From positions 186,001 to 250,000 of the forward strand of contig OY101124.1 in assembly GCA_956465555.1 (NCBI GenBank): a stretch of DNA of 64,000 nucleotides, written 5' to 3'. Shown here piece after piece: positions 1 to 64,000 of the stretch (its first letter is position 1; each line of letters opens with the position of its first letter). The translations under genes were made by a program, and so were the position numbers. The stretch is from Nitzschia sp. pyKryTriq1 (taxonomy: Eukaryota > Bacillariophyta > Bacillariophyceae > Bacillariales > Bacillariaceae). The notes under the pieces are model-generated. The model worked only from the letters and a program-made list of their open reading frames with translations. It was not told the origin of the DNA and ran no database searches.

Positions 1-327
1 ATAATGGAGCAGCAGCAGCAGCAAGAAGAAGAAGAGGGTTGAAAACGTTTGGCCTATTTTGTCACTGCTAAACACCGCAGGATTCTTCCCAGGGGAACAA
101 CAATATAATATGTCACGTCCTCCGATCTCTCTTCAAGTCGGATTGACATACCCGTAAGGGCTACTACTACTAGCTACGTGTAGCCCTGGAGTCGCCGCCC
201 AACGATCAGGCCGAGAGGCTTTACAGTAAAACAAGAAGAAAGATATTAGTTTCTAATCATAGCCATGATGCCTTTCCTACTACGCTGCTTCTAAGAACTT
301 GCTGGCGCTGCTCGACGGCGTCTGTTA
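1..327. other. No gene seen
   Basis: Short CAG-type trinucleotide run near positions 8-24, otherwise AT/CTA-rich sequence. It lies downstream of the stop codon of the minus-strand HSF gene, so it probably holds that gene's 3' UTR. No coding frame with recognisable protein similarity. Confidence 0.5.
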
Positions 328-1529
328 CTATTGAAATATGACATTATTCATGCTGTGGTCGTTTTGCTCTAGGAATGCATTTGCTCGGATGGCATACTCC
401 AACAACGAGGCGTTTTCGTCGTGGTGGCTGCTGCTGTTATAATATTCTCCTTCTAGTTGTTGTTCTGGGATACCGGTATGCTGCACCAGGTCTGACTGAT
501 GCAAGGATGAATACAGCAACAACGATGAGTAGAAGCCCTCCTTGTTGTTGTTCTCATGTTTTGGTAGCCCTTGTTGTTCACCATTGGTGATACCGATAAA
601 AAAGAAGTCTTCTGCTGTGCTGGTGAGAGGAGGCATAGTGCTGTTGTCTTCTGTACTAATTTCGTTTGCAGCAGCAGCAGTGCTGTCCTGGTTGTCATCG
701 TTGCTGTCTCCACTACTATTACTAATACTTCCCTCCCCGCCCACTGCCCGTCTCCTCGTTGATGGTTCGTCTTGTTGGTGGCCGCCGCTCATCATACTAG
801 ATTCGCTAGATGTAACCTGCTGGTGCGGCGGCATCATGAGGATGTTCTTCTTGATACTTTTGATCGTTTCTCTTTTCATCTGGATACAGAGCTCTGGTTC
901 GCCTCGTTTGAATAGTGGGTGCCAATAGCACCCAACTTCGGCCCATAGACACCAGGCATAGTTCCTGTTCACTTGAAAACCATATAAGTTCAATTGCCGT
1001 GTAAAGCTTCGATACTTGGGAGAAGAAAAGTATACTGGTAGGATCTCCTCTTCAAAAGCCTCTCGAGAATGAACCTTGAAACCATTTCCAGAATGGTTCC
1101 AGGAAACGATATGTTCCGTGCCTCGCCTGGTGCTATCCTCAAGTAATAGGTGAAGCTTGAAAGGGAATTCAAACTAAGAGGAGGAACAAGCAGCAGAATA
1201 TTACAGTCGTCATGATGTCAATAGTAGACGGCGCAGCAGAGTGGAATATCATCGTTCGTCAGTACAAAGGAAATCCATTCGTACGACAGCAGCAGTTCAT
1301 ACCGATCATGGCTTCATGATGCAGACCCATAATAGCAAGCAGACGACTCCAGTAGGACGATGATGGTAATAGTACTACCACCATCAGCACTTACCTTCGC
1401 AGAAGTGGGGAGCTGAAAAGACGCCGACAATAAAGCAGCAGCAGTAGGCAACACCACATCCTCACTACCAGTCCTCTCGTCATTCGCGGCGGGAGCTGGT
1501 GGTAGCGCATTTGCCTCCTCTTGATCCAT
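328..1529 (-). CDS. Heat shock factor (HSF-type) transcription factor, 2 exons
   Basis: Nuclear winged-helix DNA-binding protein expected to bind heat-shock elements. Exon 1 is 1529-1395 (45 codons, acidic/Ala-rich). A GTAAGT donor starts at 1394, and the intron (221 bp) ends in a pyrimidine-rich CCTCCTCTTAG at 1174. Exon 2 is 1173-328 and both junctions are phase 0, giving 326 residues. Exon 2 opens directly into the HSF domain, about residues 46-135: FPFKLHLLLE, then HIVSW, FKVH, ILPVYF and the recognition-helix signature SFTRQLNLYGF, followed by the wing and YWHPLFKRGEPEL with a basic MKRETIK. The rest is Ser/Asn/Asp-rich and probably disordered, and I see no clear heptad oligomerisation region. 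HSFs are the most expanded transcription factor family in diatoms (established knowledge). Without the intron, an open frame starting at the internal Met at 993 would hide half of the DNA-binding domain. Family assignment is firm; target genes are unknown. Confidence 0.93.
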
Positions 1530-1997
1530 TGCGATCTATCTCCTAACAGCTATCTTCCGGAATAATCAATGTTGTTGTGGTAAAATATGCGGAAGAAGAA
1601 AAATGCAAACGCAATAAGAATAGGAACATCGGATTATTGTGATCGATTGGTTGCTGATTTACAAGAAGGGACATTTCTGCCACCAAAATTAATCCTACCG
1701 ACAGCTCACTAAACTACGAAGCCCAGAAGTGTCGACCTTCGCACATGTTCGTTAATCTTCATTGAAGAACAAGTGCATTGAAAACGAATGGGCTTACGTT
1801 GTTCTTCTTCTTTGAGGCCTTGTTTGTTTAATAATATAATTGTCCTCATAGTTCTCTCCTTCGCGCCCTATCTTGCTCTTCACCACCGACCACTCAGTAT
1901 TATTTCTCCGTCCGTTTTTTAAGTCACCTGTTTCCCCGCCCATCCGCGTACGCAGGCACACATGCATGAACGCATGCATGAAAATAATGAACAAGGG

Positions 1998-2054
1998 ATC
2001 ACGGGTAAGACGGAGAGGGATAGACAAGGAGGGAAAGAATTCGCCCCATTGCAA
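1998..2054 (+). repeat. Dispersed direct repeat, copy 1
   Basis: Begins ATCACGGGTAAGACGGAG and ends GCCCCATTGCAA. It matches 2496-2545 except for two short insertions (AG and AAAG) in this copy. Origin unknown. Confidence 0.8.
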
Positions 2055-2495
2055 GGGGGCACCCGACAACGTCCGTCCTTCCGTCAGTCGCTTGACTGAC
2101 TGACTGAGGAGTGGATTGAAGTTTTGGTGGGGACCGCGCCGCATCGTCTGAAGATCAGCATCATTGTTTTTGCAAATGCTGAATCCTCGACAATGGCGGG
2201 CCGGATGCCCATCTTGTCATTAGGACTTCGTTTTCTTTTTCAACTACAATCAGAACACAAACACGTCATACAACACGACACTTCACAATACATACCGATA
2301 CAACACAACGCAATACAATACCGCGAAACACATTAGTCATTCACGTTTCTGCCATACTGGCCCCTGGCCTCTTCGTTTGTACTACTCGTACCGTAGCGTA
2401 CTCTCGAGGCTAGTATCTACGTGGCTGATCTTTTCTTCGCCCGCATTGCCAACGCAGGTGGCTACCGAGGGGGCACCAGGTAATCCGTAGGATTA

Positions 2496-2545
2496 TCACG
2501 GGTAAGACGGAGGGATAGACAAGGAGGGAATTCGCCCCATTGCAA
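2496..2545 (+). repeat. Dispersed direct repeat, copy 2
   Basis: Same order and orientation as 1998-2054, about 500 bp away, with the shorter form of the unit. Flanking sequence is not duplicated, which argues for a small mobile or recombinogenic unit rather than a larger duplication. Confidence 0.8.
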
Positions 2546-2681
2546 TGGCCCTTCGAGGCCCCTGATTTCTTATCGCTGCTTAAAACAAATAGCGTTAAGA
2601 GCCTCCCTCCGACATTTGCAATTTTTGTTTCCTCACATCATTATTATCTTCATCATCATCAACAACAACATCACCAACACC

Positions 2682-3065
2682 ATGGATGCCAAGACGAAGG
2701 CCAAAAACGAATACTACAACTCCCGGTGGCAACCATACTGGATTCCGTCGTGGATTCCTCAATTAGATTGTTATGAAGTACCATTCCAACTAGTACTACT
2801 AGTATTGTATTATATTCACTATGTGTATGTCGTACGCAACGATTCTTCCTCATCATCCTCGTCGGAATCTTGTACTCCTGGAGTACTAGTAACTCCGTAT
2901 TGTTCCTTCATAGCGAGCTGTTTACGATCATTGAGAGCTCGGCCAATTTTACATAGTGGTGATATCGTGGGAGATTTTTTCAATCAAATTCCGCGAAATA
3001 TGCAAGCTCCTCTGCGGTTGGTAAAGTATGTATCTTTCTATCTTGCATCTTACATTATTATTTGA
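2682..3065 (+). CDS. Possible small protein, unrecognised
   Basis: A 127-codon frame starting at an ATG in good eukaryotic context (CACCATGG) after a CAA/CAT-rich leader like those preceding other genes here. The N-terminus (MDAKTKAKNEYYN) is hydrophilic. It is followed by a hydrophobic stretch rich in V/L/Y, a Ser run and a basic tail. A possible donor (GTAAAGTA) sits near 3019, so the last residues may be intronic. I recognise no family. It could equally be noncoding; called only because of the start context and reading length. Confidence 0.27.
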   Translation: MDAKTKAKNEYYNSRWQPYWIPSWIPQLDCYEVPFQLVLLVLYYIHYVYVVRNDSSSSSSSESCTPGVLVTPYCSFIASCLRSLRARPILHSGDIVGDFFNQIPRNMQAPLRLVKYVSFYLASYIII

Positions 3066-3245
3066 TCATGATGTTCTTCTCTCGAGAGGGAGTGAGAAGA
3101 CCATTCCGATTTGGATCCAGGACTCGCTCCAGTCAGGAACGTCTGTCCGTATATACGTTATGATGAAAATGGATAATTGCGATGACCGTGATGATGACCG
3201 GCGCATGCAGTCGAGCGCCGCACATAATACATAAGATCTTCTCTG

Positions 3246-3276
<31 letters not shown>

Positions 3277-3519
3277 AGAGGAGTCATCATATCGCATCGC
3301 AATCACAATCTATTTGCACACATCTTTTAATACTTTAGCATCATCTTTCATCTACTCTACTCTCTCTATCAGAGATATAGAGAGCAAGATCAAGACTACC
3401 GTCTAGTATCTTCGCAACGTGCGCAAACAGAGCAGAACAGAACAGAACAAGACATCTAATAGTGGTAGTATATTACGCGTATTAATACAGGTTGTACAAC
3501 AATATACATCATCGTCACC
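3066..3519. other. Upstream region of the alpha/beta-hydrolase gene
   Basis: Contains a (CAT/ATC)n microsatellite at about 3246-3275 and repeated CAGAA motifs just before the downstream start codon (3430-3450). No gene recognised; probably promoter and 5' UTR. Confidence 0.5.
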
Positions 3520-5652
3520 ATGGTGTTTGGATTATCGTTGTTATCTTTATTTGAAGATCAGAAAGAAGCCAAGCTTCAACAAGAGCGATTGGTGCAAGAA
3601 CAAATCATTGCCGAGCAACTCAAAGCCTTACAGATGGAACATGAACTGCAAAGTCAAACCATGACACAAAAGGGATTGATCAAGCAACATCAACGCCTAT
3701 CATTATTATTGTCCAAACAGAAACAAGAACAAGAAGAACAAGAAAAAGAAAAGGCTGCTGCTGCTGCGGCAGCTGCTTCTGCTTCTACTACTACGAGTGC
3801 CAACAACGGCGACTCTACATCCTCTTCCAGCAACAACAACAACAACGGCAATGGCAATACGACTAATACTGCTCAAAGTAGTAGTACGAAAAAAACACAA
3901 CGACAACAACAACCACCACAAGGAGGAGGAGGAGGAGGTCCTGCTGTTGTTGGTAAAATCGCACAACACATGGACATGGCTCGCCGGGGATATGAACAGC
4001 TCGTCCATGCCATTGTCCGACCTCCACGGGCGGATAATTACAAAATCAGTCATTTGGGCCCTCCCCACTTTACCTTTTTGGGACGTCGCTTTCTTCGTGA
4101 GGATACGACCCTCATGACCGAACGTGGATATCGGATCCAATGTTCGCATTGGAGGAGGGCAGCAACAGCAACAGAAGTATCATCAGAAGCAACATCGTCA
4201 TCAGAAGCAACAAGTGAAAACAACAACAACAATGCCAACAATCACAATTCTTCTTCCTCGTTGATGTTTGCTCCCGAATCGACCGTCGTTGTGTATTTGC
4301 ATGGAAATGCATCGGCACGGGTAGAAGTCTTGCAACAACTCTCGTATTTGTTATCCTTGGGAACATCGGTATGTTCCTTTGATTTTGCGGGAAGTGGCAT
4401 GTCCGATGGCGATTATGTCAGTCTGGGATATTATGAACGGGAAGATTTGGCCACAGTCGTGGCACATTTACGTGCCACCATGACAAATACTACGAATACG
4501 AGTGCGAATACGAATAATAATAATACTATGGGTGATGATAATGATGGTGGTGTTGGTGGTGGACCATCATCATCATCATCATCATCATCTCCGCAGCAGC
4601 AGCCGCCCCAGCAAAAGTTAAAAATTGCGCTGTGGGGACGAAGTATGGGAGCTGCGACGGCACTCATGTACACCAGTCGGGAAGCGACGACCATCATGCC
4701 CAACAATCCCAAGCCCAATCCCAATCCCAATCCCAATATTAATATTCATAATAAGAAGAATGTGGCATGTTTGGTGTTGGATTCGAGTTTTTGTGACCTC
4801 GTCCAATTGGCCGAAGAAATGGTCGACAAGGCACGAGAACAAGGAATTGGGGTACCGAATGTGGTCGTGAGCGTGGCATTGGCCGCCATTGGATGGTCCG
4901 TCCAAAATAAGGCGCACTTTGATATCAAGGATATTTCACCGATCCAACATGCGCCCCAAATCGACCCCAATGTCCCCGCTCTGTTTATTTGCGGAGCACA
5001 AGATGATTTTATCAAACCGCATCATTCGGAACGGATTTGTGAAAAGTATCAAGGATCGCCCAAGAATCTATTGGTCGTACCAGGCGATCACAACGATCTT
5101 CGACCTCCCATTGTCTTTCAAGCCGCGACACAATTTCTGAACAAACACTTGTTGGAAGGAAGCGGGACGACTCCACTACAAGTTCCGGAAGGATTGAATC
5201 TACAATCGGCACCTTGGCAACACAAGCACATTCCTTCGGTCTTTCAAGCCCATCCTCCTCCTCCCAACCACACCAGCAACAACACCAGCAACAACAACCA
5301 GAAGAATCATATTCTTTCCACTCAGTCATCCACCGTCTCCACTATTGATACTACTGAAATTGGAATGACCAAGGAACGCCAAGATGCCATTCAATCTAGT
5401 TTGGTCACCATGTTGGGACATCATGAAGAAGAAGAAGAAGAAGAAAAACGACAACAACAACAACAACAACAACAACAAGGGGAGGAAGGAAAAGTACCTG
5501 CTGCTGGTGTCGCCGCCAAGAAGGAAAAGGAAGACGACAATGACGACGAGACCACCACCACCAAGAAGAGTCCTTTGAAAATGGCAGAACAGGGAGAAGA
5601 AATCATCCTACTCCAAGAACAAGAAGAGGGGGTACTACTAGTGCAGGAATAA
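3520..5652 (+). CDS. Alpha/beta-hydrolase (S33-like serine hydrolase) with low-complexity insertions
   Basis: Single-exon, 710 residues. Residues 12-80 form a charged Gln/Glu-rich coiled coil, followed by Ala, Ser/Asn, Gln and Gly runs to about 140. The hydrolase core spans about 170-545. It shows the oxyanion strand YLHGNAS (259-265), then SFDFAGSGMSDG, the nucleophile elbow GRSMG (Ser375), GAQDDF (Asp495) and GDHNDLRPP (His524), so a complete Ser-Asp-His triad is visible. This matches the plant/protist family whose members carry the same FDFAGSG and GDHN motifs. The exact substrate of that family is not settled (esterase, thioesterase or depalmitoylase-like are possible). Two insertions interrupt the fold: residues 215-250 (Ser/Asn) and 322-365 (Asn/Gly/Ser/Gln). 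The C-terminal 150 residues are Glu/Gln-rich and disordered. No signal peptide, so probably cytosolic. The start at 3520 has a CACCATGG context. Confidence 0.9.
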   Translation: MVFGLSLLSLFEDQKEAKLQQERLVQEQIIAEQLKALQMEHELQSQTMTQKGLIKQHQRLSLLLSKQKQEQEEQEKEKAAAAAAAASASTTTSANNGDSTSSSSNNNNNGNGNTTNTAQSSSTKKTQRQQQPPQGGGGGGPAVVGKIAQHMDMARRGYEQLVHAIVRPPRADNYKISHLGPPHFTFLGRRFLREDTTLMTERGYRIQCSHWRRAATATEVSSEATSSSEATSENNNNNANNHNSSSSLMFAPESTVVVYLHGNASARVEVLQQLSYLLSLGTSVCSFDFAGSGMSDGDYVSLGYYEREDLATVVAHLRATMTNTTNTSANTNNNNTMGDDNDGGVGGGPSSSSSSSSPQQQPPQQKLKIALWGRSMGAATALMYTSREATTIMPNNPKPNPNPNPNINIHNKKNVACLVLDSSFCDLVQLAEEMVDKAREQGIGVPNVVVSVALAAIGWSVQNKAHFDIKDISPIQHAPQIDPNVPALFICGAQDDFIKPHHSERICEKYQGSPKNLLVVPGDHNDLRPPIVFQAATQFLNKHLLEGSGTTPLQVPEGLNLQSAPWQHKHIPSVFQAHPPPPNHTSNNTSNNNQKNHILSTQSSTVSTIDTTEIGMTKERQDAIQSSLVTMLGHHEEEEEEEKRQQQQQQQQQGEEGKVPAAGVAAKKEKEDDNDDETTTTKKSPLKMAEQGEEIILLQEQEEGVLLVQE

Positions 5653-6444
5653 GAAGCAGAATCTTGACTTTCTTGAAGGATGATGATGATGATGATGGTA
5701 ACGGCGAAACACTTCTTCTTTGTTTGTGAAGTGGTACTACTACTAGAACTACTACTACTACTACTATGGACGATGCGAAGGCCACCTCTATTTTTAGTTA
5801 GTTAGCTACGGTACTAGTACTAGCTCTACTGGTAACCAGTGGAGGGCAAAAGAAGACTCATCATCAACGTACTACCGGTAGTCAGCAGAGAGAGGGATGA
5901 TCATCTATCGAACAATCGATCGATCGAAGGTGCTGGTGGTGGTACTACAGGGGACAGACAGACAAGAAGTACTAGCCGTTCAAATAGGTATACTACTACT
6001 AACTACTACTACTACTACTACTACGAGTAGAGAGGATTTCTTGCTTCTCTCAAACTCAATAGTGTAGCCGTAACCATCCATCCATCCATCTTCCTCTACT
6101 AGTAGTAGGTCTCACTCTTTCTACCGGTACTATCTACCAACAGCTCGTCCAATGAGGAGGCGTCGGTCGTTCTGGGAGAAAGAACACGGTCGGAGGTCGA
6201 ACGAGTTCGCCATTTTTAGCGAATTCCTTCTCGTACACGTACGTGTACGGTACTCATAATTCGTCCCGAATATTAATGACGCACATATTCACAATTCACA
6301 ACTTCCACAACAACGCATATCAGCGTAACAACAACAACAACAACAACAACAACACTACCATCATCATCAAAGTATTTCTGCTGTATTATTGTACTATATA
6401 TTACAGTTCTAATAATACTATTACTACTAATAATAATACTAATA
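5653..6444. other. Intergenic region, no gene seen
   Basis: CTA/TAG-rich DNA with two TACCGGTA octamers (5873 and 6122) and an (AAC)n microsatellite at about 6327-6354, which probably lies in the 5' leader of the downstream gene. Confidence 0.5.
6327..6354 (+). repeat. (AAC)n microsatellite
   Basis: About nine AAC units roughly 90 bp upstream of the glutaredoxin-DEP-DUF547 start codon. Similar CAA/AAC runs precede other start codons in this window, e.g. at 16415. Confidence 0.85.
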
Positions 6445-8629
6445 ATGGGGCGAATCACTATTTTTGGAACCAACGAGTGCTCTCATTGTATGAGGGCCAA
6501 AGGCGCCTTGATGGTTCGTGGAATTCCCTTTGTGGAAATTGATTTGCTACAGCATCCTCGCCGTCGGGCCGATTTGTCGAGTTTATTATTACTATCCAAA
6601 ACAACAACATCATCATCAACATCATCAACAACAAAAACATCATCATCAACAACACAAACACAAACACCAAAAACACCAAAAACACAAACAGTCATCGGTA
6701 TGGCGATCCCCCAAGTCTTTTTCAATGAACAATCGATTGGAGGCGCCGACGAACTCTTGGCAAGGTTGGAAGAATGGGATAATCATCGGGATGGTGATTC
6801 GACGGCACATTCGGTGTGGGAGCAAACCATCCAGCGACAAGAAGATCCGACCGATCCGCGGTTGGCAATACCAACAACAATATTACCCACAACAAAACAA
6901 GAACAAGAACAAGACAAAGAAAAAGACGTGGGCCATTACCTCCCAACAATCACAAAAACTAATCTTCCACTACTACAGATTCCTCTTCCCGGTAACGACG
7001 ATGATGATAATGATGATAATGACGACAGAACGAGCAGCAGCAGCAGCAGCAGCTGTACTGCCCTCGAATTATTGCAACGATTGGATCAAGTGTTGGATCA
7101 AGCCGATAGGGCCTACAAGGCCCATTGGTACAAGAATTGTTTTGTCAATACGGAAGGTGTCACGGCCATTCAACAAGAATTTCGATTGAAATCCCGTACC
7201 GATGCGGTCCAATTCCTGCAACGACTTCAAAGAGATTATCAATTGATACATCATGTCTGTGACGATCATTTGTTTCGAGACGATGGATACTACTTTTTTC
7301 GATTGTCCATGTATCATCAACCGGACATTTTGAATTCCTACTTGGTATGGAATAAAGTCGTCGTGGACAAGGATGATCATGATCATGATCATGATGATCC
7401 CATGAGTTTGGTGTTGGATTTGAAACGACAATTGTATGACATTTTGAGTCACTATACCGATCACAATGGATTGATTGATTACGTTCAGTCGGCCAAGGAT
7501 GCCCGATTCGCCACATTGGAAGTTGCTGCGTGTGCATTGCAAGGTGCGTCCGTTTTGCATTCTATCATCTAATACGAGCAATCATCATTGGATTCTTTGC
7601 TATGTTCTCTCTCTCTCTCTCTCTCTCTCACCAAGTTCTTTTTCTTCTTTCACAACAATGATTGATTGATTGATTGATTCATTCATTCATTCATTTTTTA
7701 ATCATTCATTTGCTGTCATCGCCATATCATATCATATCATTAATCATCATAATATAGACGTCGACATGGCAACCATGGACGAAACGACTCGCAAAGCCTT
7801 TGGCCTCAATCTATACAATTTGTTCATCACCTATGCCTTTATCAAAGTGGGAATTGGAACGTCGTCGACTTGGAGTCGGGGAGCCTTTTTTGGGCAGGTC
7901 AAAATGAACATTGGGGGGGATATTCTTAGTTTCAATGACTTGGAGAATGGAATACTGCGAGCCAATACAAGACATCCGTATGCCAGTAAACCACCGTTCG
8001 GTGTAAACGATGAACGGCTGAAGCGAGGATTGCCACTTTCACAATTGGATTGTCGGATTCATTTTGCATTGAATTGTGGGGCCAAGAGTTGTCCGCCCAT
8101 TCGATTCTTTTGTGCTGGTGGTAGCAGTGGCAGTGGCGGCGGTGGCGAAGCTTCTTTGGAAGAAGAATTGCTACTTGTCAGTCAAGCCTTTTGTCAAGGC
8201 GACGATGCGGTCTGTATCAAAGAAGATATTCAAGAAATACAGTTGTCAATGCTCTTCAAATGGTTTCAATCCGACTTTTGTGCCACCAAAGAACAGTTGC
8301 CGGAACGACTTTTAGAATTTCTGACCGGGCCCAAACGTCAAGCATTGGAACGAATGCTACAGCAACAACAGCAACAGCAACAGCAAAGTGGAACAACAAG
8401 TCGTAGTAGTAGTAGTATATCGATTCGGTTCCTACCCTACGATTGGTCGGCCAATGCTAGCAACTTCAAGCCCTATCAGAGGAGCCACCTTCGAGCGAAT
8501 GAATACAGTGCGACGGCTTTGTTGCGATTTCAAGGGCACTTTGATTCCTGCCTGTCGTCCTTGTCGTCGTCGTCGTCGTTAGCACAAACGACCAGCACTA
8601 GCACTGATGCCGTTGTTTCTGTCAACTAA
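6445..8629 (+). CDS. Glutaredoxin-DEP-DUF547 multidomain protein, 2 exons
   Basis: Exon 1 is 6445-7543 and exon 2 is 7758-8629 (656 residues). The donor is CAAG|GTGCGT and the acceptor AATATAG; the junction is phase 1 and restores ALQDVDMATMDE, which fits the conserved lead-in to DUF547. The intron (214 bp) contains a (TC)n and an ATTG/ATTC microsatellite. Domains: glutaredoxin, residues 1-112, with active site CSHC (Cys12/Cys15) and the cis-Pro/GG segment IPQVFFNEQSIGG, interrupted by a Ser/Thr/Gln insertion at about 51-82; an acidic/poly-Ser linker; a DEP domain, about 221-292; DUF547, about 368-520, with AFGLNLYN and LNCGAKSCPP. This order occurs in plant and algal proteins of unknown role (known family architecture). 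The CSHC site suggests thiol-disulfide or deglutathionylation activity, while DEP suggests membrane or signalling recruitment; both are inferences. Confidence 0.92.
7606..7696 (+). repeat. Intronic compound microsatellite, (TC)n then ATTG/ATTC tetranucleotides
   Basis: A (TC)12 run at about 7606-7629 and a GATT-type run switching to ATTC near 7676-7696, all inside the intron of the glutaredoxin-DEP-DUF547 gene. Length polymorphism is likely. Confidence 0.85.
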
Positions 8630-9086
8630 TAGTAACTACTGCCAATACTGCTACTGCTACTGGGGATGTTCTTGAATCACCATGATCATTCATCTTCACC
8701 TCGGACCAGAAGATACCCAAGCCGCAGCGGATGATTGCCCCACCACACTACTACTTAGTACTACTGTTAGTAGGAAGGAAACTATTCGTAGTGTTGTTCT
8801 GTAGCTACAGTACGAGTAGCGATTCGCGGATGGTAGATCTCATAATGTACTACTACATATCAATCGACAAACGTAATGTAGTAGATGATGGTGATTATTG
8901 CTGTAAAGTACTGCCGCTCATTTCATGATGATCATCAGCAGATGATGATCGCCGGAGGAGGAGATTCTTAAAAAGATGAATACCTGCTGACATAGTTGTT
9001 CCGACTCATGAGTGGACTCCAACGTTTCTTCGGTGGGTTCCGCCATGCGTTCCAGGTGGATTCCATTTTGGGAGTTGTAGTTGTAG
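8630..9086. other. Intergenic region, no gene seen
   Basis: CTA/TAG-rich sequence between the DUF547 gene and the truncated retroelement. I looked for a 5' LTR matching the 3' LTR candidate at 11581 and found none here. Confidence 0.5.
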
Positions 9087-9137
9087 CTCATCTCGTGGCG
9101 GGGATGTCTACTAACGAGCCGCTCATTTATTCCTCAA

Positions 9138-11510
9138 TTGGACGCCATTGCAGAGGAGACTGAGGAGCCCAGAGTTACAACCCAGAATGAAACCTCCCCA
9201 CCTCAACCACTTGATACCTCCCACCCACTTCGTCCCGAAGCCGTTGCTCCGGTGGTCGAGACCGTCACCGAACCTGATGACGAGACGACACCACGACAGG
9301 ACCCGGTACCCGTCACCCAGTATGACAGTGATGAGGAAGATTCCAAAGCGACAGACGAGGACCAACAGGAGAATTGGCAACTCGAGGATGCTGATTCCCC
9401 GTTTGGTGATTTAGAGGAGATCTGTGGACACGAATACAAGGATGGTATTCTTCATTTTGACGTGAAATGGGACTCCGGTGACTCGATGTCAATTCCTATC
9501 GATTTAATGAAGGAAGATTTCCCGTTTGAGACGGCCAAGTACATCAAGTCAACCAACGTTGGGGATGGTACCAAGCAATACACTACCGGAAAATACCAGC
9601 GTTGGGCACGATCATACCTACGAACGAGCGACCGCGTCCTGCGCCGTATGCTTCGAGTGTCCGGAATAACACTTGATGATCATACTGCAGAGGATGTGCT
9701 TCGCCGAGCGTCAGCAGAGTCCATCGCGACTCCGTCTGCTATCACTCGTCGTGTTCCAGTAACCCCCACCTCAGGTCAGGGCCGAAAGAAACGCAAGACG
9801 AAGCCTGGCAGGACAAGACGACCCCACGAAGTCAAGTATGGTGTCAAGGTCCCGCGGGACGTCCAAGATGCCTATGATTTGGATAAGGCCAATGGCGACA
9901 CCGCATGGCACGACGCTATACACCAGGAAATTAGCAAACTGATCAAGATGGGTTGTTTTGAGTTCAAAGAACCGGGATACAAACCTGGCCCCGAGTACCA
10001 ATTCACCCCACTTCGTATGCTGTTCGAAGTCAAGACCACCGGGAAGAAGAAGGCTCGATACGTCGCTGGTGGCCATGTTGTCGATAGCACTGGCATATCC
10101 ACACGATCCACTGTTGTTAAAAGCATCAGTTCCCGATTGATCGATCTCATCGCTCATCGAGATGGCCTCAAGACTCTCTGCGGCGATGTCAGCAATGCTT
10201 TTATTACTGCACCCTGCCTGGAGAAAGTCTATTCTCGCGCTGGAATTGAATTCGGCGAACGTAGTGAATGTGTGTTGTTGATCCAGAAGGCACTGTATGG
10301 ACTAGCATCCAGCAGTCGCGCCTTTCGTGGATTCTTCGCAGATTTCCTGCGCTCGCTTGACTTCGTGCCCACACGTTACGACCGTGACGTCTGGATGCGC
10401 CTTCGTGAGGAAAAGGATGGCTATGACTACCTTTGCACCCACGTTGACGACTTCAAAATTGTAGGCCGTGCTCCCCAACGATGGGTTGATGCCATTGCGG
10501 CCAAATTCGTACTCAAGGAAAGTGGACCTCCGTCCTACTACCTTGGCAATGACTATGAATGGTCACCGAGTGAAAATGCGTGGGTACTGGGATCCAATAC
10601 GTACGTCAATGAATGTATTCGCCGCATCGAAGCCCTTCTCCCTGATGACACGTTCTTGCAACCCAAGTACACCCCACTGCCACCCGAAGTACACCCCGAA
10701 CTTGATGAGTCGCCCTTTCTCGACGACGCCGGCATGAAACAATTCCAAACACTGATTGGCATGGCACAATGGGCCGCCTCCATCGGTCGTTTAGACATTG
10801 CATTTGCTCTTTCATCCTTGAGCAGATTTTCCGCCCGCCCTCGCAAGTACCATCTGGAATTGGCCCTCCACATGTTCGGGTACCTCAAGCGCTTTCCCAA
10901 TAAGCGATTGGTATTGGAATCACGCCCCCTCGTACTGGATCCGGAATTGATGGGACAACAATCGTACCACCATGATTTCTTGGATGATTATCCGGATGCC
11001 CGCGAAGACGTCGACCCCAAGCTACCAGATCCTTACGGTAAAGAGCTTGAAACAAGTGTTTTCTTTGACGCCGACCACGCCCACGACCAACAGACACGTC
11101 GCTCCATCACTGGCATAATAGTCATGGTTGGCTGCACACCTGTCTCGGTTATCAGTCGCAGACAAGGATGTATCGCGACATCCACGTACTGTGCTGAATT
11201 CGTGGCCATGCGAACGGCAGTAGAAGAATCCATTTCGATCAGGTATATGCTGCGGTGTTTGGGAGTCCCTGTTACGCGCCCGACCAACTTGTACGGCGAC
11301 AACAAGGGATCCATTCAGTCTGCTAATATCCCTGACGGCGTATTAAAGAAGAAAGCCATTGCAATTTCATACCACTACGTCCGAGAAGCCGTCGCAGCGA
11401 AGATTGTCAACGTCATCCATGTGTTCTCTCACGAGAATTTTGCTGATATTTGCACCAAGGCGTTGGGGAAGAATGCTTTTCATCCGATTGTGGACGCTTT
11501 AATGGCGTAG
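9138..11510 (+). CDS. Copia-type Pol fragment: chromodomain-like region, reverse transcriptase, RNase H
   Basis: The 790-codon frame has no in-frame ATG at its 5' end and opens with a TTG, as expected for an interior fragment of a polyprotein. An acidic linker is followed by a chromodomain-like segment (FDVKWDSGDSMSIP), as found between integrase and RT in diatom CoDi elements. The RT core has ALYGLASSSRAF and the catalytic motif THVDD (copia consensus YVDD; His replaces Tyr). Next come the conserved QTLIGMAQWAASIGRLDIAF, the RNase H region with FFDADHAHD (first acidic residues), the ATSTYCAEFVAM segment and LYGDNKGSIQ (third Asp), and a normal copia C-terminus. All catalytic acidic residues I can place are intact. 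Not expressible as a complete retroelement because the upstream domains are missing. Confidence 0.92.
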   Translation: MDAIAEETEEPRVTTQNETSPPQPLDTSHPLRPEAVAPVVETVTEPDDETTPRQDPVPVTQYDSDEEDSKATDEDQQENWQLEDADSPFGDLEEICGHEYKDGILHFDVKWDSGDSMSIPIDLMKEDFPFETAKYIKSTNVGDGTKQYTTGKYQRWARSYLRTSDRVLRRMLRVSGITLDDHTAEDVLRRASAESIATPSAITRRVPVTPTSGQGRKKRKTKPGRTRRPHEVKYGVKVPRDVQDAYDLDKANGDTAWHDAIHQEISKLIKMGCFEFKEPGYKPGPEYQFTPLRMLFEVKTTGKKKARYVAGGHVVDSTGISTRSTVVKSISSRLIDLIAHRDGLKTLCGDVSNAFITAPCLEKVYSRAGIEFGERSECVLLIQKALYGLASSSRAFRGFFADFLRSLDFVPTRYDRDVWMRLREEKDGYDYLCTHVDDFKIVGRAPQRWVDAIAAKFVLKESGPPSYYLGNDYEWSPSENAWVLGSNTYVNECIRRIEALLPDDTFLQPKYTPLPPEVHPELDESPFLDDAGMKQFQTLIGMAQWAASIGRLDIAFALSSLSRFSARPRKYHLELALHMFGYLKRFPNKRLVLESRPLVLDPELMGQQSYHHDFLDDYPDAREDVDPKLPDPYGKELETSVFFDADHAHDQQTRRSITGIIVMVGCTPVSVISRRQGCIATSTYCAEFVAMRTAVEESISIRYMLRCLGVPVTRPTNLYGDNKGSIQSANIPDGVLKKKAIAISYHYVREAVAAKIVNVIHVFSHENFADICTKALGKNAFHPIVDALMA

Positions 11511-11580
11511 GGACATGACTTTTCAATGAGCCTAGCTCATCATCATTTACATCTCACATTGATTCTGGCTTGAGAGGAGG

Positions 11581-11763
11581 TGTGCTGGTCTCCTACCTCT
11601 ACGGCTGCCTGCAGCCGAAGAGGAGGTCAGGCTCGACTGGCTCGACTAGCGACGGTCGACTGACAGACCGTGAGAGTCCGGAGGACCATCACCTCATCCT
11701 CTCTCGACTCCGATAGGATCAGTAGAGTAAGAATGATAGACTCACTCTTTACATCTCCTGACA
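11581..11763 (+). repeat. Candidate 3' LTR of the copia element
   Basis: Starts TGTGCTGG immediately after a purine-rich tract and contains short inverted CGACTGG/CGACT motifs. A CA lies at 11762-11763, with an alternative CA at 11766-11767. The boundary is inferred from TG...CA and the polypurine tract only, because there is no second LTR for comparison. Confidence 0.55.
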
Positions 11764-12432
11764 AACAACGCGAGATCATGCCCTGAGTTCAAACCGAGCG
11801 AATGTTCTGGTCTAATAAAGCTTTCCCGGAATCAAAACGTTTTGATAAGCCTCATTCCATTCTGTATTCCTCCCACATAATGCAAATCAGTTGGAATGCC
11901 TTTATGACCATACCTTTATTGCCGCGTCGGTTGAATTTGGGGATAGGCGAAGCGAAAGAAAAAAAGCCTCCGCGCAAAAAGGTCTTGCCTCTCCATCCTA
12001 CGAGTAGTGGTAAAAGGCTTCCCATATTATATGCCCTTCTCTTATTGATATCGGAAAAATAGTCATTCAAGAATGCTTTGATATGCCTTTGCTTGTGGGG
12101 AAGCATAATTTTGTTCTATGCAGTCTCGAAGACGAAAAAGAAGCACGCCCGAAATAATGTCAAAACTCCATCCCAAGAACCTCCCAACAAGAGACTCCTC
12201 ATGCCATTGACAATTCTTTCGGATGAAAAGAATCGTATCACTACGATCAGCAAGTCATAGCTAGAAAGATCTGTCGAGGCAAGCAAGATGCGTGATGATG
12301 AAACTAACTGAGATTGTTTCAATGTCTGCACATAATTTCTACAAAGCCCAAAACTGAAAGGCAAACCGTCGTCGTCGCGATACAGCGGAACAATCACCAT
12401 CTTTCAAGAAAACAACGCTCTACATCAACATC
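11764..12432. other. Intergenic region, no gene seen
   Basis: No frame with recognisable similarity. The last 100 bp before 12433 (CAAGAAAACAACGC...ACATCAACATC) look like the 5' leader of the downstream small gene. Confidence 0.45.
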
Positions 12433-12801
12433 ATGCCGGCCTCCTCCATCGAAAGCCGTTTGACTCGCGAGCTTGATATTCGCTTCATCGACGCTCGAAG
12501 TATTACCACCGAAGCTCGTGTCTCCCTCGGAATCCAAGGATACCCCTCTCCCCACCAACTTTCGGAAGTCCGGGAAGAGGCTGTTCGTATCTTTCGTTCC
12601 AAGTCCGACAAGGAACAACAGGTATTGCAGAAACTCTTCATGGACTTGGAAGCTGTCAAAATTCCTGCTGGGTCCATGTCGTCCAAGAAAACTTCGAGCA
12701 GCACTTCTTCATCCGAAGATCTGGAATCATTGACTTCAGACGAAGGCACCAACAAGCCCAATCGAAGGAACAGAATGATGTCCGGTATCTTTCGCCGATG
12801 A
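12433..12801 (+). CDS. Small conserved-type hypothetical protein (122 aa)
   Basis: Intact 122-residue frame with a natural ATG in an ACATCATG context. The N-terminal 80 residues (SRLTRELDIRFIDARSITTE, then GYPSPHQLSEVREEAVRIF and KEQQVLQKLF) look helical and evolutionarily constrained. I associate this pattern with small proteins repeated in diatom genomes, but cannot name a domain. The C-terminal 45 residues are Ser/Thr/Lys-rich and end in a basic RRNRMMSGIFRR tail. No signal peptide or membrane segment, so cytosolic or nuclear is likely. Function unknown. Confidence 0.7.
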   Translation: MPASSIESRLTRELDIRFIDARSITTEARVSLGIQGYPSPHQLSEVREEAVRIFRSKSDKEQQVLQKLFMDLEAVKIPAGSMSSKKTSSSTSSSEDLESLTSDEGTNKPNRRNRMMSGIFRR

Positions 12802-13193
12802 TACTGTACGATGTCGCTGGTGGCGGTGGTGGACACATCATACAAGGTTTGATGATCTTGCTCCCTTTGTATATTATATTATTATATTATGTTTGGACTA
12901 GAAAAATGTTAGATGCATTACAATTTTATCATAAACGTACTCTGTAATATCATCATGGGAGAACCAATGATCGCAGATGCTGCAGGTGAAAGTATGTAGC
13001 AGTCAAAATAATACAACTGAAAAGGGGATCGGCCTGCCAATCGCGTGATTTCCTTCTGCTGCTACTATAAACCAAAATAATAGGTCTCCCCGATCACAAC
13101 ATGATCAATTCAAAAAGCTCTTCATCCAGTTTGTCGATTTGCGCTTCAACCTTCTATGAACCAAAATAATAGGTCTCCCCGATCACAACATGA
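12802..13193. other. Intergenic region, no gene seen except a tandem duplication
   Basis: AT-rich 3' flank of the 122-aa gene (ATTATATTATATT near 12875), then the first copy of an 89-bp tandem repeat described separately. Confidence 0.5.
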
Positions 13194-13243
13194 TCAATTC
13201 AAAAAGGTCTTCATCCAGTTTGTCGATTTGCGCTTCAATCTTT
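13066..13243 (+). repeat. 89-bp tandem duplication (two copies)
   Basis: The segment from about 13066 to 13154 (containing CCAAAATAATAGGTCTCCCC and CAGTTTGTCGATTTGCGC) is repeated at an 89-bp offset to about 13243, with only about three to four single-base differences. The second copy overlaps the end of the small minus-strand frame at 13194-13385. Confidence 0.85.
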
Positions 13244-13385
13244 TGGCTTGGCACAGTGCATCGGTATCACCACCACTCGTAATACCACTCGTCGAAGAGC
13301 CAGGTTGTAGGCGTTGTCGGCGGCTTTGAACCAATTGTGTGAGCTTCTCACGTTTGTCCTCAATCTCCTGTATCTTCTTTGCCAT
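13194..13385 (-). CDS. Short charged frame, possible terminal exon or gene remnant
   Basis: A 63-codon minus-strand frame: a Lys/Glu-rich coiled-coil start (KKIQEIEDKREKLTQLVQ), a Ser/Thr/Gly linker and a basic end (RLKRKSTNWMKTFLN). A TGA lies nine codons upstream of the ATG in the same frame. Its 3' end lies in the second copy of the 89-bp duplication, and the other copy would supply a parallel C-terminus. I cannot identify a family; it may be a terminal exon, a remnant or chance. Confidence 0.25.
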   Translation of the reverse strand: MAKKIQEIEDKREKLTQLVQSRRQRLQPGSSTSGITSGGDTDALCQAKRLKRKSTNWMKTFLN

Positions 13386-13691
13386 TCGTCGCGTAGTTTG
13401 CTTTGCGCGTCACAGACGTTGTTGTTGTTGTAGAGCCTGCTTTTTTACTTGGAAAATATTTGACTTACTAGTGTACCTCTAAGGACCCTAGTTCGTAAGC
13501 TTCGAACCCCCCTTGGCTAATCCCTACATTGCTCGGCTTCGCCTCGCAGTTGTTGTCCGGCTGTGCTCGGCTTCGCCTCGCAGTTGTTGTTGTTGTTTGC
13601 CCTGCCGCCAATGATGATGAGAGTCGCCACCTGCGCTCGGGCAGCAGCACAGAGGACGAAGACCATATAGTAGTAGTGGAGCAGCACTCTA
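13386..13691. other. Intergenic region with a short direct repeat
   Basis: No gene seen. GCTCGGCTTCGCCTCGCAG followed by TTGTTGT occurs twice, at about 13531 and 13565. Confidence 0.5.
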
Positions 13692-15434
13692 TTACAAGTT
13701 GAAGACGTCGATCATCTGTAGCGCCTTGGCAATGGCATCTTCCATCCCAGTCGATTTGGCCCACATATGTTGATGGCCGTCCATGCAGTCATGATCATCA
13801 TCATGATCATCGTCCCCCCCAGGAGATTTTGTTTCGTTGTAGGGGGCAAATGCGACACTTAGCGTTTTCGTAACCTTGTTGGTCGACTGATCCAAGTAAA
13901 CAAACGGGACTCCGGAAACATAGGCCAATATCGCTGCATGAAGGCGATCGCAAATCATGACACGGCCCAACTTTAGTAGTTGGACGGCCGTCTCTAGGCT
14001 TCGCATGTCGTTGTTATTAAAGAGGGAAAAACGAGATTGCCATTCGACCACCCGGAAAGTGAGTTTTTTCTTGTCGACGTCGTGCTGGGAATGGCTTTGT
14101 TCTTGGTTCAAGAGGAGGCCAAGGCTGGTTTGATTTTTTCTGAAGCCCATCCATTTCGATTCTTGATCAGCTCGAAGAAAAAACAAGACGTCGACTGTCA
14201 AATTTTGGTGGTTTGAGGGCTCAAATCTAGGGTCGTCCCAAAAAGGGCCCTCCTGAAAGGCAATATCCGGAATCAAAATGTTCTTGACAAAGGGGTACAG
14301 CTGGAGGCCCTCTTCGTAGCTTGAAAGTTCGCGCCAAGTTAAGATCACTCGAGATTGGGCAATAGCTTGACCCTCTGGTGTGTCGAGAGGATGCAGGAGG
14401 GATGCTTTCGTTTCCTTTGTACTGCCGGTATTCTTGTTCTTGTTCTTCTTATCGTCCTCAGGTATCAGCAGTCCTAGTCCACGGGCAATATTGTCTTTGA
14501 TCTGAAGGGCATCACTACTTTGTCGTTTCTTGTTGTTGTAAAAGAGCGACTGCGGCATTCCCAACACCGAATAGTTCGCCTCGATGAGATGTTGAAAGGA
14601 TGAAATGCGTGCTTTTTGGATAAATGCATACAAATCACCCCAGTTCCCACCGGCCTGCCAAATGCTGAGTCTCCTCATGGCCGTCGAATCTTCTTTGTTC
14701 GTCTGGTCACCCAACCATTTCGCACAACCTACCATTTCCCCCGTCATGGATTTAGCTTGAGCATACCAGCATTCTCGTATCACCATCGAGGAGCGGGGCA
14801 TTTCTGATGCTCCTGTACCAATAGCACTAGTAGTCGCATTCGCATTCAGAGGAGGAGATTTGGTCGTCCTCCTCGACGCAGAGTCCTCTGCGTCGATCTC
14901 CTCCCAAGTCCGCTGCAAGAAGGTATGTTCCGCATATAACAAGAGAGTGTCTCCAAAATTAGGATGATAGGCAGGGTCTACCAACAGTAGGGGATTGGTC
15001 TCGGAAACTCCACCGGTTGGGTGTTTTGCACCAGAAAAGAACGGCGCGAAAGAATCTTGATGTCGTCGTCTAATTCGGTCCAAGCAAACCTTTCGATTCT
15101 GAATAGCCGTGCTAGTACGAGAAGTGCTCGTGATTGCTGGAAGAAAGTCAATGGAGAAAGTATCACGATAATGACCAAACAACTCGTCAAAATAGTCAAG
15201 GGAAAGAAAGAAGACCGGGCCGACCATCACAAGCATGCACACAAACACCCAAGCGACTCTTCCTTCACCACGAGGCTTCTTCATCGTGAGTCGTTGTCCA
15301 CGACGATCTAGCCTTTGCCCCTGCTGCCTGCTTGTTTCAGCTGCTGCTGCTACTACTAGAGGAGGTGGACCTCCTCTGGTGGTGAGAGTTCTTTCGTGCT
15401 CCTCGTGGTCGTCCTCCATTATTTTATCCCCCAT
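13692..15434 (-). CDS. Polysaccharide pyruvyl transferase family protein, type II membrane protein
   Basis: Single-exon, 580 residues. A basic N-terminal tail (to about 59) precedes one membrane segment (about 60-79, AWVFVCMLVMVGPVFFLSLD), giving type II topology typical of Golgi glycan-modifying enzymes. The lumenal part matches polysaccharide pyruvyl transferase (Pfam PS_pyruv_trans): DPAYHPNFGDTLLLYAE near the start, AGGNWGDLY in the middle, YSVLGMPQSL, and the C-terminal DRLHAAILAYVSGVPFVYLDQ. Bacterial and yeast (Pvg1) members transfer pyruvate from PEP to terminal sugars (known family). The same fold in algae could act on extracellular polysaccharide or glycoprotein glycans (inference). 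The insertion around KNKNKNTGSTKE and the Asp/His run near the C-terminus are lineage-type low-complexity additions. Met6 is an alternative start. Confidence 0.88.
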   Translation of the reverse strand: MGDKIMEDDHEEHERTLTTRGGPPPLVVAAAAETSRQQGQRLDRRGQRLTMKKPRGEGRVAWVFVCMLVMVGPVFFLSLDYFDELFGHYRDTFSIDFLPAITSTSRTSTAIQNRKVCLDRIRRRHQDSFAPFFSGAKHPTGGVSETNPLLLVDPAYHPNFGDTLLLYAEHTFLQRTWEEIDAEDSASRRTTKSPPLNANATTSAIGTGASEMPRSSMVIRECWYAQAKSMTGEMVGCAKWLGDQTNKEDSTAMRRLSIWQAGGNWGDLYAFIQKARISSFQHLIEANYSVLGMPQSLFYNNKKRQSSDALQIKDNIARGLGLLIPEDDKKNKNKNTGSTKETKASLLHPLDTPEGQAIAQSRVILTWRELSSYEEGLQLYPFVKNILIPDIAFQEGPFWDDPRFEPSNHQNLTVDVLFFLRADQESKWMGFRKNQTSLGLLLNQEQSHSQHDVDKKKLTFRVVEWQSRFSLFNNNDMRSLETAVQLLKLGRVMICDRLHAAILAYVSGVPFVYLDQSTNKVTKTLSVAFAPYNETKSPGGDDDHDDDHDCMDGHQHMWAKSTGMEDAIAKALQMIDVFNL

Positions 15435-16415
15435 ACCACTACTATTGTCAGAGCGTCGTAGGATAGGACTTTGGAGCAGACGATGATGGATCGGTGCTTA
15501 ATTTTAAAATGCGAGGACTTTTATCGGGGAGAAGGGTACAAGTAGTATAAGCATAATAGAGCGCTATGAGCGGCCCCTACAGTTTGATACTTGGTGTACT
15601 CCGCACGAGGAGGGAGTGATATTATGATCAATGCGGAGGGAGATCCTCTCACGGTACCAGCAGGTACGTACGAGTACTGAGTATACGCAGTACACAGCAT
15701 CGTTTTCCGTGTGCCCTCACAATAAAACGTGTGACAATAAAACGTGTGAAAAACGCGCAGCAGGGTGATTGAACGCGAATTGATGTGGTCATGATGTTAC
15801 TCACATCGGTAGCGCTCGGGTCATTTCGGGCACCTGCCCAAATGACTGTTTCCGGACGCTTTTGTTGTACATACGAGTACTGTAGAGATATCGCAATTAC
15901 GACTCAAAAGTATCCGTGACTGACGACCACTCAATCAATAATCGTCGTCACTCCATCAGCATATCTTCTATCCACGAATGAAGAATATCACATCGTGATC
16001 ATCGTCATCACGCGATCCTACTAACTGTATTCGAAGTGTTCTCATTATCTTCTACTAACTACCACGAACAAAGGCTACAACAGCAGGAAGAACAACGCGC
16101 GAAGCAACGAACTGTCGGAGCATAAGAATTCGTGTCACAACAACCAGAACCCGTCATCAAAACGACGCATCATCTACCGACCGCGGTACAGCATCAGCTA
16201 CTATTAGCCAAGAAGAACTGGTGCATTCATACACGTACTATACTACGACGAATAAGTAGTATTGTTGACACTACACCACCACCGCGCTACGACGGACTCT
16301 CAGCAGCACACCAACACTCAAGAAGAACCACAAAAAAACTAACAAACAACGATCGTACTTGCATTACTCTACTACTAGAGACTAGCTCGCCAACAACAAC
16401 AACAACAACAACAAC
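15435..16415. other. Divergent intergenic region
   Basis: Separates the minus-strand pyruvyl transferase and the plus-strand repeat-helix gene, so it probably holds two promoters. AATAAAACGTGTGA is directly repeated at about 15721 and 15735. An (AAC)n leader lies immediately before 16416. The 8,021-bp duplicated block begins at 16265. Confidence 0.5.
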
Positions 16416-17123
16416 ATGAGTCAACAAACAGAGGAAAACAAGACAACTGTAACTGCTTATGGCGGAGAACAAGGAGAGAAGATCGACCTTCGAAAGGTAT
16501 TCGATCCGCTCACGGAAAAGGCAGACGAACGCAAGAAACTAGAAGAGCAGTTTAAGCATGTCAAGGGTGTGGTCGTAGAGAAAGCTGGAGAAGTCCGAAA
16601 GAGTATCGTCGAAATGGAGGAAGTTGTCGCTGAGAAAGCTGGAGAAGTCAGAAAGAGTATCGTTGAAATGGAGGAAGTTGTCGCTGAGAAAGCTGGAGAG
16701 CTCAAGTCCACTCTCATTGAAAAGACTGGCAGCTGTCGACGAAGTCTCGGTGAGATCATCGAAAAACATAGTCATCGTGATGAAGGAAAACCAGCAGCAG
16801 CACACGACGATCATGATGACGATGAACAAGAAGAACAAAAGGAACTGCTGAAGAAGAAGGAAGAGGACGCGGACGTTGTCGTCAAGGAAAACAAAGTGGA
16901 GGCTGCAAAAGAGTGGGTGGTTCACAAAGTCGAAGATTTCGTAGACTTCATTGGAGTTTCTCCCAAAAATATGGAGGGTTCTACCAAGAAAAGGCTGTCA
17001 AAAGATCTCGTAGAAATCATTCCTCCTGGTCTAGACAAGGCGGAAGAAGTGCACGAAGGGCGTGTTCACTTTCAAGAAAAGGTTGAACAGGCAAGGGATG
17101 AAGAGACCGAGAAGCATGAGTAA
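16416..17123 (+). CDS. Hydrophilic repeat-helix protein (LEA/apolipoprotein-like), unknown function
   Basis: 235 residues, single exon, ATG preceded by an (AAC)n leader. The centre holds three tandem 18-residue units, residues 52-69, 70-87 and 88-105, of the form VVxEKAGEVRKSIVEMEE. The first two are nearly identical and the third is diverged. This gives an amphipathic helical array like LEA group 3/4 or apolipoprotein-type proteins (structural analogy, not homology shown). An acidic His/Asp/Glu/Lys segment follows (about 118-150). The C-terminal part has EWVVHKVEDFVDFIGVSPK and ends acidic. No signal peptide, no cysteine-rich domain. A membrane-surface or desiccation/osmotic protectant role is possible but unproven. 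An identical copy lies at 24637. Confidence 0.72.
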   Translation: MSQQTEENKTTVTAYGGEQGEKIDLRKVFDPLTEKADERKKLEEQFKHVKGVVVEKAGEVRKSIVEMEEVVAEKAGEVRKSIVEMEEVVAEKAGELKSTLIEKTGSCRRSLGEIIEKHSHRDEGKPAAAHDDHDDDEQEEQKELLKKKEEDADVVVKENKVEAAKEWVVHKVEDFVDFIGVSPKNMEGSTKKRLSKDLVEIIPPGLDKAEEVHEGRVHFQEKVEQARDEETEKHE

Positions 17124-17466
17124 GCACCTTGGTCAGTCGTGGTGCTCTCTACTAGTACTTGGATGAGCTCCTACTAGTAGAAGAAGGATGATAGGACGAT
17201 GATGATTGCAGACACGAAACAGCGAAATATCTGATTAGGATACTATTCTTCTCCCGAGAAGACTTTCTTACTGCCGCCGCCCATACTTCTTCGACGACGG
17301 CAATAATATGCTGGGGGGACGAAAACTGAATTGCACATTTAATTAACTGATAATTATACATATTACTATTCGAATACTGAGGAATGATTTTCATTTTTTT
17401 GGTTCAAGAGTTTCCTACTACTAGTAGTAGTACCAGAAGGCCGCTATTGTATTTCTTCTTCTTCAT
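17124..17466. other. Convergent 3' flanks, no gene seen
   Basis: Between the stop codons of the repeat-helix gene (plus) and the LITAF gene (minus). Contains AT-rich sequence (TTAATTAACTGATAATTATAC) and TACTAGTAG motifs, likely 3' UTRs. Confidence 0.5.
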
Positions 17467-17922
17467 CTACATTTGCTCCTTCACGCAGCAACCCTCCAAT
17501 GCCTTGATGGTACCAATCTTCTTGCCACAGTTCTGGCAGAAGTGATCCGTTTGTTTCATCGAATCGACAACCAATGGGATCCAGCAAAGTGGGAAAAAGA
17601 CGCACGCAGTTACAGCTACACCCACCCAGGTGAGTGCACTTGGATACGTTCGAGTCGACGTTCGTACGTGTGACTTTTTGCACTGTGGGCACATTGACAG
17701 TTGTACCGGGCGTCGGCTGCCACTAAACATAACATCTTGATGGCCCGGGGCGTAGGGACTTCCTGGATGTGGCTCATATTCATCCAAAATGACGGTGACG
17801 GCATGGGATCCAACCGTGACTCCTTGCACGTAAGGTTCCGCCGACGAGGATGAAGAGCCAGCGGGAATCGCCGTGGGAACCGAAGAATAGCTGATATCAG
17901 ATTTTGTCATGATGATGATCAA
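17467..17922 (-). CDS. LITAF-like zinc ribbon membrane-associated protein
   Basis: 151 residues, or 147 if Met5 is the start. The C-terminal half is a LITAF (LPS-induced TNF factor, SIMPLE-like) domain: CPQC (Cys78/Cys81), a hydrophobic in-plane membrane segment at about 96-119 (SALTWVGVAVTACVFFPLCW), then HFCQNCG (His127, Cys129, Cys132). The two half-sites bind one zinc and the hydrophobic segment inserts as a hairpin into the cytosolic face of endosomal or lysosomal membranes (known for the family). The N-terminal 75 residues are Ser/Pro-rich. The domain is intact. A role in endolysosomal trafficking is inferred from animal members. An identical copy lies at 25688. Confidence 0.92.
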   Translation of the reverse strand: MIIIMTKSDISYSSVPTAIPAGSSSSSAEPYVQGVTVGSHAVTVILDEYEPHPGSPYAPGHQDVMFSGSRRPVQLSMCPQCKKSHVRTSTRTYPSALTWVGVAVTACVFFPLCWIPLVVDSMKQTDHFCQNCGKKIGTIKALEGCCVKEQM

Positions 17923-18935
17923 AGAGGGATACGTGGGTGTTCAGTCTTATTGCTGTTATCTGCTGACTTTGTCTGTGTCGTCGCTAATGTTGATTTTGTG
18001 AGATTTGGCTTTTCTTCGGTAGTTGATGGATGATGCGTTTTGTGTTTATTCGTGAGGGGATCGTGACGAAGGCCTTGGAACTCGCACTCCACTGCGCACG
18101 ACTTGCATGCTCGTAAATAAGTAACAGCACAGATGCCCAATGATGAAAGAAGCGTGACTGAACAGTCTGCAGTCTGCACGTCTGCACGTCTACGACCCTG
18201 CTTCTCTTTTTACTCCGGCCGGTCGTGCCTGCGGCGCTCGCGTCGGTACCTTGTATGTACCGCCGGTACTGGTACATTATTGGGAAAATAATGTTACGAA
18301 AGTAACAGGTTCCCTTGGGGAGACAGCAAAAGCCTCGCTGGACAGATAAGTGTCGAATCGCTTTGCATGCGCTTCATCATAGTAGAGGAGCCGTCCTTGG
18401 ACCTTAACAGAGAAGTCTTCGGGGAAAGTAACAACACACTCTCACTTTTCCATCGAGCCGATCGAGGCGAGAGGGGTGGTTCGAGAAAAGAAACAGCATC
18501 ACCGGTGGGCTGATCGCTGTTCTGATACATGTAACAACTTGTTCTCTGTTGTTCGTTTGTTGTGAACCACGAGTTCGTAGAATTACTTCGAAGGAAATCA
18601 GGCCGTCGTCGCACAAGGGCTGGCGGGTCCCTCCTTTCTTCTTCTCAATCGCGTGGAGCTTTCGCCCTGCATTTTGGCAGGCGTCCGCTCAATCTACCCC
18701 GATCCAGACGAGCAATACATGGGCCACTACGAGAGCTAAATTTGTCGCGAACATCGAAATCCCGTCTTGTTTGATGTCTTACGAAGCGTAGAGCATTTAT
18801 GGGACACTTGTTCTCTACTTTATTCGATCCTAGTAAATGGATAACATATAAAAAATTCATGATGGAATCTCTATTGATTATTCTTGTTCATTTTAGATTG
18901 CTGATTCAAGAATTCCAGCACCGTGAGATTCCAAA
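17923..18935. other. Gene-free stretch upstream of LITAF gene, entering a decayed transposon
   Basis: No intact gene. The part from about 18550 may be the further-decayed 5' half of the piggyBac-like transposase that becomes readable at 18936, but stops and shifts prevent a confident alignment. Confidence 0.45.
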
Positions 18936-19606
18936 ATGACCAATCCGGCAAGTCGAGATTCTTTCCATTACGCAGTCTTGCATCTGGACGTCTACCAAGG
19001 AAAAAATCCTGCCAATCCAAACGTGGACGCCAGGTGTATATCTATGCCAACGACGCAGAAGGCCGTAGCGAATGCCGTCTATCAAACCAAGCTACATAAT
19101 GACATTGAGTATGGCTACCGCACCATCTCAATGGACAATCGGTACATGTGTCCCGAACTCGCCATCTTTCTTCGCGACAGGTGCAAGATCCTTTCAACTG
19201 GGACTTGTCGCAAGAATCGGATAGGCTGGCCAAAAGACTTAATGACCATGGAGAAGAAGAACGAAGACAGAGGGGAGTCACGTTTCGCCTAGGACAAGGT
19301 AAATGAAGTCCTAGCCATGCAGTGGATGGATAACAAAGTCGTGAACTGCTGTACCACCATTCTCGACACCGACCTTACGGATACGGAACGACGTGTCGGG
19401 GCATTGATCGTCCCGTTAGTTGTCCCACGCCCCCTCAAGACATACCACCAGCACATGTTCGGAGTCGACAAGGGGGACCAAGTCGAATGCACCTCGGTGG
19501 TTTCGCAAGGAAGGCGCACCACAAAAAGTGGTACAAGAAGTCTTATTTTGGAGTCTTGGATTTCATGCTGTTGAACGGTCGAGTGGCGTGGAACCTTTCC
19601 AAATAA
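18936..19606 (+). pseudogene. Decayed piggyBac-like transposase (C-terminal DDE region)
   Basis: One frame reads VLHLDVYQGKN, then YGYRTISMDNRYMCPELAIF and KILSTGTCRKNRIGWPK. These match the piggyBac (DDE_Tnp_1_7) core, including the conserved D in SMDN. A TAG at 19290 interrupts it. The same frame resumes with MQWMDNKVVNCC and PLKTYHQHMFGVDKGDQ (piggyBac W-D-K and GVD-x-DQ motifs). A frameshift near 19490 moves to another frame that reads KAHHKKWYKKSYFGVLDFM and NGRVAWNLSK, then stops at 19604. At least one stop and one frameshift, with the N-terminal half lost, so it cannot make active transposase. Confidence 0.85.
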
Positions 19607-19676
19607 AAATTGCAAATGTCGGAGGGAGGCTCTTATCTGCTCTTATCTCTATTTGTTTTAAGCAGAGATAAGAAAG

Positions 19677-19780
19677 TAGGGGCCTCGAAGGGCCGTGTTT
19701 TAAGACTTCGAGGCCCCTATAGGGGCCTCGGGGGGCCTCGAAAAAACCCCTTCGAGGCCCCTATAGGGGCCTCGAAGGGG
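19677..19780. repeat. Palindrome cluster built on GGGGCCTCGAA
   Basis: Holds a half-unit (TAGGGGCCTCGAAGGG, 19677-19692), a 22-bp perfect palindrome (19709-19730) and a 34-bp perfect palindrome (19747-19780, centre CCCCTA/TAGGGG). All are built from one 17-base arm. TTAA tetranucleotides, the piggyBac target site, occur at 19700 and 19797. It begins about 70 bp after the transposase remnant, so it may be its terminal or subterminal repeat region. Confidence 0.88.
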
Positions 19781-20243
19781 GGCGATCCGATTGGCGTTAA
19801 GATGAAAGAATTATAAAACTTAGCCACTGGAGCGCGATGGTGGGGCCGCTGCCCACACGCGCGTATCTGCGCAGCCTTGGGGGAGAATTTTGGGATTGAA
19901 GGGGCGCCTGACTAGCTAGATTTACAATTATTCTTCTCTACTACTCTACTACTAGCTAGATTTATTAGTACATAGAGTATTATCGACGTGCCACAATAAA
20001 CAACATGATGCCGATCGATGGAATGACGAATGATGAGAAAGATCCTCTACCTACTACGAGTACTAGCTAGCTAGTAGTAGAGCCTCTCTCTACTACTAGT
20101 CGTTTTTAGTTCGAAGGCAACTCACTTATCTCTAGCTACTACTAGTAGAGTAGAGTACTTCTAGTACCGGTACTACTATGCTCGTAGGTTGTAAAAATGA
20201 TGCATATCAATATATAAATCTAAACTTGTATGATGTACTAGTG
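19781..20243. other. 3' flank of the F-box/LRR gene, no gene seen
   Basis: CTAG-rich intergenic DNA (repeated ACTAGCTAG, CTACTACTAG) with one TACCGGTA octamer at 20165. Confidence 0.5.
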
Positions 20244-23171
20244 TTACAGCAGTAATTGTATAGAGTTGCCGTTGCTGCTGCTGTTGCTGCTGCTGCTATT
20301 CTGGTCGTCAAGAAAGGTCGATTGCACCAATTCTAGTACCAATGGTTCCAATTGACAACCTCGTAAATCCACTCGTCGCAATGCTCCTCGCTTATTGTTC
20401 TTATTATTATGTTCCCCCAATGACGCCAACTTCGTCAATCGTTTCATCAAGGGTGCATAGTAGTTGGATCCATTCGCCAACAAAGATACCATTTCTTGAC
20501 AAATCAACGTTTGGAGTTTCGGAGTTTGTTGCAACAGCTTGGCAAGACCGTATCCGGTCAAACGGGATTGTCGGGATAGATCCAAAGAGATTAAGCGGGA
20601 CAATCGAGCGCGAGATGCCCATTGTATCAAAGCTTGATCCGTCAATAAAGATGACGACGACGATGATGCTCGCGATGTTGATGTTGTGATGGGACAGGCG
20701 AGCGACAGCTCGACGAGTTGGCTCCATGCCAAACAAGGACCTAGTTGGTCCCACTGATGATCCGTCCAAAGATGTCCATCCAAGGAAAGTGATCGCAATG
20801 CAATTTCGACATTAACATCACCGTTTGCAGACGCTCCTCCTGCTCCTGCTGCTGTTTGAAAGAGTTTCAATACAGCCAGCGGTGGGACACTGGTCCCTTG
20901 AAGGTTTAATTCTTGGAGTTTGCCCATGTTCGCCGTTATGCTGCTGTGAGCATTGCTGCTGCTCGAAGAAAAGGGCATTCCCAAGCCCCTGTTGTTGTTA
21001 CTACTAGAAAGCAAGGAAGAGACCGAAGGAGGGTTGTTCCGGCGTGGCGACATGCCCGGTGGGCAGAAAAGAGACTGGAGAGAGCTCGCCGGGGTCGGAG
21101 AGTTGTCCCTTGGGGGCGACATTGGGGGTGTGACGGGACGGGCCGGAGACGGTGCCGGAGCGGGGGGTGCAAAAAAATTGGAAAGCACAGAAGCTTGTGG
21201 TGGAAGTGCCGTGGACGTGGTAGCGGTGGCAGGCGGCCCAAACATGCTCGCGAGTCCAGTCAACACCGGTGGCGGTGGTGCTGACGACGACGACGACGAC
21301 GCTGATGGCGGTGGGCCAAACATGTTGAGTAGCATGGAAGGCTTCATGGGCGGTGTGGGTTTTGCTCCAATAGCATTTTCTAGAGAAGAAAGAAGTGGTA
21401 GCTTGTTTTCGGTGACTAGCAGTGTCGCCAGGGGCTCAAGACTGGTAATACCAGTACAACCCTGTAGGTTTAACGCTTCGAGTGATGGGCACTGAGATGC
21501 AATCGAGCGCAAGGACGCACTCGTTAAGAGAGGGCAGTGATTCAGTGCTAGTTTCCGAAGCGAGTTGGACTTGTTTCGGGGTGCAGCAGCAGCACCACCA
21601 CCAGCCGCCCCGGCTTGTTGTGTCATTAACAACAGCACATGAGCATGAGTATCGGTCAAATCTTCAAAGTTGTGCAAGGTAAGTTCTTGTAATGAGGCCA
21701 CACTGGGAAGGTACGAATTTGCAGAGAGACAGTTTTGAATGTCTCGAATCTCCAATCGAATGGGTTGATAACGTTCCAAAACACTTTCCAGTGTCTGTCC
21801 TGTAAGCTCTTGTGCCGAGCGTTTAGCACTACTAGCAGTAGTAGTAGTAGTAGTAGCAGGAGCGCAAGAAGTTGATGCTGATGCTGATGATGATGATGAT
21901 GATACTTGTAGTGATGATTGAAAACTGGCATGGGCGGTTCGTACAAATTCAGTAGCATCCACCGAGTGCCACAACTTCTTGGAGGAATGGACGATGGATC
22001 GGTACCGTTGGGACACCATGCTCACCTTTAACGTCTCGGCAAGGTTCAAAAAGTCCAAGATACCGACCACCGTTTCATCTCGAAGTTTGCTCCAGTGGCA
22101 GTCAATGTTGACTGTGGCGTTCCATAATCCTCGAACTCTTCGTTCGGTGGACGGACGTATTATGGTTTTGCGAGTAGCAGTATTACCATCATAATTCGTT
22201 GACAGCAGTAATAGTTGTTGATGCCGTGGTGCTGGCTTTCTTGTTGTTGAAAACCTTGAGGAGGACTTGAGGCTCGGCTTGATGGCTGGTTTTAACGCAG
22301 ACGAGGGTCGAAGTGGAGCAGTAGCAGTAGCAGTAGCAGCCCCCGCCATGAGACTTGATCTTGGGCAGCTATGACTTGTTGGAGTGTTCATGCTAATACC
22401 ATCAGGGCCTTGTTGTGGTTGTTGTGGTTGTTGTTGTTGTTGTGCTTGTGGTAGTAGGAGCGCATCCCTGTTACTACCGGTATCGTAATCAGTATCAGTA
22501 GTATCCGCTGCATCCATCGAAGACGAAGACGACTCCTCGGTAAAGTCTTCCGAGTAATAGTACTCCCCATCACTTTGACTGGATGCATGATCATTACTGT
22601 CATTATTGTCATTCGTCGTCGTCGAAGATTTTTTTTCTGCTTCTGCAGATTCCGACCGTTCGCTTGGTTCCGCGTTGCTATTACCGGTAATATCGGCAGT
22701 AGGTGATGTGACTACCGGGACTTGTACTGCTACAGAGGAGGAGGAGGAGGAGGAGGGAGATGATTCTGCCAGTAGTAGAGAGGCGCTCGCCACTGTAGCA
22801 GTAGCAGATAAAGAGTGTAGATGAATCATCCTCCTCCCATCCATCATCATCATATTATGATTATCATTGCTGTTGCTACGAGTACCGGAATTATGGAGGA
22901 TCCGTTGGGTACCACTTCTCGGCTCGAAACCCGTGTTATTTTTCTCGCACGACGAATGCTCGTCGTCTTTTAGCGGTAACTTCAAGGCTTGCTCGGCGGC
23001 TGTCGCTGGCTGGATCTTATTGTGACCTCTTCGTATCGTAAAGGAGGGGACGCTATTATTCGTGCAGCTGCTGCTGCTGTTGCTGCTGCTGCTGCATTGA
23101 GTGTTGTTATTATTACTATTATTATTGTTGGTGTTGGTGTTGTTGTGGCTGTGGTTGTTTGTAAACAACAT
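20244..23171 (-). CDS. F-box and leucine-rich-repeat protein with disordered insertions
   Basis: Single exon, 975 residues. The N-terminal 340 residues are disordered (Asn, Ser, Gln, Asp/Glu runs). An F-box-like helix bundle lies at about 359-405: HWSKLRDETVVGILDFLNLAETLKVSMVS, then RYRSIVHSSKKLWHSVD. LRRs of the cysteine-containing F-box type follow: SLQELTLHNFEDL, SLRKLALNHCPLLT and SLEALNLQGCTGI (to about 590), then LQELNLQGTSVPPL and further repeats to about 960. Between the two LRR blocks is a roughly 110-residue Pro/Ser/Ala loop with four copies of an F-x-PP motif (MFGPP, MFGPP, FFAPP, LFCPP). Expected role: substrate receptor of an SCF-type ubiquitin ligase (family knowledge; the F-box is recognised by pattern only). 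An identical copy lies at 28465. Confidence 0.82.
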   Translation of the reverse strand: MLFTNNHSHNNTNTNNNNSNNNNTQCSSSSNSSSSCTNNSVPSFTIRRGHNKIQPATAAEQALKLPLKDDEHSSCEKNNTGFEPRSGTQRILHNSGTRSNSNDNHNMMMMDGRRMIHLHSLSATATVASASLLLAESSPSSSSSSSVAVQVPVVTSPTADITGNSNAEPSERSESAEAEKKSSTTTNDNNDSNDHASSQSDGEYYYSEDFTEESSSSSMDAADTTDTDYDTGSNRDALLLPQAQQQQQPQQPQQGPDGISMNTPTSHSCPRSSLMAGAATATATAPLRPSSALKPAIKPSLKSSSRFSTTRKPAPRHQQLLLLSTNYDGNTATRKTIIRPSTERRVRGLWNATVNIDCHWSKLRDETVVGILDFLNLAETLKVSMVSQRYRSIVHSSKKLWHSVDATEFVRTAHASFQSSLQVSSSSSSASASTSCAPATTTTTTASSAKRSAQELTGQTLESVLERYQPIRLEIRDIQNCLSANSYLPSVASLQELTLHNFEDLTDTHAHVLLLMTQQAGAAGGGAAAAPRNKSNSLRKLALNHCPLLTSASLRSIASQCPSLEALNLQGCTGITSLEPLATLLVTENKLPLLSSLENAIGAKPTPPMKPSMLLNMFGPPPSASSSSSSAPPPPVLTGLASMFGPPATATTSTALPPQASVLSNFFAPPAPAPSPARPVTPPMSPPRDNSPTPASSLQSLFCPPGMSPRRNNPPSVSSLLSSSNNNRGLGMPFSSSSSNAHSSITANMGKLQELNLQGTSVPPLAVLKLFQTAAGAGGASANGDVNVEIALRSLSLDGHLWTDHQWDQLGPCLAWSQLVELSLACPITTSTSRASSSSSSLLTDQALIQWASRARLSRLISLDLSRQSRLTGYGLAKLLQQTPKLQTLICQEMVSLLANGSNYYAPLMKRLTKLASLGEHNNKNNKRGALRRVDLRGCQLEPLVLELVQSTFLDDQNSSSSNSSSNGNSIQLLL

Positions 23172-24285
23172 GGTGACATTGGATTGGTTGATACAAACAA
23201 GTTGTGTTGTGTTGTGTTGTGTTGTGTTAGTTGCGTGCTGCGTCTTCTACGAAATCCGCGTATGTATGGTAAATAATTTATTTTTTTATCCGGCAAGTTC
23301 TCTTGCTTGGTGGTTGTGCGTGTTATGCTCATTGTGGACCGAGCGGAGCGACGGGCGTTCGCTTTTTTATTTGCGACTTCTCGCTTGCATCATCGACAAC
23401 AACCGACGAACGCACCACTACCGACCGCTTCGCTCCGCCGGCCCCGTAAGAACGATCGCTGACGTCAATAATATGCCACCTCCGAAGGAAGGGCTTATGG
23501 GACGACACTGCCAATAGAGATCTACCGGTACTGTAAATAAGCCCGCAATACCGGATAAGTTCCACGTGCGTGAATGAAGAAGGCGAAGGCGGAACTCAGA
23601 GAATTCGTTCGGTCACAAAATCGGAGTCGACAACCAACTACTGCAGAATAACTACTGGCGATGAGCGACGACGACGACGATGGACTGCTCTTGTAGACTA
23701 CTACCTACGATGTACCCTGCTACCGGTAGCCTGGCACGCGTACCGCCCGGTAAGGACATCTAAGAAGGGTAAAGCTCGAGATGCATGTCGAGATCCATCT
23801 CCTCGACTACAAAGACAGTACTACCGGTACTACGGTAGTACTGTCTTTGTAGTTAGTCCTGTACCGGTACGCAGAGACTACTCTACAAATAGATGAGTCG
23901 TCAGTCGTCGTCGCCTGCTGTAAAGATAGTGTAGTAGGCTACTATGATGTGACTACCGGTACCGTAGCTTTCCTGCTGGCTCTTAGTAGAACGGCAAAAG
24001 AAATACTGTACGGTATGGGTACGGATCGTGACTTACGGCAAGTATCACTGAGTCTGAGTTCTGCCTATAGAGCTAGTAGAGTAGATTCTACGTTCTACTG
24101 CTACTCAAGAGAGAGTAGTTGTTCTAATAGCTACTACTAGTAGAGAAAATGTAGATTGGATGTAAAATGGCCGAGTGCTAAATGGGGTTACACTATTCTC
24201 TACACTTGCTGTCGGGATGAGCACATCCAATGTGCTCCCTTGGAAATGTAGTATAGTGCATTAGTGTTGGGGTTCGTTTCGTCAT
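23172..24285. other. Upstream region of F-box/LRR gene, no gene seen, contains a long hairpin
   Basis: The leader next to the start codon has TGTTGTGTTG repeats. It contains five TACCGGTA octamers (23523, 23721, 23822, 23862, 23954) and a 20-bp-stem hairpin. Several short frames exist here but none resembles a known protein. Confidence 0.5.
23807..23852. repeat. Perfect 20-bp inverted repeat with 6-nt loop
   Basis: The left arm CTACAAAGACAGTACTACCG (23807-23826) is perfectly complementary to 23833-23852, with loop GTACTA. Duplicated at 32028-32073 with the large block. Confidence 0.95.
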
Positions 24286-24485
24286 NNNNNNNNNNNNNNN
24301 NNNNNNNNNNNNNNNNNNNNNNNNNNNNNNNNNNNNNNNNNNNNNNNNNNNNNNNNNNNNNNNNNNNNNNNNNNNNNNNNNNNNNNNNNNNNNNNNNNNN
24401 NNNNNNNNNNNNNNNNNNNNNNNNNNNNNNNNNNNNNNNNNNNNNNNNNNNNNNNNNNNNNNNNNNNNNNNNNNNNNNNNNNNNN
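24286..24485. other. Assembly gap (200 N), gap 1
   Basis: Exactly 200 N, a placeholder length shared by all three gaps in the window. The flanks are the two ends of the same 8,021-bp block, so the true relation is probably an overlap, not a gap. Confidence 0.98.
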
Positions 24486-24636
24486 TTGACACTACACCAC
24501 CACCGCGCTACGACGGACTCTCAGCAGCACACCAACACTCAAGAAGAACCACAAAAAAACTAACAAACAACGATCGTACTTGCATTACTCTACTACTAGA
24601 GACTAGCTCGCCAACAACAACAACAACAACAACAAC

Positions 24637-25344
24637 ATGAGTCAACAAACAGAGGAAAACAAGACAACTGTAACTGCTTATGGCGGAGAACAAGGAGAGA
24701 AGATCGACCTTCGAAAGGTATTCGATCCGCTCACGGAAAAGGCAGACGAACGCAAGAAACTAGAAGAGCAGTTTAAGCATGTCAAGGGTGTGGTCGTAGA
24801 GAAAGCTGGAGAAGTCCGAAAGAGTATCGTCGAAATGGAGGAAGTTGTCGCTGAGAAAGCTGGAGAAGTCAGAAAGAGTATCGTTGAAATGGAGGAAGTT
24901 GTCGCTGAGAAAGCTGGAGAGCTCAAGTCCACTCTCATTGAAAAGACTGGCAGCTGTCGACGAAGTCTCGGTGAGATCATCGAAAAACATAGTCATCGTG
25001 ATGAAGGAAAACCAGCAGCAGCACACGACGATCATGATGACGATGAACAAGAAGAACAAAAGGAACTGCTGAAGAAGAAGGAAGAGGACGCGGACGTTGT
25101 CGTCAAGGAAAACAAAGTGGAGGCTGCAAAAGAGTGGGTGGTTCACAAAGTCGAAGATTTCGTAGACTTCATTGGAGTTTCTCCCAAAAATATGGAGGGT
25201 TCTACCAAGAAAAGGCTGTCAAAAGATCTCGTAGAAATCATTCCTCCTGGTCTAGACAAGGCGGAAGAAGTGCACGAAGGGCGTGTTCACTTTCAAGAAA
25301 AGGTTGAACAGGCAAGGGATGAAGAGACCGAGAAGCATGAGTAA
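24637..25344 (+). CDS. Hydrophilic repeat-helix protein, identical second copy
   Basis: Residue-identical to the gene at 16416-17123 (235 aa, three 18-residue VVxEKAGE units). Its leader is present only from 24486, because the gap cuts off the upstream region. Likely the same locus represented twice. Confidence 0.7.
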   Translation: MSQQTEENKTTVTAYGGEQGEKIDLRKVFDPLTEKADERKKLEEQFKHVKGVVVEKAGEVRKSIVEMEEVVAEKAGEVRKSIVEMEEVVAEKAGELKSTLIEKTGSCRRSLGEIIEKHSHRDEGKPAAAHDDHDDDEQEEQKELLKKKEEDADVVVKENKVEAAKEWVVHKVEDFVDFIGVSPKNMEGSTKKRLSKDLVEIIPPGLDKAEEVHEGRVHFQEKVEQARDEETEKHE

Positions 25345-25687
25345 GCACCTTGGTCAGTCGTGGTGCTCTCTACTAGTACTTGGATGAGCTCCTACTAGTA
25401 GAAGAAGGATGATAGGACGATGATGATTGCAGACACGAAACAGCGAAATATCTGATTAGGATACTATTCTTCTCCCGAGAAGACTTTCTTACTGCCGCCG
25501 CCCATACTTCTTCGACGACGGCAATAATATGCTGGGGGGACGAAAACTGAATTGCACATTTAATTAACTGATAATTATACATATTACTATTCGAATACTG
25601 AGGAATGATTTTCATTTTTTTGGTTCAAGAGTTTCCTACTACTAGTAGTAGTACCAGAAGGCCGCTATTGTATTTCTTCTTCTTCAT

Positions 25688-26143
25688 CTACATTTGCTCC
25701 TTCACGCAGCAACCCTCCAATGCCTTGATGGTACCAATCTTCTTGCCACAGTTCTGGCAGAAGTGATCCGTTTGTTTCATCGAATCGACAACCAATGGGA
25801 TCCAGCAAAGTGGGAAAAAGACGCACGCAGTTACAGCTACACCCACCCAGGTGAGTGCACTTGGATACGTTCGAGTCGACGTTCGTACGTGTGACTTTTT
25901 GCACTGTGGGCACATTGACAGTTGTACCGGGCGTCGGCTGCCACTAAACATAACATCTTGATGGCCCGGGGCGTAGGGACTTCCTGGATGTGGCTCATAT
26001 TCATCCAAAATGACGGTGACGGCATGGGATCCAACCGTGACTCCTTGCACGTAAGGTTCCGCCGACGAGGATGAAGAGCCAGCGGGAATCGCCGTGGGAA
26101 CCGAAGAATAGCTGATATCAGATTTTGTCATGATGATGATCAA
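25688..26143 (-). CDS. LITAF-like zinc ribbon protein, identical second copy
   Basis: Residue-identical to 17467-17922, with intact CPQC and HFCQNC half-sites around the hydrophobic segment. Probably one gene represented twice by unmerged contigs. Confidence 0.88.
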   Translation of the reverse strand: MIIIMTKSDISYSSVPTAIPAGSSSSSAEPYVQGVTVGSHAVTVILDEYEPHPGSPYAPGHQDVMFSGSRRPVQLSMCPQCKKSHVRTSTRTYPSALTWVGVAVTACVFFPLCWIPLVVDSMKQTDHFCQNCGKKIGTIKALEGCCVKEQM

Positions 26144-27156
26144 AGAGGGATACGTGGGTGTTCAGTCTTATTGCTGTTATCTGCTGACTTTGTCTGTGTC
26201 GTCGCTAATGTTGATTTTGTGAGATTTGGCTTTTCTTCGGTAGTTGATGGATGATGCGTTTTGTGTTTATTCGTGAGGGGATCGTGACGAAGGCCTTGGA
26301 ACTCGCACTCCACTGCGCACGACTTGCATGCTCGTAAATAAGTAACAGCACAGATGCCCAATGATGAAAGAAGCGTGACTGAACAGTCTGCAGTCTGCAC
26401 GTCTGCACGTCTACGACCCTGCTTCTCTTTTTACTCCGGCCGGTCGTGCCTGCGGCGCTCGCGTCGGTACCTTGTATGTACCGCCGGTACTGGTACATTA
26501 TTGGGAAAATAATGTTACGAAAGTAACAGGTTCCCTTGGGGAGACAGCAAAAGCCTCGCTGGACAGATAAGTGTCGAATCGCTTTGCATGCGCTTCATCA
26601 TAGTAGAGGAGCCGTCCTTGGACCTTAACAGAGAAGTCTTCGGGGAAAGTAACAACACACTCTCACTTTTCCATCGAGCCGATCGAGGCGAGAGGGGTGG
26701 TTCGAGAAAAGAAACAGCATCACCGGTGGGCTGATCGCTGTTCTGATACATGTAACAACTTGTTCTCTGTTGTTCGTTTGTTGTGAACCACGAGTTCGTA
26801 GAATTACTTCGAAGGAAATCAGGCCGTCGTCGCACAAGGGCTGGCGGGTCCCTCCTTTCTTCTTCTCAATCGCGTGGAGCTTTCGCCCTGCATTTTGGCA
26901 GGCGTCCGCTCAATCTACCCCGATCCAGACGAGCAATACATGGGCCACTACGAGAGCTAAATTTGTCGCGAACATCGAAATCCCGTCTTGTTTGATGTCT
27001 TACGAAGCGTAGAGCATTTATGGGACACTTGTTCTCTACTTTATTCGATCCTAGTAAATGGATAACATATAAAAAATTCATGATGGAATCTCTATTGATT
27101 ATTCTTGTTCATTTTAGATTGCTGATTCAAGAATTCCAGCACCGTGAGATTCCAAA

Positions 27157-27827
27157 ATGACCAATCCGGCAAGTCGAGATTCTTTCCATTACGCAGTCTT
27201 GCATCTGGACGTCTACCAAGGAAAAAATCCTGCCAATCCAAACGTGGACGCCAGGTGTATATCTATGCCAACGACGCAGAAGGCCGTAGCGAATGCCGTC
27301 TATCAAACCAAGCTACATAATGACATTGAGTATGGCTACCGCACCATCTCAATGGACAATCGGTACATGTGTCCCGAACTCGCCATCTTTCTTCGCGACA
27401 GGTGCAAGATCCTTTCAACTGGGACTTGTCGCAAGAATCGGATAGGCTGGCCAAAAGACTTAATGACCATGGAGAAGAAGAACGAAGACAGAGGGGAGTC
27501 ACGTTTCGCCTAGGACAAGGTAAATGAAGTCCTAGCCATGCAGTGGATGGATAACAAAGTCGTGAACTGCTGTACCACCATTCTCGACACCGACCTTACG
27601 GATACGGAACGACGTGTCGGGGCATTGATCGTCCCGTTAGTTGTCCCACGCCCCCTCAAGACATACCACCAGCACATGTTCGGAGTCGACAAGGGGGACC
27701 AAGTCGAATGCACCTCGGTGGTTTCGCAAGGAAGGCGCACCACAAAAAGTGGTACAAGAAGTCTTATTTTGGAGTCTTGGATTTCATGCTGTTGAACGGT
27801 CGAGTGGCGTGGAACCTTTCCAAATAA
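27157..27827 (+). pseudogene. Decayed piggyBac-like transposase, second copy
   Basis: Carries the same TAG interruption and the same downstream frameshift as 18936-19606. Sharing every lesion shows that the block was duplicated, or assembled twice, after the decay. Confidence 0.84.
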
Positions 27828-27897
27828 AAATTGCAAATGTCGGAGGGAGGCTCTTATCTGCTCTTATCTCTATTTGTTTTAAGCAGAGATAAGAAAG

Positions 27898-28001
27898 TAG
27901 GGGCCTCGAAGGGCCGTGTTTTAAGACTTCGAGGCCCCTATAGGGGCCTCGGGGGGCCTCGAAAAAACCCCTTCGAGGCCCCTATAGGGGCCTCGAAGGG
28001 G
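27898..28001. repeat. GGGGCCTCGAA palindrome cluster, second copy
   Basis: Identical to 19677-19780, including the 34-bp perfect palindrome (27968-28001). Confidence 0.88.
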
Positions 28002-28464
28002 GGCGATCCGATTGGCGTTAAGATGAAAGAATTATAAAACTTAGCCACTGGAGCGCGATGGTGGGGCCGCTGCCCACACGCGCGTATCTGCGCAGCCTTG
28101 GGGGAGAATTTTGGGATTGAAGGGGCGCCTGACTAGCTAGATTTACAATTATTCTTCTCTACTACTCTACTACTAGCTAGATTTATTAGTACATAGAGTA
28201 TTATCGACGTGCCACAATAAACAACATGATGCCGATCGATGGAATGACGAATGATGAGAAAGATCCTCTACCTACTACGAGTACTAGCTAGCTAGTAGTA
28301 GAGCCTCTCTCTACTACTAGTCGTTTTTAGTTCGAAGGCAACTCACTTATCTCTAGCTACTACTAGTAGAGTAGAGTACTTCTAGTACCGGTACTACTAT
28401 GCTCGTAGGTTGTAAAAATGATGCATATCAATATATAAATCTAAACTTGTATGATGTACTAGTG

Positions 28465-31392
28465 TTACAGCAGTAATTGTATAGAGTTGCCGTTGCTGCT
28501 GCTGTTGCTGCTGCTGCTATTCTGGTCGTCAAGAAAGGTCGATTGCACCAATTCTAGTACCAATGGTTCCAATTGACAACCTCGTAAATCCACTCGTCGC
28601 AATGCTCCTCGCTTATTGTTCTTATTATTATGTTCCCCCAATGACGCCAACTTCGTCAATCGTTTCATCAAGGGTGCATAGTAGTTGGATCCATTCGCCA
28701 ACAAAGATACCATTTCTTGACAAATCAACGTTTGGAGTTTCGGAGTTTGTTGCAACAGCTTGGCAAGACCGTATCCGGTCAAACGGGATTGTCGGGATAG
28801 ATCCAAAGAGATTAAGCGGGACAATCGAGCGCGAGATGCCCATTGTATCAAAGCTTGATCCGTCAATAAAGATGACGACGACGATGATGCTCGCGATGTT
28901 GATGTTGTGATGGGACAGGCGAGCGACAGCTCGACGAGTTGGCTCCATGCCAAACAAGGACCTAGTTGGTCCCACTGATGATCCGTCCAAAGATGTCCAT
29001 CCAAGGAAAGTGATCGCAATGCAATTTCGACATTAACATCACCGTTTGCAGACGCTCCTCCTGCTCCTGCTGCTGTTTGAAAGAGTTTCAATACAGCCAG
29101 CGGTGGGACACTGGTCCCTTGAAGGTTTAATTCTTGGAGTTTGCCCATGTTCGCCGTTATGCTGCTGTGAGCATTGCTGCTGCTCGAAGAAAAGGGCATT
29201 CCCAAGCCCCTGTTGTTGTTACTACTAGAAAGCAAGGAAGAGACCGAAGGAGGGTTGTTCCGGCGTGGCGACATGCCCGGTGGGCAGAAAAGAGACTGGA
29301 GAGAGCTCGCCGGGGTCGGAGAGTTGTCCCTTGGGGGCGACATTGGGGGTGTGACGGGACGGGCCGGAGACGGTGCCGGAGCGGGGGGTGCAAAAAAATT
29401 GGAAAGCACAGAAGCTTGTGGTGGAAGTGCCGTGGACGTGGTAGCGGTGGCAGGCGGCCCAAACATGCTCGCGAGTCCAGTCAACACCGGTGGCGGTGGT
29501 GCTGACGACGACGACGACGACGCTGATGGCGGTGGGCCAAACATGTTGAGTAGCATGGAAGGCTTCATGGGCGGTGTGGGTTTTGCTCCAATAGCATTTT
29601 CTAGAGAAGAAAGAAGTGGTAGCTTGTTTTCGGTGACTAGCAGTGTCGCCAGGGGCTCAAGACTGGTAATACCAGTACAACCCTGTAGGTTTAACGCTTC
29701 GAGTGATGGGCACTGAGATGCAATCGAGCGCAAGGACGCACTCGTTAAGAGAGGGCAGTGATTCAGTGCTAGTTTCCGAAGCGAGTTGGACTTGTTTCGG
29801 GGTGCAGCAGCAGCACCACCACCAGCCGCCCCGGCTTGTTGTGTCATTAACAACAGCACATGAGCATGAGTATCGGTCAAATCTTCAAAGTTGTGCAAGG
29901 TAAGTTCTTGTAATGAGGCCACACTGGGAAGGTACGAATTTGCAGAGAGACAGTTTTGAATGTCTCGAATCTCCAATCGAATGGGTTGATAACGTTCCAA
30001 AACACTTTCCAGTGTCTGTCCTGTAAGCTCTTGTGCCGAGCGTTTAGCACTACTAGCAGTAGTAGTAGTAGTAGTAGCAGGAGCGCAAGAAGTTGATGCT
30101 GATGCTGATGATGATGATGATGATACTTGTAGTGATGATTGAAAACTGGCATGGGCGGTTCGTACAAATTCAGTAGCATCCACCGAGTGCCACAACTTCT
30201 TGGAGGAATGGACGATGGATCGGTACCGTTGGGACACCATGCTCACCTTTAACGTCTCGGCAAGGTTCAAAAAGTCCAAGATACCGACCACCGTTTCATC
30301 TCGAAGTTTGCTCCAGTGGCAGTCAATGTTGACTGTGGCGTTCCATAATCCTCGAACTCTTCGTTCGGTGGACGGACGTATTATGGTTTTGCGAGTAGCA
30401 GTATTACCATCATAATTCGTTGACAGCAGTAATAGTTGTTGATGCCGTGGTGCTGGCTTTCTTGTTGTTGAAAACCTTGAGGAGGACTTGAGGCTCGGCT
30501 TGATGGCTGGTTTTAACGCAGACGAGGGTCGAAGTGGAGCAGTAGCAGTAGCAGTAGCAGCCCCCGCCATGAGACTTGATCTTGGGCAGCTATGACTTGT
30601 TGGAGTGTTCATGCTAATACCATCAGGGCCTTGTTGTGGTTGTTGTGGTTGTTGTTGTTGTTGTGCTTGTGGTAGTAGGAGCGCATCCCTGTTACTACCG
30701 GTATCGTAATCAGTATCAGTAGTATCCGCTGCATCCATCGAAGACGAAGACGACTCCTCGGTAAAGTCTTCCGAGTAATAGTACTCCCCATCACTTTGAC
30801 TGGATGCATGATCATTACTGTCATTATTGTCATTCGTCGTCGTCGAAGATTTTTTTTCTGCTTCTGCAGATTCCGACCGTTCGCTTGGTTCCGCGTTGCT
30901 ATTACCGGTAATATCGGCAGTAGGTGATGTGACTACCGGGACTTGTACTGCTACAGAGGAGGAGGAGGAGGAGGAGGGAGATGATTCTGCCAGTAGTAGA
31001 GAGGCGCTCGCCACTGTAGCAGTAGCAGATAAAGAGTGTAGATGAATCATCCTCCTCCCATCCATCATCATCATATTATGATTATCATTGCTGTTGCTAC
31101 GAGTACCGGAATTATGGAGGATCCGTTGGGTACCACTTCTCGGCTCGAAACCCGTGTTATTTTTCTCGCACGACGAATGCTCGTCGTCTTTTAGCGGTAA
31201 CTTCAAGGCTTGCTCGGCGGCTGTCGCTGGCTGGATCTTATTGTGACCTCTTCGTATCGTAAAGGAGGGGACGCTATTATTCGTGCAGCTGCTGCTGCTG
31301 TTGCTGCTGCTGCTGCATTGAGTGTTGTTATTATTACTATTATTATTGTTGGTGTTGGTGTTGTTGTGGCTGTGGTTGTTTGTAAACAACAT
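28465..31392 (-). CDS. F-box/LRR protein, identical second copy
   Basis: Residue-identical to the 975-aa product of 20244-23171, including all homopolymer tracts (poly-Asn, poly-Ser, poly-Gln). Such tracts normally diverge fastest between real duplicates, which favours an assembly redundancy. Confidence 0.8.
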   Translation of the reverse strand: MLFTNNHSHNNTNTNNNNSNNNNTQCSSSSNSSSSCTNNSVPSFTIRRGHNKIQPATAAEQALKLPLKDDEHSSCEKNNTGFEPRSGTQRILHNSGTRSNSNDNHNMMMMDGRRMIHLHSLSATATVASASLLLAESSPSSSSSSSVAVQVPVVTSPTADITGNSNAEPSERSESAEAEKKSSTTTNDNNDSNDHASSQSDGEYYYSEDFTEESSSSSMDAADTTDTDYDTGSNRDALLLPQAQQQQQPQQPQQGPDGISMNTPTSHSCPRSSLMAGAATATATAPLRPSSALKPAIKPSLKSSSRFSTTRKPAPRHQQLLLLSTNYDGNTATRKTIIRPSTERRVRGLWNATVNIDCHWSKLRDETVVGILDFLNLAETLKVSMVSQRYRSIVHSSKKLWHSVDATEFVRTAHASFQSSLQVSSSSSSASASTSCAPATTTTTTASSAKRSAQELTGQTLESVLERYQPIRLEIRDIQNCLSANSYLPSVASLQELTLHNFEDLTDTHAHVLLLMTQQAGAAGGGAAAAPRNKSNSLRKLALNHCPLLTSASLRSIASQCPSLEALNLQGCTGITSLEPLATLLVTENKLPLLSSLENAIGAKPTPPMKPSMLLNMFGPPPSASSSSSSAPPPPVLTGLASMFGPPATATTSTALPPQASVLSNFFAPPAPAPSPARPVTPPMSPPRDNSPTPASSLQSLFCPPGMSPRRNNPPSVSSLLSSSNNNRGLGMPFSSSSSNAHSSITANMGKLQELNLQGTSVPPLAVLKLFQTAAGAGGASANGDVNVEIALRSLSLDGHLWTDHQWDQLGPCLAWSQLVELSLACPITTSTSRASSSSSSLLTDQALIQWASRARLSRLISLDLSRQSRLTGYGLAKLLQQTPKLQTLICQEMVSLLANGSNYYAPLMKRLTKLASLGEHNNKNNKRGALRRVDLRGCQLEPLVLELVQSTFLDDQNSSSSNSSSNGNSIQLLL

Positions 31393-32027
31393 GGTGACAT
31401 TGGATTGGTTGATACAAACAAGTTGTGTTGTGTTGTGTTGTGTTGTGTTAGTTGCGTGCTGCGTCTTCTACGAAATCCGCGTATGTATGGTAAATAATTT
31501 ATTTTTTTATCCGGCAAGTTCTCTTGCTTGGTGGTTGTGCGTGTTATGCTCATTGTGGACCGAGCGGAGCGACGGGCGTTCGCTTTTTTATTTGCGACTT
31601 CTCGCTTGCATCATCGACAACAACCGACGAACGCACCACTACCGACCGCTTCGCTCCGCCGGCCCCGTAAGAACGATCGCTGACGTCAATAATATGCCAC
31701 CTCCGAAGGAAGGGCTTATGGGACGACACTGCCAATAGAGATCTACCGGTACTGTAAATAAGCCCGCAATACCGGATAAGTTCCACGTGCGTGAATGAAG
31801 AAGGCGAAGGCGGAACTCAGAGAATTCGTTCGGTCACAAAATCGGAGTCGACAACCAACTACTGCAGAATAACTACTGGCGATGAGCGACGACGACGACG
31901 ATGGACTGCTCTTGTAGACTACTACCTACGATGTACCCTGCTACCGGTAGCCTGGCACGCGTACCGCCCGGTAAGGACATCTAAGAAGGGTAAAGCTCGA
32001 GATGCATGTCGAGATCCATCTCCTCGA

Positions 32028-32073
32028 CTACAAAGACAGTACTACCGGTACTACGGTAGTACTGTCTTTGTAG
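32028..32073. repeat. 20-bp-stem hairpin, second copy
   Basis: Same inverted repeat and loop as 23807-23852. Confidence 0.95.
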
Positions 32074-32553
32074 TTAGTCCTGTACCGGTACGCAGAGACT
32101 ACTCTACAAATAGATGAGTCGTCAGTCGTCGTCGCCTGCTGTAAAGATAGTGTAGTAGGCTACTATGATGTGACTACCGGTACCGTAGCTTTCCTGCTGG
32201 CTCTTAGTAGAACGGCAAAAGAAATACTGTACGGTATGGGTACGGATCGTGACTTACGGCAAGTATCACTGAGTCTGAGTTCTGCCTATAGAGCTAGTAG
32301 AGTAGATTCTACGTTCTACTGCTACTCAAGAGAGAGTAGTTGTTCTAATAGCTACTACTAGTAGAGAAAATGTAGATTGGATGTAAAATGGCCGAGTGCT
32401 AAATGGGGTTACACTATTCTCTACACTTGCTGTCGGGATGAGCACATCCAATGTGCTCCCTTGGAAATGTAGTATAGTGCATTAGTGTTGGGGTTCGTTT
32501 CGTCATGATTATGATGAGCGTTTGGTCTCGCATCCTCCTCCTTGCTTCATTCA

Positions 32554-35500
32554 TCAAGCGTGTTGTTTTCGAAAGGTTCGGAGTTTTCGGAGACTGCCAC
32601 CAAAGCTTCGCCCGGATCGTACCGAATCATTGCTGCTACGGCGACCTTGGGTTTCATCCGTGGCAGTCACCGATCTGCGTTTGACGCCATTCTCGCGATT
32701 CTCGAGGCTTTCCGAAGAGTTGCTCTGTTTCACTTCAGGGAGATCAGCAAAGGCGTTAAAATGATGGGGCTGGTTATGACCGTTGCTGCTTTTGGGGCCG
32801 GAATGCCGGTTTCCAGAGTTGGTCGATCGGGAGTGGTTGCTGGCAGGCGTAGACGCCATAGTGTTGGTGGGAGAGGTACGATCTCCCTCTCCACTGCCAC
32901 CCACATTTTCATTGGTAAAGAACGGGTGTTCCAACACGTGTCGCATCGAGCTGATACGCTTGCTAGGATCGTGGTGCAAGAGGCGCTTGAGCAAATCACG
33001 TGCCAAGGCGTTGTCGGGCACATGTCTCAAGGCCTTGCGAAGAGTTGCTTCGTCCCAAAGGCCAATCTTGCAAACCTCACTGGCGCTCATGGCACGCTTT
33101 CCACGGCATGCATAAGGTCCTAAAGGCACGCCAGCCATGGATTCGTATAGCACAACACCATATGCCCAGATGTCGTAGGTGGTATGAGCGGGAATCGAAA
33201 TCACGCTAGCGGCAAAGCTCTTCTTTGGGATTGGGTTGCGCTTGTTTTCCACAATGATCGCCTCAGGAGGGTGGTAGAATCCACGGTTGGGGTCCGTCGG
33301 TCGACCCAACGGAACGCTGCCTCCCACTCCCAGCAACTTCCATCGGCTACCGAACTTGCCAATGTTGTGCGTACCAAAGTCTCCATGAATGATTCCATGC
33401 TCGTGCATGTGCAACAACGAGATACCAATTCTCTTGAGTGCCTTTTCTGGAAAGGGTTTTCCATGTCTACGCATGTCAAGCATGAGATTCTCGGCTGTCG
33501 TATCGGCCCCTTCCATGGTAATACAATAGCCAGGTTCTGCCATAGCTTCCGAGTAAGCTGCATGCTGCACAGTATGGTGCACGCTGATAATGGCGGGAAC
33601 ATAGTGCCTTGACAAATGGAAATCCTTTCGGACTTTGAGTTCACGCTCGACGATCTCGGAGCGAGATGTCAACTTAGCAATGACTTGCTGACCCTTCTCG
33701 CGGCGAATATGACGCAGCTTGTCTTCAATGCTTTGTTGGGATCGGCTCGTCAACGTCGAGCGAATACTGGTCTTCGAGATGTGAGAAGCATCATCCCACT
33801 CTTCAATGTAGTCGTCTGCCCCATCATTCTTTTCTTCGTGAAGAACAGTGAAGGCACCGCTGGACTGAGGAGGCGGATCGTATCGAAGTGCGTAGAAAAT
33901 CTGAGTATCGCTGATCGGGTTGGTATAGGCCGGGCGTTGATTCACCACTTCGAGCGTGTTGAACAATCGAAGCATGACCCGCATTTCGTGCTTGCAGACT
34001 GGTGTGGCAGCTGCAAGGGCAATCTTTCCATCCGGGCCCTCGATATGCGCCAAAGCCAAGACTTGGGGCTGTGTACAAGATTGCAAGACCTTGGTAACAA
34101 CTTGATGGTACATGTCCTCCGTATTGGCGACTATGTGATTCCAGGAGTAGTGGTGAGGCGACAATTGGGCTCGGACCTTCTCCTTGGTATCGATTGGCAT
34201 GTCGCGCTTCAGCAAGTTGTGCACAATGAAATGGGAATGTTCATTCTCTGTTGCGACTTGAATGGGAAGCATACCCGTCGCCTTGTCCACTTGAGTCGCA
34301 AGGCTAGGAGCATGGTTCAAGAGTCCCATGATCGTGCGGTCGTCCGCATGGTGCTTGAACGCCAGATGAAGAGCACTGTGACCATCGCCATTGAAGATGC
34401 CAGCGGCCTCTGGATACTGCGTCAAGAGCGAGGTGATCACCGACGAAGTGCACTGGAACTTGATGGCCGTATGCAACGGCAAATCACCGTTCATGTCTGT
34501 TCGAGACAAACCACCGGCAAAGCAGGTCAGCAACGTCTTGACCACGACAGGATCCACCACTTCGCCACATCGAAGCAACAAATGCAACGGCAAATCCCCA
34601 TTCTCGTCTGCACGCTTGGCCGAGGCAAAATTCTCGGCCAGCAAAGCCGTGATCACACCAATCGAGGCATGGTTGCGGCATGCAATGTGCAGAGGGAGTC
34701 CTCCCCCCGAGTTGTGAGGTGGCCGGTAGACCATGGTATAGGCTCCCTCGGGAGACTGTGTCAACAAAAACTTAATCGCGTCGACGGCATCGTAGTTGGC
34801 GGCCACGTGAATTGGTAGACGGCCCATCTTGTCGGTATCATTGATGCCTTCCTTGTAGGCGCTGTATACAATTTCCAAAGCCGAAAGATTGTCATGAGCC
34901 GCGGCGTGATGAATCGGGAGGGCACCCATATTATCTCGGTGAATGAGACCCTTGGGGTACAAGACCAAAACCATATCGATCAAAAGGGTCCAGGCTCCTC
35001 CATGACGAGCAATCTTGTGAAGAGCCAGCTCTCCCGTCTTGAGATCAGGTTGTTCAGAAAGTTCAGGGTGACGATCCAAAATGTTCTCGACCATGGCCCA
35101 GTTCTCTTCTTGAATCTCGTGAAAGAGTTCGGCCAATTGGGCCGTGTCGACATATTGGGTGACCTCCCGCGAAGGCGCGGGAACCACCTGGCGCTCTCGA
35201 ACAGGAGGGATGGTAGGTCGTTTGATGGGTGATTGAACATGCTTGAGAGAAACAGGAGAAGGTTCGCTGACCATGCTGGAGAGCAGATCGGTGCGTGCCT
35301 TGGATCCTCGGTACATAGCTTGAACTTGAGTGACTGCCTGGAGGACCTCTTCTTCCGAGGGTCCAGGTGGAGTTCGGTTTCCGTACTTGTACTCTCGGTA
35401 GGCACGTTGAATAATCATAGCCGCTGTACGACGCGCCAGCTGCAGCTCAAAGACATACATGCGCGAGCAGAAGAGACGCCAGGCACATTGGATGGTGAGA

Positions 35501-38500
35501 GCCGCCTTGTGGATGCGAGTGAAAAAGGCCTTGTTTCGCGAGAGTCGAATGCGCATGCAGCATTGAATGACAATTGCGCAACGTCGCATGTGCTGATAGT
35601 ATTGGCGCCACATCCTTCCACGGACAATCTTTTGAATGGCTGCCGCGGCATTGAAAAACTTTTCCGAGCGCAAGCCTTCAATGCGGTCAAAGGCTTCGCG
35701 ACGCAAAAAGACNNNNNNNNNNNNNNNNNNNNNNNNNNNNNNNNNNNNNNNNNNNNNNNNNNNNNNNNNNNNNNNNNNNNNNNNNNNNNNNNNNNNNNNN
35801 NNNNNNNNNNNNNNNNNNNNNNNNNNNNNNNNNNNNNNNNNNNNNNNNNNNNNNNNNNNNNNNNNNNNNNNNNNNNNNNNNNNNNNNNNNNNNNNNNNNN
35901 NNNNNNNNNNNNCTTGGTTCGTCCCAACTGTAGACCCGCCACGGCACATCGCGAGGCAAAGTCCAGCGACAAGAACTCTTGTCGCGATTCAGGGCGAGCC
36001 ACCTTATGGTCCTTTTTGTTATCCGCCTTGGACTTTTTCTTGTTTCGTTGGAACTCGGGAGTCATGACGGAGCTCTCGACTACCAGATTGTAGGGAATGT
36101 GGGCAGCACCATGTCCCGTGTGCATTTTGGGAACGGCGGTCGCATGAGGCTTGGTTTGAACGACGGCATAAGACGCGACGGATTCTCGATGCTTGCGTTC
36201 CAATTCCAATTGGTTCTGCATAATGCGGTGATCAATCTCCCACAAATCCTGAGCAATCTTTCCAATAAGGCGCTTGAGCCCGGCTTCCTTTTCTCCGGCG
36301 CTTCGACCGGGAGAGAAGAGAGGGGACATGGGTGATCGATCCTTCTGGTCACCGAGGATGTAGTAGCGCGCCGAAAAGATGTCATGTGGGTATCGAGTAG
36401 GGTAGCCAGCGCGACTGACGCGGACCGCCTCCAAGACACCTCCACATCGAAGTTGCTCCACAATGTTCTTGGGTTCAAAATAGTCGGCAATCAACTCATC
36501 ATTGGGCTTGAGGCACCGAATGTAGTGTGGAATAGTAGTCTCGATACGAGAACGGAGGATGCGCAGTTGAGACGAGAACTGGGATGAGACCGACTTGGTA
36601 GCGACGGTACCGCGTCCACCACGGTCTTCGCTTCGAATGAATCTATTGATATCCAGCAAGAGATCAAAGTCAGAAGACTTGAGCAGATCCGAAGAAGCGG
36701 CAGGAAGTTGATCCTTGTTCTTTTCCAGCCACCCATCCGTGGTATACTCGACAAGTCCCGCATAGTGTTCAATGCTAAACAAATAGTCGACACGTTGAGC
36801 CGAAGTGGCACTGAATCTAGGATGAGCATCGCATCTGGCGTAGAGATAGCGAGTAAACTTTTGATCCGTACTGCGTGGCAGGATACATTGTTCGTCCAAT
36901 AGAGCCATGATTCCCGTGTGTTTCATGTCGATCAAATCCAGGACGTCTTGATTGTCCGGGAAAGAAATGAATTTCCACATGATTCCTTCTTTTTCATATT
37001 CTTGCTGCTCGAGCTTGAATACATATCGATTGAATTGTTGTTGGAGTGCCTCGTTGGTATAGTTGATACAAATTTGTTCAAAGCTGTTAATCTCAAAGGT
37101 CTCAAATCCAAAGATATCCAAAACACCAATCGACGCGACCCCACTGCCTTGTCCCTTGGTGTTGTCGTCAATCGAGTTATTGACTCGTTCCACAATAAAG
37201 TCAAAGGTCGCTCCGTAGACTGCCTTGATGAGTGCCTCGCAAGCCTTCCCGGACTCTTCAATAGTAAGAGGCTTATCGACTGTTTCGTCCGCCGCAATGA
37301 TGGATCGAGACGTCAAAGCCTTGGCAAGGCCTTCAAACGTAATACCGAGCAATGCCGCACAGGCCAATGCAGGTTTGGTCTTGTCTAGTTTGCAAGAGTC
37401 TCCGTCTTGAGAAGGAGTAAAGCTCATGTTTCCAGCAAAAAGGATGGAGCACACAATTCGCATGAGAGATTGAATGGTTTCGGGAGAGAATCCAATGGTA
37501 GCCTGTTGGAGGAAAGAGTGGTGAGAAGAATGTTTATGCCTGGACAGTATCATTTTCCCTGATGACTTGAAAGATTCTTACCATGGCTTCCAACATTTCA
37601 AAGTGGTTCTCTTCATCCGAGACTCCATCTCTTCGATCATAGGTTCCCGAGTCGCTCAACAAACGAAAGTCTCGAGCCGTCTTGTTGCTGATGAAAAAGT
37701 CTTGACGTTCTCTAGCGGACGCCGCCTTGAGGAACTGATAAAAGACGTGATAATTTCGTTCTCCCGGACTGGGATGAATCAATCGGACCTTTTCCAACAG
37801 ATAGGTCTCGATAGAAGCGCCAGAAAGCTTTCCCGACTTGGTAAAGCTAATGTCAATATACTTTCCGAAACGAGAAGAGTTGTCATTTCGAATGGTGCGA
37901 GCGTTTCCAAAGGCTTCCAGAATGGGATTCGATTGCAGGACTTGCTGTTCAATCGAAACATCAATATCGGGGCGTTTGGTCGGGGATCGTCCTTGCTCTT
38001 CTGCTGCTCGCTTCTTGGAAAGCATGGCAAAGTAGTTGAGCACGATCTTGGTGGTGACCGTCTTTCCAGCGCCTGATTCTCCCGATACCAAGATACTTTG
38101 ATTGGTCGGGGCGCCCTTCATGGCTAGAACACCAGGTGCGGGCTTGCCCATGAGTGCCTTGTTTTCCAGGCCACGAAGCATTTGTCGATAGGCATCGTCC
38201 GCTGTTTGGTAGACGTGTGGTGCGAGTCGAGCGCTCGGAGCTTGTTTGGCACGTCTTCCACCCTTGAAAGGAGTGGAGAACTGTTCCTCTTGGCTGCTAC
38301 TGTTGGACGAGCCCACGCCTTGCTCCCCTTGCAGTCGGTACCGCTCCATGGTTTCGCTCGAGTAGAGATCCATCGGCTTGAAGGGGTTGACGGCAATCAA
38401 AATGGGCCCCGTGGCCGTGTAGATGATATCGGCATCGTACCGCAGGCGAAGCGCATGCAGAATGGCAGGTTCGTGCAAGTGCGTCAACCCAATCAAGTCG

Positions 38501-38907
38501 TCCACGCCGCCCACCACCGAAGCTTCCACGTGCGTGCTCGGACTGCACAAGACCCCCGCTTCCGGATCCTCGCCGCTGACTTGAAAGGAAGTGGGAAGGT
38601 TGCGGAGCTTGATATCCTCGTGATCGGCCGTCTTGAGTTGCTCCGGGTCTACTTGCACAATGACTTCAAAGTCGTCTTCTTCCGAAAAGTACTGCGAGCC
38701 CGAGCGCTTCACAATACCCTTACGGTTGGTCGTCGTCGTCATCGTCGCCTCGCGATTCGTTCCTTCCACCGACTGGTCCTTGCGCAACGTCAAGTGAATT
38801 CGCTCTTGTCCGCCCACCAGGACATCTTCTTTGCGGTAAATCACGGCGGGGACCCAACCCCAGTGGGACGACTCGCGTCGCAACCACACGGGGGCATTGA
38901 CTTCCAT
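32554..38907 (-). CDS. Unconventional myosin: motor, IQ motifs, ankyrin repeats, C-terminal pseudokinase
   Basis: Exons 38907-37582, 37502-35913 and 35712-32554. The intron is 79 bp (GTAAGA donor, CTCCAACAG acceptor, phase 0), and the 200-N gap 35713-35912 separates the last two segments. Both gap edges are in phase 0 and read QLGRTK then VFLRREAF, the normal myosin converter sequence, so I treat the gap as empty; 2,024 residues result. Motor: P-loop GESGAGKT (276-283), switch I NDNSSRFGKY (341-350), switch II DIFGFE (571-576), with a Ser/Gln-rich insertion at about 195-225. About five IQ-like motifs (996-1112) should bind calmodulin-type light chains. Ankyrin repeats (G-x-LPLH-x-A type) cover about 1198-1477. 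The kinase-like domain, about 1645-1900, has K1652, an alpha-C Glu (E1661 or E1663), HGDFGTHN (D1750, N1755), HPPEA and YDIWAYG, but GVG (1767-1769) where DFG is expected. A Ser/Asn-rich basic tail follows. Actin-based motor scaffolding a signalling module; cargo unknown. Confidence 0.93.
35713..35912. other. Assembly gap (200 N), gap 2, inside the myosin gene
   Basis: The reading frames on each side abut exactly at a codon boundary and together give the conserved G-R-T-K-V-F-L-R myosin segment, so little or no sequence is missing. 200 is not a multiple of 3, so automatic translation breaks the gene here. Confidence 0.9.
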
Positions 38908-40926
38908 GATGATTTATTGATAGTGCGGTGTTGTGTGGTGTGACTTTTTTGAAATAGAAAAAAAGAAAAGTAGTGATGATTGATTCCACCGAGTGTGTTT
39001 GGGTTGTCTTCCTTCTCCGTTCGATCAGTACGAGACTGACTACTACAACTACTCTAATAGACCTGCAAAAGTCAATTCCAATGTCAAAGGAATGAGTGGA
39101 GTCGTCGGTCGTCCGATTGTTGGCGGAACGATCGATGAATAATAATAAAAATAACTGAATGAATGAGTGTGGATGGGCGTTGTTTTACTCGTACCGAGAG
39201 GAATCCAAACCACACAAGCGTGCTTGCTTGCTTTGTTCGTTTGATCGGGGCGGGCCCACTTAGCTTGCGTGCTTGCTTGCTCTTGCTTTGAAAAAATACG
39301 AACGATGGCGGAGGCAAAAGATGGCTGCCGTTGAAAGCTACTTGTAGTCGTACACGACGTCCGTTACTCCGTTCAACAGAGAGTCAGCCGAGCTGGTGTT
39401 CGTTAAGTAACAAATACAATCATGTATATAATCATTCGTATTTTTGAATTGAACGTGGCATTGAGTCACGAGATGAGGTGCGCACTCGAACATTCCAATC
39501 TACGGATTTGAATATGTAAAGAAGGAATGTTGGCATCATGTTTTCCGTCGGCGTGATTTCTCGAGTCCGATCTCCGATCCGATGATCGGATTGTAGCCAA
39601 TTTCCAATTCCGACAAAAATGGCCAATCGATGTTCCGTTGCGCATATGATGGTGCTACAAGTATAGTCTAGAGTTGGCACAAACTCAGAACTACCTACTT
39701 GAATCATCCAGGCCATTTATTTGTTACTGCTTGTGCCAGCAAGAATAAAAGTCGGACGAGAAAGAACTCAAACAACATGTGAGTGTGATGGCTGGCCATA
39801 ACAACATACACGACATCGCATCGAGCTCACAGAATGGGGGGGGGGGGGCGAGAGCTCATCAATTCTACGGCATTTCGACTACTGGACCGGGCGCCGATAC
39901 TACTACCTAGAAAGCCGTCACTCATCGTGGTTGATGGATTCTTTGGTTCTAGTACGTATTCGGAAGAAACTCATCGGTCTGGATGGAGGGATGCTGATCT
40001 TGTCACAAACGCGAGCCAGTCTATACGCACGTGTCCATAATGGATGTTGCTTGTTGTTGTTGCTGCAGACTTTGCAATGACATTAAAAGATCGATGGGTG
40101 CAAACAAGCGAGTAGGGTGCTGCAAAAACGCGAGTACGCACCAGCCAGCACCATAGCCAGAACAACAATCTCAACAAAGAAGAGATACAACGCGTTGCGC
40201 CAGCACCATTTTTCTGGATTTGCCGTGAGAGGACTGACTCGAAGCAGGCGGAGGCAGAAGTCACTAGTATAGAGGAAGAGTTTCTTTTGGAAAGGACCTG
40301 GCTGGTACGGGTAGTACCGAGACTGTTGTTGTGGATCATCAGGTGTGCGTTTGTTGGTGACCTGTGTGCTGGATCTCGATGAACACCACGATCAAGACCT
40401 ACAATCAATAACAAGAAAATGCATCACCATGTGATGGAGCAGCATGCCACTGGTGTTTGTTGGTATGGGGTACTACCTGCTTAGGTGTATGTGGGTTGCA
40501 TCCCCTATATCATGGATTCGATTTGCAGAATTACAGACAGAAGCAACTCACGAGTTTCGCGGAAGAATCATGTCATAACACAAGGAAAAAGTCGTCCATA
40601 AACATGACCGCGTACGTATTCAGAATGGAGTTGTTGGCGTGCCGACGAAGAGGCAGAAGGAAATTTCACCATGATCTACTAGCATTTGGCTTGTTCATTC
40701 TTGCCAGCAGTAACGTTGTTCTAGGCACACGTTCTTGGAACGAACAAGTACCTGCTGCTGGTAAAACTCTAGTAGAAGTAAAATAAGCCACCAAATGACT
40801 GGAATGTAGTGATGCTGATAGAACAACATAGTATTGTTATAGAGTTCGGGTGGCCCAAGCTGCATGAGTACTCATACGACACTAGTATATTGCTTACTAC
40901 TCTGAGTAGTCAAGTCTACATTGCTA
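38908..40926. other. Two-kilobase gene-poor region
   Basis: Between the myosin start and the CbbY stop. Contains GCTTGCTTGC repeats (about 39210-39290), a G13 homopolymer at 39836-39848 and CTA/TAG-rich DNA. A short plus-strand frame near 40603-40786 has a hydrophobic N-terminal half but no recognisable family; I do not call it. Confidence 0.5.
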
Positions 40927-42050
40927 TTATTTCAAAAGCGATTCCAGCGTTTCAAGGGTTACACCCGTCGATGGGTCATCTCCAAGTTCTTCCACAATCA
41001 TATCCGCGCCGGTAAAGTCTTCGCCAGCAGTGTAGCTGCTCTTGGTCACGATACAGGAAATGCCCGCCGCCTTGGCGGCTCCTAGGCCAATATGAGAATC
41101 TTCTACAATCACGCATTTGGACTTGTCCAGTCCCATGGTATCGACCGCCAACAAATACACATCCGGGGCGGGTTTCTTCTTGGCGACCATATCCCCTGCA
41201 AATATTTGGAATTTGGCCGCCCGGTCGGGTCCCATGAGCGTCGCCACTAGATTCCGAACTGCCAATTCGTTACTCGTCGAGCAGACTGCCAATCGAAGCC
41301 CCGCCGCAATCGCATCGTCAATGACTCGCAATACTCCCGGTCGTAATGGGACTCCTCCCTCTTTGATCATATCCATGAATATATCCGTCTTTCGCAAATG
41401 CAATTCCTTGACTTTTTGCTTCCGTTCCTCGTCGTTCGCCATTGGAAATCCTTCCGGCCATCCCACTTCATTCCAATGTGCCGTCATTCGTTCTTTGCCT
41501 CCACCGACTTCCAAAAGCTTGCCGTATCGCTCCACGTCCCATACCGTATTCAATCGGCTCTGTTCAAAGGCCTGATTGAAGGCTGGTCGATGAGCATCTC
41601 GTTCCGTATCTGCCAAGACTCCGTCCATGTCCCAGAGAATCGCTTCGAGTTTGCTCATAGTAATACCACTGCTGCCACTACTAGTAGTAGCCTGCAGTTG
41701 AACTACTCCTAGTAGCGTCCTGCTGATGGTGCTGCAATTGTGGTAGTCATGTCGACGAAATGATAACGTTAGTAGCGTTATGTTATTTTTGTAGACGGCA
41801 GAAAGTAGCCACAGACCAAAACGATGACGAAGAAGGGACACCCTTACCGATGATGATGATGATGCTGTTGGTGCTGTTGACGGCCCACCCCCAAAAATAA
41901 TGTCGCATCCTCCCTGCCAGCATTACTATTCTTTCTGGTATTACTAGTACCGGGGGAGGAAAATGCGGCTGCGGCACCCACCACCACACAGAGAATAGTA
42001 CCCACCACAATAGCAGCACTAGCAGTAGTCTTCGATTGCTGCCACCACAT
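40927..42050 (-). CDS. cbbY: Plastid-targeted CbbY-type HAD phosphatase, 2 exons
   Basis: Exon 1 is 42050-41848 and exon 2 is 41731-40927. The intron (116 bp) has a GTAAGG donor, a TACTAAC branch point and an ATTGCAG acceptor. The phase-2 junction is restored exactly, giving 335 residues. Exon 1 encodes a signal peptide ending GAAAAF|SSPG (Phe30), a diatom ASAFAP-type plastid motif, then a basic transit-like stretch. Exon 2 is a full HAD enzyme: DMDGVLAD (Asp102/Asp104), GGGKERMTA, LRPGV, CSTSNE, KKKPAPDVY, VEDSHIG and CIVTKSSYT, closely matching CbbY. Plant and bacterial CbbY dephosphorylates xylulose-1,5-bisphosphate, a misfire inhibitor of Rubisco (established), so a stromal Rubisco-maintenance role is inferred. 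Without the intron, the second exon alone appears to start at 41841 with a spurious N-terminus. Confidence 0.92.
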
Positions 42051-42966
42051 TCCTTTTGCTTTTGAGTATTATTGTCTATACCCGACTGTGATACGGTATG
42101 AGAGGCGAGAGGAGTTTGTTTGTTGAAAGAGAGGAAACAGGGAGATCCGATGCGATGACGCGAGTTTTATGAGAGGGAGGTTTGGATTTCACTCCGACGC
42201 GCGTCAGTGATGGTGAGAGGTCTGTGAGCTCTCGTCGGAAGAGCATCCGTGACTGACTCCTCCTCGAAGGAGGGAATGAAAGAAATACAGGATTGTCCTC
42301 GTCGGTAAAGCATACCGGCAGTACTCTAGAGTATTACTTCTTCCACCTTCCACTTTCATGATCAACAACACCACCACCAACAACAACATCTCTGCTCCGT
42401 ACTTTTCTAGTCTGCTACAGAAAGTACTTCTACACTCCCCCGGCTGAGCAAGATGATCGTAAACTAGTAGTATAGTGGTCTAGCTGAAGCCCCATTCAAG
42501 AATGTAGTACGCTGCTTGTTCTCTACAGTCTAGAGGGCCTGCTAGACTAGTAGACGACTCCTCTTCTACTCTCTAAACAAGGCAGCAGAACCAGCATTGC
42601 AACAACAACAACAACAACAGATACTAATACTAAAATGATAATTGTATCTACATCTGGAGCAACATGATTTCCTTCCCCGAATGATTGATTGATTGATTGA
42701 TTGATTCTTCACAACATGGAATGTGACTGATGAAAAAATATACGACTGGCTCCCCGTGTGTCTGTGGGTGTGTCCCGCGAAAGAAATCAAAGACCATACC
42801 CACCCAACAAACAAGAATGCATTAGTCAGTCATATCAATCCTATCTATCCATCCATCCATCCATCCATCCAACCTGCATGAATCCATCCATCCATCCATC
42901 CACCCACAACCACCACAACAGCCACGACGATACTACTTATCCAGCATCCATGCATCATTCCAGCAT
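42051..42966. other. Intergenic region, no gene seen
   Basis: CTACTAG-rich DNA, a GATT tetranucleotide run near 42680-42706 and two ATCC microsatellites (42845-42870 and 42882-42903). A plus-strand open frame across the ATCC repeats is antisense to the next gene and is judged a shadow. Confidence 0.5.
42845..42903 (+). repeat. (ATCC)n microsatellites
   Basis: Two ATCC tetranucleotide runs separated by about 11 bp in the 3' flank of the 137-aa plastid gene. Confidence 0.88.
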
Positions 42967-43544
42967 CTACGAAACGGTTCGTGTCAGAACATGTCCATAC
43001 AAGTTCAATTCCGACCAAAAGACGGCAGTGACCCATTTTCGCCTACGGGTGGCGACAGGCCGACCCGCACCAGTAGCAGCAGCAGCAGCAGCAGGAACCA
43101 TATCCGATTTCTTGTCTGTGAAATCCGCCACGGACAAGCCTCCGGCAGTTTCCGACGAAATTCGGGGTGCCACGACAGGTGGCATCATTGGCATTTTATC
43201 ATCGGCGCTACCGACCATCATGTTGGGGCCGGAAAAGTTTTCCTTGACATCGCCCAAAGTGTTGAGAGACGCACTGAAGGAAGGAAGGAAGGAAGGAAGG
43301 ATGAGAAACACGTTGTAGCTTGCATAGTACAATGTCATATCCCGGATGCGACCTCCACCGCGCTATAAATAAATCGCACGCCGCATTCATTCATGCACTC
43401 AACACATACACATACACATACGAATGCGAATACTTACAGCTTGCTGGAGGCGAGAACATCCGATCGCTTGGAAACAAATGCCGTTGGAGAAAAGGCAGAG
43501 ACCGCCAGGGCGAAGAAGAGAATCGAGAAAAGGGTGCGGAACAT
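42967..43544 (-). CDS. Small plastid-targeted protein of unknown function, 2 exons
   Basis: Exon 1 is 43544-43438 (MFRTLFSILFFALAVSAF then SPTAF). It is a textbook diatom bipartite plastid presequence: short hydrophobic signal peptide, Ala-Phe cleavage motif (VSAF|SP) and a basic, Ser-rich start of the transit region. The donor is CT|GTAAGT. The intron (164 bp) ends in a (CTTC)n polypyrimidine tract and CAG at 43274. Exon 2 is 43273-42967 and phase is restored, giving 137 residues. The mature part (LNTLGDVKENFSGPNMMVG, Met/Pro-rich, Ala-rich near VPAAAAAATGAG, basic TRRRKW, then a hydrophobic end) matches no family I know. It has no clear membrane span. A further intron near the 3' end cannot be excluded. 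It lies about 0.9 kb upstream of the plastid CbbY gene on the same strand. Confidence 0.72.
43277..43300 (+). repeat. (AAGG)n microsatellite forming an intron polypyrimidine tract
   Basis: On the minus strand it is CTTC repeats directly preceding the CAG acceptor of the 137-aa plastid gene. Confidence 0.85.
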
Positions 43545-44742
43545 GTTGGAGCTTAGATTGTTAGAGAATAGAGGAATATCAGGTGAGGATATTGTGAGTG
43601 ATGGGCGATAGGGGCACCAAGGAGCAGAATAAGAGGCTTTTGTTGGCGTCGCTTCGCTTTGCTTTGCTCGTTCCGCTCTACTAGCTACGGTAGCTTTGGC
43701 GGCAATCCAATTTTTCAAAACGAAAAGGAGATGGACCAATCACCAATCACCGCAATCGAGATATTGATTTGATTTGATAATAATGCGGGCGCACCCAGCA
43801 GCAGCAGGCAGCATTGCTGCTACAATTAGTATGGTACAGTGGCTCTACGACTATGTACTACCGGTACCAGTACTGAAGCTGGATGCGGCAGCATCGTCAG
43901 TCGTCGATTTGATAGGTGGATCTCGCGACTGACGTGTTGGTTGTTGTTGGTTGTTGGCGGCAGGCATGCTTTTTTGAAATTTTAGGATTCTTTCGTCTGG
44001 ACGGCGACCGCAAAAAGTATCTTCTCGTCGTGGAAAGGGGCAATCCTGAAGATTGATGAATCGAATCATCCCCCTTTTTCATTTCCCACAAAAAGTGGAG
44101 TGTGTGTTTTCCGCACGCGCAAGACCAAAAATTTCCTTCAGCGAATTTTTGACGATGACCTCTCCGCGTTTTGTGCCGCCTCAATCATAAACAACGACTC
44201 CGCACCTTCATTCATATAGACGCATCACGATGAATGAGGAGGAGTCGTTGCTTATCGTCGTCGGCGTCGAGAGTATAGTCTACGCACAGTACTGAGTATT
44301 GTGTCGAAAAGAATGAGACTCCTAGACCCAAGAAAGAAATGAGGATGAATGATGAGAGTGATGAGGCCTCCGACCTGCTGCTCCGCTCCGCTCAGTCGGA
44401 ATGAAAGATGATGATGATGATGATGATGATGATGCATAATGATGATTCCATGCTGCACCGCAGCAGCAGCACCTCTCCGCCGCCACTTCGCACCATCATC
44501 ATCATCACTGGCGGATGTCGAGAATTGCATTTGATTCCGAAAAATGAGGGTGATGAGACTCCTCCTCCTGCTCATCGCATCTTCATAAAATATGGAGGAG
44601 TCTCTTCGGAATGCATAATTTGGATCCATGCTGAAATTTTGGCACAGCCAGCCAGCAGTCACTTTTTGTCTTGATTTCTTGGGCTCACAAAACTTTTTGA
44701 GCTCGCAGTGTAAAGATCATTCTCAACACGCGCCACCCAAAC
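43545..44742. other. Divergent intergenic region, no gene seen
   Basis: Lies between the minus-strand plastid gene and the plus-strand zinc-knuckle gene, so it probably contains both promoters. Includes a TACCGGTA octamer (43859) and a GAT/ATG trinucleotide run near 44408-44435. Frames rich in His or Met here come from that run. Confidence 0.5.
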
Positions 44743-47569
44743 ATGGTGACGGAAACGCTCGAAAAGACTGTGTCGGATGACTCTTCTGCGGCGCATGATC
44801 GTCATCATCCAGCAGCAGTAGAAGCAACAGAAGCAGCAGCAACAGCAGCAGCAGCAGCAGCCCAAGCATCTCCATCCTCGTGGTCGACGACCAGCAAGCG
44901 TCAGGGTCGTCCCGATGACAGGAGCGAAGAGGAGGAGGACGAGGATCATCCTCTCCCTTTGGTCTCCAAGGATTCTCATGGATCGTCCTCGGCGGCTGCT
45001 CTTTCACCGCCACCAGCTCGTCACCACCATCACCATCCAAAAGTCTTAGTGTCGGATCCTTCGGAAAACCCGGATGCTGCCATGGCGGCGGCGGCGGCGG
45101 CGGCGGATGCTGCCAAGAGAAGTCCTGGTGATGCGTCGCCAGCATTGAAAGCCCATGCGATCAACACGCACCACCACCACCACCACCAGGATTCTTCTTG
45201 GCATCGACGTGCTCCTTGGCCTTTGCTGTCGTCGCCCATTTCTACTAGGAATGTCAAGAGACCATCACATGGTGGAGAAACGATGAGTACCAGTACTCCA
45301 GGCTTTCAACCATCTCCGGCGATGGGTGGGGTAAGTGGTCCGTTTGTTGGACGTTCGTTGGATGTAACATTTTGTGCTTTTCCATTCCTCATTTCTCTTT
45401 CTCGTTCTCTTTCCATTCTAGTGGCCGCAACGAAGTCCCATCAAGCCGGAACACGACCAGGAAGTGGCATCCTTTGCCTTGTTTACTCAGTCCTTTGATA
45501 CGTTGAGTGGTGATGATTCGTCGGGTCATCCCTTTCTGAGAGGCAGTCCCGGAAAGGCTGCAGCGGCGGCAGCACATCAATCCTCCCTGCCACAGAAATC
45601 AGTACCAACAGCATCGTCGTCGTCGTCCTCCCATCCACCTCGAAAGATTCAAGTATTGGTAGGGGGTCGTGGTGGTCCACGTACGGACTTGGAAATGGGA
45701 GATATTTCACCCATTAAACTTATGGAAGATCCGCAGCCGCAGCCGCGGCAGCAACTCCCTTACCAGCATCCCCCGTCGTCTCATTCTTCTTCTCGCGGTC
45801 ATCATCATGATCAAGGAGAGCGCCACCGTTACCACCACCACCACCACCACCATGGTGTAGAAGGTCGTGCGGGTCGCTATCAGCATTACTACTCGGCGGA
45901 GCAAGAACAACCACCACCACCACCACCACCACCCGTGTACTACGATTATCATTACAACGGACGACACGACGAGCCACCACCGGCAGCACGTGAAACAGGC
46001 AGACCAGCATTACCATCTAATAGTACCTACAATGCCAATGGATACTCGACCTCCGGTGCCTCGAATCCATTCTTTGTCCTCCGGTCGGTTCGCCATGCGT
46101 TTGATCAGTGCACCTACAAGCTGCCTTGCTTGCTGTCTGATCCTCACCACGTGGGTCTTCCAGTTGTCAATTTGAGTCCATATGCATCCTCGATTCAACG
46201 ATACCAACAAGACGGCGAGCATGCTGCTGCCAGCCCTGGAGAAATGGATCTGGCTCGCCGTCGCGTGGATTCGACCGTACATGCCTTTGGAGGGTATTAT
46301 ACTACTGTTCCACCACCACCAGCAGCAGAGGCAGCACGATCCTCCTCGCATCCATCGGCCATTTTTCGGGATCGCAAATCCGAACAAAAGGAGTACTATG
46401 ACAGCCGCTTTCATCGCCGATACGTGGTGGCGGGAAATCATATTTCATGGGAAGTGGAAAGCAATCCTCCTGTGCTGCTGATGCCATCGTCAGAACATGG
46501 AGCGAGTCGGCTTCGGGACTCCTCGCTGTACCCTGGCGACAATCCGAATCATCATCATGCGGGCAATGGTGGTGGTGATGAGGATCCAGATGATATGCTG
46601 GAAAATCACGATGGATCGGTGGTTCCAATGGATGCTAGTCAGCAAAAGATGAAATACCGTTGCAAGCTTTGTGGACAGCTCAAGCAAAACCACAACTGTC
46701 CTTATCAGCAGTCGCTTCAGCGAAGCATTGCCGTCATGGTATACCCAGCCGTCAATGCCTTTACGGCTTGCGAACCGGGCGTCTTGACCAAGCCCCTATC
46801 GGAAATGAACAATTTTGTTTCGTACGATGAAGCCTCTTTTGATCCTCCTCCTCCCCACTACAACAAGGGGACGTCGCCGGACTGCCACGGCCGGATCACT
46901 CATGTCACTCCCGAAACGACGACCAAGACGACGCACTTGCTCCACTCCCCCGAATCTTCCTTGTCCACACGCTCAGGACAGGTTGTCCATCATCACCATC
47001 ATCATCCGCCTCACTACCACCAGGATCATCCTTCAAATATTAATTATGATGACCCGTCTCCTCATCGTGCTGGCCAAAAGCGAAACCATTCCCACGTCGA
47101 TACTAGTGCGAGTATGGCTGTTACTACCACGCCACCATCGACGGATCGAATGGCTGCTGCCAACAGCACATCGCGCTCCAGCCCTTCCTACTTTGTTCCG
47201 AGTACTTTGGGGCTCCGCCCCGAACATTATCGCGCCGTAACACCTCGCAAGATGGACGATGGGTCGTCGCCGTCCTCTTTGGTCGGTGTTGATGGTACCA
47301 GTAGTGAAGAGTATCAATATCCTCATGTTCCCTTGACCTTTCAAGAACGCAAGCGCTTGAGTGATACGCTCTTTTTTCTGTCCAAAGAGATTCCGACCAT
47401 GACCGATCTTGTCGCTCCGCTCTTGAGAATGGCCCGAGAACGAAACGAGTGGGATTTGGCTGTGGCCCAAATCTTGGCGCAATTGGTTGTGGCACTATAT
47501 TGTGCGGAAGGGGATCATTGTCTAGTCGGGTTGCAGCGGTATCTTTTGGGCATTGGCATTTCTTGTTGA
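44743..47569 (+). CDS. Large low-complexity protein with zinc-knuckle motif and conserved C-terminus, 2 exons
   Basis: Exon 1 is 44743-45330 and exon 2 is 45422-47569, with donor GGG|GTAAGTGG, acceptor CATTCTAG and phase 0, giving 911 residues. The first 600 residues are Ala, His, Ser, Pro and Asp/Glu-rich and presumably disordered. At residues 608-624 there is a compact motif YRCKLCGQLKQNHNCPY (Cys610, Cys613, His620, Cys622), a CxxC-x6-HxC zinc-knuckle-like site. Downstream is VYPAVNAFTACEPGVLTKPL. The last 80 residues (LTFQERKRLSDTLFFLSKEI, then WDLAVAQILAQLVVALYCAEGDHCLVGLQRYLLGIG) form an ordered helical block. I associate both blocks with stramenopile-specific proteins, but know no function. 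Nuclear nucleic-acid or protein binding is plausible (inference). Exon 1 on its own would run on to a false stop at 45498. Confidence 0.8.
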
Positions 47570-47671
47570 AAGATCATTCATTCCCCTCCCTCTGAACTGA
47601 TTAAGAGGACGCCCACTGTATACTAGAATACTATTTGGTTAATGTTATGTCGAGTCGTTTTAAAGAACAAA

Positions 47672-48337
47672 TTAAACAGCTACTCTTTGGATGCAAGGTT
47701 GCATACCGGTAGTACATGTAGTGGCAGACGATCCACACGGACGCGTTTGTGCTGGAAGGGATTTTTGCTTCTCTTCGCGCACGTCTTCGGCGTCACTGTG
47801 GCCACGAGCAAGGGCGAGTTCGAGCGAGACTCGCGATTCTTGTGCAAGCTTCTTGGCTAGTTCCTCGGGCTCGTCGACTCCGTTGAGCTTTTGCTGTCGA
47901 AGCTCTGCAAAGAGGGCGGATCGGACCTTGGAGATTCGGGCTCTGCGTTCTTCCTTGGTAGCATCGTCCTCGATACCTCGGAAACAATATTCGTTGCTGT
48001 TGTTACCATTAAATCGCCCAGCCTTCATCATACGAAGAAGGACTCGATTTTTCGATTTCATCTTCTTGAAGTCATCCGGTCGGTAGTAGGAGTTGAGAAT
48101 ATCCTCAGGAGACATGTCTTCAACCTTCTCAATGAGTTGCACCTGGTTTTGGTCCAAGCTAAACATGACCGAGGGCTTGTTCTGAGAATCTCGAGAATGA
48201 TCAGAGAAGAATCCGATGCTGCTGCTGTCGGCGAAAGGTGCGAGAGGAGGCATGGCGGTGATGAATTTGGGATTAGATTGTTTTCGAGACGACTGCTGGT
48301 TGATGTTCAGTTGCGAGATCGTAAATTTGTGAGCCAT
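47672..48337 (-). CDS. Conserved-type diatom hypothetical protein (221 aa)
   Basis: Single exon, convergent with the preceding gene (103 bp between stops). The N-terminal 60 residues are Ser/Asn-rich. The core, residues 70-195, contains EDILNSYYRPDDFKKMKS, then a central YCFRGIEDDATKEERRARIS, then AELRQQKLNGVDEPEELAKKLAQ and SLELALARGHSDAEDV. This 'YY...D...FRGxE...R...EQ/RQ...A' pattern recurs in many diatom paralogues of unknown function (recognition from memory, not searched). All-helical and charged, no targeting signal. The C-terminal 25 residues diverge into a Cys/Thr-rich tail. Confidence 0.78.
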   Translation of the reverse strand: MAHKFTISQLNINQQSSRKQSNPKFITAMPPLAPFADSSSIGFFSDHSRDSQNKPSVMFSLDQNQVQLIEKVEDMSPEDILNSYYRPDDFKKMKSKNRVLLRMMKAGRFNGNNSNEYCFRGIEDDATKEERRARISKVRSALFAELRQQKLNGVDEPEELAKKLAQESRVSLELALARGHSDAEDVREEKQKSLPAQTRPCGSSATTCTTGMQPCIQRVAV

Positions 48338-49506
48338 ATCCGACTATTCAAACAAGCAAGAAGTCGTCATCTCGGTAGTTAGCACCACCGTTTTTTCCCC
48401 CCAGCGAAAAAATCTCCGGCGGAGGAATTATTCGGGCTCTGCACCACTGCATAAGTACATATGCGGTACTGTAGTGACACAATTCGTAATAATCCCACTG
48501 TACTGGTACAGTTGCTACGATTAGAGGTAGTCGTGGCACGCATCTCTAGGCAGCGTTTAAGTAAAACCACAAGGCTTATTTTTACGAGTATCACCAAAAT
48601 ATCAATTGTGGTCCCGGGAGAAATTACATAAATAAATCAACTGGGACGAAGGACTAATCGTCATCGGCCTTCGAAATTTGAAAATGCACGAGAAAGGAAG
48701 AATGCCACCTATGTATTGTACTCGTACTTTGATATATCCACCTTGAACTATAGGTTCGGTACGTTCGGTGCAGTTCTATCAAAAGCCTTATAATACCCCG
48801 TTCGCAAGTTAGAATTACTGTAGATTGATTTCCTCTCCGGCCACTTCCTCGTACTGTGTCTACAGTCGGTATACGGCAGGTAGTACATCATTTACATCTC
48901 TCCAAACTCCCGACACGGTCGATTATGGTTTGAGCAAACAACTATGCCTATGCTTAGAAAGGTTGATGTCAGTGGTAGTCAAAAGCACCCGCTAGTCTCC
49001 AGTTTTCCAGTGGTACAACATTATTTTGTTATTTGTTATGTTGGGTAGAAACTACTTATTTCGTTCTCCTACTTATACTTCCGCTAACTACTGCTACTAC
49101 TTGCAATGCAACTTCAAAAACAAGTAAGGTATTGTAACTTACGAATATGCCCACCGATTCATTAGACGGCACCTACCGACCTTTACTTACCCACTAACTA
49201 CCCCGCGGAAGGAATATCCGCTAAAACAAAGTGATAGAACAGACACCATGACAACTCTACCGGTACGAATATGCCTCTTTCTCACAATTTCCATCTTCTA
49301 CTCTACTAGCTAGTAGAGTCCGCTATATTACTCGGAGAAATAATATTCATCTGGTACAGGCGGCAACTAAACTCGTACGACTACCGCTGCACTTTACGGA
49401 TACTGACAAGTGAATGCGCTTTTGTCAAAAGAAGAACACAAGAGCAGATCCTCCTTGTTGTCCCCATCGACATCAAAAGTAGATATCAAAGAGATAAAGA
49501 CGAATC
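48338..49506. other. Divergent intergenic region, no gene seen
   Basis: About 1.2 kb of AT- and TAC/GTA-rich DNA between two divergently transcribed genes, with one TACCGGTA octamer (49258). I see no RNA gene or coding similarity. Confidence 0.5.
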
Positions 49507-50502
49507 ATGACGACTGCCGTCCTTGATGAGAGTACTATGCTACTAAAATCAGCAACGTGGTCGCAAGACAAAGATGATGTCTACTTCCTCAAGCGACGAT
49601 CGAGTACTACTGCGATCGATCGTTGGTCCAGCACTTCGAAGGAGGATAATTCTCCTACGGGACCGATTGTCGACAGGTGCTCTACTAGCAGATGGAAGTC
49701 TGGAGATGCCAAGAAGAATCAATCAATGTGTGGGAGCAGGAGCTGGCACCACTCCTCGGCCTCTCGGCGGGGTGGCTCGTCATCCCCATCCCTACCACGT
49801 GGTGGTGCTCGGGGAGCAATGTCGCCACCGGGGCCACCGCCTTTTGACGACAGTCCCACTTGCCGATGGAACTCTCCATTCTCACCTCCTGCCATGCCTA
49901 TTCCAAGGCCCATTTCTGAGCGCAAAACGAGAAATATTTCGCACTTGCCATCCTCGCCGAGGCGTAATAAGTCAATCCAAACATGTGCCACAGAACCTTC
50001 ACCCAGGACGACGTCCCAGAAGAATCGGCGTTCTTGTATGGAGGAAACGTCGTCATTCTGCAGCTCGGACTCCGACTCGAGTTTCTCCCTGTCACTGAAG
50101 AAGAATCACGTACCACGAGGAGGCACCGCAAGAACACCCACCACCGATAGCCCCACCGCGTGCTGGTCGAACGACACCAGCAGCGAGGACGATGATGGTG
50201 GTGATGATAATGATGGCGAAGAGACACCAGAAGAGTGGGATGTCAGCAGGCGATCCATCACGCCAAGACCTCGCCAATACCCCAACAACAGCAAAGATTT
50301 GTCGTCTAGCGCCACGACAAGTAAACTTTCTTCTCGTCGCCGCCGACCATCGATGATAAGACCCAGTCCACCTGATTCTTCAGGAGCTTTCTTGACTAAC
50401 AGAAGTAGGAGTTCGAGCTTACAGCGACGAAACAATCCGACTGGTCTTCCGAAAGAGATATTTGTCCTTTGTTCTGCTGCTACTGTTGATAATAATCAAT
50501 AG
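49507..50502 (+). CDS. Ser/Arg/Pro-rich low-complexity protein, unknown
   Basis: 331 residues, single exon, starting at an ATG after CATCAAAAGTAGATATCAAAGAG-type leader sequence. Dominated by Ser, Arg, Pro and Thr with scattered R/S-W motifs (DRWSSTSKE, SRWKSGD, SRSWHHSS, CRWNS), an acidic SSEDDDGGDDNDGEE segment at about 226-241 and basic RRRRPSM near the end. No ordered domain is evident. Periodic aromatic/basic motifs in a disordered chain could be phosphorylation or docking sites (inference). The frame is long and has a consistent amino-acid bias, so I think it is real, but codon statistics could not be computed. Confidence 0.58.
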   Translation: MTTAVLDESTMLLKSATWSQDKDDVYFLKRRSSTTAIDRWSSTSKEDNSPTGPIVDRCSTSRWKSGDAKKNQSMCGSRSWHHSSASRRGGSSSPSLPRGGARGAMSPPGPPPFDDSPTCRWNSPFSPPAMPIPRPISERKTRNISHLPSSPRRNKSIQTCATEPSPRTTSQKNRRSCMEETSSFCSSDSDSSFSLSLKKNHVPRGGTARTPTTDSPTACWSNDTSSEDDDGGDDNDGEETPEEWDVSRRSITPRPRQYPNNSKDLSSSATTSKLSSRRRRPSMIRPSPPDSSGAFLTNRSRSSSLQRRNNPTGLPKEIFVLCSAATVDNNQ

Positions 50503-50579
50503 ACATAACCACCAAACTCGCTTGCATCAATTAATTTAATAGCAGTCGTCACATACACGCATTCCTCCTTTCCGCTTGA

Positions 50580-52199
50580 TCATTTTGTACCAGCTAGTAG
50601 TTCTTGTCGTTCCTGTTGACGTTCTGCTGCTGCTGCTGCTGCTGCTGCTTCGGCATAGGGATACAGACTCGCATGCCAAATATCAAACGACCATAAGGAA
50701 TCCAACACTCCTGTGATGGGATCTTGATGGGCACTCATGAATTTCAATGGTTGTCCATCTGTAGCCTGAGAAAGTCCTACCTTGCCAATCGGTCGTCCCA
50801 TATCCACGGCCAATCCACCCTCTCCAAAATCCAACAAGTGTTGATAAAATTCAAACGTATAATCCGTCGTGGACGACGACGAAGAATCATCATCATGACA
50901 ATCAAAGCAAAGAGTGGTATCCTTCTTGGCCGCCAAGGCGTTAAAGGCGCGTTTCCGAGCTTTCATCCGAGCAGAAGTAGAAAAGGAAGTGGTATCATCT
51001 AGTGTGGTCATTTCCAGGGCCTTTTGGGCAAGCGGAAGGAGACATGCCGAATCCGTCGAGGGTAATTCTTCCACTTCGTCTTCTAAATCCGTATACATGG
51101 TATCTGTACTTGTATTTGTTGCATTCGCTGTTTTTCGTCTTGTTTGCAAGACGGTATGTGCTGTAGCGACGAGGGGTGTCAAAAAACGTGGAGATTTGCC
51201 ATCCAATCGAGCTTCCAATTGGGGTGCCAAGGTCGATACAAATTTAATAAAAGACGTGACGATCCATCGAGCCGGTAATTTGCCCGCGGGTCGATCAAAT
51301 ATTTGTCCCGTTACCATTTCACACATGGGCAATGAAGAAGATGATGAAGATGATGGCGTTCGAAAACGACCGCGGACAATGGCTTGGAATTTGCGTTTTT
51401 TGCCATGAAAAAATGACTTCTTGTGGCTTGATGACAACGAAGTAGACGACCGCTGTTGCTCGTCCTCGTCCTGTTCTTCTTCTTCTTCTTTTTCTTCATC
51501 ATTTCGAGATGCTACTGAAGACGCCGATGCTGATTTGGCTTGTTTGATACGCATCAAGAGAGATCCGACAAAATACGTCGATTCAAAATCAATCACCAGC
51601 GCTTCTCCGGGAGCTTCCTGTCCATTATTGATGGGCAAGATACATCCTTGACAAAATCCTGCAAAATGTTGATACTCCACTGAGCTAGACTTTCGAATAC
51701 CTCGAATTTTGGTCGATGTGTGTGGCGTCGGACGAATCATGAGTGGCGCTTGGGGCCATGTGGAAGGTGGGCTGGGCAATACCTTGTACGTATCACTGCA
51801 AGGAAACGCGTGTTTGGAATGCAGTGGGGATATTGGTATTGCCGGCTGTTCAGCCTTTTCACTTTCAAGGCGGCATTTCAGTTTGGCATCTTCCTCCGAC
51901 AATAGTTTGATTTCGACATTTCCATCTTTTTCTTCTTGGAGCATCTGGAGAAGATTCTCTTCGACTTGAGAGATTCGACGAACCACTTCGGGGTCATTCT
52001 CCATATTGTCATCTTCGCCATCACCATCACCACCATCATCATTGATATTCGAACTGGCGAAATAGTAGGCTTTGCGGAGTCCGCGGAGACATTCACGAGG
52101 ATCCAACGCAGCATCATCCTGCATGTCACCGCCACCACCACCACCACCAGCAGCAGCAGCAGCATTCTGATTCTTCTTCTTCTTCATTTTCATCTTCAT
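50580..52199 (-). CDS. DUF1769-domain protein
   Basis: I choose Met at 52199 (start MKMKMKKKKNQ), giving 539 residues. The same frame extends to a Met at 52334, but the extra 45 residues look like translated 5' UTR. After Ala/Gly runs and a charged helix, the conserved region has STYFVGSLLMRIKQAK, then KFQAIVRGRFRT, MCEMVTGQIFDRPAGKLPA, then TLAPQLEARLDGKSPRFLTPL, and near the C-terminus FGEGGLAVDMGRPIGKVGLS. This is the pattern of DUF1769 proteins in fungi, plants and protists. Their function is not established to my knowledge. Insertions of Ser, Glu and Thr interrupt the domain, and an Ala-rich, Gln/Arg tail ends it. No targeting signal. Confidence 0.82.
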   Translation of the reverse strand: MKMKMKKKKNQNAAAAAGGGGGGGDMQDDAALDPRECLRGLRKAYYFASSNINDDGGDGDGEDDNMENDPEVVRRISQVEENLLQMLQEEKDGNVEIKLLSEEDAKLKCRLESEKAEQPAIPISPLHSKHAFPCSDTYKVLPSPPSTWPQAPLMIRPTPHTSTKIRGIRKSSSVEYQHFAGFCQGCILPINNGQEAPGEALVIDFESTYFVGSLLMRIKQAKSASASSVASRNDEEKEEEEEQDEDEQQRSSTSLSSSHKKSFFHGKKRKFQAIVRGRFRTPSSSSSSSLPMCEMVTGQIFDRPAGKLPARWIVTSFIKFVSTLAPQLEARLDGKSPRFLTPLVATAHTVLQTRRKTANATNTSTDTMYTDLEDEVEELPSTDSACLLPLAQKALEMTTLDDTTSFSTSARMKARKRAFNALAAKKDTTLCFDCHDDDSSSSSTTDYTFEFYQHLLDFGEGGLAVDMGRPIGKVGLSQATDGQPLKFMSAHQDPITGVLDSLWSFDIWHASLYPYAEAAAAAAAAERQQERQELLAGTK

Positions 52200-53125
52200 C
52201 GAACCTGAAACAACTACTAATACTACTGCTAGGGGGTCGTCTCTACTACGAAGTATGAGTAGAGAGTTGTTAGCAGTAACAAAACTCCCAATAGATGATA
52301 GATGATACCGGTAGATGGGCGAAGGAAGTGTCAAAAGAGAGCAAAGAGCAATAGGAGAAAGAGGAAAGATATGGTAGAGGGAAAGGAGAAGGAATGGATA
52401 ATGTGGGGGAGGAGAAAAGATTCTTTTCTACCACTCCTTATTACTAGCTACCTTCGATCAGGTACGTACTCTGGACAGAGGTATCAATATTACCAGTAGA
52501 GTCTGTAAGCGTACGCCAACAATTCTCAGTTTTGATTTGGCTCTTTTAAAACATGGTTGTTTTGGTAAAGTAAACAATCTCGGAAAGCATGACTACGACG
52601 ACTCCAACTCGTACTCTACTATTAGTCTACCCACCAAACACAAAAACACAAACAACAACAAGCGCAGCCACATACCAAGACCAAGAAGACGCGATATTAG
52701 AGAAACCAAAAGGATCCACCGACCAAGGAATATGGCTGTCATGCATAGGTTGGGATGATCAGGTTGGAGGAGGAGGACGGCTCCTCGTCCCCCCCCCCCC
52801 GTATTGGACGAGTAATTGTAGTGGTGCGTGGTAGCAAGAATACTACTACTAGAGTAGTACTTGTAGAATTGCTCTAGTAGTTGACTAGTTCTTTGGCCAT
52901 GCTGTGGCTCCTGATCATAAGGATGCTGGGGCTTGTTTGGTGTTTCAACAATTTCATGCTCAACGGTACAGTCAGAAATAGAATGGTGGTGGTGTCTAAT
53001 TATTATTGGTACAGCAGCGTCGTGTGTTCAATCAAAAATAAAGGAGAAAGGAAAGAAGAATTCATGCACCCGTTCATTCATTCATTCATTCTTTCTTCCG
53101 CCCAGCATCCATGCTGGTTCTCCTA
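52200..53125. other. Intergenic region, no gene seen
   Basis: Contains a TACCGGTA octamer (52306), a C12 homopolymer (about 52789-52800) and TTCATTCA tetranucleotides near 53075. Short frames only. Confidence 0.5.
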
Positions 53126-53653
53126 CTATGCTGATCTAGCACTAGCGGGATTGTGCTGAGCTGCGGGCGGCATGCCCCCATGAGCACAAACTTGCTTGTT
53201 TCCGGCAAGTTGCAAGCCTGCAATGGAAATGTCTTCAATCGCGGCGCGGCAGCCTTCCAATGAAAATTCTTTAATCGATGGATGAGCATAAAGAGCAATC
53301 TCCATTGCTTGAAAGTCATCTTCAATGCCTTGAAGGACAATATTCTTGACAATCAATACCTTGAGTCCCGTGCAGTCACAGAGGATCTCGGCAAGGTCGC
53401 CGACCAGGAGCAAGCCTTGTTCGAGACGGATTTCTTGGAGGCAAGGAATGCTTCCGAGAGCCTGAAGAAGCTCACTGCGAGCATCATTTCGTACACATCC
53501 CAGGAAATCATCTACCATTTCGACCGTCAGAATGGACGAGTTCTTCTTGACGGCACTGATGATTTGATGGATGTTGTCAATGGCATCGTCATCTTCGCAA
53601 GTGAAACGGAGCTTAGTGATGGCGTTGTCTTGGATTTCTTCCACAAGCTTCAT
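53126..53653 (-). CDS. LRR-like protein, short
   Basis: I take the Met at 53653 (MKLVEEIQD) as the start, giving 175 residues. The frame extends 82 codons upstream to 53899, but that part reads like leader sequence (His/Ser/Asn-rich with no constraint). The body has repeating hydrophobic spacing typical of leucine-rich repeats: AITKLRFTCEDDDAI, SSILTVEMVDDFLG, IPCLQEIRLEQGLLLVG, TGLKVLIVKNIVLQG and HPSIKEFSLEGC. The C-terminus (GNKQVCAHGGMPPAAQ) leaves the repeat pattern abruptly, so the gene may be truncated or have an unrecognised downstream exon. Diatoms carry many such small LRR proteins; function unknown. Confidence 0.62.
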   Translation of the reverse strand: MKLVEEIQDNAITKLRFTCEDDDAIDNIHQIISAVKKNSSILTVEMVDDFLGCVRNDARSELLQALGSIPCLQEIRLEQGLLLVGDLAEILCDCTGLKVLIVKNIVLQGIEDDFQAMEIALYAHPSIKEFSLEGCRAAIEDISIAGLQLAGNKQVCAHGGMPPAAQHNPASARSA

Positions 53654-55003
53654 GATTATTGATGATGTTGTTTTGTTTGATTGATTGATATCGAATGAAT
53701 GAGAAAAGAAGATGGTGATGGGGTGTTGTCGGTTGCTTTTTGTCAAAAGAGCAGCAGGCAAAATTGTGAGACCAGGAGATGATGATCGAGCGAATTGAAT
53801 GTTGTTGTTGCTTGTTGCGATCCGGTATGTACTACTACCGATTTCGCCTATTTGAGGAAGCACGCTGCTTCGATGATGAGGATGATGAGGATTCATCAAA
53901 TAAAGAATAAAAGATCTTGACAGGAGGCCCTAAAAAATACGGGTTCGGTTCGGATCGGGCTTCTCGAAGATATTTTTTCCTCGCTCAAGGCATATTATTT
54001 GAGGACACTCAGGTCATTATCACATAAGTACAACCACAATAGGGGAATGACTTTTTTGGTCAAAACGCGAAGACTGACAAAAGGAAGAATGACGAATGAT
54101 GATGGGAAGTAAGGACAGACGACATAGCCAGTCCTATGAATCGAATAATTTAACGGTCGTCTTCAAAGCAGGCCGGCGCGCGTCCGACGGAATAAGAACT
54201 CTCCTGCATCCTCGCATCGAGATGCAATGGCGATGATGTCACGCGCCCCAAGCTTGCTTCATCATCAGTCGCATGGCGTCGTCTCGCGATTTTTACTGCG
54301 GTTTTGAAGCAAAAGGTCACACCTCTTTTCCTCCTTGAGGAAGAATTCCTACATGTACTACTCTACTTTCTTACAGTCTATTTACCCCTCCTCTCTTAGA
54401 AGAAGGTAGCCCAGTAGAAGGATATATTATCATCTGCCAATGTAAGTGTGTGTTGTTGCTGTTGGTGGCGGCGAAACTGATTGATTGATTCATTGATTGA
54501 TTGGTTGATTTCGCTGCTACATCGAGCGAACTACTGCGCAGATGATGATGATTCGAACTTGTTTGCGAATACGTAATGTGCAGTACAGTTACATATGCAT
54601 ATTAGTGGAGAGAATTCATCCATTCTTCATAGAGCCTCTCTACTAGCACGCCCGCTTATTATTCTCAAGAAGAAAAGCAGCACTGACGGCGTGTCATACA
54701 TGACTGAATGAATGCAAATAGCGGAGCTTGCTGCTCTTTTTCTGAAAGAAAAGGTTAGAGATGGTGTGGAAGAATGAATGCATCCATCTATCCATCAAGC
54801 AATCAAGAATCCATCGTCCTCCATGATCTCGTTGCGCTGCGCTGCGCTGCGTTCATTTTTTATGCTCACATCATCCAGTACGTTGTTCTTTTGGTGGAAC
54901 CATATACAGTATTGCACTGCTCATACGGCAACGGCAACAAACAGAAAACAAACTACAGTACATCCTGTATTACTTACAGTAGAAGAACACAAAGATAAAT
55001 ATA
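53654..55003. other. Gene-poor region, no gene seen
   Basis: About 1.35 kb between divergent genes, with GATT tetranucleotides near 54480-54510 and GCGCTGCGCTGCGCTGCG near 54836-54851. No similarity recognised. Confidence 0.5.
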
Positions 55004-57154
55004 ATGTGGGGCACCTTGCGACAGGATTTTACAGAATTTGTTTCGGTACGTACAACACAAGTTTAAAAAAAAGGCAAAGTACGAGCATTTTCTGTCTCTA
55101 ATACTATACTATACCTACTGTACTCTACCACCTACCGGTACTCTCTTTTCTTTCTTTCTGTCATGCTTGATCATTGACTATAGACCGTCACGACGGAAGC
55201 TACCGATACATTGACGGCATTGGATGTCAAGCTGGATGGAAATGGTGACTCTTCCTCCGGTGCTGCTGCTGGTGAGCAGAAAAGAATCAATATAGACTTG
55301 GATACGGGCATGCTCTTGCCAGATGATGATGATGATGATGAGGAGGAGGAGGAGGAAGAAGAACAAGCACAAGAACCCACCCCACCTCCCCCCTTGACTG
55401 ACCCCAACGATATCCGAGAGTATCTCTATCGAATCGATGCTGTGTTTTTGGACGAGGATTTTAACAATAATACAGAAGATTTGGATTTAGATTTGGATGC
55501 CAAGACGGAAGAAATTGCTGCTTTGTTGCAAACCCAACCTGGATTGGAAGCCGCCTTTTCGCGATTGACTGATCAAGTCGACTATAAAACCTTTTGGAAG
55601 CGATACTTTGATCGATTGGGTGGTACTACTAGTACTGGTGTTGACAATGAAAACGGCGATCAAGAACAAGAGCGATTAAAGGCGACCTATCATTACTTTT
55701 ATCATCAAGAATACGAGAAAGAGCAACGAAAAGAGCAGCAGCAGCAGCGACTGCAACAAGAAGCCGCGAATAGACCCAAGGGCCCTGGAGCACTTCAAAG
55801 TATGACCAAGTTTCTCGGGGGTGCCGTCAAACGAATGATTGATGATGGTGACGACGACGACGACGATGAAGACCAAGAAGAAGGTGAAGCAGAAGAATCG
55901 AATCCCTTTTTCAATACAGCACAGCAATCAGGAGCCAATGCCATGAACTTTTTCAAAGGAGGTCGACCACCATTTGTTTTGAATACGGCTGTCAGCGAAG
56001 ATGATGATGATGATGACGAGGAGCAAGACGAAGAAGAGGATGAAGTCGAATTGGGCTGGGACGACGACGATGACGATGATGATGCACAAGAGGACAAGGA
56101 CGCAGGGGGCAATGGAGAAGAAGGGGAGGAAGAGGAAGATGACAAGGTCGGGCAAATTGAATTCAAAGATGCCGAGAAAGAACGCTTGCAAGAAGAGTTG
56201 GTGAATGCCATAAGCGAAAGGGATATTCTTCACGCGACAGTGGAAATGCAAACGGCAGAAATCAAAAAGCTCAAGGAGGGAGTGGCCTCCGCCGATGAAA
56301 CCGAACAAGTAAATGCCCTCAAGATGCAACTGTTTGAAAAGGATTCCGAATTGGCTGCATTGCGTGCACGCCTCGAAGACGACCGAGATGACTCGGATCG
56401 AGACAAGGAGGAAGGAACGTCGTCGCCCGATGCCAGCGCTGCCACGGCCGCCGAATTGGAATCCTTGCGGGCCGAACTAGCCAAGCGCGATGCGGAAATC
56501 GCTCAAGTCCAGCAAGAGCTACAGGGACAACTTGGCGCTGCCACGGCGGAGGTCGAATCTCAAAAGGCCGAAATTTCCCAAGTGAACATCGAGAAGACCG
56601 ATCTCCAAGCGCAGATTGAAGCCATGAACCAAGCCATGGAACAATTGAAAGCCGAAAATGAGGCATTGCGAAAAGCACAGCAAGACTTGGGTAGACAATC
56701 CGATGCCCAGTTGACTTTGGCACTTCAGCAATTCACTAGCGCAGAAGTGGAGCGTTTGACAGTACAAAATACTTCACTCCAAAGCGAGCTGGAAGCTTCC
56801 CAGTCCCAGTTCTCCTCATTGGATACGGCGCTCTCGGAAGCCCAGTCGGCGTTGCGGGCGAAGGAGAAAGAGCTTGTCAAGTCGGCCACCGCCTTGCAGA
56901 CTGTCCAAAATGAGCTGGAAACCACCAAGATAGAATTATCCAAGGCGGCCGCAGCCGCAGCAGCAGTTCCGGCCGCTCGACCATCGTCCCCGGGTTCTAC
57001 ATCAACCGGAGTCAAAGTTTCCAGTCCTGGTCCTGCTGTCGAAGAAACGGAACCAGAGGCCGAACCACCGATAGTCGCGAAATTAGAAGTTGCCGCTGAT
57101 GGTGACGACGGTAATGGCGGTGGTGATGACGACTCGGATTGGGGTGACTGGTAG
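55004..57154 (+). CDS. BSD-domain acidic coiled-coil protein, 2 exons
   Basis: Exon 1 is only 14 codons (55004-55045, MWGTLRQDFTEFVS), donor GTACGTAC. The intron is 138 bp, acceptor GACTATAG, and exon 2 is 55184-57154, phase 0, giving 670 residues. The join MWGTLRQDFTEFVS-TVTTEATDTL matches the N-terminus common to BSD-domain proteins, which is why I place the start here. A poly-Asp/Glu tract (about 61-74) precedes the BSD domain, about 118-156 (EEIAALLQTQPGLEAAFSRL, then VDYKTFWKRYF with the diagnostic F-W). More acidic tracts follow, then a long coiled coil (about 345-620, with periodic LQxELxxxxAEI). The extreme C-terminus, DDDSDWGDW, is an acidic Trp motif. BSD proteins occur in transcription/repair factors and synapse-associated relatives; the role in algae is unknown. 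Confidence 0.9.
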
Positions 57155-57441
57155 TTTGTTGCTGACTGACTGTATATCCGTAGTCTACTAGAGTAGTCGT
57201 AGCCGTGTTGGCTGAGCCAGTTTTTTCTGGTACCAGCCGAGTTCCGTATACTATTTCATGCATAATTTGAATACTAACGAATGTACATATGACAACACTA
57301 ATCCGGTACTCCTTCCACGACAGTAGCAAGACGAGTCTAACGTTCTACTATTGTTGTACTCTGTGTACCTCGCCCTCTATGTTACTCTATTTCCTTCTTG
57401 TCTTGCTGTCTTGTACTGTATCAGTATTATTATTATTATTA

Positions 57442-58881
57442 TTATTTGTCAGAACAAGCATTCTGGAGCTGTCGGAGTGCCGCCGGCCACCAGTCCGGTC
57501 CTTGCGTATCGGCCGGAAAGACCAATACCGATTCCCCGTCTTGTTCGTCCAATTGAAAGCCTGCCACCAGCATGATATCCATGGCTCCCGTCACATCGAC
57601 GAGCGCAGCTTTGATTTTAGGATTCGACAATCGGACCTTTCGAAATTTGGCAGCATCTTCGTTCGGTGTTTGTCCCTTGGTTATGGCATTGAGTACTAAC
57701 TTTTGAATAATTCCACAAGTCGATTGGACTGTAGAAGCGTCACTGGCGGTCGAGAGAAGAGTGGCCAAGGCTTCCTCAAATTCTGCTGGGGGCGGGTTAT
57801 TGTTGTTGTTGATGTCGTCGTCGTCTTCATCTAGGAGTGCTTCGGGTTGTCGTGGAGGCGCGACCGAGGGTAACTGATTTCCCGCCGCTGCTGGATCACC
57901 ACTGGAAAGACTCCCATGTTGAACCGCTGTAGTCGCTGTCCGAGCTTGCCCCGCTGTAGCCCTTGCCGGTTCATACGGATTGTATCCCAATTGTTGTGCG
58001 AGTTGAGCTTCGTCCTTCTTGGCAGCCTCGGCTGCTCGTCTCGCTTCTTCAGATCGTGGACCCTGCTGGTCGGAATTATTCGCTTCTATTTGTTGCTTTT
58101 GTTTCTCTCGTGCCAGTGTCGTTTTGGTCACAAGTTTCATCGGTTTCGATTTGGCCTTGTGAGCTTTTTCTCTAGCTTCGGCGGCCGCAATGACAGCTTG
58201 TCGTCGGTGATCTGCTTCCGCCGATTTTGTCGTATTACTCTTGGCGGCGCCGGCGGCAGCAGTAGCAACTGCGGCGTTCTTTTCAGTTTGAGTAGTCGTG
58301 ATGCGTCGAACTTCTAATTCTATCATGATGAGCGAGTGGAAACAAGGATGCGAACAGAAGCAACAGCAGCATGAGACGCGAGACACTCGTCCTATCCTGC
58401 TTCATTGTTTATGTACTACGTACCTAGTGGACGTTGTTCACTTTTGGCCAGCTCCAGAAACATGTCGTACCTATTAAAGTATGCAAATGGAATGGAAGAA
58501 ATGAATACAGTGAGTGAGTGAGTGAGTGGGAAACAAAGGAAAAGGGCCTTTCGAATGCCAGGCAGACAGTGCATTGTTCTTCATTGACAGACAAAACATG
58601 CCCATATTACTGTACGATATCTTTCACATACTCGTATGTATATGTTACGTACATCATTTCTTCTTGTCCATTGGAACCCGCAAAGCACAAGATATCTCCC
58701 CGTTTCATTCCCGCCGCTTCGGCTTGTGATCCTTCCACTACTTGATTGACAATGGCAGTTCCTTCACTGTTGGGTCGGCGTTCGACCTACAAAAGAATAA
58801 GAGCAGCAGAAAGAAAGAAACAGAGAAGATTAGAAGACTCTACTAGACTCTAGTAGAGACCAGACCAGACCAGACCTGCAT
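57442..58881 (-). CDS. PDZ-PUB domain protein, 4 exons found, 5' end uncertain
   Basis: Exons: 58881-58876 (or longer), 58786-58653, 58470-58424, 58319-57442. Introns of 89, 182 and 104 bp all have GT-AG ends and phases that restore one frame. The PDZ domain reads VERRPNSEGTAIVNQVVEG, then QAEAAGMKRGDILCFAG, then across two junctions MMYDMFLELAKSEQRPLELE. A basic coiled coil (REKAHKAKSK, then EARRAAEAAKKDEAQ), the GYNPYEP motif and a C-terminal PUB/PUG domain follow (IIQKLVLNAITKGQTPNEDAAKFRKVRLSNPKIKA split by normal spacing, then GFQLDEQDGESVLVFP). PUB domains bind the C-terminus of p97/Cdc48, linking to ubiquitin-dependent processing (family knowledge). The sequence before MQ fits a PDZ start (TLGMQ), but an in-frame TGA near 58929 blocks extension, and gap 3 begins at 58989, so the N-terminus is unresolved. 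Confidence 0.82.
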
Positions 58882-58988
58882 GCCCAATGTTGATTGGATT
58901 TGATGAACCAAGATGTGATGGGATGCCAAGAGGAGTCAGTCGTGCTACACTGACGGTACTGGACCACAAAGCAAGCAAGCCAAGCCGA

Positions 58989-59188
58989 NNNNNNNNNNNN
59001 NNNNNNNNNNNNNNNNNNNNNNNNNNNNNNNNNNNNNNNNNNNNNNNNNNNNNNNNNNNNNNNNNNNNNNNNNNNNNNNNNNNNNNNNNNNNNNNNNNNN
59101 NNNNNNNNNNNNNNNNNNNNNNNNNNNNNNNNNNNNNNNNNNNNNNNNNNNNNNNNNNNNNNNNNNNNNNNNNNNNNNNNNNNNNNNN
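58989..59188. other. Assembly gap (200 N), gap 3
   Basis: The right flank starts inside a mitochondrial-carrier reading frame whose N-terminal two thirds are absent on the left, so unlike gap 2 real sequence is missing here, or the contigs are misjoined. Confidence 0.95.
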
Positions 59189-59566
59189 GGAGGCCTTGCA
59201 TCCTTCCTGACGTCTCCCCTAGATATGGCAAAGCTCCGCTTACAGGTTGACCGTGGTCGAAACCAAGCATCCACTGTATCCACTGTGACCCGGTACCGAG
59301 GAATCATAGATTGTCTGCAGCAAGCCTATGCTTACGGAGGAATCCGAAATGGTCTATTTAGAGGCGCCGGTGCCCGCGTATTACATTTTGTCCCTGCAAC
59401 AAGTAAGTGGTTGGTGTGTGACCATGGGGAACTCATTGGTGCTCTTGTTCGAATCCGCATGTCTCACTCGTGGGTTTCTGTGGCAATTTCGGTGGCCCCA
59501 GCGGTGACGATGACATGTTATGAAAGTATGAGGCAGTTTTTCCTGACACGGCTGTTCGAAATATGA
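59189..59566 (+). CDS. Mitochondrial carrier family protein, C-terminal part only, 2 exons
   Basis: Exon from the gap edge (59189) to 59402, intron 59403-59501 (99 bp, donor AA|GTAAGTGG, acceptor GGCCCCAG), then a last exon 59502-59566; phase 1 restores RVLHFVPAT-TVTMTCYESM. The first readable residues, GGLASFLTSPLDMAKLRLQV, are the carrier signature P-x-D-x-x-K-x-R at the end of an odd-numbered helix. RYRGIIDCLQQAYAYGGIRNGLFRGAGARV is the matrix helix and [FY]xG region of the third repeat. The final helix is YESMRQFFLTRLFEI. This is therefore the third repeat of the three. Substrate cannot be predicted, since the contact residues of repeats one and two are in the gap. Confidence 0.88.
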   Translation, partial: GGLASFLTSPLDMAKLRLQVDRGRNQASTVSTVTRYRGIIDCLQQAYAYGGIRNGLFRGAGARVLHFVPATSKWLVCDHGELIGALVRIRMSHSWVSVAISVAPAVTMTCYESMRQFFLTRLFEI

Positions 59567-60098
59567 CGATTTGCTGCCCTGTACAGTAGCGACGCATAGT
59601 TGGGGTCGAAGCAAAGAAACCAAACCAGCTCGGTCGTAACACCCGTACGAATTCTCCACCCGATATGGACATGTCAGTGTCCCTCAAACCATTGGGGTAG
59701 TACTGTATGGTTATAACCATTAGTATAGTAGACCTCTCTACAAGAAGAAACGGTATGGTGGTATACAGTAATCTATCACCCGGTGCTAGCTGGCTGGTCC
59801 AGCACCTTCAAATTTTTTTTGCGCGCCCGATGACGTCAGTGCCGCGGGAGTCAGTAGTCAGTAGTTAGTCAGTCTACTACAGTCAGAGCAGTACAAGTAC
59901 TCCATACGTGTACTACTCGTACGGTACCGGTACCACAGTAGATGATGATGAGGAGTACCGGTAGTCGTCGTCGTCGTCGTCGTCTTCGATTTCGCGGCGC
60001 AGGCTATCGGCACCCAGACAAGCAATAGCCAGCCACCAGCCCATGGCAATGCAGCCAGATGCTTTCAGTTTTCACCTTTGCACCTTTGTGTCAAAACC
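59567..60098. other. Intergenic region, no gene seen
   Basis: Two TACCGGTA octamers (59925 and 59956), a run of TTTTTTTT (about 59812-59820) and GTCGTC trinucleotides. Likely the promoter of the NDK-like gene. Confidence 0.5.
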
Positions 60099-61471
60099 AT
60101 GTTGTCGCGCACTCTTCGTTACTCTGCTCCGCGCCTGCTCCGCGGTGCCCGGTCTTTCTCTGGTGGTGGTAGTGGCGGTGGCTCCAATGCAGGAGTACTG
60201 TTGTCTGCCGTCGCAGTGGCTGGTGCCGGTTTTGTCTACTATGACGCCTCACAGGCGAAAGAGGCTCTGGAGACTCAAGCGAACGACCTGCAAGTGCAGC
60301 TTTCTGGGAAAACCAACGCTGCTTTTGTTTTTATCAAGCCGCATGCTTGCAAGGGAAAGGAGGCTGCAGTTGAGTCGCTTGTCGAAGAAAAGTTCAAAGC
60401 TTCCGGAATTCGCATCACTGGCTCTGGCACCATCAATGCTGAGGAAATTGACAAGAAGATGTACATCGATACCCACTACGGTGCTATTGCGAGCAAGGCT
60501 GTCAAGATGAAGCCCTCTGAGCTCAACGTTCCTGAAAAAGGAAAAGCTGGTTTCGAGAAAATGTTCGGTGAGTCTTGGGACTCTGCTCTTGCAGCGGGAA
60601 AAGTGTACAACGCCAAGGATGCAGCTGCCCACTTGGGCTTAGATTCCGAAGGCCTGAACAAAGAATGGTCCAAGTTGTCCAGTGGCAAAGACCTGATCAA
60701 GTATGGCGGTGGCTTTTATTGTGGAAAAATCGGGGATATATATGTCATCAATGGATTCTACATGAGGTACGCTCTTGAAATATTGAATATGGAACGATAC
60801 TGTTGCGCAACAATGCAGCTTTTTTCAAGTGTTGGTACTGACGCTTTTTCAGCATGAGAGCTGCCTACTGTAACCCTGGTGAAAAGATCAAGTACTACAC
60901 GGTACAATGGCCGACCGACACGTTGTCCTGGGGAGATTTCCGTGGTTCAGTTTTGGGTACGTCCTCTGACCAATTAAAAAGCTTCAATTGGTCTTGTTTC
61001 TAATTCATCACTTTTTGGCAACAAAGGAGCCACCAACCCCAATGCGGCTCCCAAGGGTTCTATCCGTAGGGAAATCCTCGAAAAGTATAAAGCTCTAGGT
61101 CTGAAGAGTAAGCCCAACACCGGAGACAACGGAGTCCATGCGTCTGCCAGTCCTTTTGAGGCTTTGGCTGAGCGAGCTAATTGGCTGGGAGCCGATGTCG
61201 TGTCTGATCCTTTTGGAAAGGGGGTATTGGCAGCTGGAGTGTCCAGGGAAACTATTGAAAAGTGGTCGGGAGACTCTCAAGTTTCGGTTGAAGGAGAAAC
61301 GGCTCAGGGAAAGACAATGAGTGTATTCGACACCTTGGAAGATCTGGATGCCGATGCCGTGTTGTACGTTTCATATAGGAGTAGCAGTTATACTTGTTTG
61401 GTACGGAAGCAAATTCTCACCGTCTCGCTTTCCTCTTCTTCAGGGGTAAAATTGGTAAGATTTCGAAGTAA
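60099..61471 (+). CDS. Nucleoside-diphosphate-kinase-like protein, N-terminal mitochondrial-type presequence, 4 exons
   Basis: Exons 60099-60766, 60853-60956, 61027-61363 and 61444-61471, introns 86, 70 and 80 bp, all GT-AG and frame-consistent, giving 378 residues. The start MLSRTLRYSAPRLLRGARSF is an Arg-rich amphipathic mitochondrial-type presequence. It is followed by a Gly/Ser stretch and a hydrophobic helix (NAGVLLSAVAVAGAGFVYY) that could anchor the protein in the inner membrane. The NDK-like fold starts at AAFVFIKPHA and includes NGFYMSMRAAYCNPG. The catalytic-His region NTGDNGVHASASPFEALAER (His295) corresponds to NxIHGSDS of true NDKs. Spacing is much longer than in canonical 150-residue NDKs because of helical insertions, so nucleotide phosphotransfer is plausible but untested. 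The last exon is only 28 bp (GKIGKISK). Confidence 0.87.
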
Positions 61472-62165
61472 GAATACCTTACGCAGTAGAGATCACGAAC
61501 CGTGCCTTAGGCACCTTCCATACGAATTAGTAAAATCCGATCTACTCATTCGTATTGCGCCTCCAAAAATGATCGTCGTAGACCAAAGCAGATTCAGAGT
61601 AGTATTTTAATCCAATCGAAAGAGGTGAAGTTAGTACAGGATTAGGGTTGCCGCATGATCACTCCCACAAAACTACTAAGCACCAAAACACTACGTCTGA
61701 GCAGCTATGGTGGTCAAATACGGCAATATCGAGAGCGGTGAATCAAGCCAGGATTTCAAAAGATTGAGAACGATGAACGCTCGCTCTTTGTCTACCGCTT
61801 TGGAAGGTGGCATCAGCCGCGTTGCTGATTGATTGGGAATCAGTGAAATCGCACGAGTACATGGAAGTCATCAGTTCCACGTGTACAGTTACCTTACTTC
61901 GTACGTACATCTTGTCTGTTTTAATTTCTGCAGCTTCATTCGGGGTGGTGCCGCCACTCTTGCAGTAAATAGTAAAAGTAACGTCATAACTCGTGCTGTA
62001 TTCGTATGTACCGGTATAATTACTCCTACTATAAAGAGTAAAGTACTAGAGTGCCATTGGGATTGCTCATCTTCAGACAATTTTATGAGTATATGACTAG
62101 AGTAGACTTTTGAGAGATCTTGCGAGTACAAAAGAACCGCTTGCTCCTCTTGTCATAACAGTGGC
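61472..62165. other. Convergent intergenic region, no gene seen
   Basis: Lies between the stop codons of the NDK-like gene and the GNAT gene. It is long for convergent 3' flanks and contains one TACCGGTA octamer (62009), but no readable gene. Confidence 0.5.
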
Positions 62166-63110
62166 TTAGTTGGTGTTCGAGACGGGCTTTACAAGTATGA
62201 GCGTATCAACTTGAACCTCCTGAAAGGTTCCGGATTCAAGGTCTGCTCGAAGGGCCGGAGTACCTTCCTCTTCAGCTGCGATGTTGTATCCCAAACGGCC
62301 CTCGTACAACCCGCGCGCAGCCGTGTTTTCCTTTTCAACGAGCAAGTGAATTTCCGCGTATCCCCAATCTCGTGCCAAGGCTTCTGCTTCTTTGCACAAA
62401 ATTCTAGCGACTCCACGTCTCCTCACCTCGGTCGAAACTGCGAGGTTCGAGAGAACACAAACCGCCTTCGTGTCAGGTGAAAGCAATTCAGTCGCAATCG
62501 TGTTCAAAGAAGCCGCTTTGAACAGTTTGCGTTGTTTTGGACTGAGGGAAGCGACTGCATTTTTCGCGATGGCTTCGGCCTTCTCAGGTTCGATGATTTC
62601 CCTTCCCATCATTAAGCTAGCTTTAACAGTCGCAACACCCAGAAGATTTTTAGATTCCGGATCAAAAGCTCCAAAAACGCACGAATCGAAGAGTCTTTTC
62701 CCCATCGTTTCCCCAAACTTCTCTTGCAAGTCTGCACACTGCTCTACAATCAAATTCATGCGTGCTTCGGCTGACACCGTTGAGGGGTTGCCAAGCTTGT
62801 GGTGTTCAGAATTCAACCAGAAAGCGTCAACAAGAAAGGCTCCGACCACGTTCAGAAAGTTTTCATTTTCAGATGCAACAAGCTCGATAGGCGGAGGGGG
62901 CGTCGAGGATTCTCCCTTGACTACTGAAGGATCCTCTTTCGGAGTCTCTTCAGCGAAAAACATACCCAGCCAAGTCACAGCGTGCATGTCTGGACAGTTT
63001 CGTCTCGAGAATACTGAAGAAAGATGATTCTTCATCGAGAATGCATCAGAACTTGACCATAGCAACAGAAGCAACGTCGCTATGGAATATAAGGAACTAT
63101 TGGTTCTCAT
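62166..63110 (-). CDS. Plastid-targeted GNAT-family N-acetyltransferase
   Basis: Single exon, 314 residues. The signal peptide (SIATLLLLLWSSSDAF, cleavage before or at Phe24 in the SDAF|SM context) followed by a Ser/Arg/Asn stretch is the diatom plastid-targeting arrangement. The acetyltransferase core begins near 86. The acetyl-CoA loop is V-L-S-N-L-A-V...R-R-R-G-V-A (about 219-235, the Q/RxxGxG/A motif), then EAEALARDWGYAEIHLLVEK and NTAARGLYEGRLGYN, the conserved C-terminal GNAT motif B. A long helical insertion (about 105-200) precedes the core. Plant plastid GNATs acetylate protein N-termini and lysines, including photosystem proteins (family knowledge); substrates here are unknown. Complete, with no missing motif. 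Confidence 0.87.
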   Translation of the reverse strand: MRTNSSLYSIATLLLLLWSSSDAFSMKNHLSSVFSRRNCPDMHAVTWLGMFFAEETPKEDPSVVKGESSTPPPPIELVASENENFLNVVGAFLVDAFWLNSEHHKLGNPSTVSAEARMNLIVEQCADLQEKFGETMGKRLFDSCVFGAFDPESKNLLGVATVKASLMMGREIIEPEKAEAIAKNAVASLSPKQRKLFKAASLNTIATELLSPDTKAVCVLSNLAVSTEVRRRGVARILCKEAEALARDWGYAEIHLLVEKENTAARGLYEGRLGYNIAAEEEGTPALRADLESGTFQEVQVDTLILVKPVSNTN

Positions 63111-64000
63111 GGTCGAAAGTCAGATTCTTCCCTAGGGCTGTGATTGTAATATGCTGCGATACCAGATACCAGCAATGGCGGATTTTATCAGTCGTTCAAC
63201 GACAAAATTTTAAGCTCGAGTGGTTGAGATTGCAGAAAGAGAAGACGAAGATAATTACTGCACTGAGATACTTGAACATATACGAAGCGTACAGGTAGAC
63301 GAATAGCAATTGAGGAGGAGCGGTCGTCCGCCGAAGTCGAGAGAGGGACGCCCGAGCGAATGAAGAATAAAACGATTGAAAGAATGACAAGTATCACGGA
63401 TCTCTCGGTCAATCATGGATGGCACCGGGTCCGGTGTTTATTGATCCCTGGCCCGGTGATGCGCTATGCGCTTGTAATACTCGTACCTTGGTAATACCGC
63501 ATGAAGAATCATCATCATTGTACCGCTACGTAAGGTGACAGGTGACGGTACAAGTAGATACCAGTAGCAAGGCCTGTCTGTACAGAAGCAGTACGCCTGG
63601 TACAGTACCTTGTACCCCAGTGGTACCGGTATGAGACGACGGGAAATTTTTAATCATTTTAATCAATCAAAGATCCGTCATCCCAACAGCTAGAGCGGCT
63701 GGGAAAGAAACAAGGGATGGCAAGCTCACTTTATGGAGTAACCTCTAACAACAATAAGAACTTACAGTACTACACTTACAGTGAGTTTGATAATCTACTA
63801 TACTCAGAGGAACCAGCTTGATCTCTGTGGAAAGCATAGCACAGAAGCAAAAGTTCTTCTCATAGCTCAGTTCTTCGTTCGTCTCGTGCATCTGAGGCGC
63901 AGAATCTCCAGGATGGCGGATCTGTTCTCCAGGGGATTCTCCAGGGGATGCAGCATGTTGAGAGACAATGGTTGACAGAAAAGCCCAGGAAAGAAAGAAA
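63111..64000. other. Upstream region of GNAT gene to the window end, no gene seen
   Basis: Contains one TACCGGTA octamer (63624) within GTAC-rich sequence and a short repeated TTCTCCAGGGGA near 63927-63945. The final 200 bp have a short plus-strand frame with no similarity. Confidence 0.5.

Follow-up and report, generated by a model that had tools for sequence, protein, structure and literature searches.

Class III myosins of metazoans carry an N-terminal kinase, whose phosphorylation targets are the motor, the light chains or the cargo. In the oomycete class XXXIV, one IQ motif is followed by a short coiled coil, five ankyrin repeats and a FYVE domain (PMC2375034); in class XXXI, blocks of ankyrin repeats flank a PH domain and the number of IQ motifs varies (PMC2375034, PMC3942036). 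The gliding candidates of the raphid diatom Craspedostauros, CaMyo51A-D, are described as having tails of 276-417 residues with a predicted coiled coil and no additional domains, in a report according to which no diatom myosin had been functionally characterized up to then (PMC11420354). Outside the myosins, ankyrin repeats precede a kinase fold in ILK, an actin-linked scaffold tied to adhesion sites, whose kinase status was long disputed and whose kinase fold is most probably a pseudokinase (PMC8799556), as well as in PITG_06288 from Phytophthora, in which 15 ankyrin repeats stand ahead of a TKL kinase (PMC3019232).

The window analysed here is a stretch of 64,000 nucleotides from Nitzschia sp. 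pyKryTriq1 (assembly GCA_956465555.1, contig OY101124.1, positions 186,001-250,000 of the forward strand). Its minus strand contains, at 38907-32554, a locus that joins a myosin motor with five IQ motifs to about eight ankyrin repeats; a linker then leads to a protein-kinase fold, and the chain ends in a basic tail. The reading that we favour, with a probability of roughly 0.6, is that of a single unconventional diatom myosin, whose tail of ankyrin repeats, linker and pseudokinase, arranged in the domain order of ILK, would serve as a scaffold and not as an active kinase phosphorylating the motor. If conserved across diatoms, this architecture might represent a new myosin class in which the cargo adaptor is covalently built in.

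Gene model and reading frame

The predicted protein comprises 2,024 residues, provided that the assembly gap within the motor hides no coding sequence, and its features are collected in Table 1. The P-loop (GESGAGKT) and switch I (NDNSSRFGK) are found in exon 1, and a long insert lies in exon 2 ahead of the converter end; Myosin_head was matched on both motor exons in the Pfam listing, which covered matches with E <= 1. The P-loop, switch I and switch II are all intact, as in the myosin superfamily, and the IQ lever arm lies directly behind the converter, the IQ cores beginning at residue 26 of the last exon. A pattern scan of this exon returned seven IQ-like cores, five of which were accepted as IQ motifs by judgement, and seven ankyrin cores, to which an eighth repeat was added by eye; Ank_2 matched seven stretches at E <= 1 and four at E <= 0.01.

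Table 1. Features of the predicted myosin gene, with positions in the window
Feature	Position	Strand	Remarks
Exon 1	37582..38907	-	Start codon at 38907, N-terminal region and first motor part; 442 codons
Predicted 79-bp intron	37503..37581	-	GT-AG, GTAAG...CAG; unspliced reading has an in-frame stop
Exon 2	35913..37502	-	Remaining motor, switch II DIFGFE; 530 codons; Myosin_head E 2.1e-115
Assembly gap, 200 N, within motor	35713..35912	.	Flanks in frame, LQLGRTK / VFLRREAF
Last exon	32554..35712	-	Open for exactly 1,052 codons, then TGA
Five IQ motifs (lever arm)	35269..35649	-	Pfam IQ E 2.5e-6 and motif positions
About eight ankyrin repeats	34243..35139	-	Pfam Ank_2 E 2.9e-24
Linker, common to the tail and its motor-less paralogue L028	33913..34242	-	Alignments
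Protein-kinase fold, probable pseudokinase	32917..33708	-	Pfam Pkinase E 3.6e-12, alignments
Ser/Thr-rich basic C-terminal tail	32557..32916	-	pI 12.0 over the last 48 residues
TGA stop codon closing the 3' exon	32554..32556	-	Sequence read directly

The chance of 1,052 open codons in random sequence of the same composition is about 1e-19. A codon-usage score trained on the open frames of the nine other myosins of the genome was computed over 17 blocks of 60 codons (codons 1-1020); the true frame was positive and the two other sense frames were negative in 17 of the 17 blocks. The best antisense frame scored above the true frame in a single block (0.182 versus 0.109, codons 421-480), and negative values were obtained in every minus-strand frame of the three flanking controls, a pair of which overlaps. 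Two in-frame intron-like stretches that overlap each other, 35386-35276 and 35386-35267, came out of a search restricted to a narrow donor pattern; the splicing of either would remove IQ5 and leave the predicted fusion intact.

The sequence-only reading had claimed a continuous frame from the converter through the IQ motifs and ankyrin repeats to the kinase fold, without a stop over 1,052 codons after the gap, which is confirmed by the open reading frame, the Pfam domains and the coding score. Its wider claim, that one predicted gene joins a myosin motor to IQ motifs, ankyrin repeats and, at the C-terminus, a kinase fold, is borne out by the Pfam matches, the coding signal and the alignment across the gap, and the profile search that it had proposed returned Myosin_head, IQ, Ank_2 and Pkinase in the order that it gave.

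The motor among described myosins

A genome-wide myosin search returned at least 17 matching pieces, which were assigned to at least ten genes. In a motor tree of ten myosins of this genome (715 columns, without an outgroup, the long branches L032 and L036 being flagged), the window motor forms one clade with L029 and L030 (99/97), within which the latter two are sisters (99/97), and five myosins called coiled-coil from their sequence cluster separately from these three. Among the myosins found in the genome, the closest kin of the window motor are thus an IQ-ankyrin-FYVE myosin (L029) and a short-tailed one (L030). L029 (G000:C2:2111000-2120900, plus strand) has IQ motifs and C-terminal ankyrin repeats, and beyond one stop codon the following open frame gives a FYVE match; this frame is probably spliced to the same gene, and the order would then be that given for the oomycete class XXXIV (PMC2375034).

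Two further observations concern the myosin set. In L032 (G000:C2:2146000-2155900, minus strand), a myosin open reading frame is followed 35 bases on by one of at least 1,819 residues with 13 CBS-domain stretches, and a CBS-tailed myosin has been described for class XXIX (PMC2375034). L034 and L035 (G000:C16:808947-819787) are myosin open reading frames arranged head to head at a distance of about 4.3 kb; they are mutually closest in the tree (68% identity, 100/100) and represent a local duplication.

The window gene resembles class XXXIV as described in being a stramenopile myosin with IQ motifs and then C-terminal ankyrin repeats (PMC2375034), but membership was rejected, as the 1,052-residue tail has no FYVE match at E <= 1 and ends in a kinase fold instead. 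Like class III, it combines a myosin motor with a kinase fold in a single polypeptide; this class was likewise rejected, there being no kinase match at E <= 1 in exon 1 and the kinase fold being C-terminal, behind the ankyrin repeats, and probably inactive. Myosin XVI also combines a motor with eight ankyrin repeats, but differs in that its repeats are N-terminal and that the cited text makes no mention of a kinase fold (PMC7464383); the ankyrin matches of the window gene are confined to the C-terminal exon, and class XVI was rejected on that account. Class XXXI was set aside as no PH domain was matched at E <= 1 (Pfam), and the number of IQ motifs, being variable within that class as described, was not used to decide. 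Like the class 51 proteins it is an unconventional myosin of a diatom and has IQ motifs, but membership was rejected on account of the ankyrin and kinase folds in the tail.

The order of domains had been regarded as unfamiliar. This holds in so far as no myosin with the order motor-IQ-ankyrin-kinase is named in the titles, abstract beginnings and passages among those listed in the literature searched (figures excluded), a scope that does not amount to absence from print. It does not hold for the C-terminal position of the kinase: protein-kinase domains and ankyrin repeats have been described at the one or the other end of the myosin chain, so that there are precedents both for the parts and for a kinase at the C-terminus (PMC2375034). 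A relevance to diatom motility had also been suggested, and for gliding this link is unsupported, because the published candidates belong to class 51 and have short tails with predicted coiled coils, described as being without additional domains, unlike the tail found here (PMC11420354). On its own, this myosin would not explain gliding.

The kinase fold and the proposed working of the tail

The Pkinase match spans residues 669-932 of the last exon. The VIAK lysine, the HGD aspartate and the catalytic-loop asparagine are kept (VIAK and HGDFGTHN, tail residues 677-783), whereas alignment with the paralogue L028, where the D is kept, shows GVG in place of DFG (tail residues 795-797); in the corresponding columns L028 reads VILK, HGN and DVM. 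No glycine-rich loop was seen by eye in a region where the Pfam match begins at profile position 19 and the structure models are very poor, and an acidic insert of about 54 residues lies ahead of beta3 relative to L028. Because DFG reads GVG and no glycine loop was seen by eye, the C-terminal kinase fold is quite likely to be a pseudokinase.

A search of solved structures with the pair returned 210 sequences, the best 60 of which are CAMK2, RSK and Aurora kinases; among these best 60 of 210 the match is strongest over the C-lobe, the catalytic loop scores are weak and no ILK chain appears. The corresponding single-sequence search returned 118, the best 60 of which are ULK3, RSK and Aurora chains. 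Single-sequence AlphaFold2 models of the ankyrin-kinase tail (766 residues) and of the linker-kinase part (381 residues) reached mean pLDDT values of 36.2 and 32.5, respectively, too low to support an N-lobe fold.

The foremost alternative, which we consider unlikely, is that the fold at the C-terminus is catalytically active, perhaps in an atypical way, and phosphorylates the motor, the light chains or the cargo, in the manner of class III. The Pkinase match does extend to the profile end, and the retained lysine and catalytic-loop aspartate and asparagine make weak or metal-independent activity possible; CASK, which lacks the DFG aspartate, reportedly still phosphorylates without magnesium. 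Set against this are the GVG in place of DFG, the glycine-rich loop that was not seen by eye, the acidic insert before beta3 that L028 lacks, and the degeneration of L028 itself at other catalytic positions (HGN, DVM). A kinase that is probably dead or atypical points to a scaffold rather than a signalling enzyme, so that of the proposed coupling of an actin motor to a signalling scaffold the scaffold is retained, in the form of the ankyrin-pseudokinase tail, and the signalling enzyme is not.

In the working that we propose, an ATP-driven motor would act through a five-IQ lever arm binding calmodulin-like light chains, possibly with calcium tuning via the IQ motifs, and the ankyrin repeats and pseudokinase would bind partner proteins. 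The motor could then pull or tether the bound complex along actin, with the tail acting as an adaptor scaffold rather than as a kinase phosphorylating the motor; the basic, serine-rich C-terminal end may attach to membrane or be under the control of phosphorylation. ILK, likened here by domain order only, would offer a parallel in working and not in membership, its ankyrin repeats being followed by what is most probably a pseudokinase (PMC8799556), and differs in being a free-standing animal protein without a motor. It is a tentative extension of this parallel that an ILK-like adhesion or membrane adaptor might be built into the motor, having evolved in diatoms by fusion with a resident ankyrin-pseudokinase gene, which would unite force generation and scaffold assembly in a single polypeptide. 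Little has been established about which cargoes diatom myosins carry; a covalent ankyrin-pseudokinase adaptor would give direct access to this question, with the motor-less L028 as a natural control.

Origin of the tail and assembly around the gene

Within the genome (40.65 Mb, 20 contigs), the linker-kinase query found one other locus with both parts among the matches listed, L028 (C10:1096006-1097248), situated on the same contig as the window gene at a distance of about 0.87 Mb. The tail matched it at E 2.4e-16 (kinase part) and 3.2e-4 (linker part), and the reverse search from L028 returned the window tail at 5.6e-24 and 2.0e-16 together with several weaker ankyrin-only matches; each is the other's sole partner for linker and kinase among the matches listed. 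At least seven weaker kinase-only loci were matched by the linker-kinase query (E 0.0016-0.0098). Pairwise blastp between the window tail and L028 gave 5e-28 and 5e-22, values obtained with a one-sequence database and composition correction off. With two short introns (68 and 70 bp) removed, L028 and the tail run co-linearly, starting at the first ankyrin cap and continuing to the kinase end, and this homology over ankyrin repeats, linker and kinase places the two in a shared family. L028 does not stand out by its ankyrin repeats alone: the ankyrin block scores z 31 against L028, but three of the ten other ankyrin loci compared (L044, L045 and L048) reach z 27-29, the remaining seven giving z 2-22, and hence the specific link to L028 is carried by the linker and kinase.

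The long region that precedes the ankyrin repeats of L028 has no Pfam match and is broken by an assembly gap, and on this contig the genome-wide myosin search matched nothing besides the window's own gene, so that no motor was found at L028. The gap in this N-terminal region (G000:C10:1101472-1101671, 200 N) has the same few residues on both sides, which suggests an untrimmed contig overlap. L028 shares with stramenopile ankyrin-kinases such as PITG_06288, likened from its description, ankyrin repeats N-terminal to a kinase domain (PMC3019232), and both differ from the window gene, PITG_06288 having no myosin motor and L028 none that was detected.

Being co-linear with the motor-less L028, the tail has the appearance of a resident module that was added to a myosin. 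We infer, the direction included, that a myosin gene became fused to a gene of the ankyrin-linker-pseudokinase family, which suggests that myosin tails can change by the gain of a complete resident two-domain module. A different history, in which the ankyrin repeats were inherited from an ankyrin-tailed ancestor shared with L029 and the kinase alone was added later, would agree with the common clade of the window motor, L029 and L030 and with the C-terminal ankyrin repeats of L029. It is nevertheless improbable: L029 is sister to L030, in whose three scanned open frames Pfam found no ankyrin match, the window ankyrins are far nearer to those of L028 than to those of L029 (z 31 versus 8), and the match to L028 continues through the linker and kinase. 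As L030 has no ankyrin match there and the window ankyrins resemble L028 and not L029, independent gain of the two ankyrin tails is favoured from these comparisons. In viral contigs, none of the pattern hits to the tail query (2), the linker-kinase alignment (31) or the motor alignment (83) was confirmed as a relative by tblastn, nor was any of the 69 hits to the linker-kinase alignment in prokaryote genome contigs.

The fusion of motor and tail in one gene is read across an assembly gap. At the join of its flanks no alignment column is missing, and all ten aligned motor rows (the window and the nine other myosins of the genome) cross it continuously; therefore, no coding sequence has apparently been lost, and an intron could be concealed in the gap. 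A second irregularity is an 8,021-bp stretch that occurs twice with 100% identity, at 16265-24285 and 24486-32506, on either side of another 200-N gap. Most simply, two contigs probably overlap here without having been trimmed, in which case the tail exon would sit on a short contig of its own (24486-35712) flanked by two larger ones; an exact duplication of recent date is the alternative. The duplicate concerns the assembly around the gene and leaves the tail exon unaffected, the stop codon of this exon ending 47 bases past the duplicate. Two adjacent genes, a myosin ending past the IQ motifs and an ankyrin-kinase gene, merged by a missing start or stop or by mis-scaffolding, might be suspected from the gap within the gene, the perfect duplicate at another gap nearby and the existence elsewhere of an ankyrin-kinase gene without a detected motor (L028), but this is very improbable, since the gap sits in the motor and not between IQ and ankyrin, its join is exact within a conserved motor motif, and the IQ motifs, ankyrin repeats and kinase all lie on one side of it in a single coding exon, open from IQ1 to the stop, which argues against two genes. 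A scaffolding artefact joining the motor to a foreign tail was likewise rejected.

Some observations concern the surroundings of the gene. An open reading frame of 1,000 residues with weak LRR and F-box matches occurs at 20244-23246 and again at 28465-31467, and is likely to be a single gene counted twice, as the duplicate is probably an untrimmed overlap. The genome holds eight silicon-transporter matches above the family cut-off, five of them on one contig within about 240 kb (G000:C1:79892-317295); one of 14 control genomes was matched, below the cut-off. Together with the myosin set, including the CBS-tailed myosin, as in class XXIX, these transporter matches fit a diatom. Adjoining the myosin gene is an open reading frame for a HAD-family hydrolase (40927-41922, minus strand; PF00702, E 9.1e-22).
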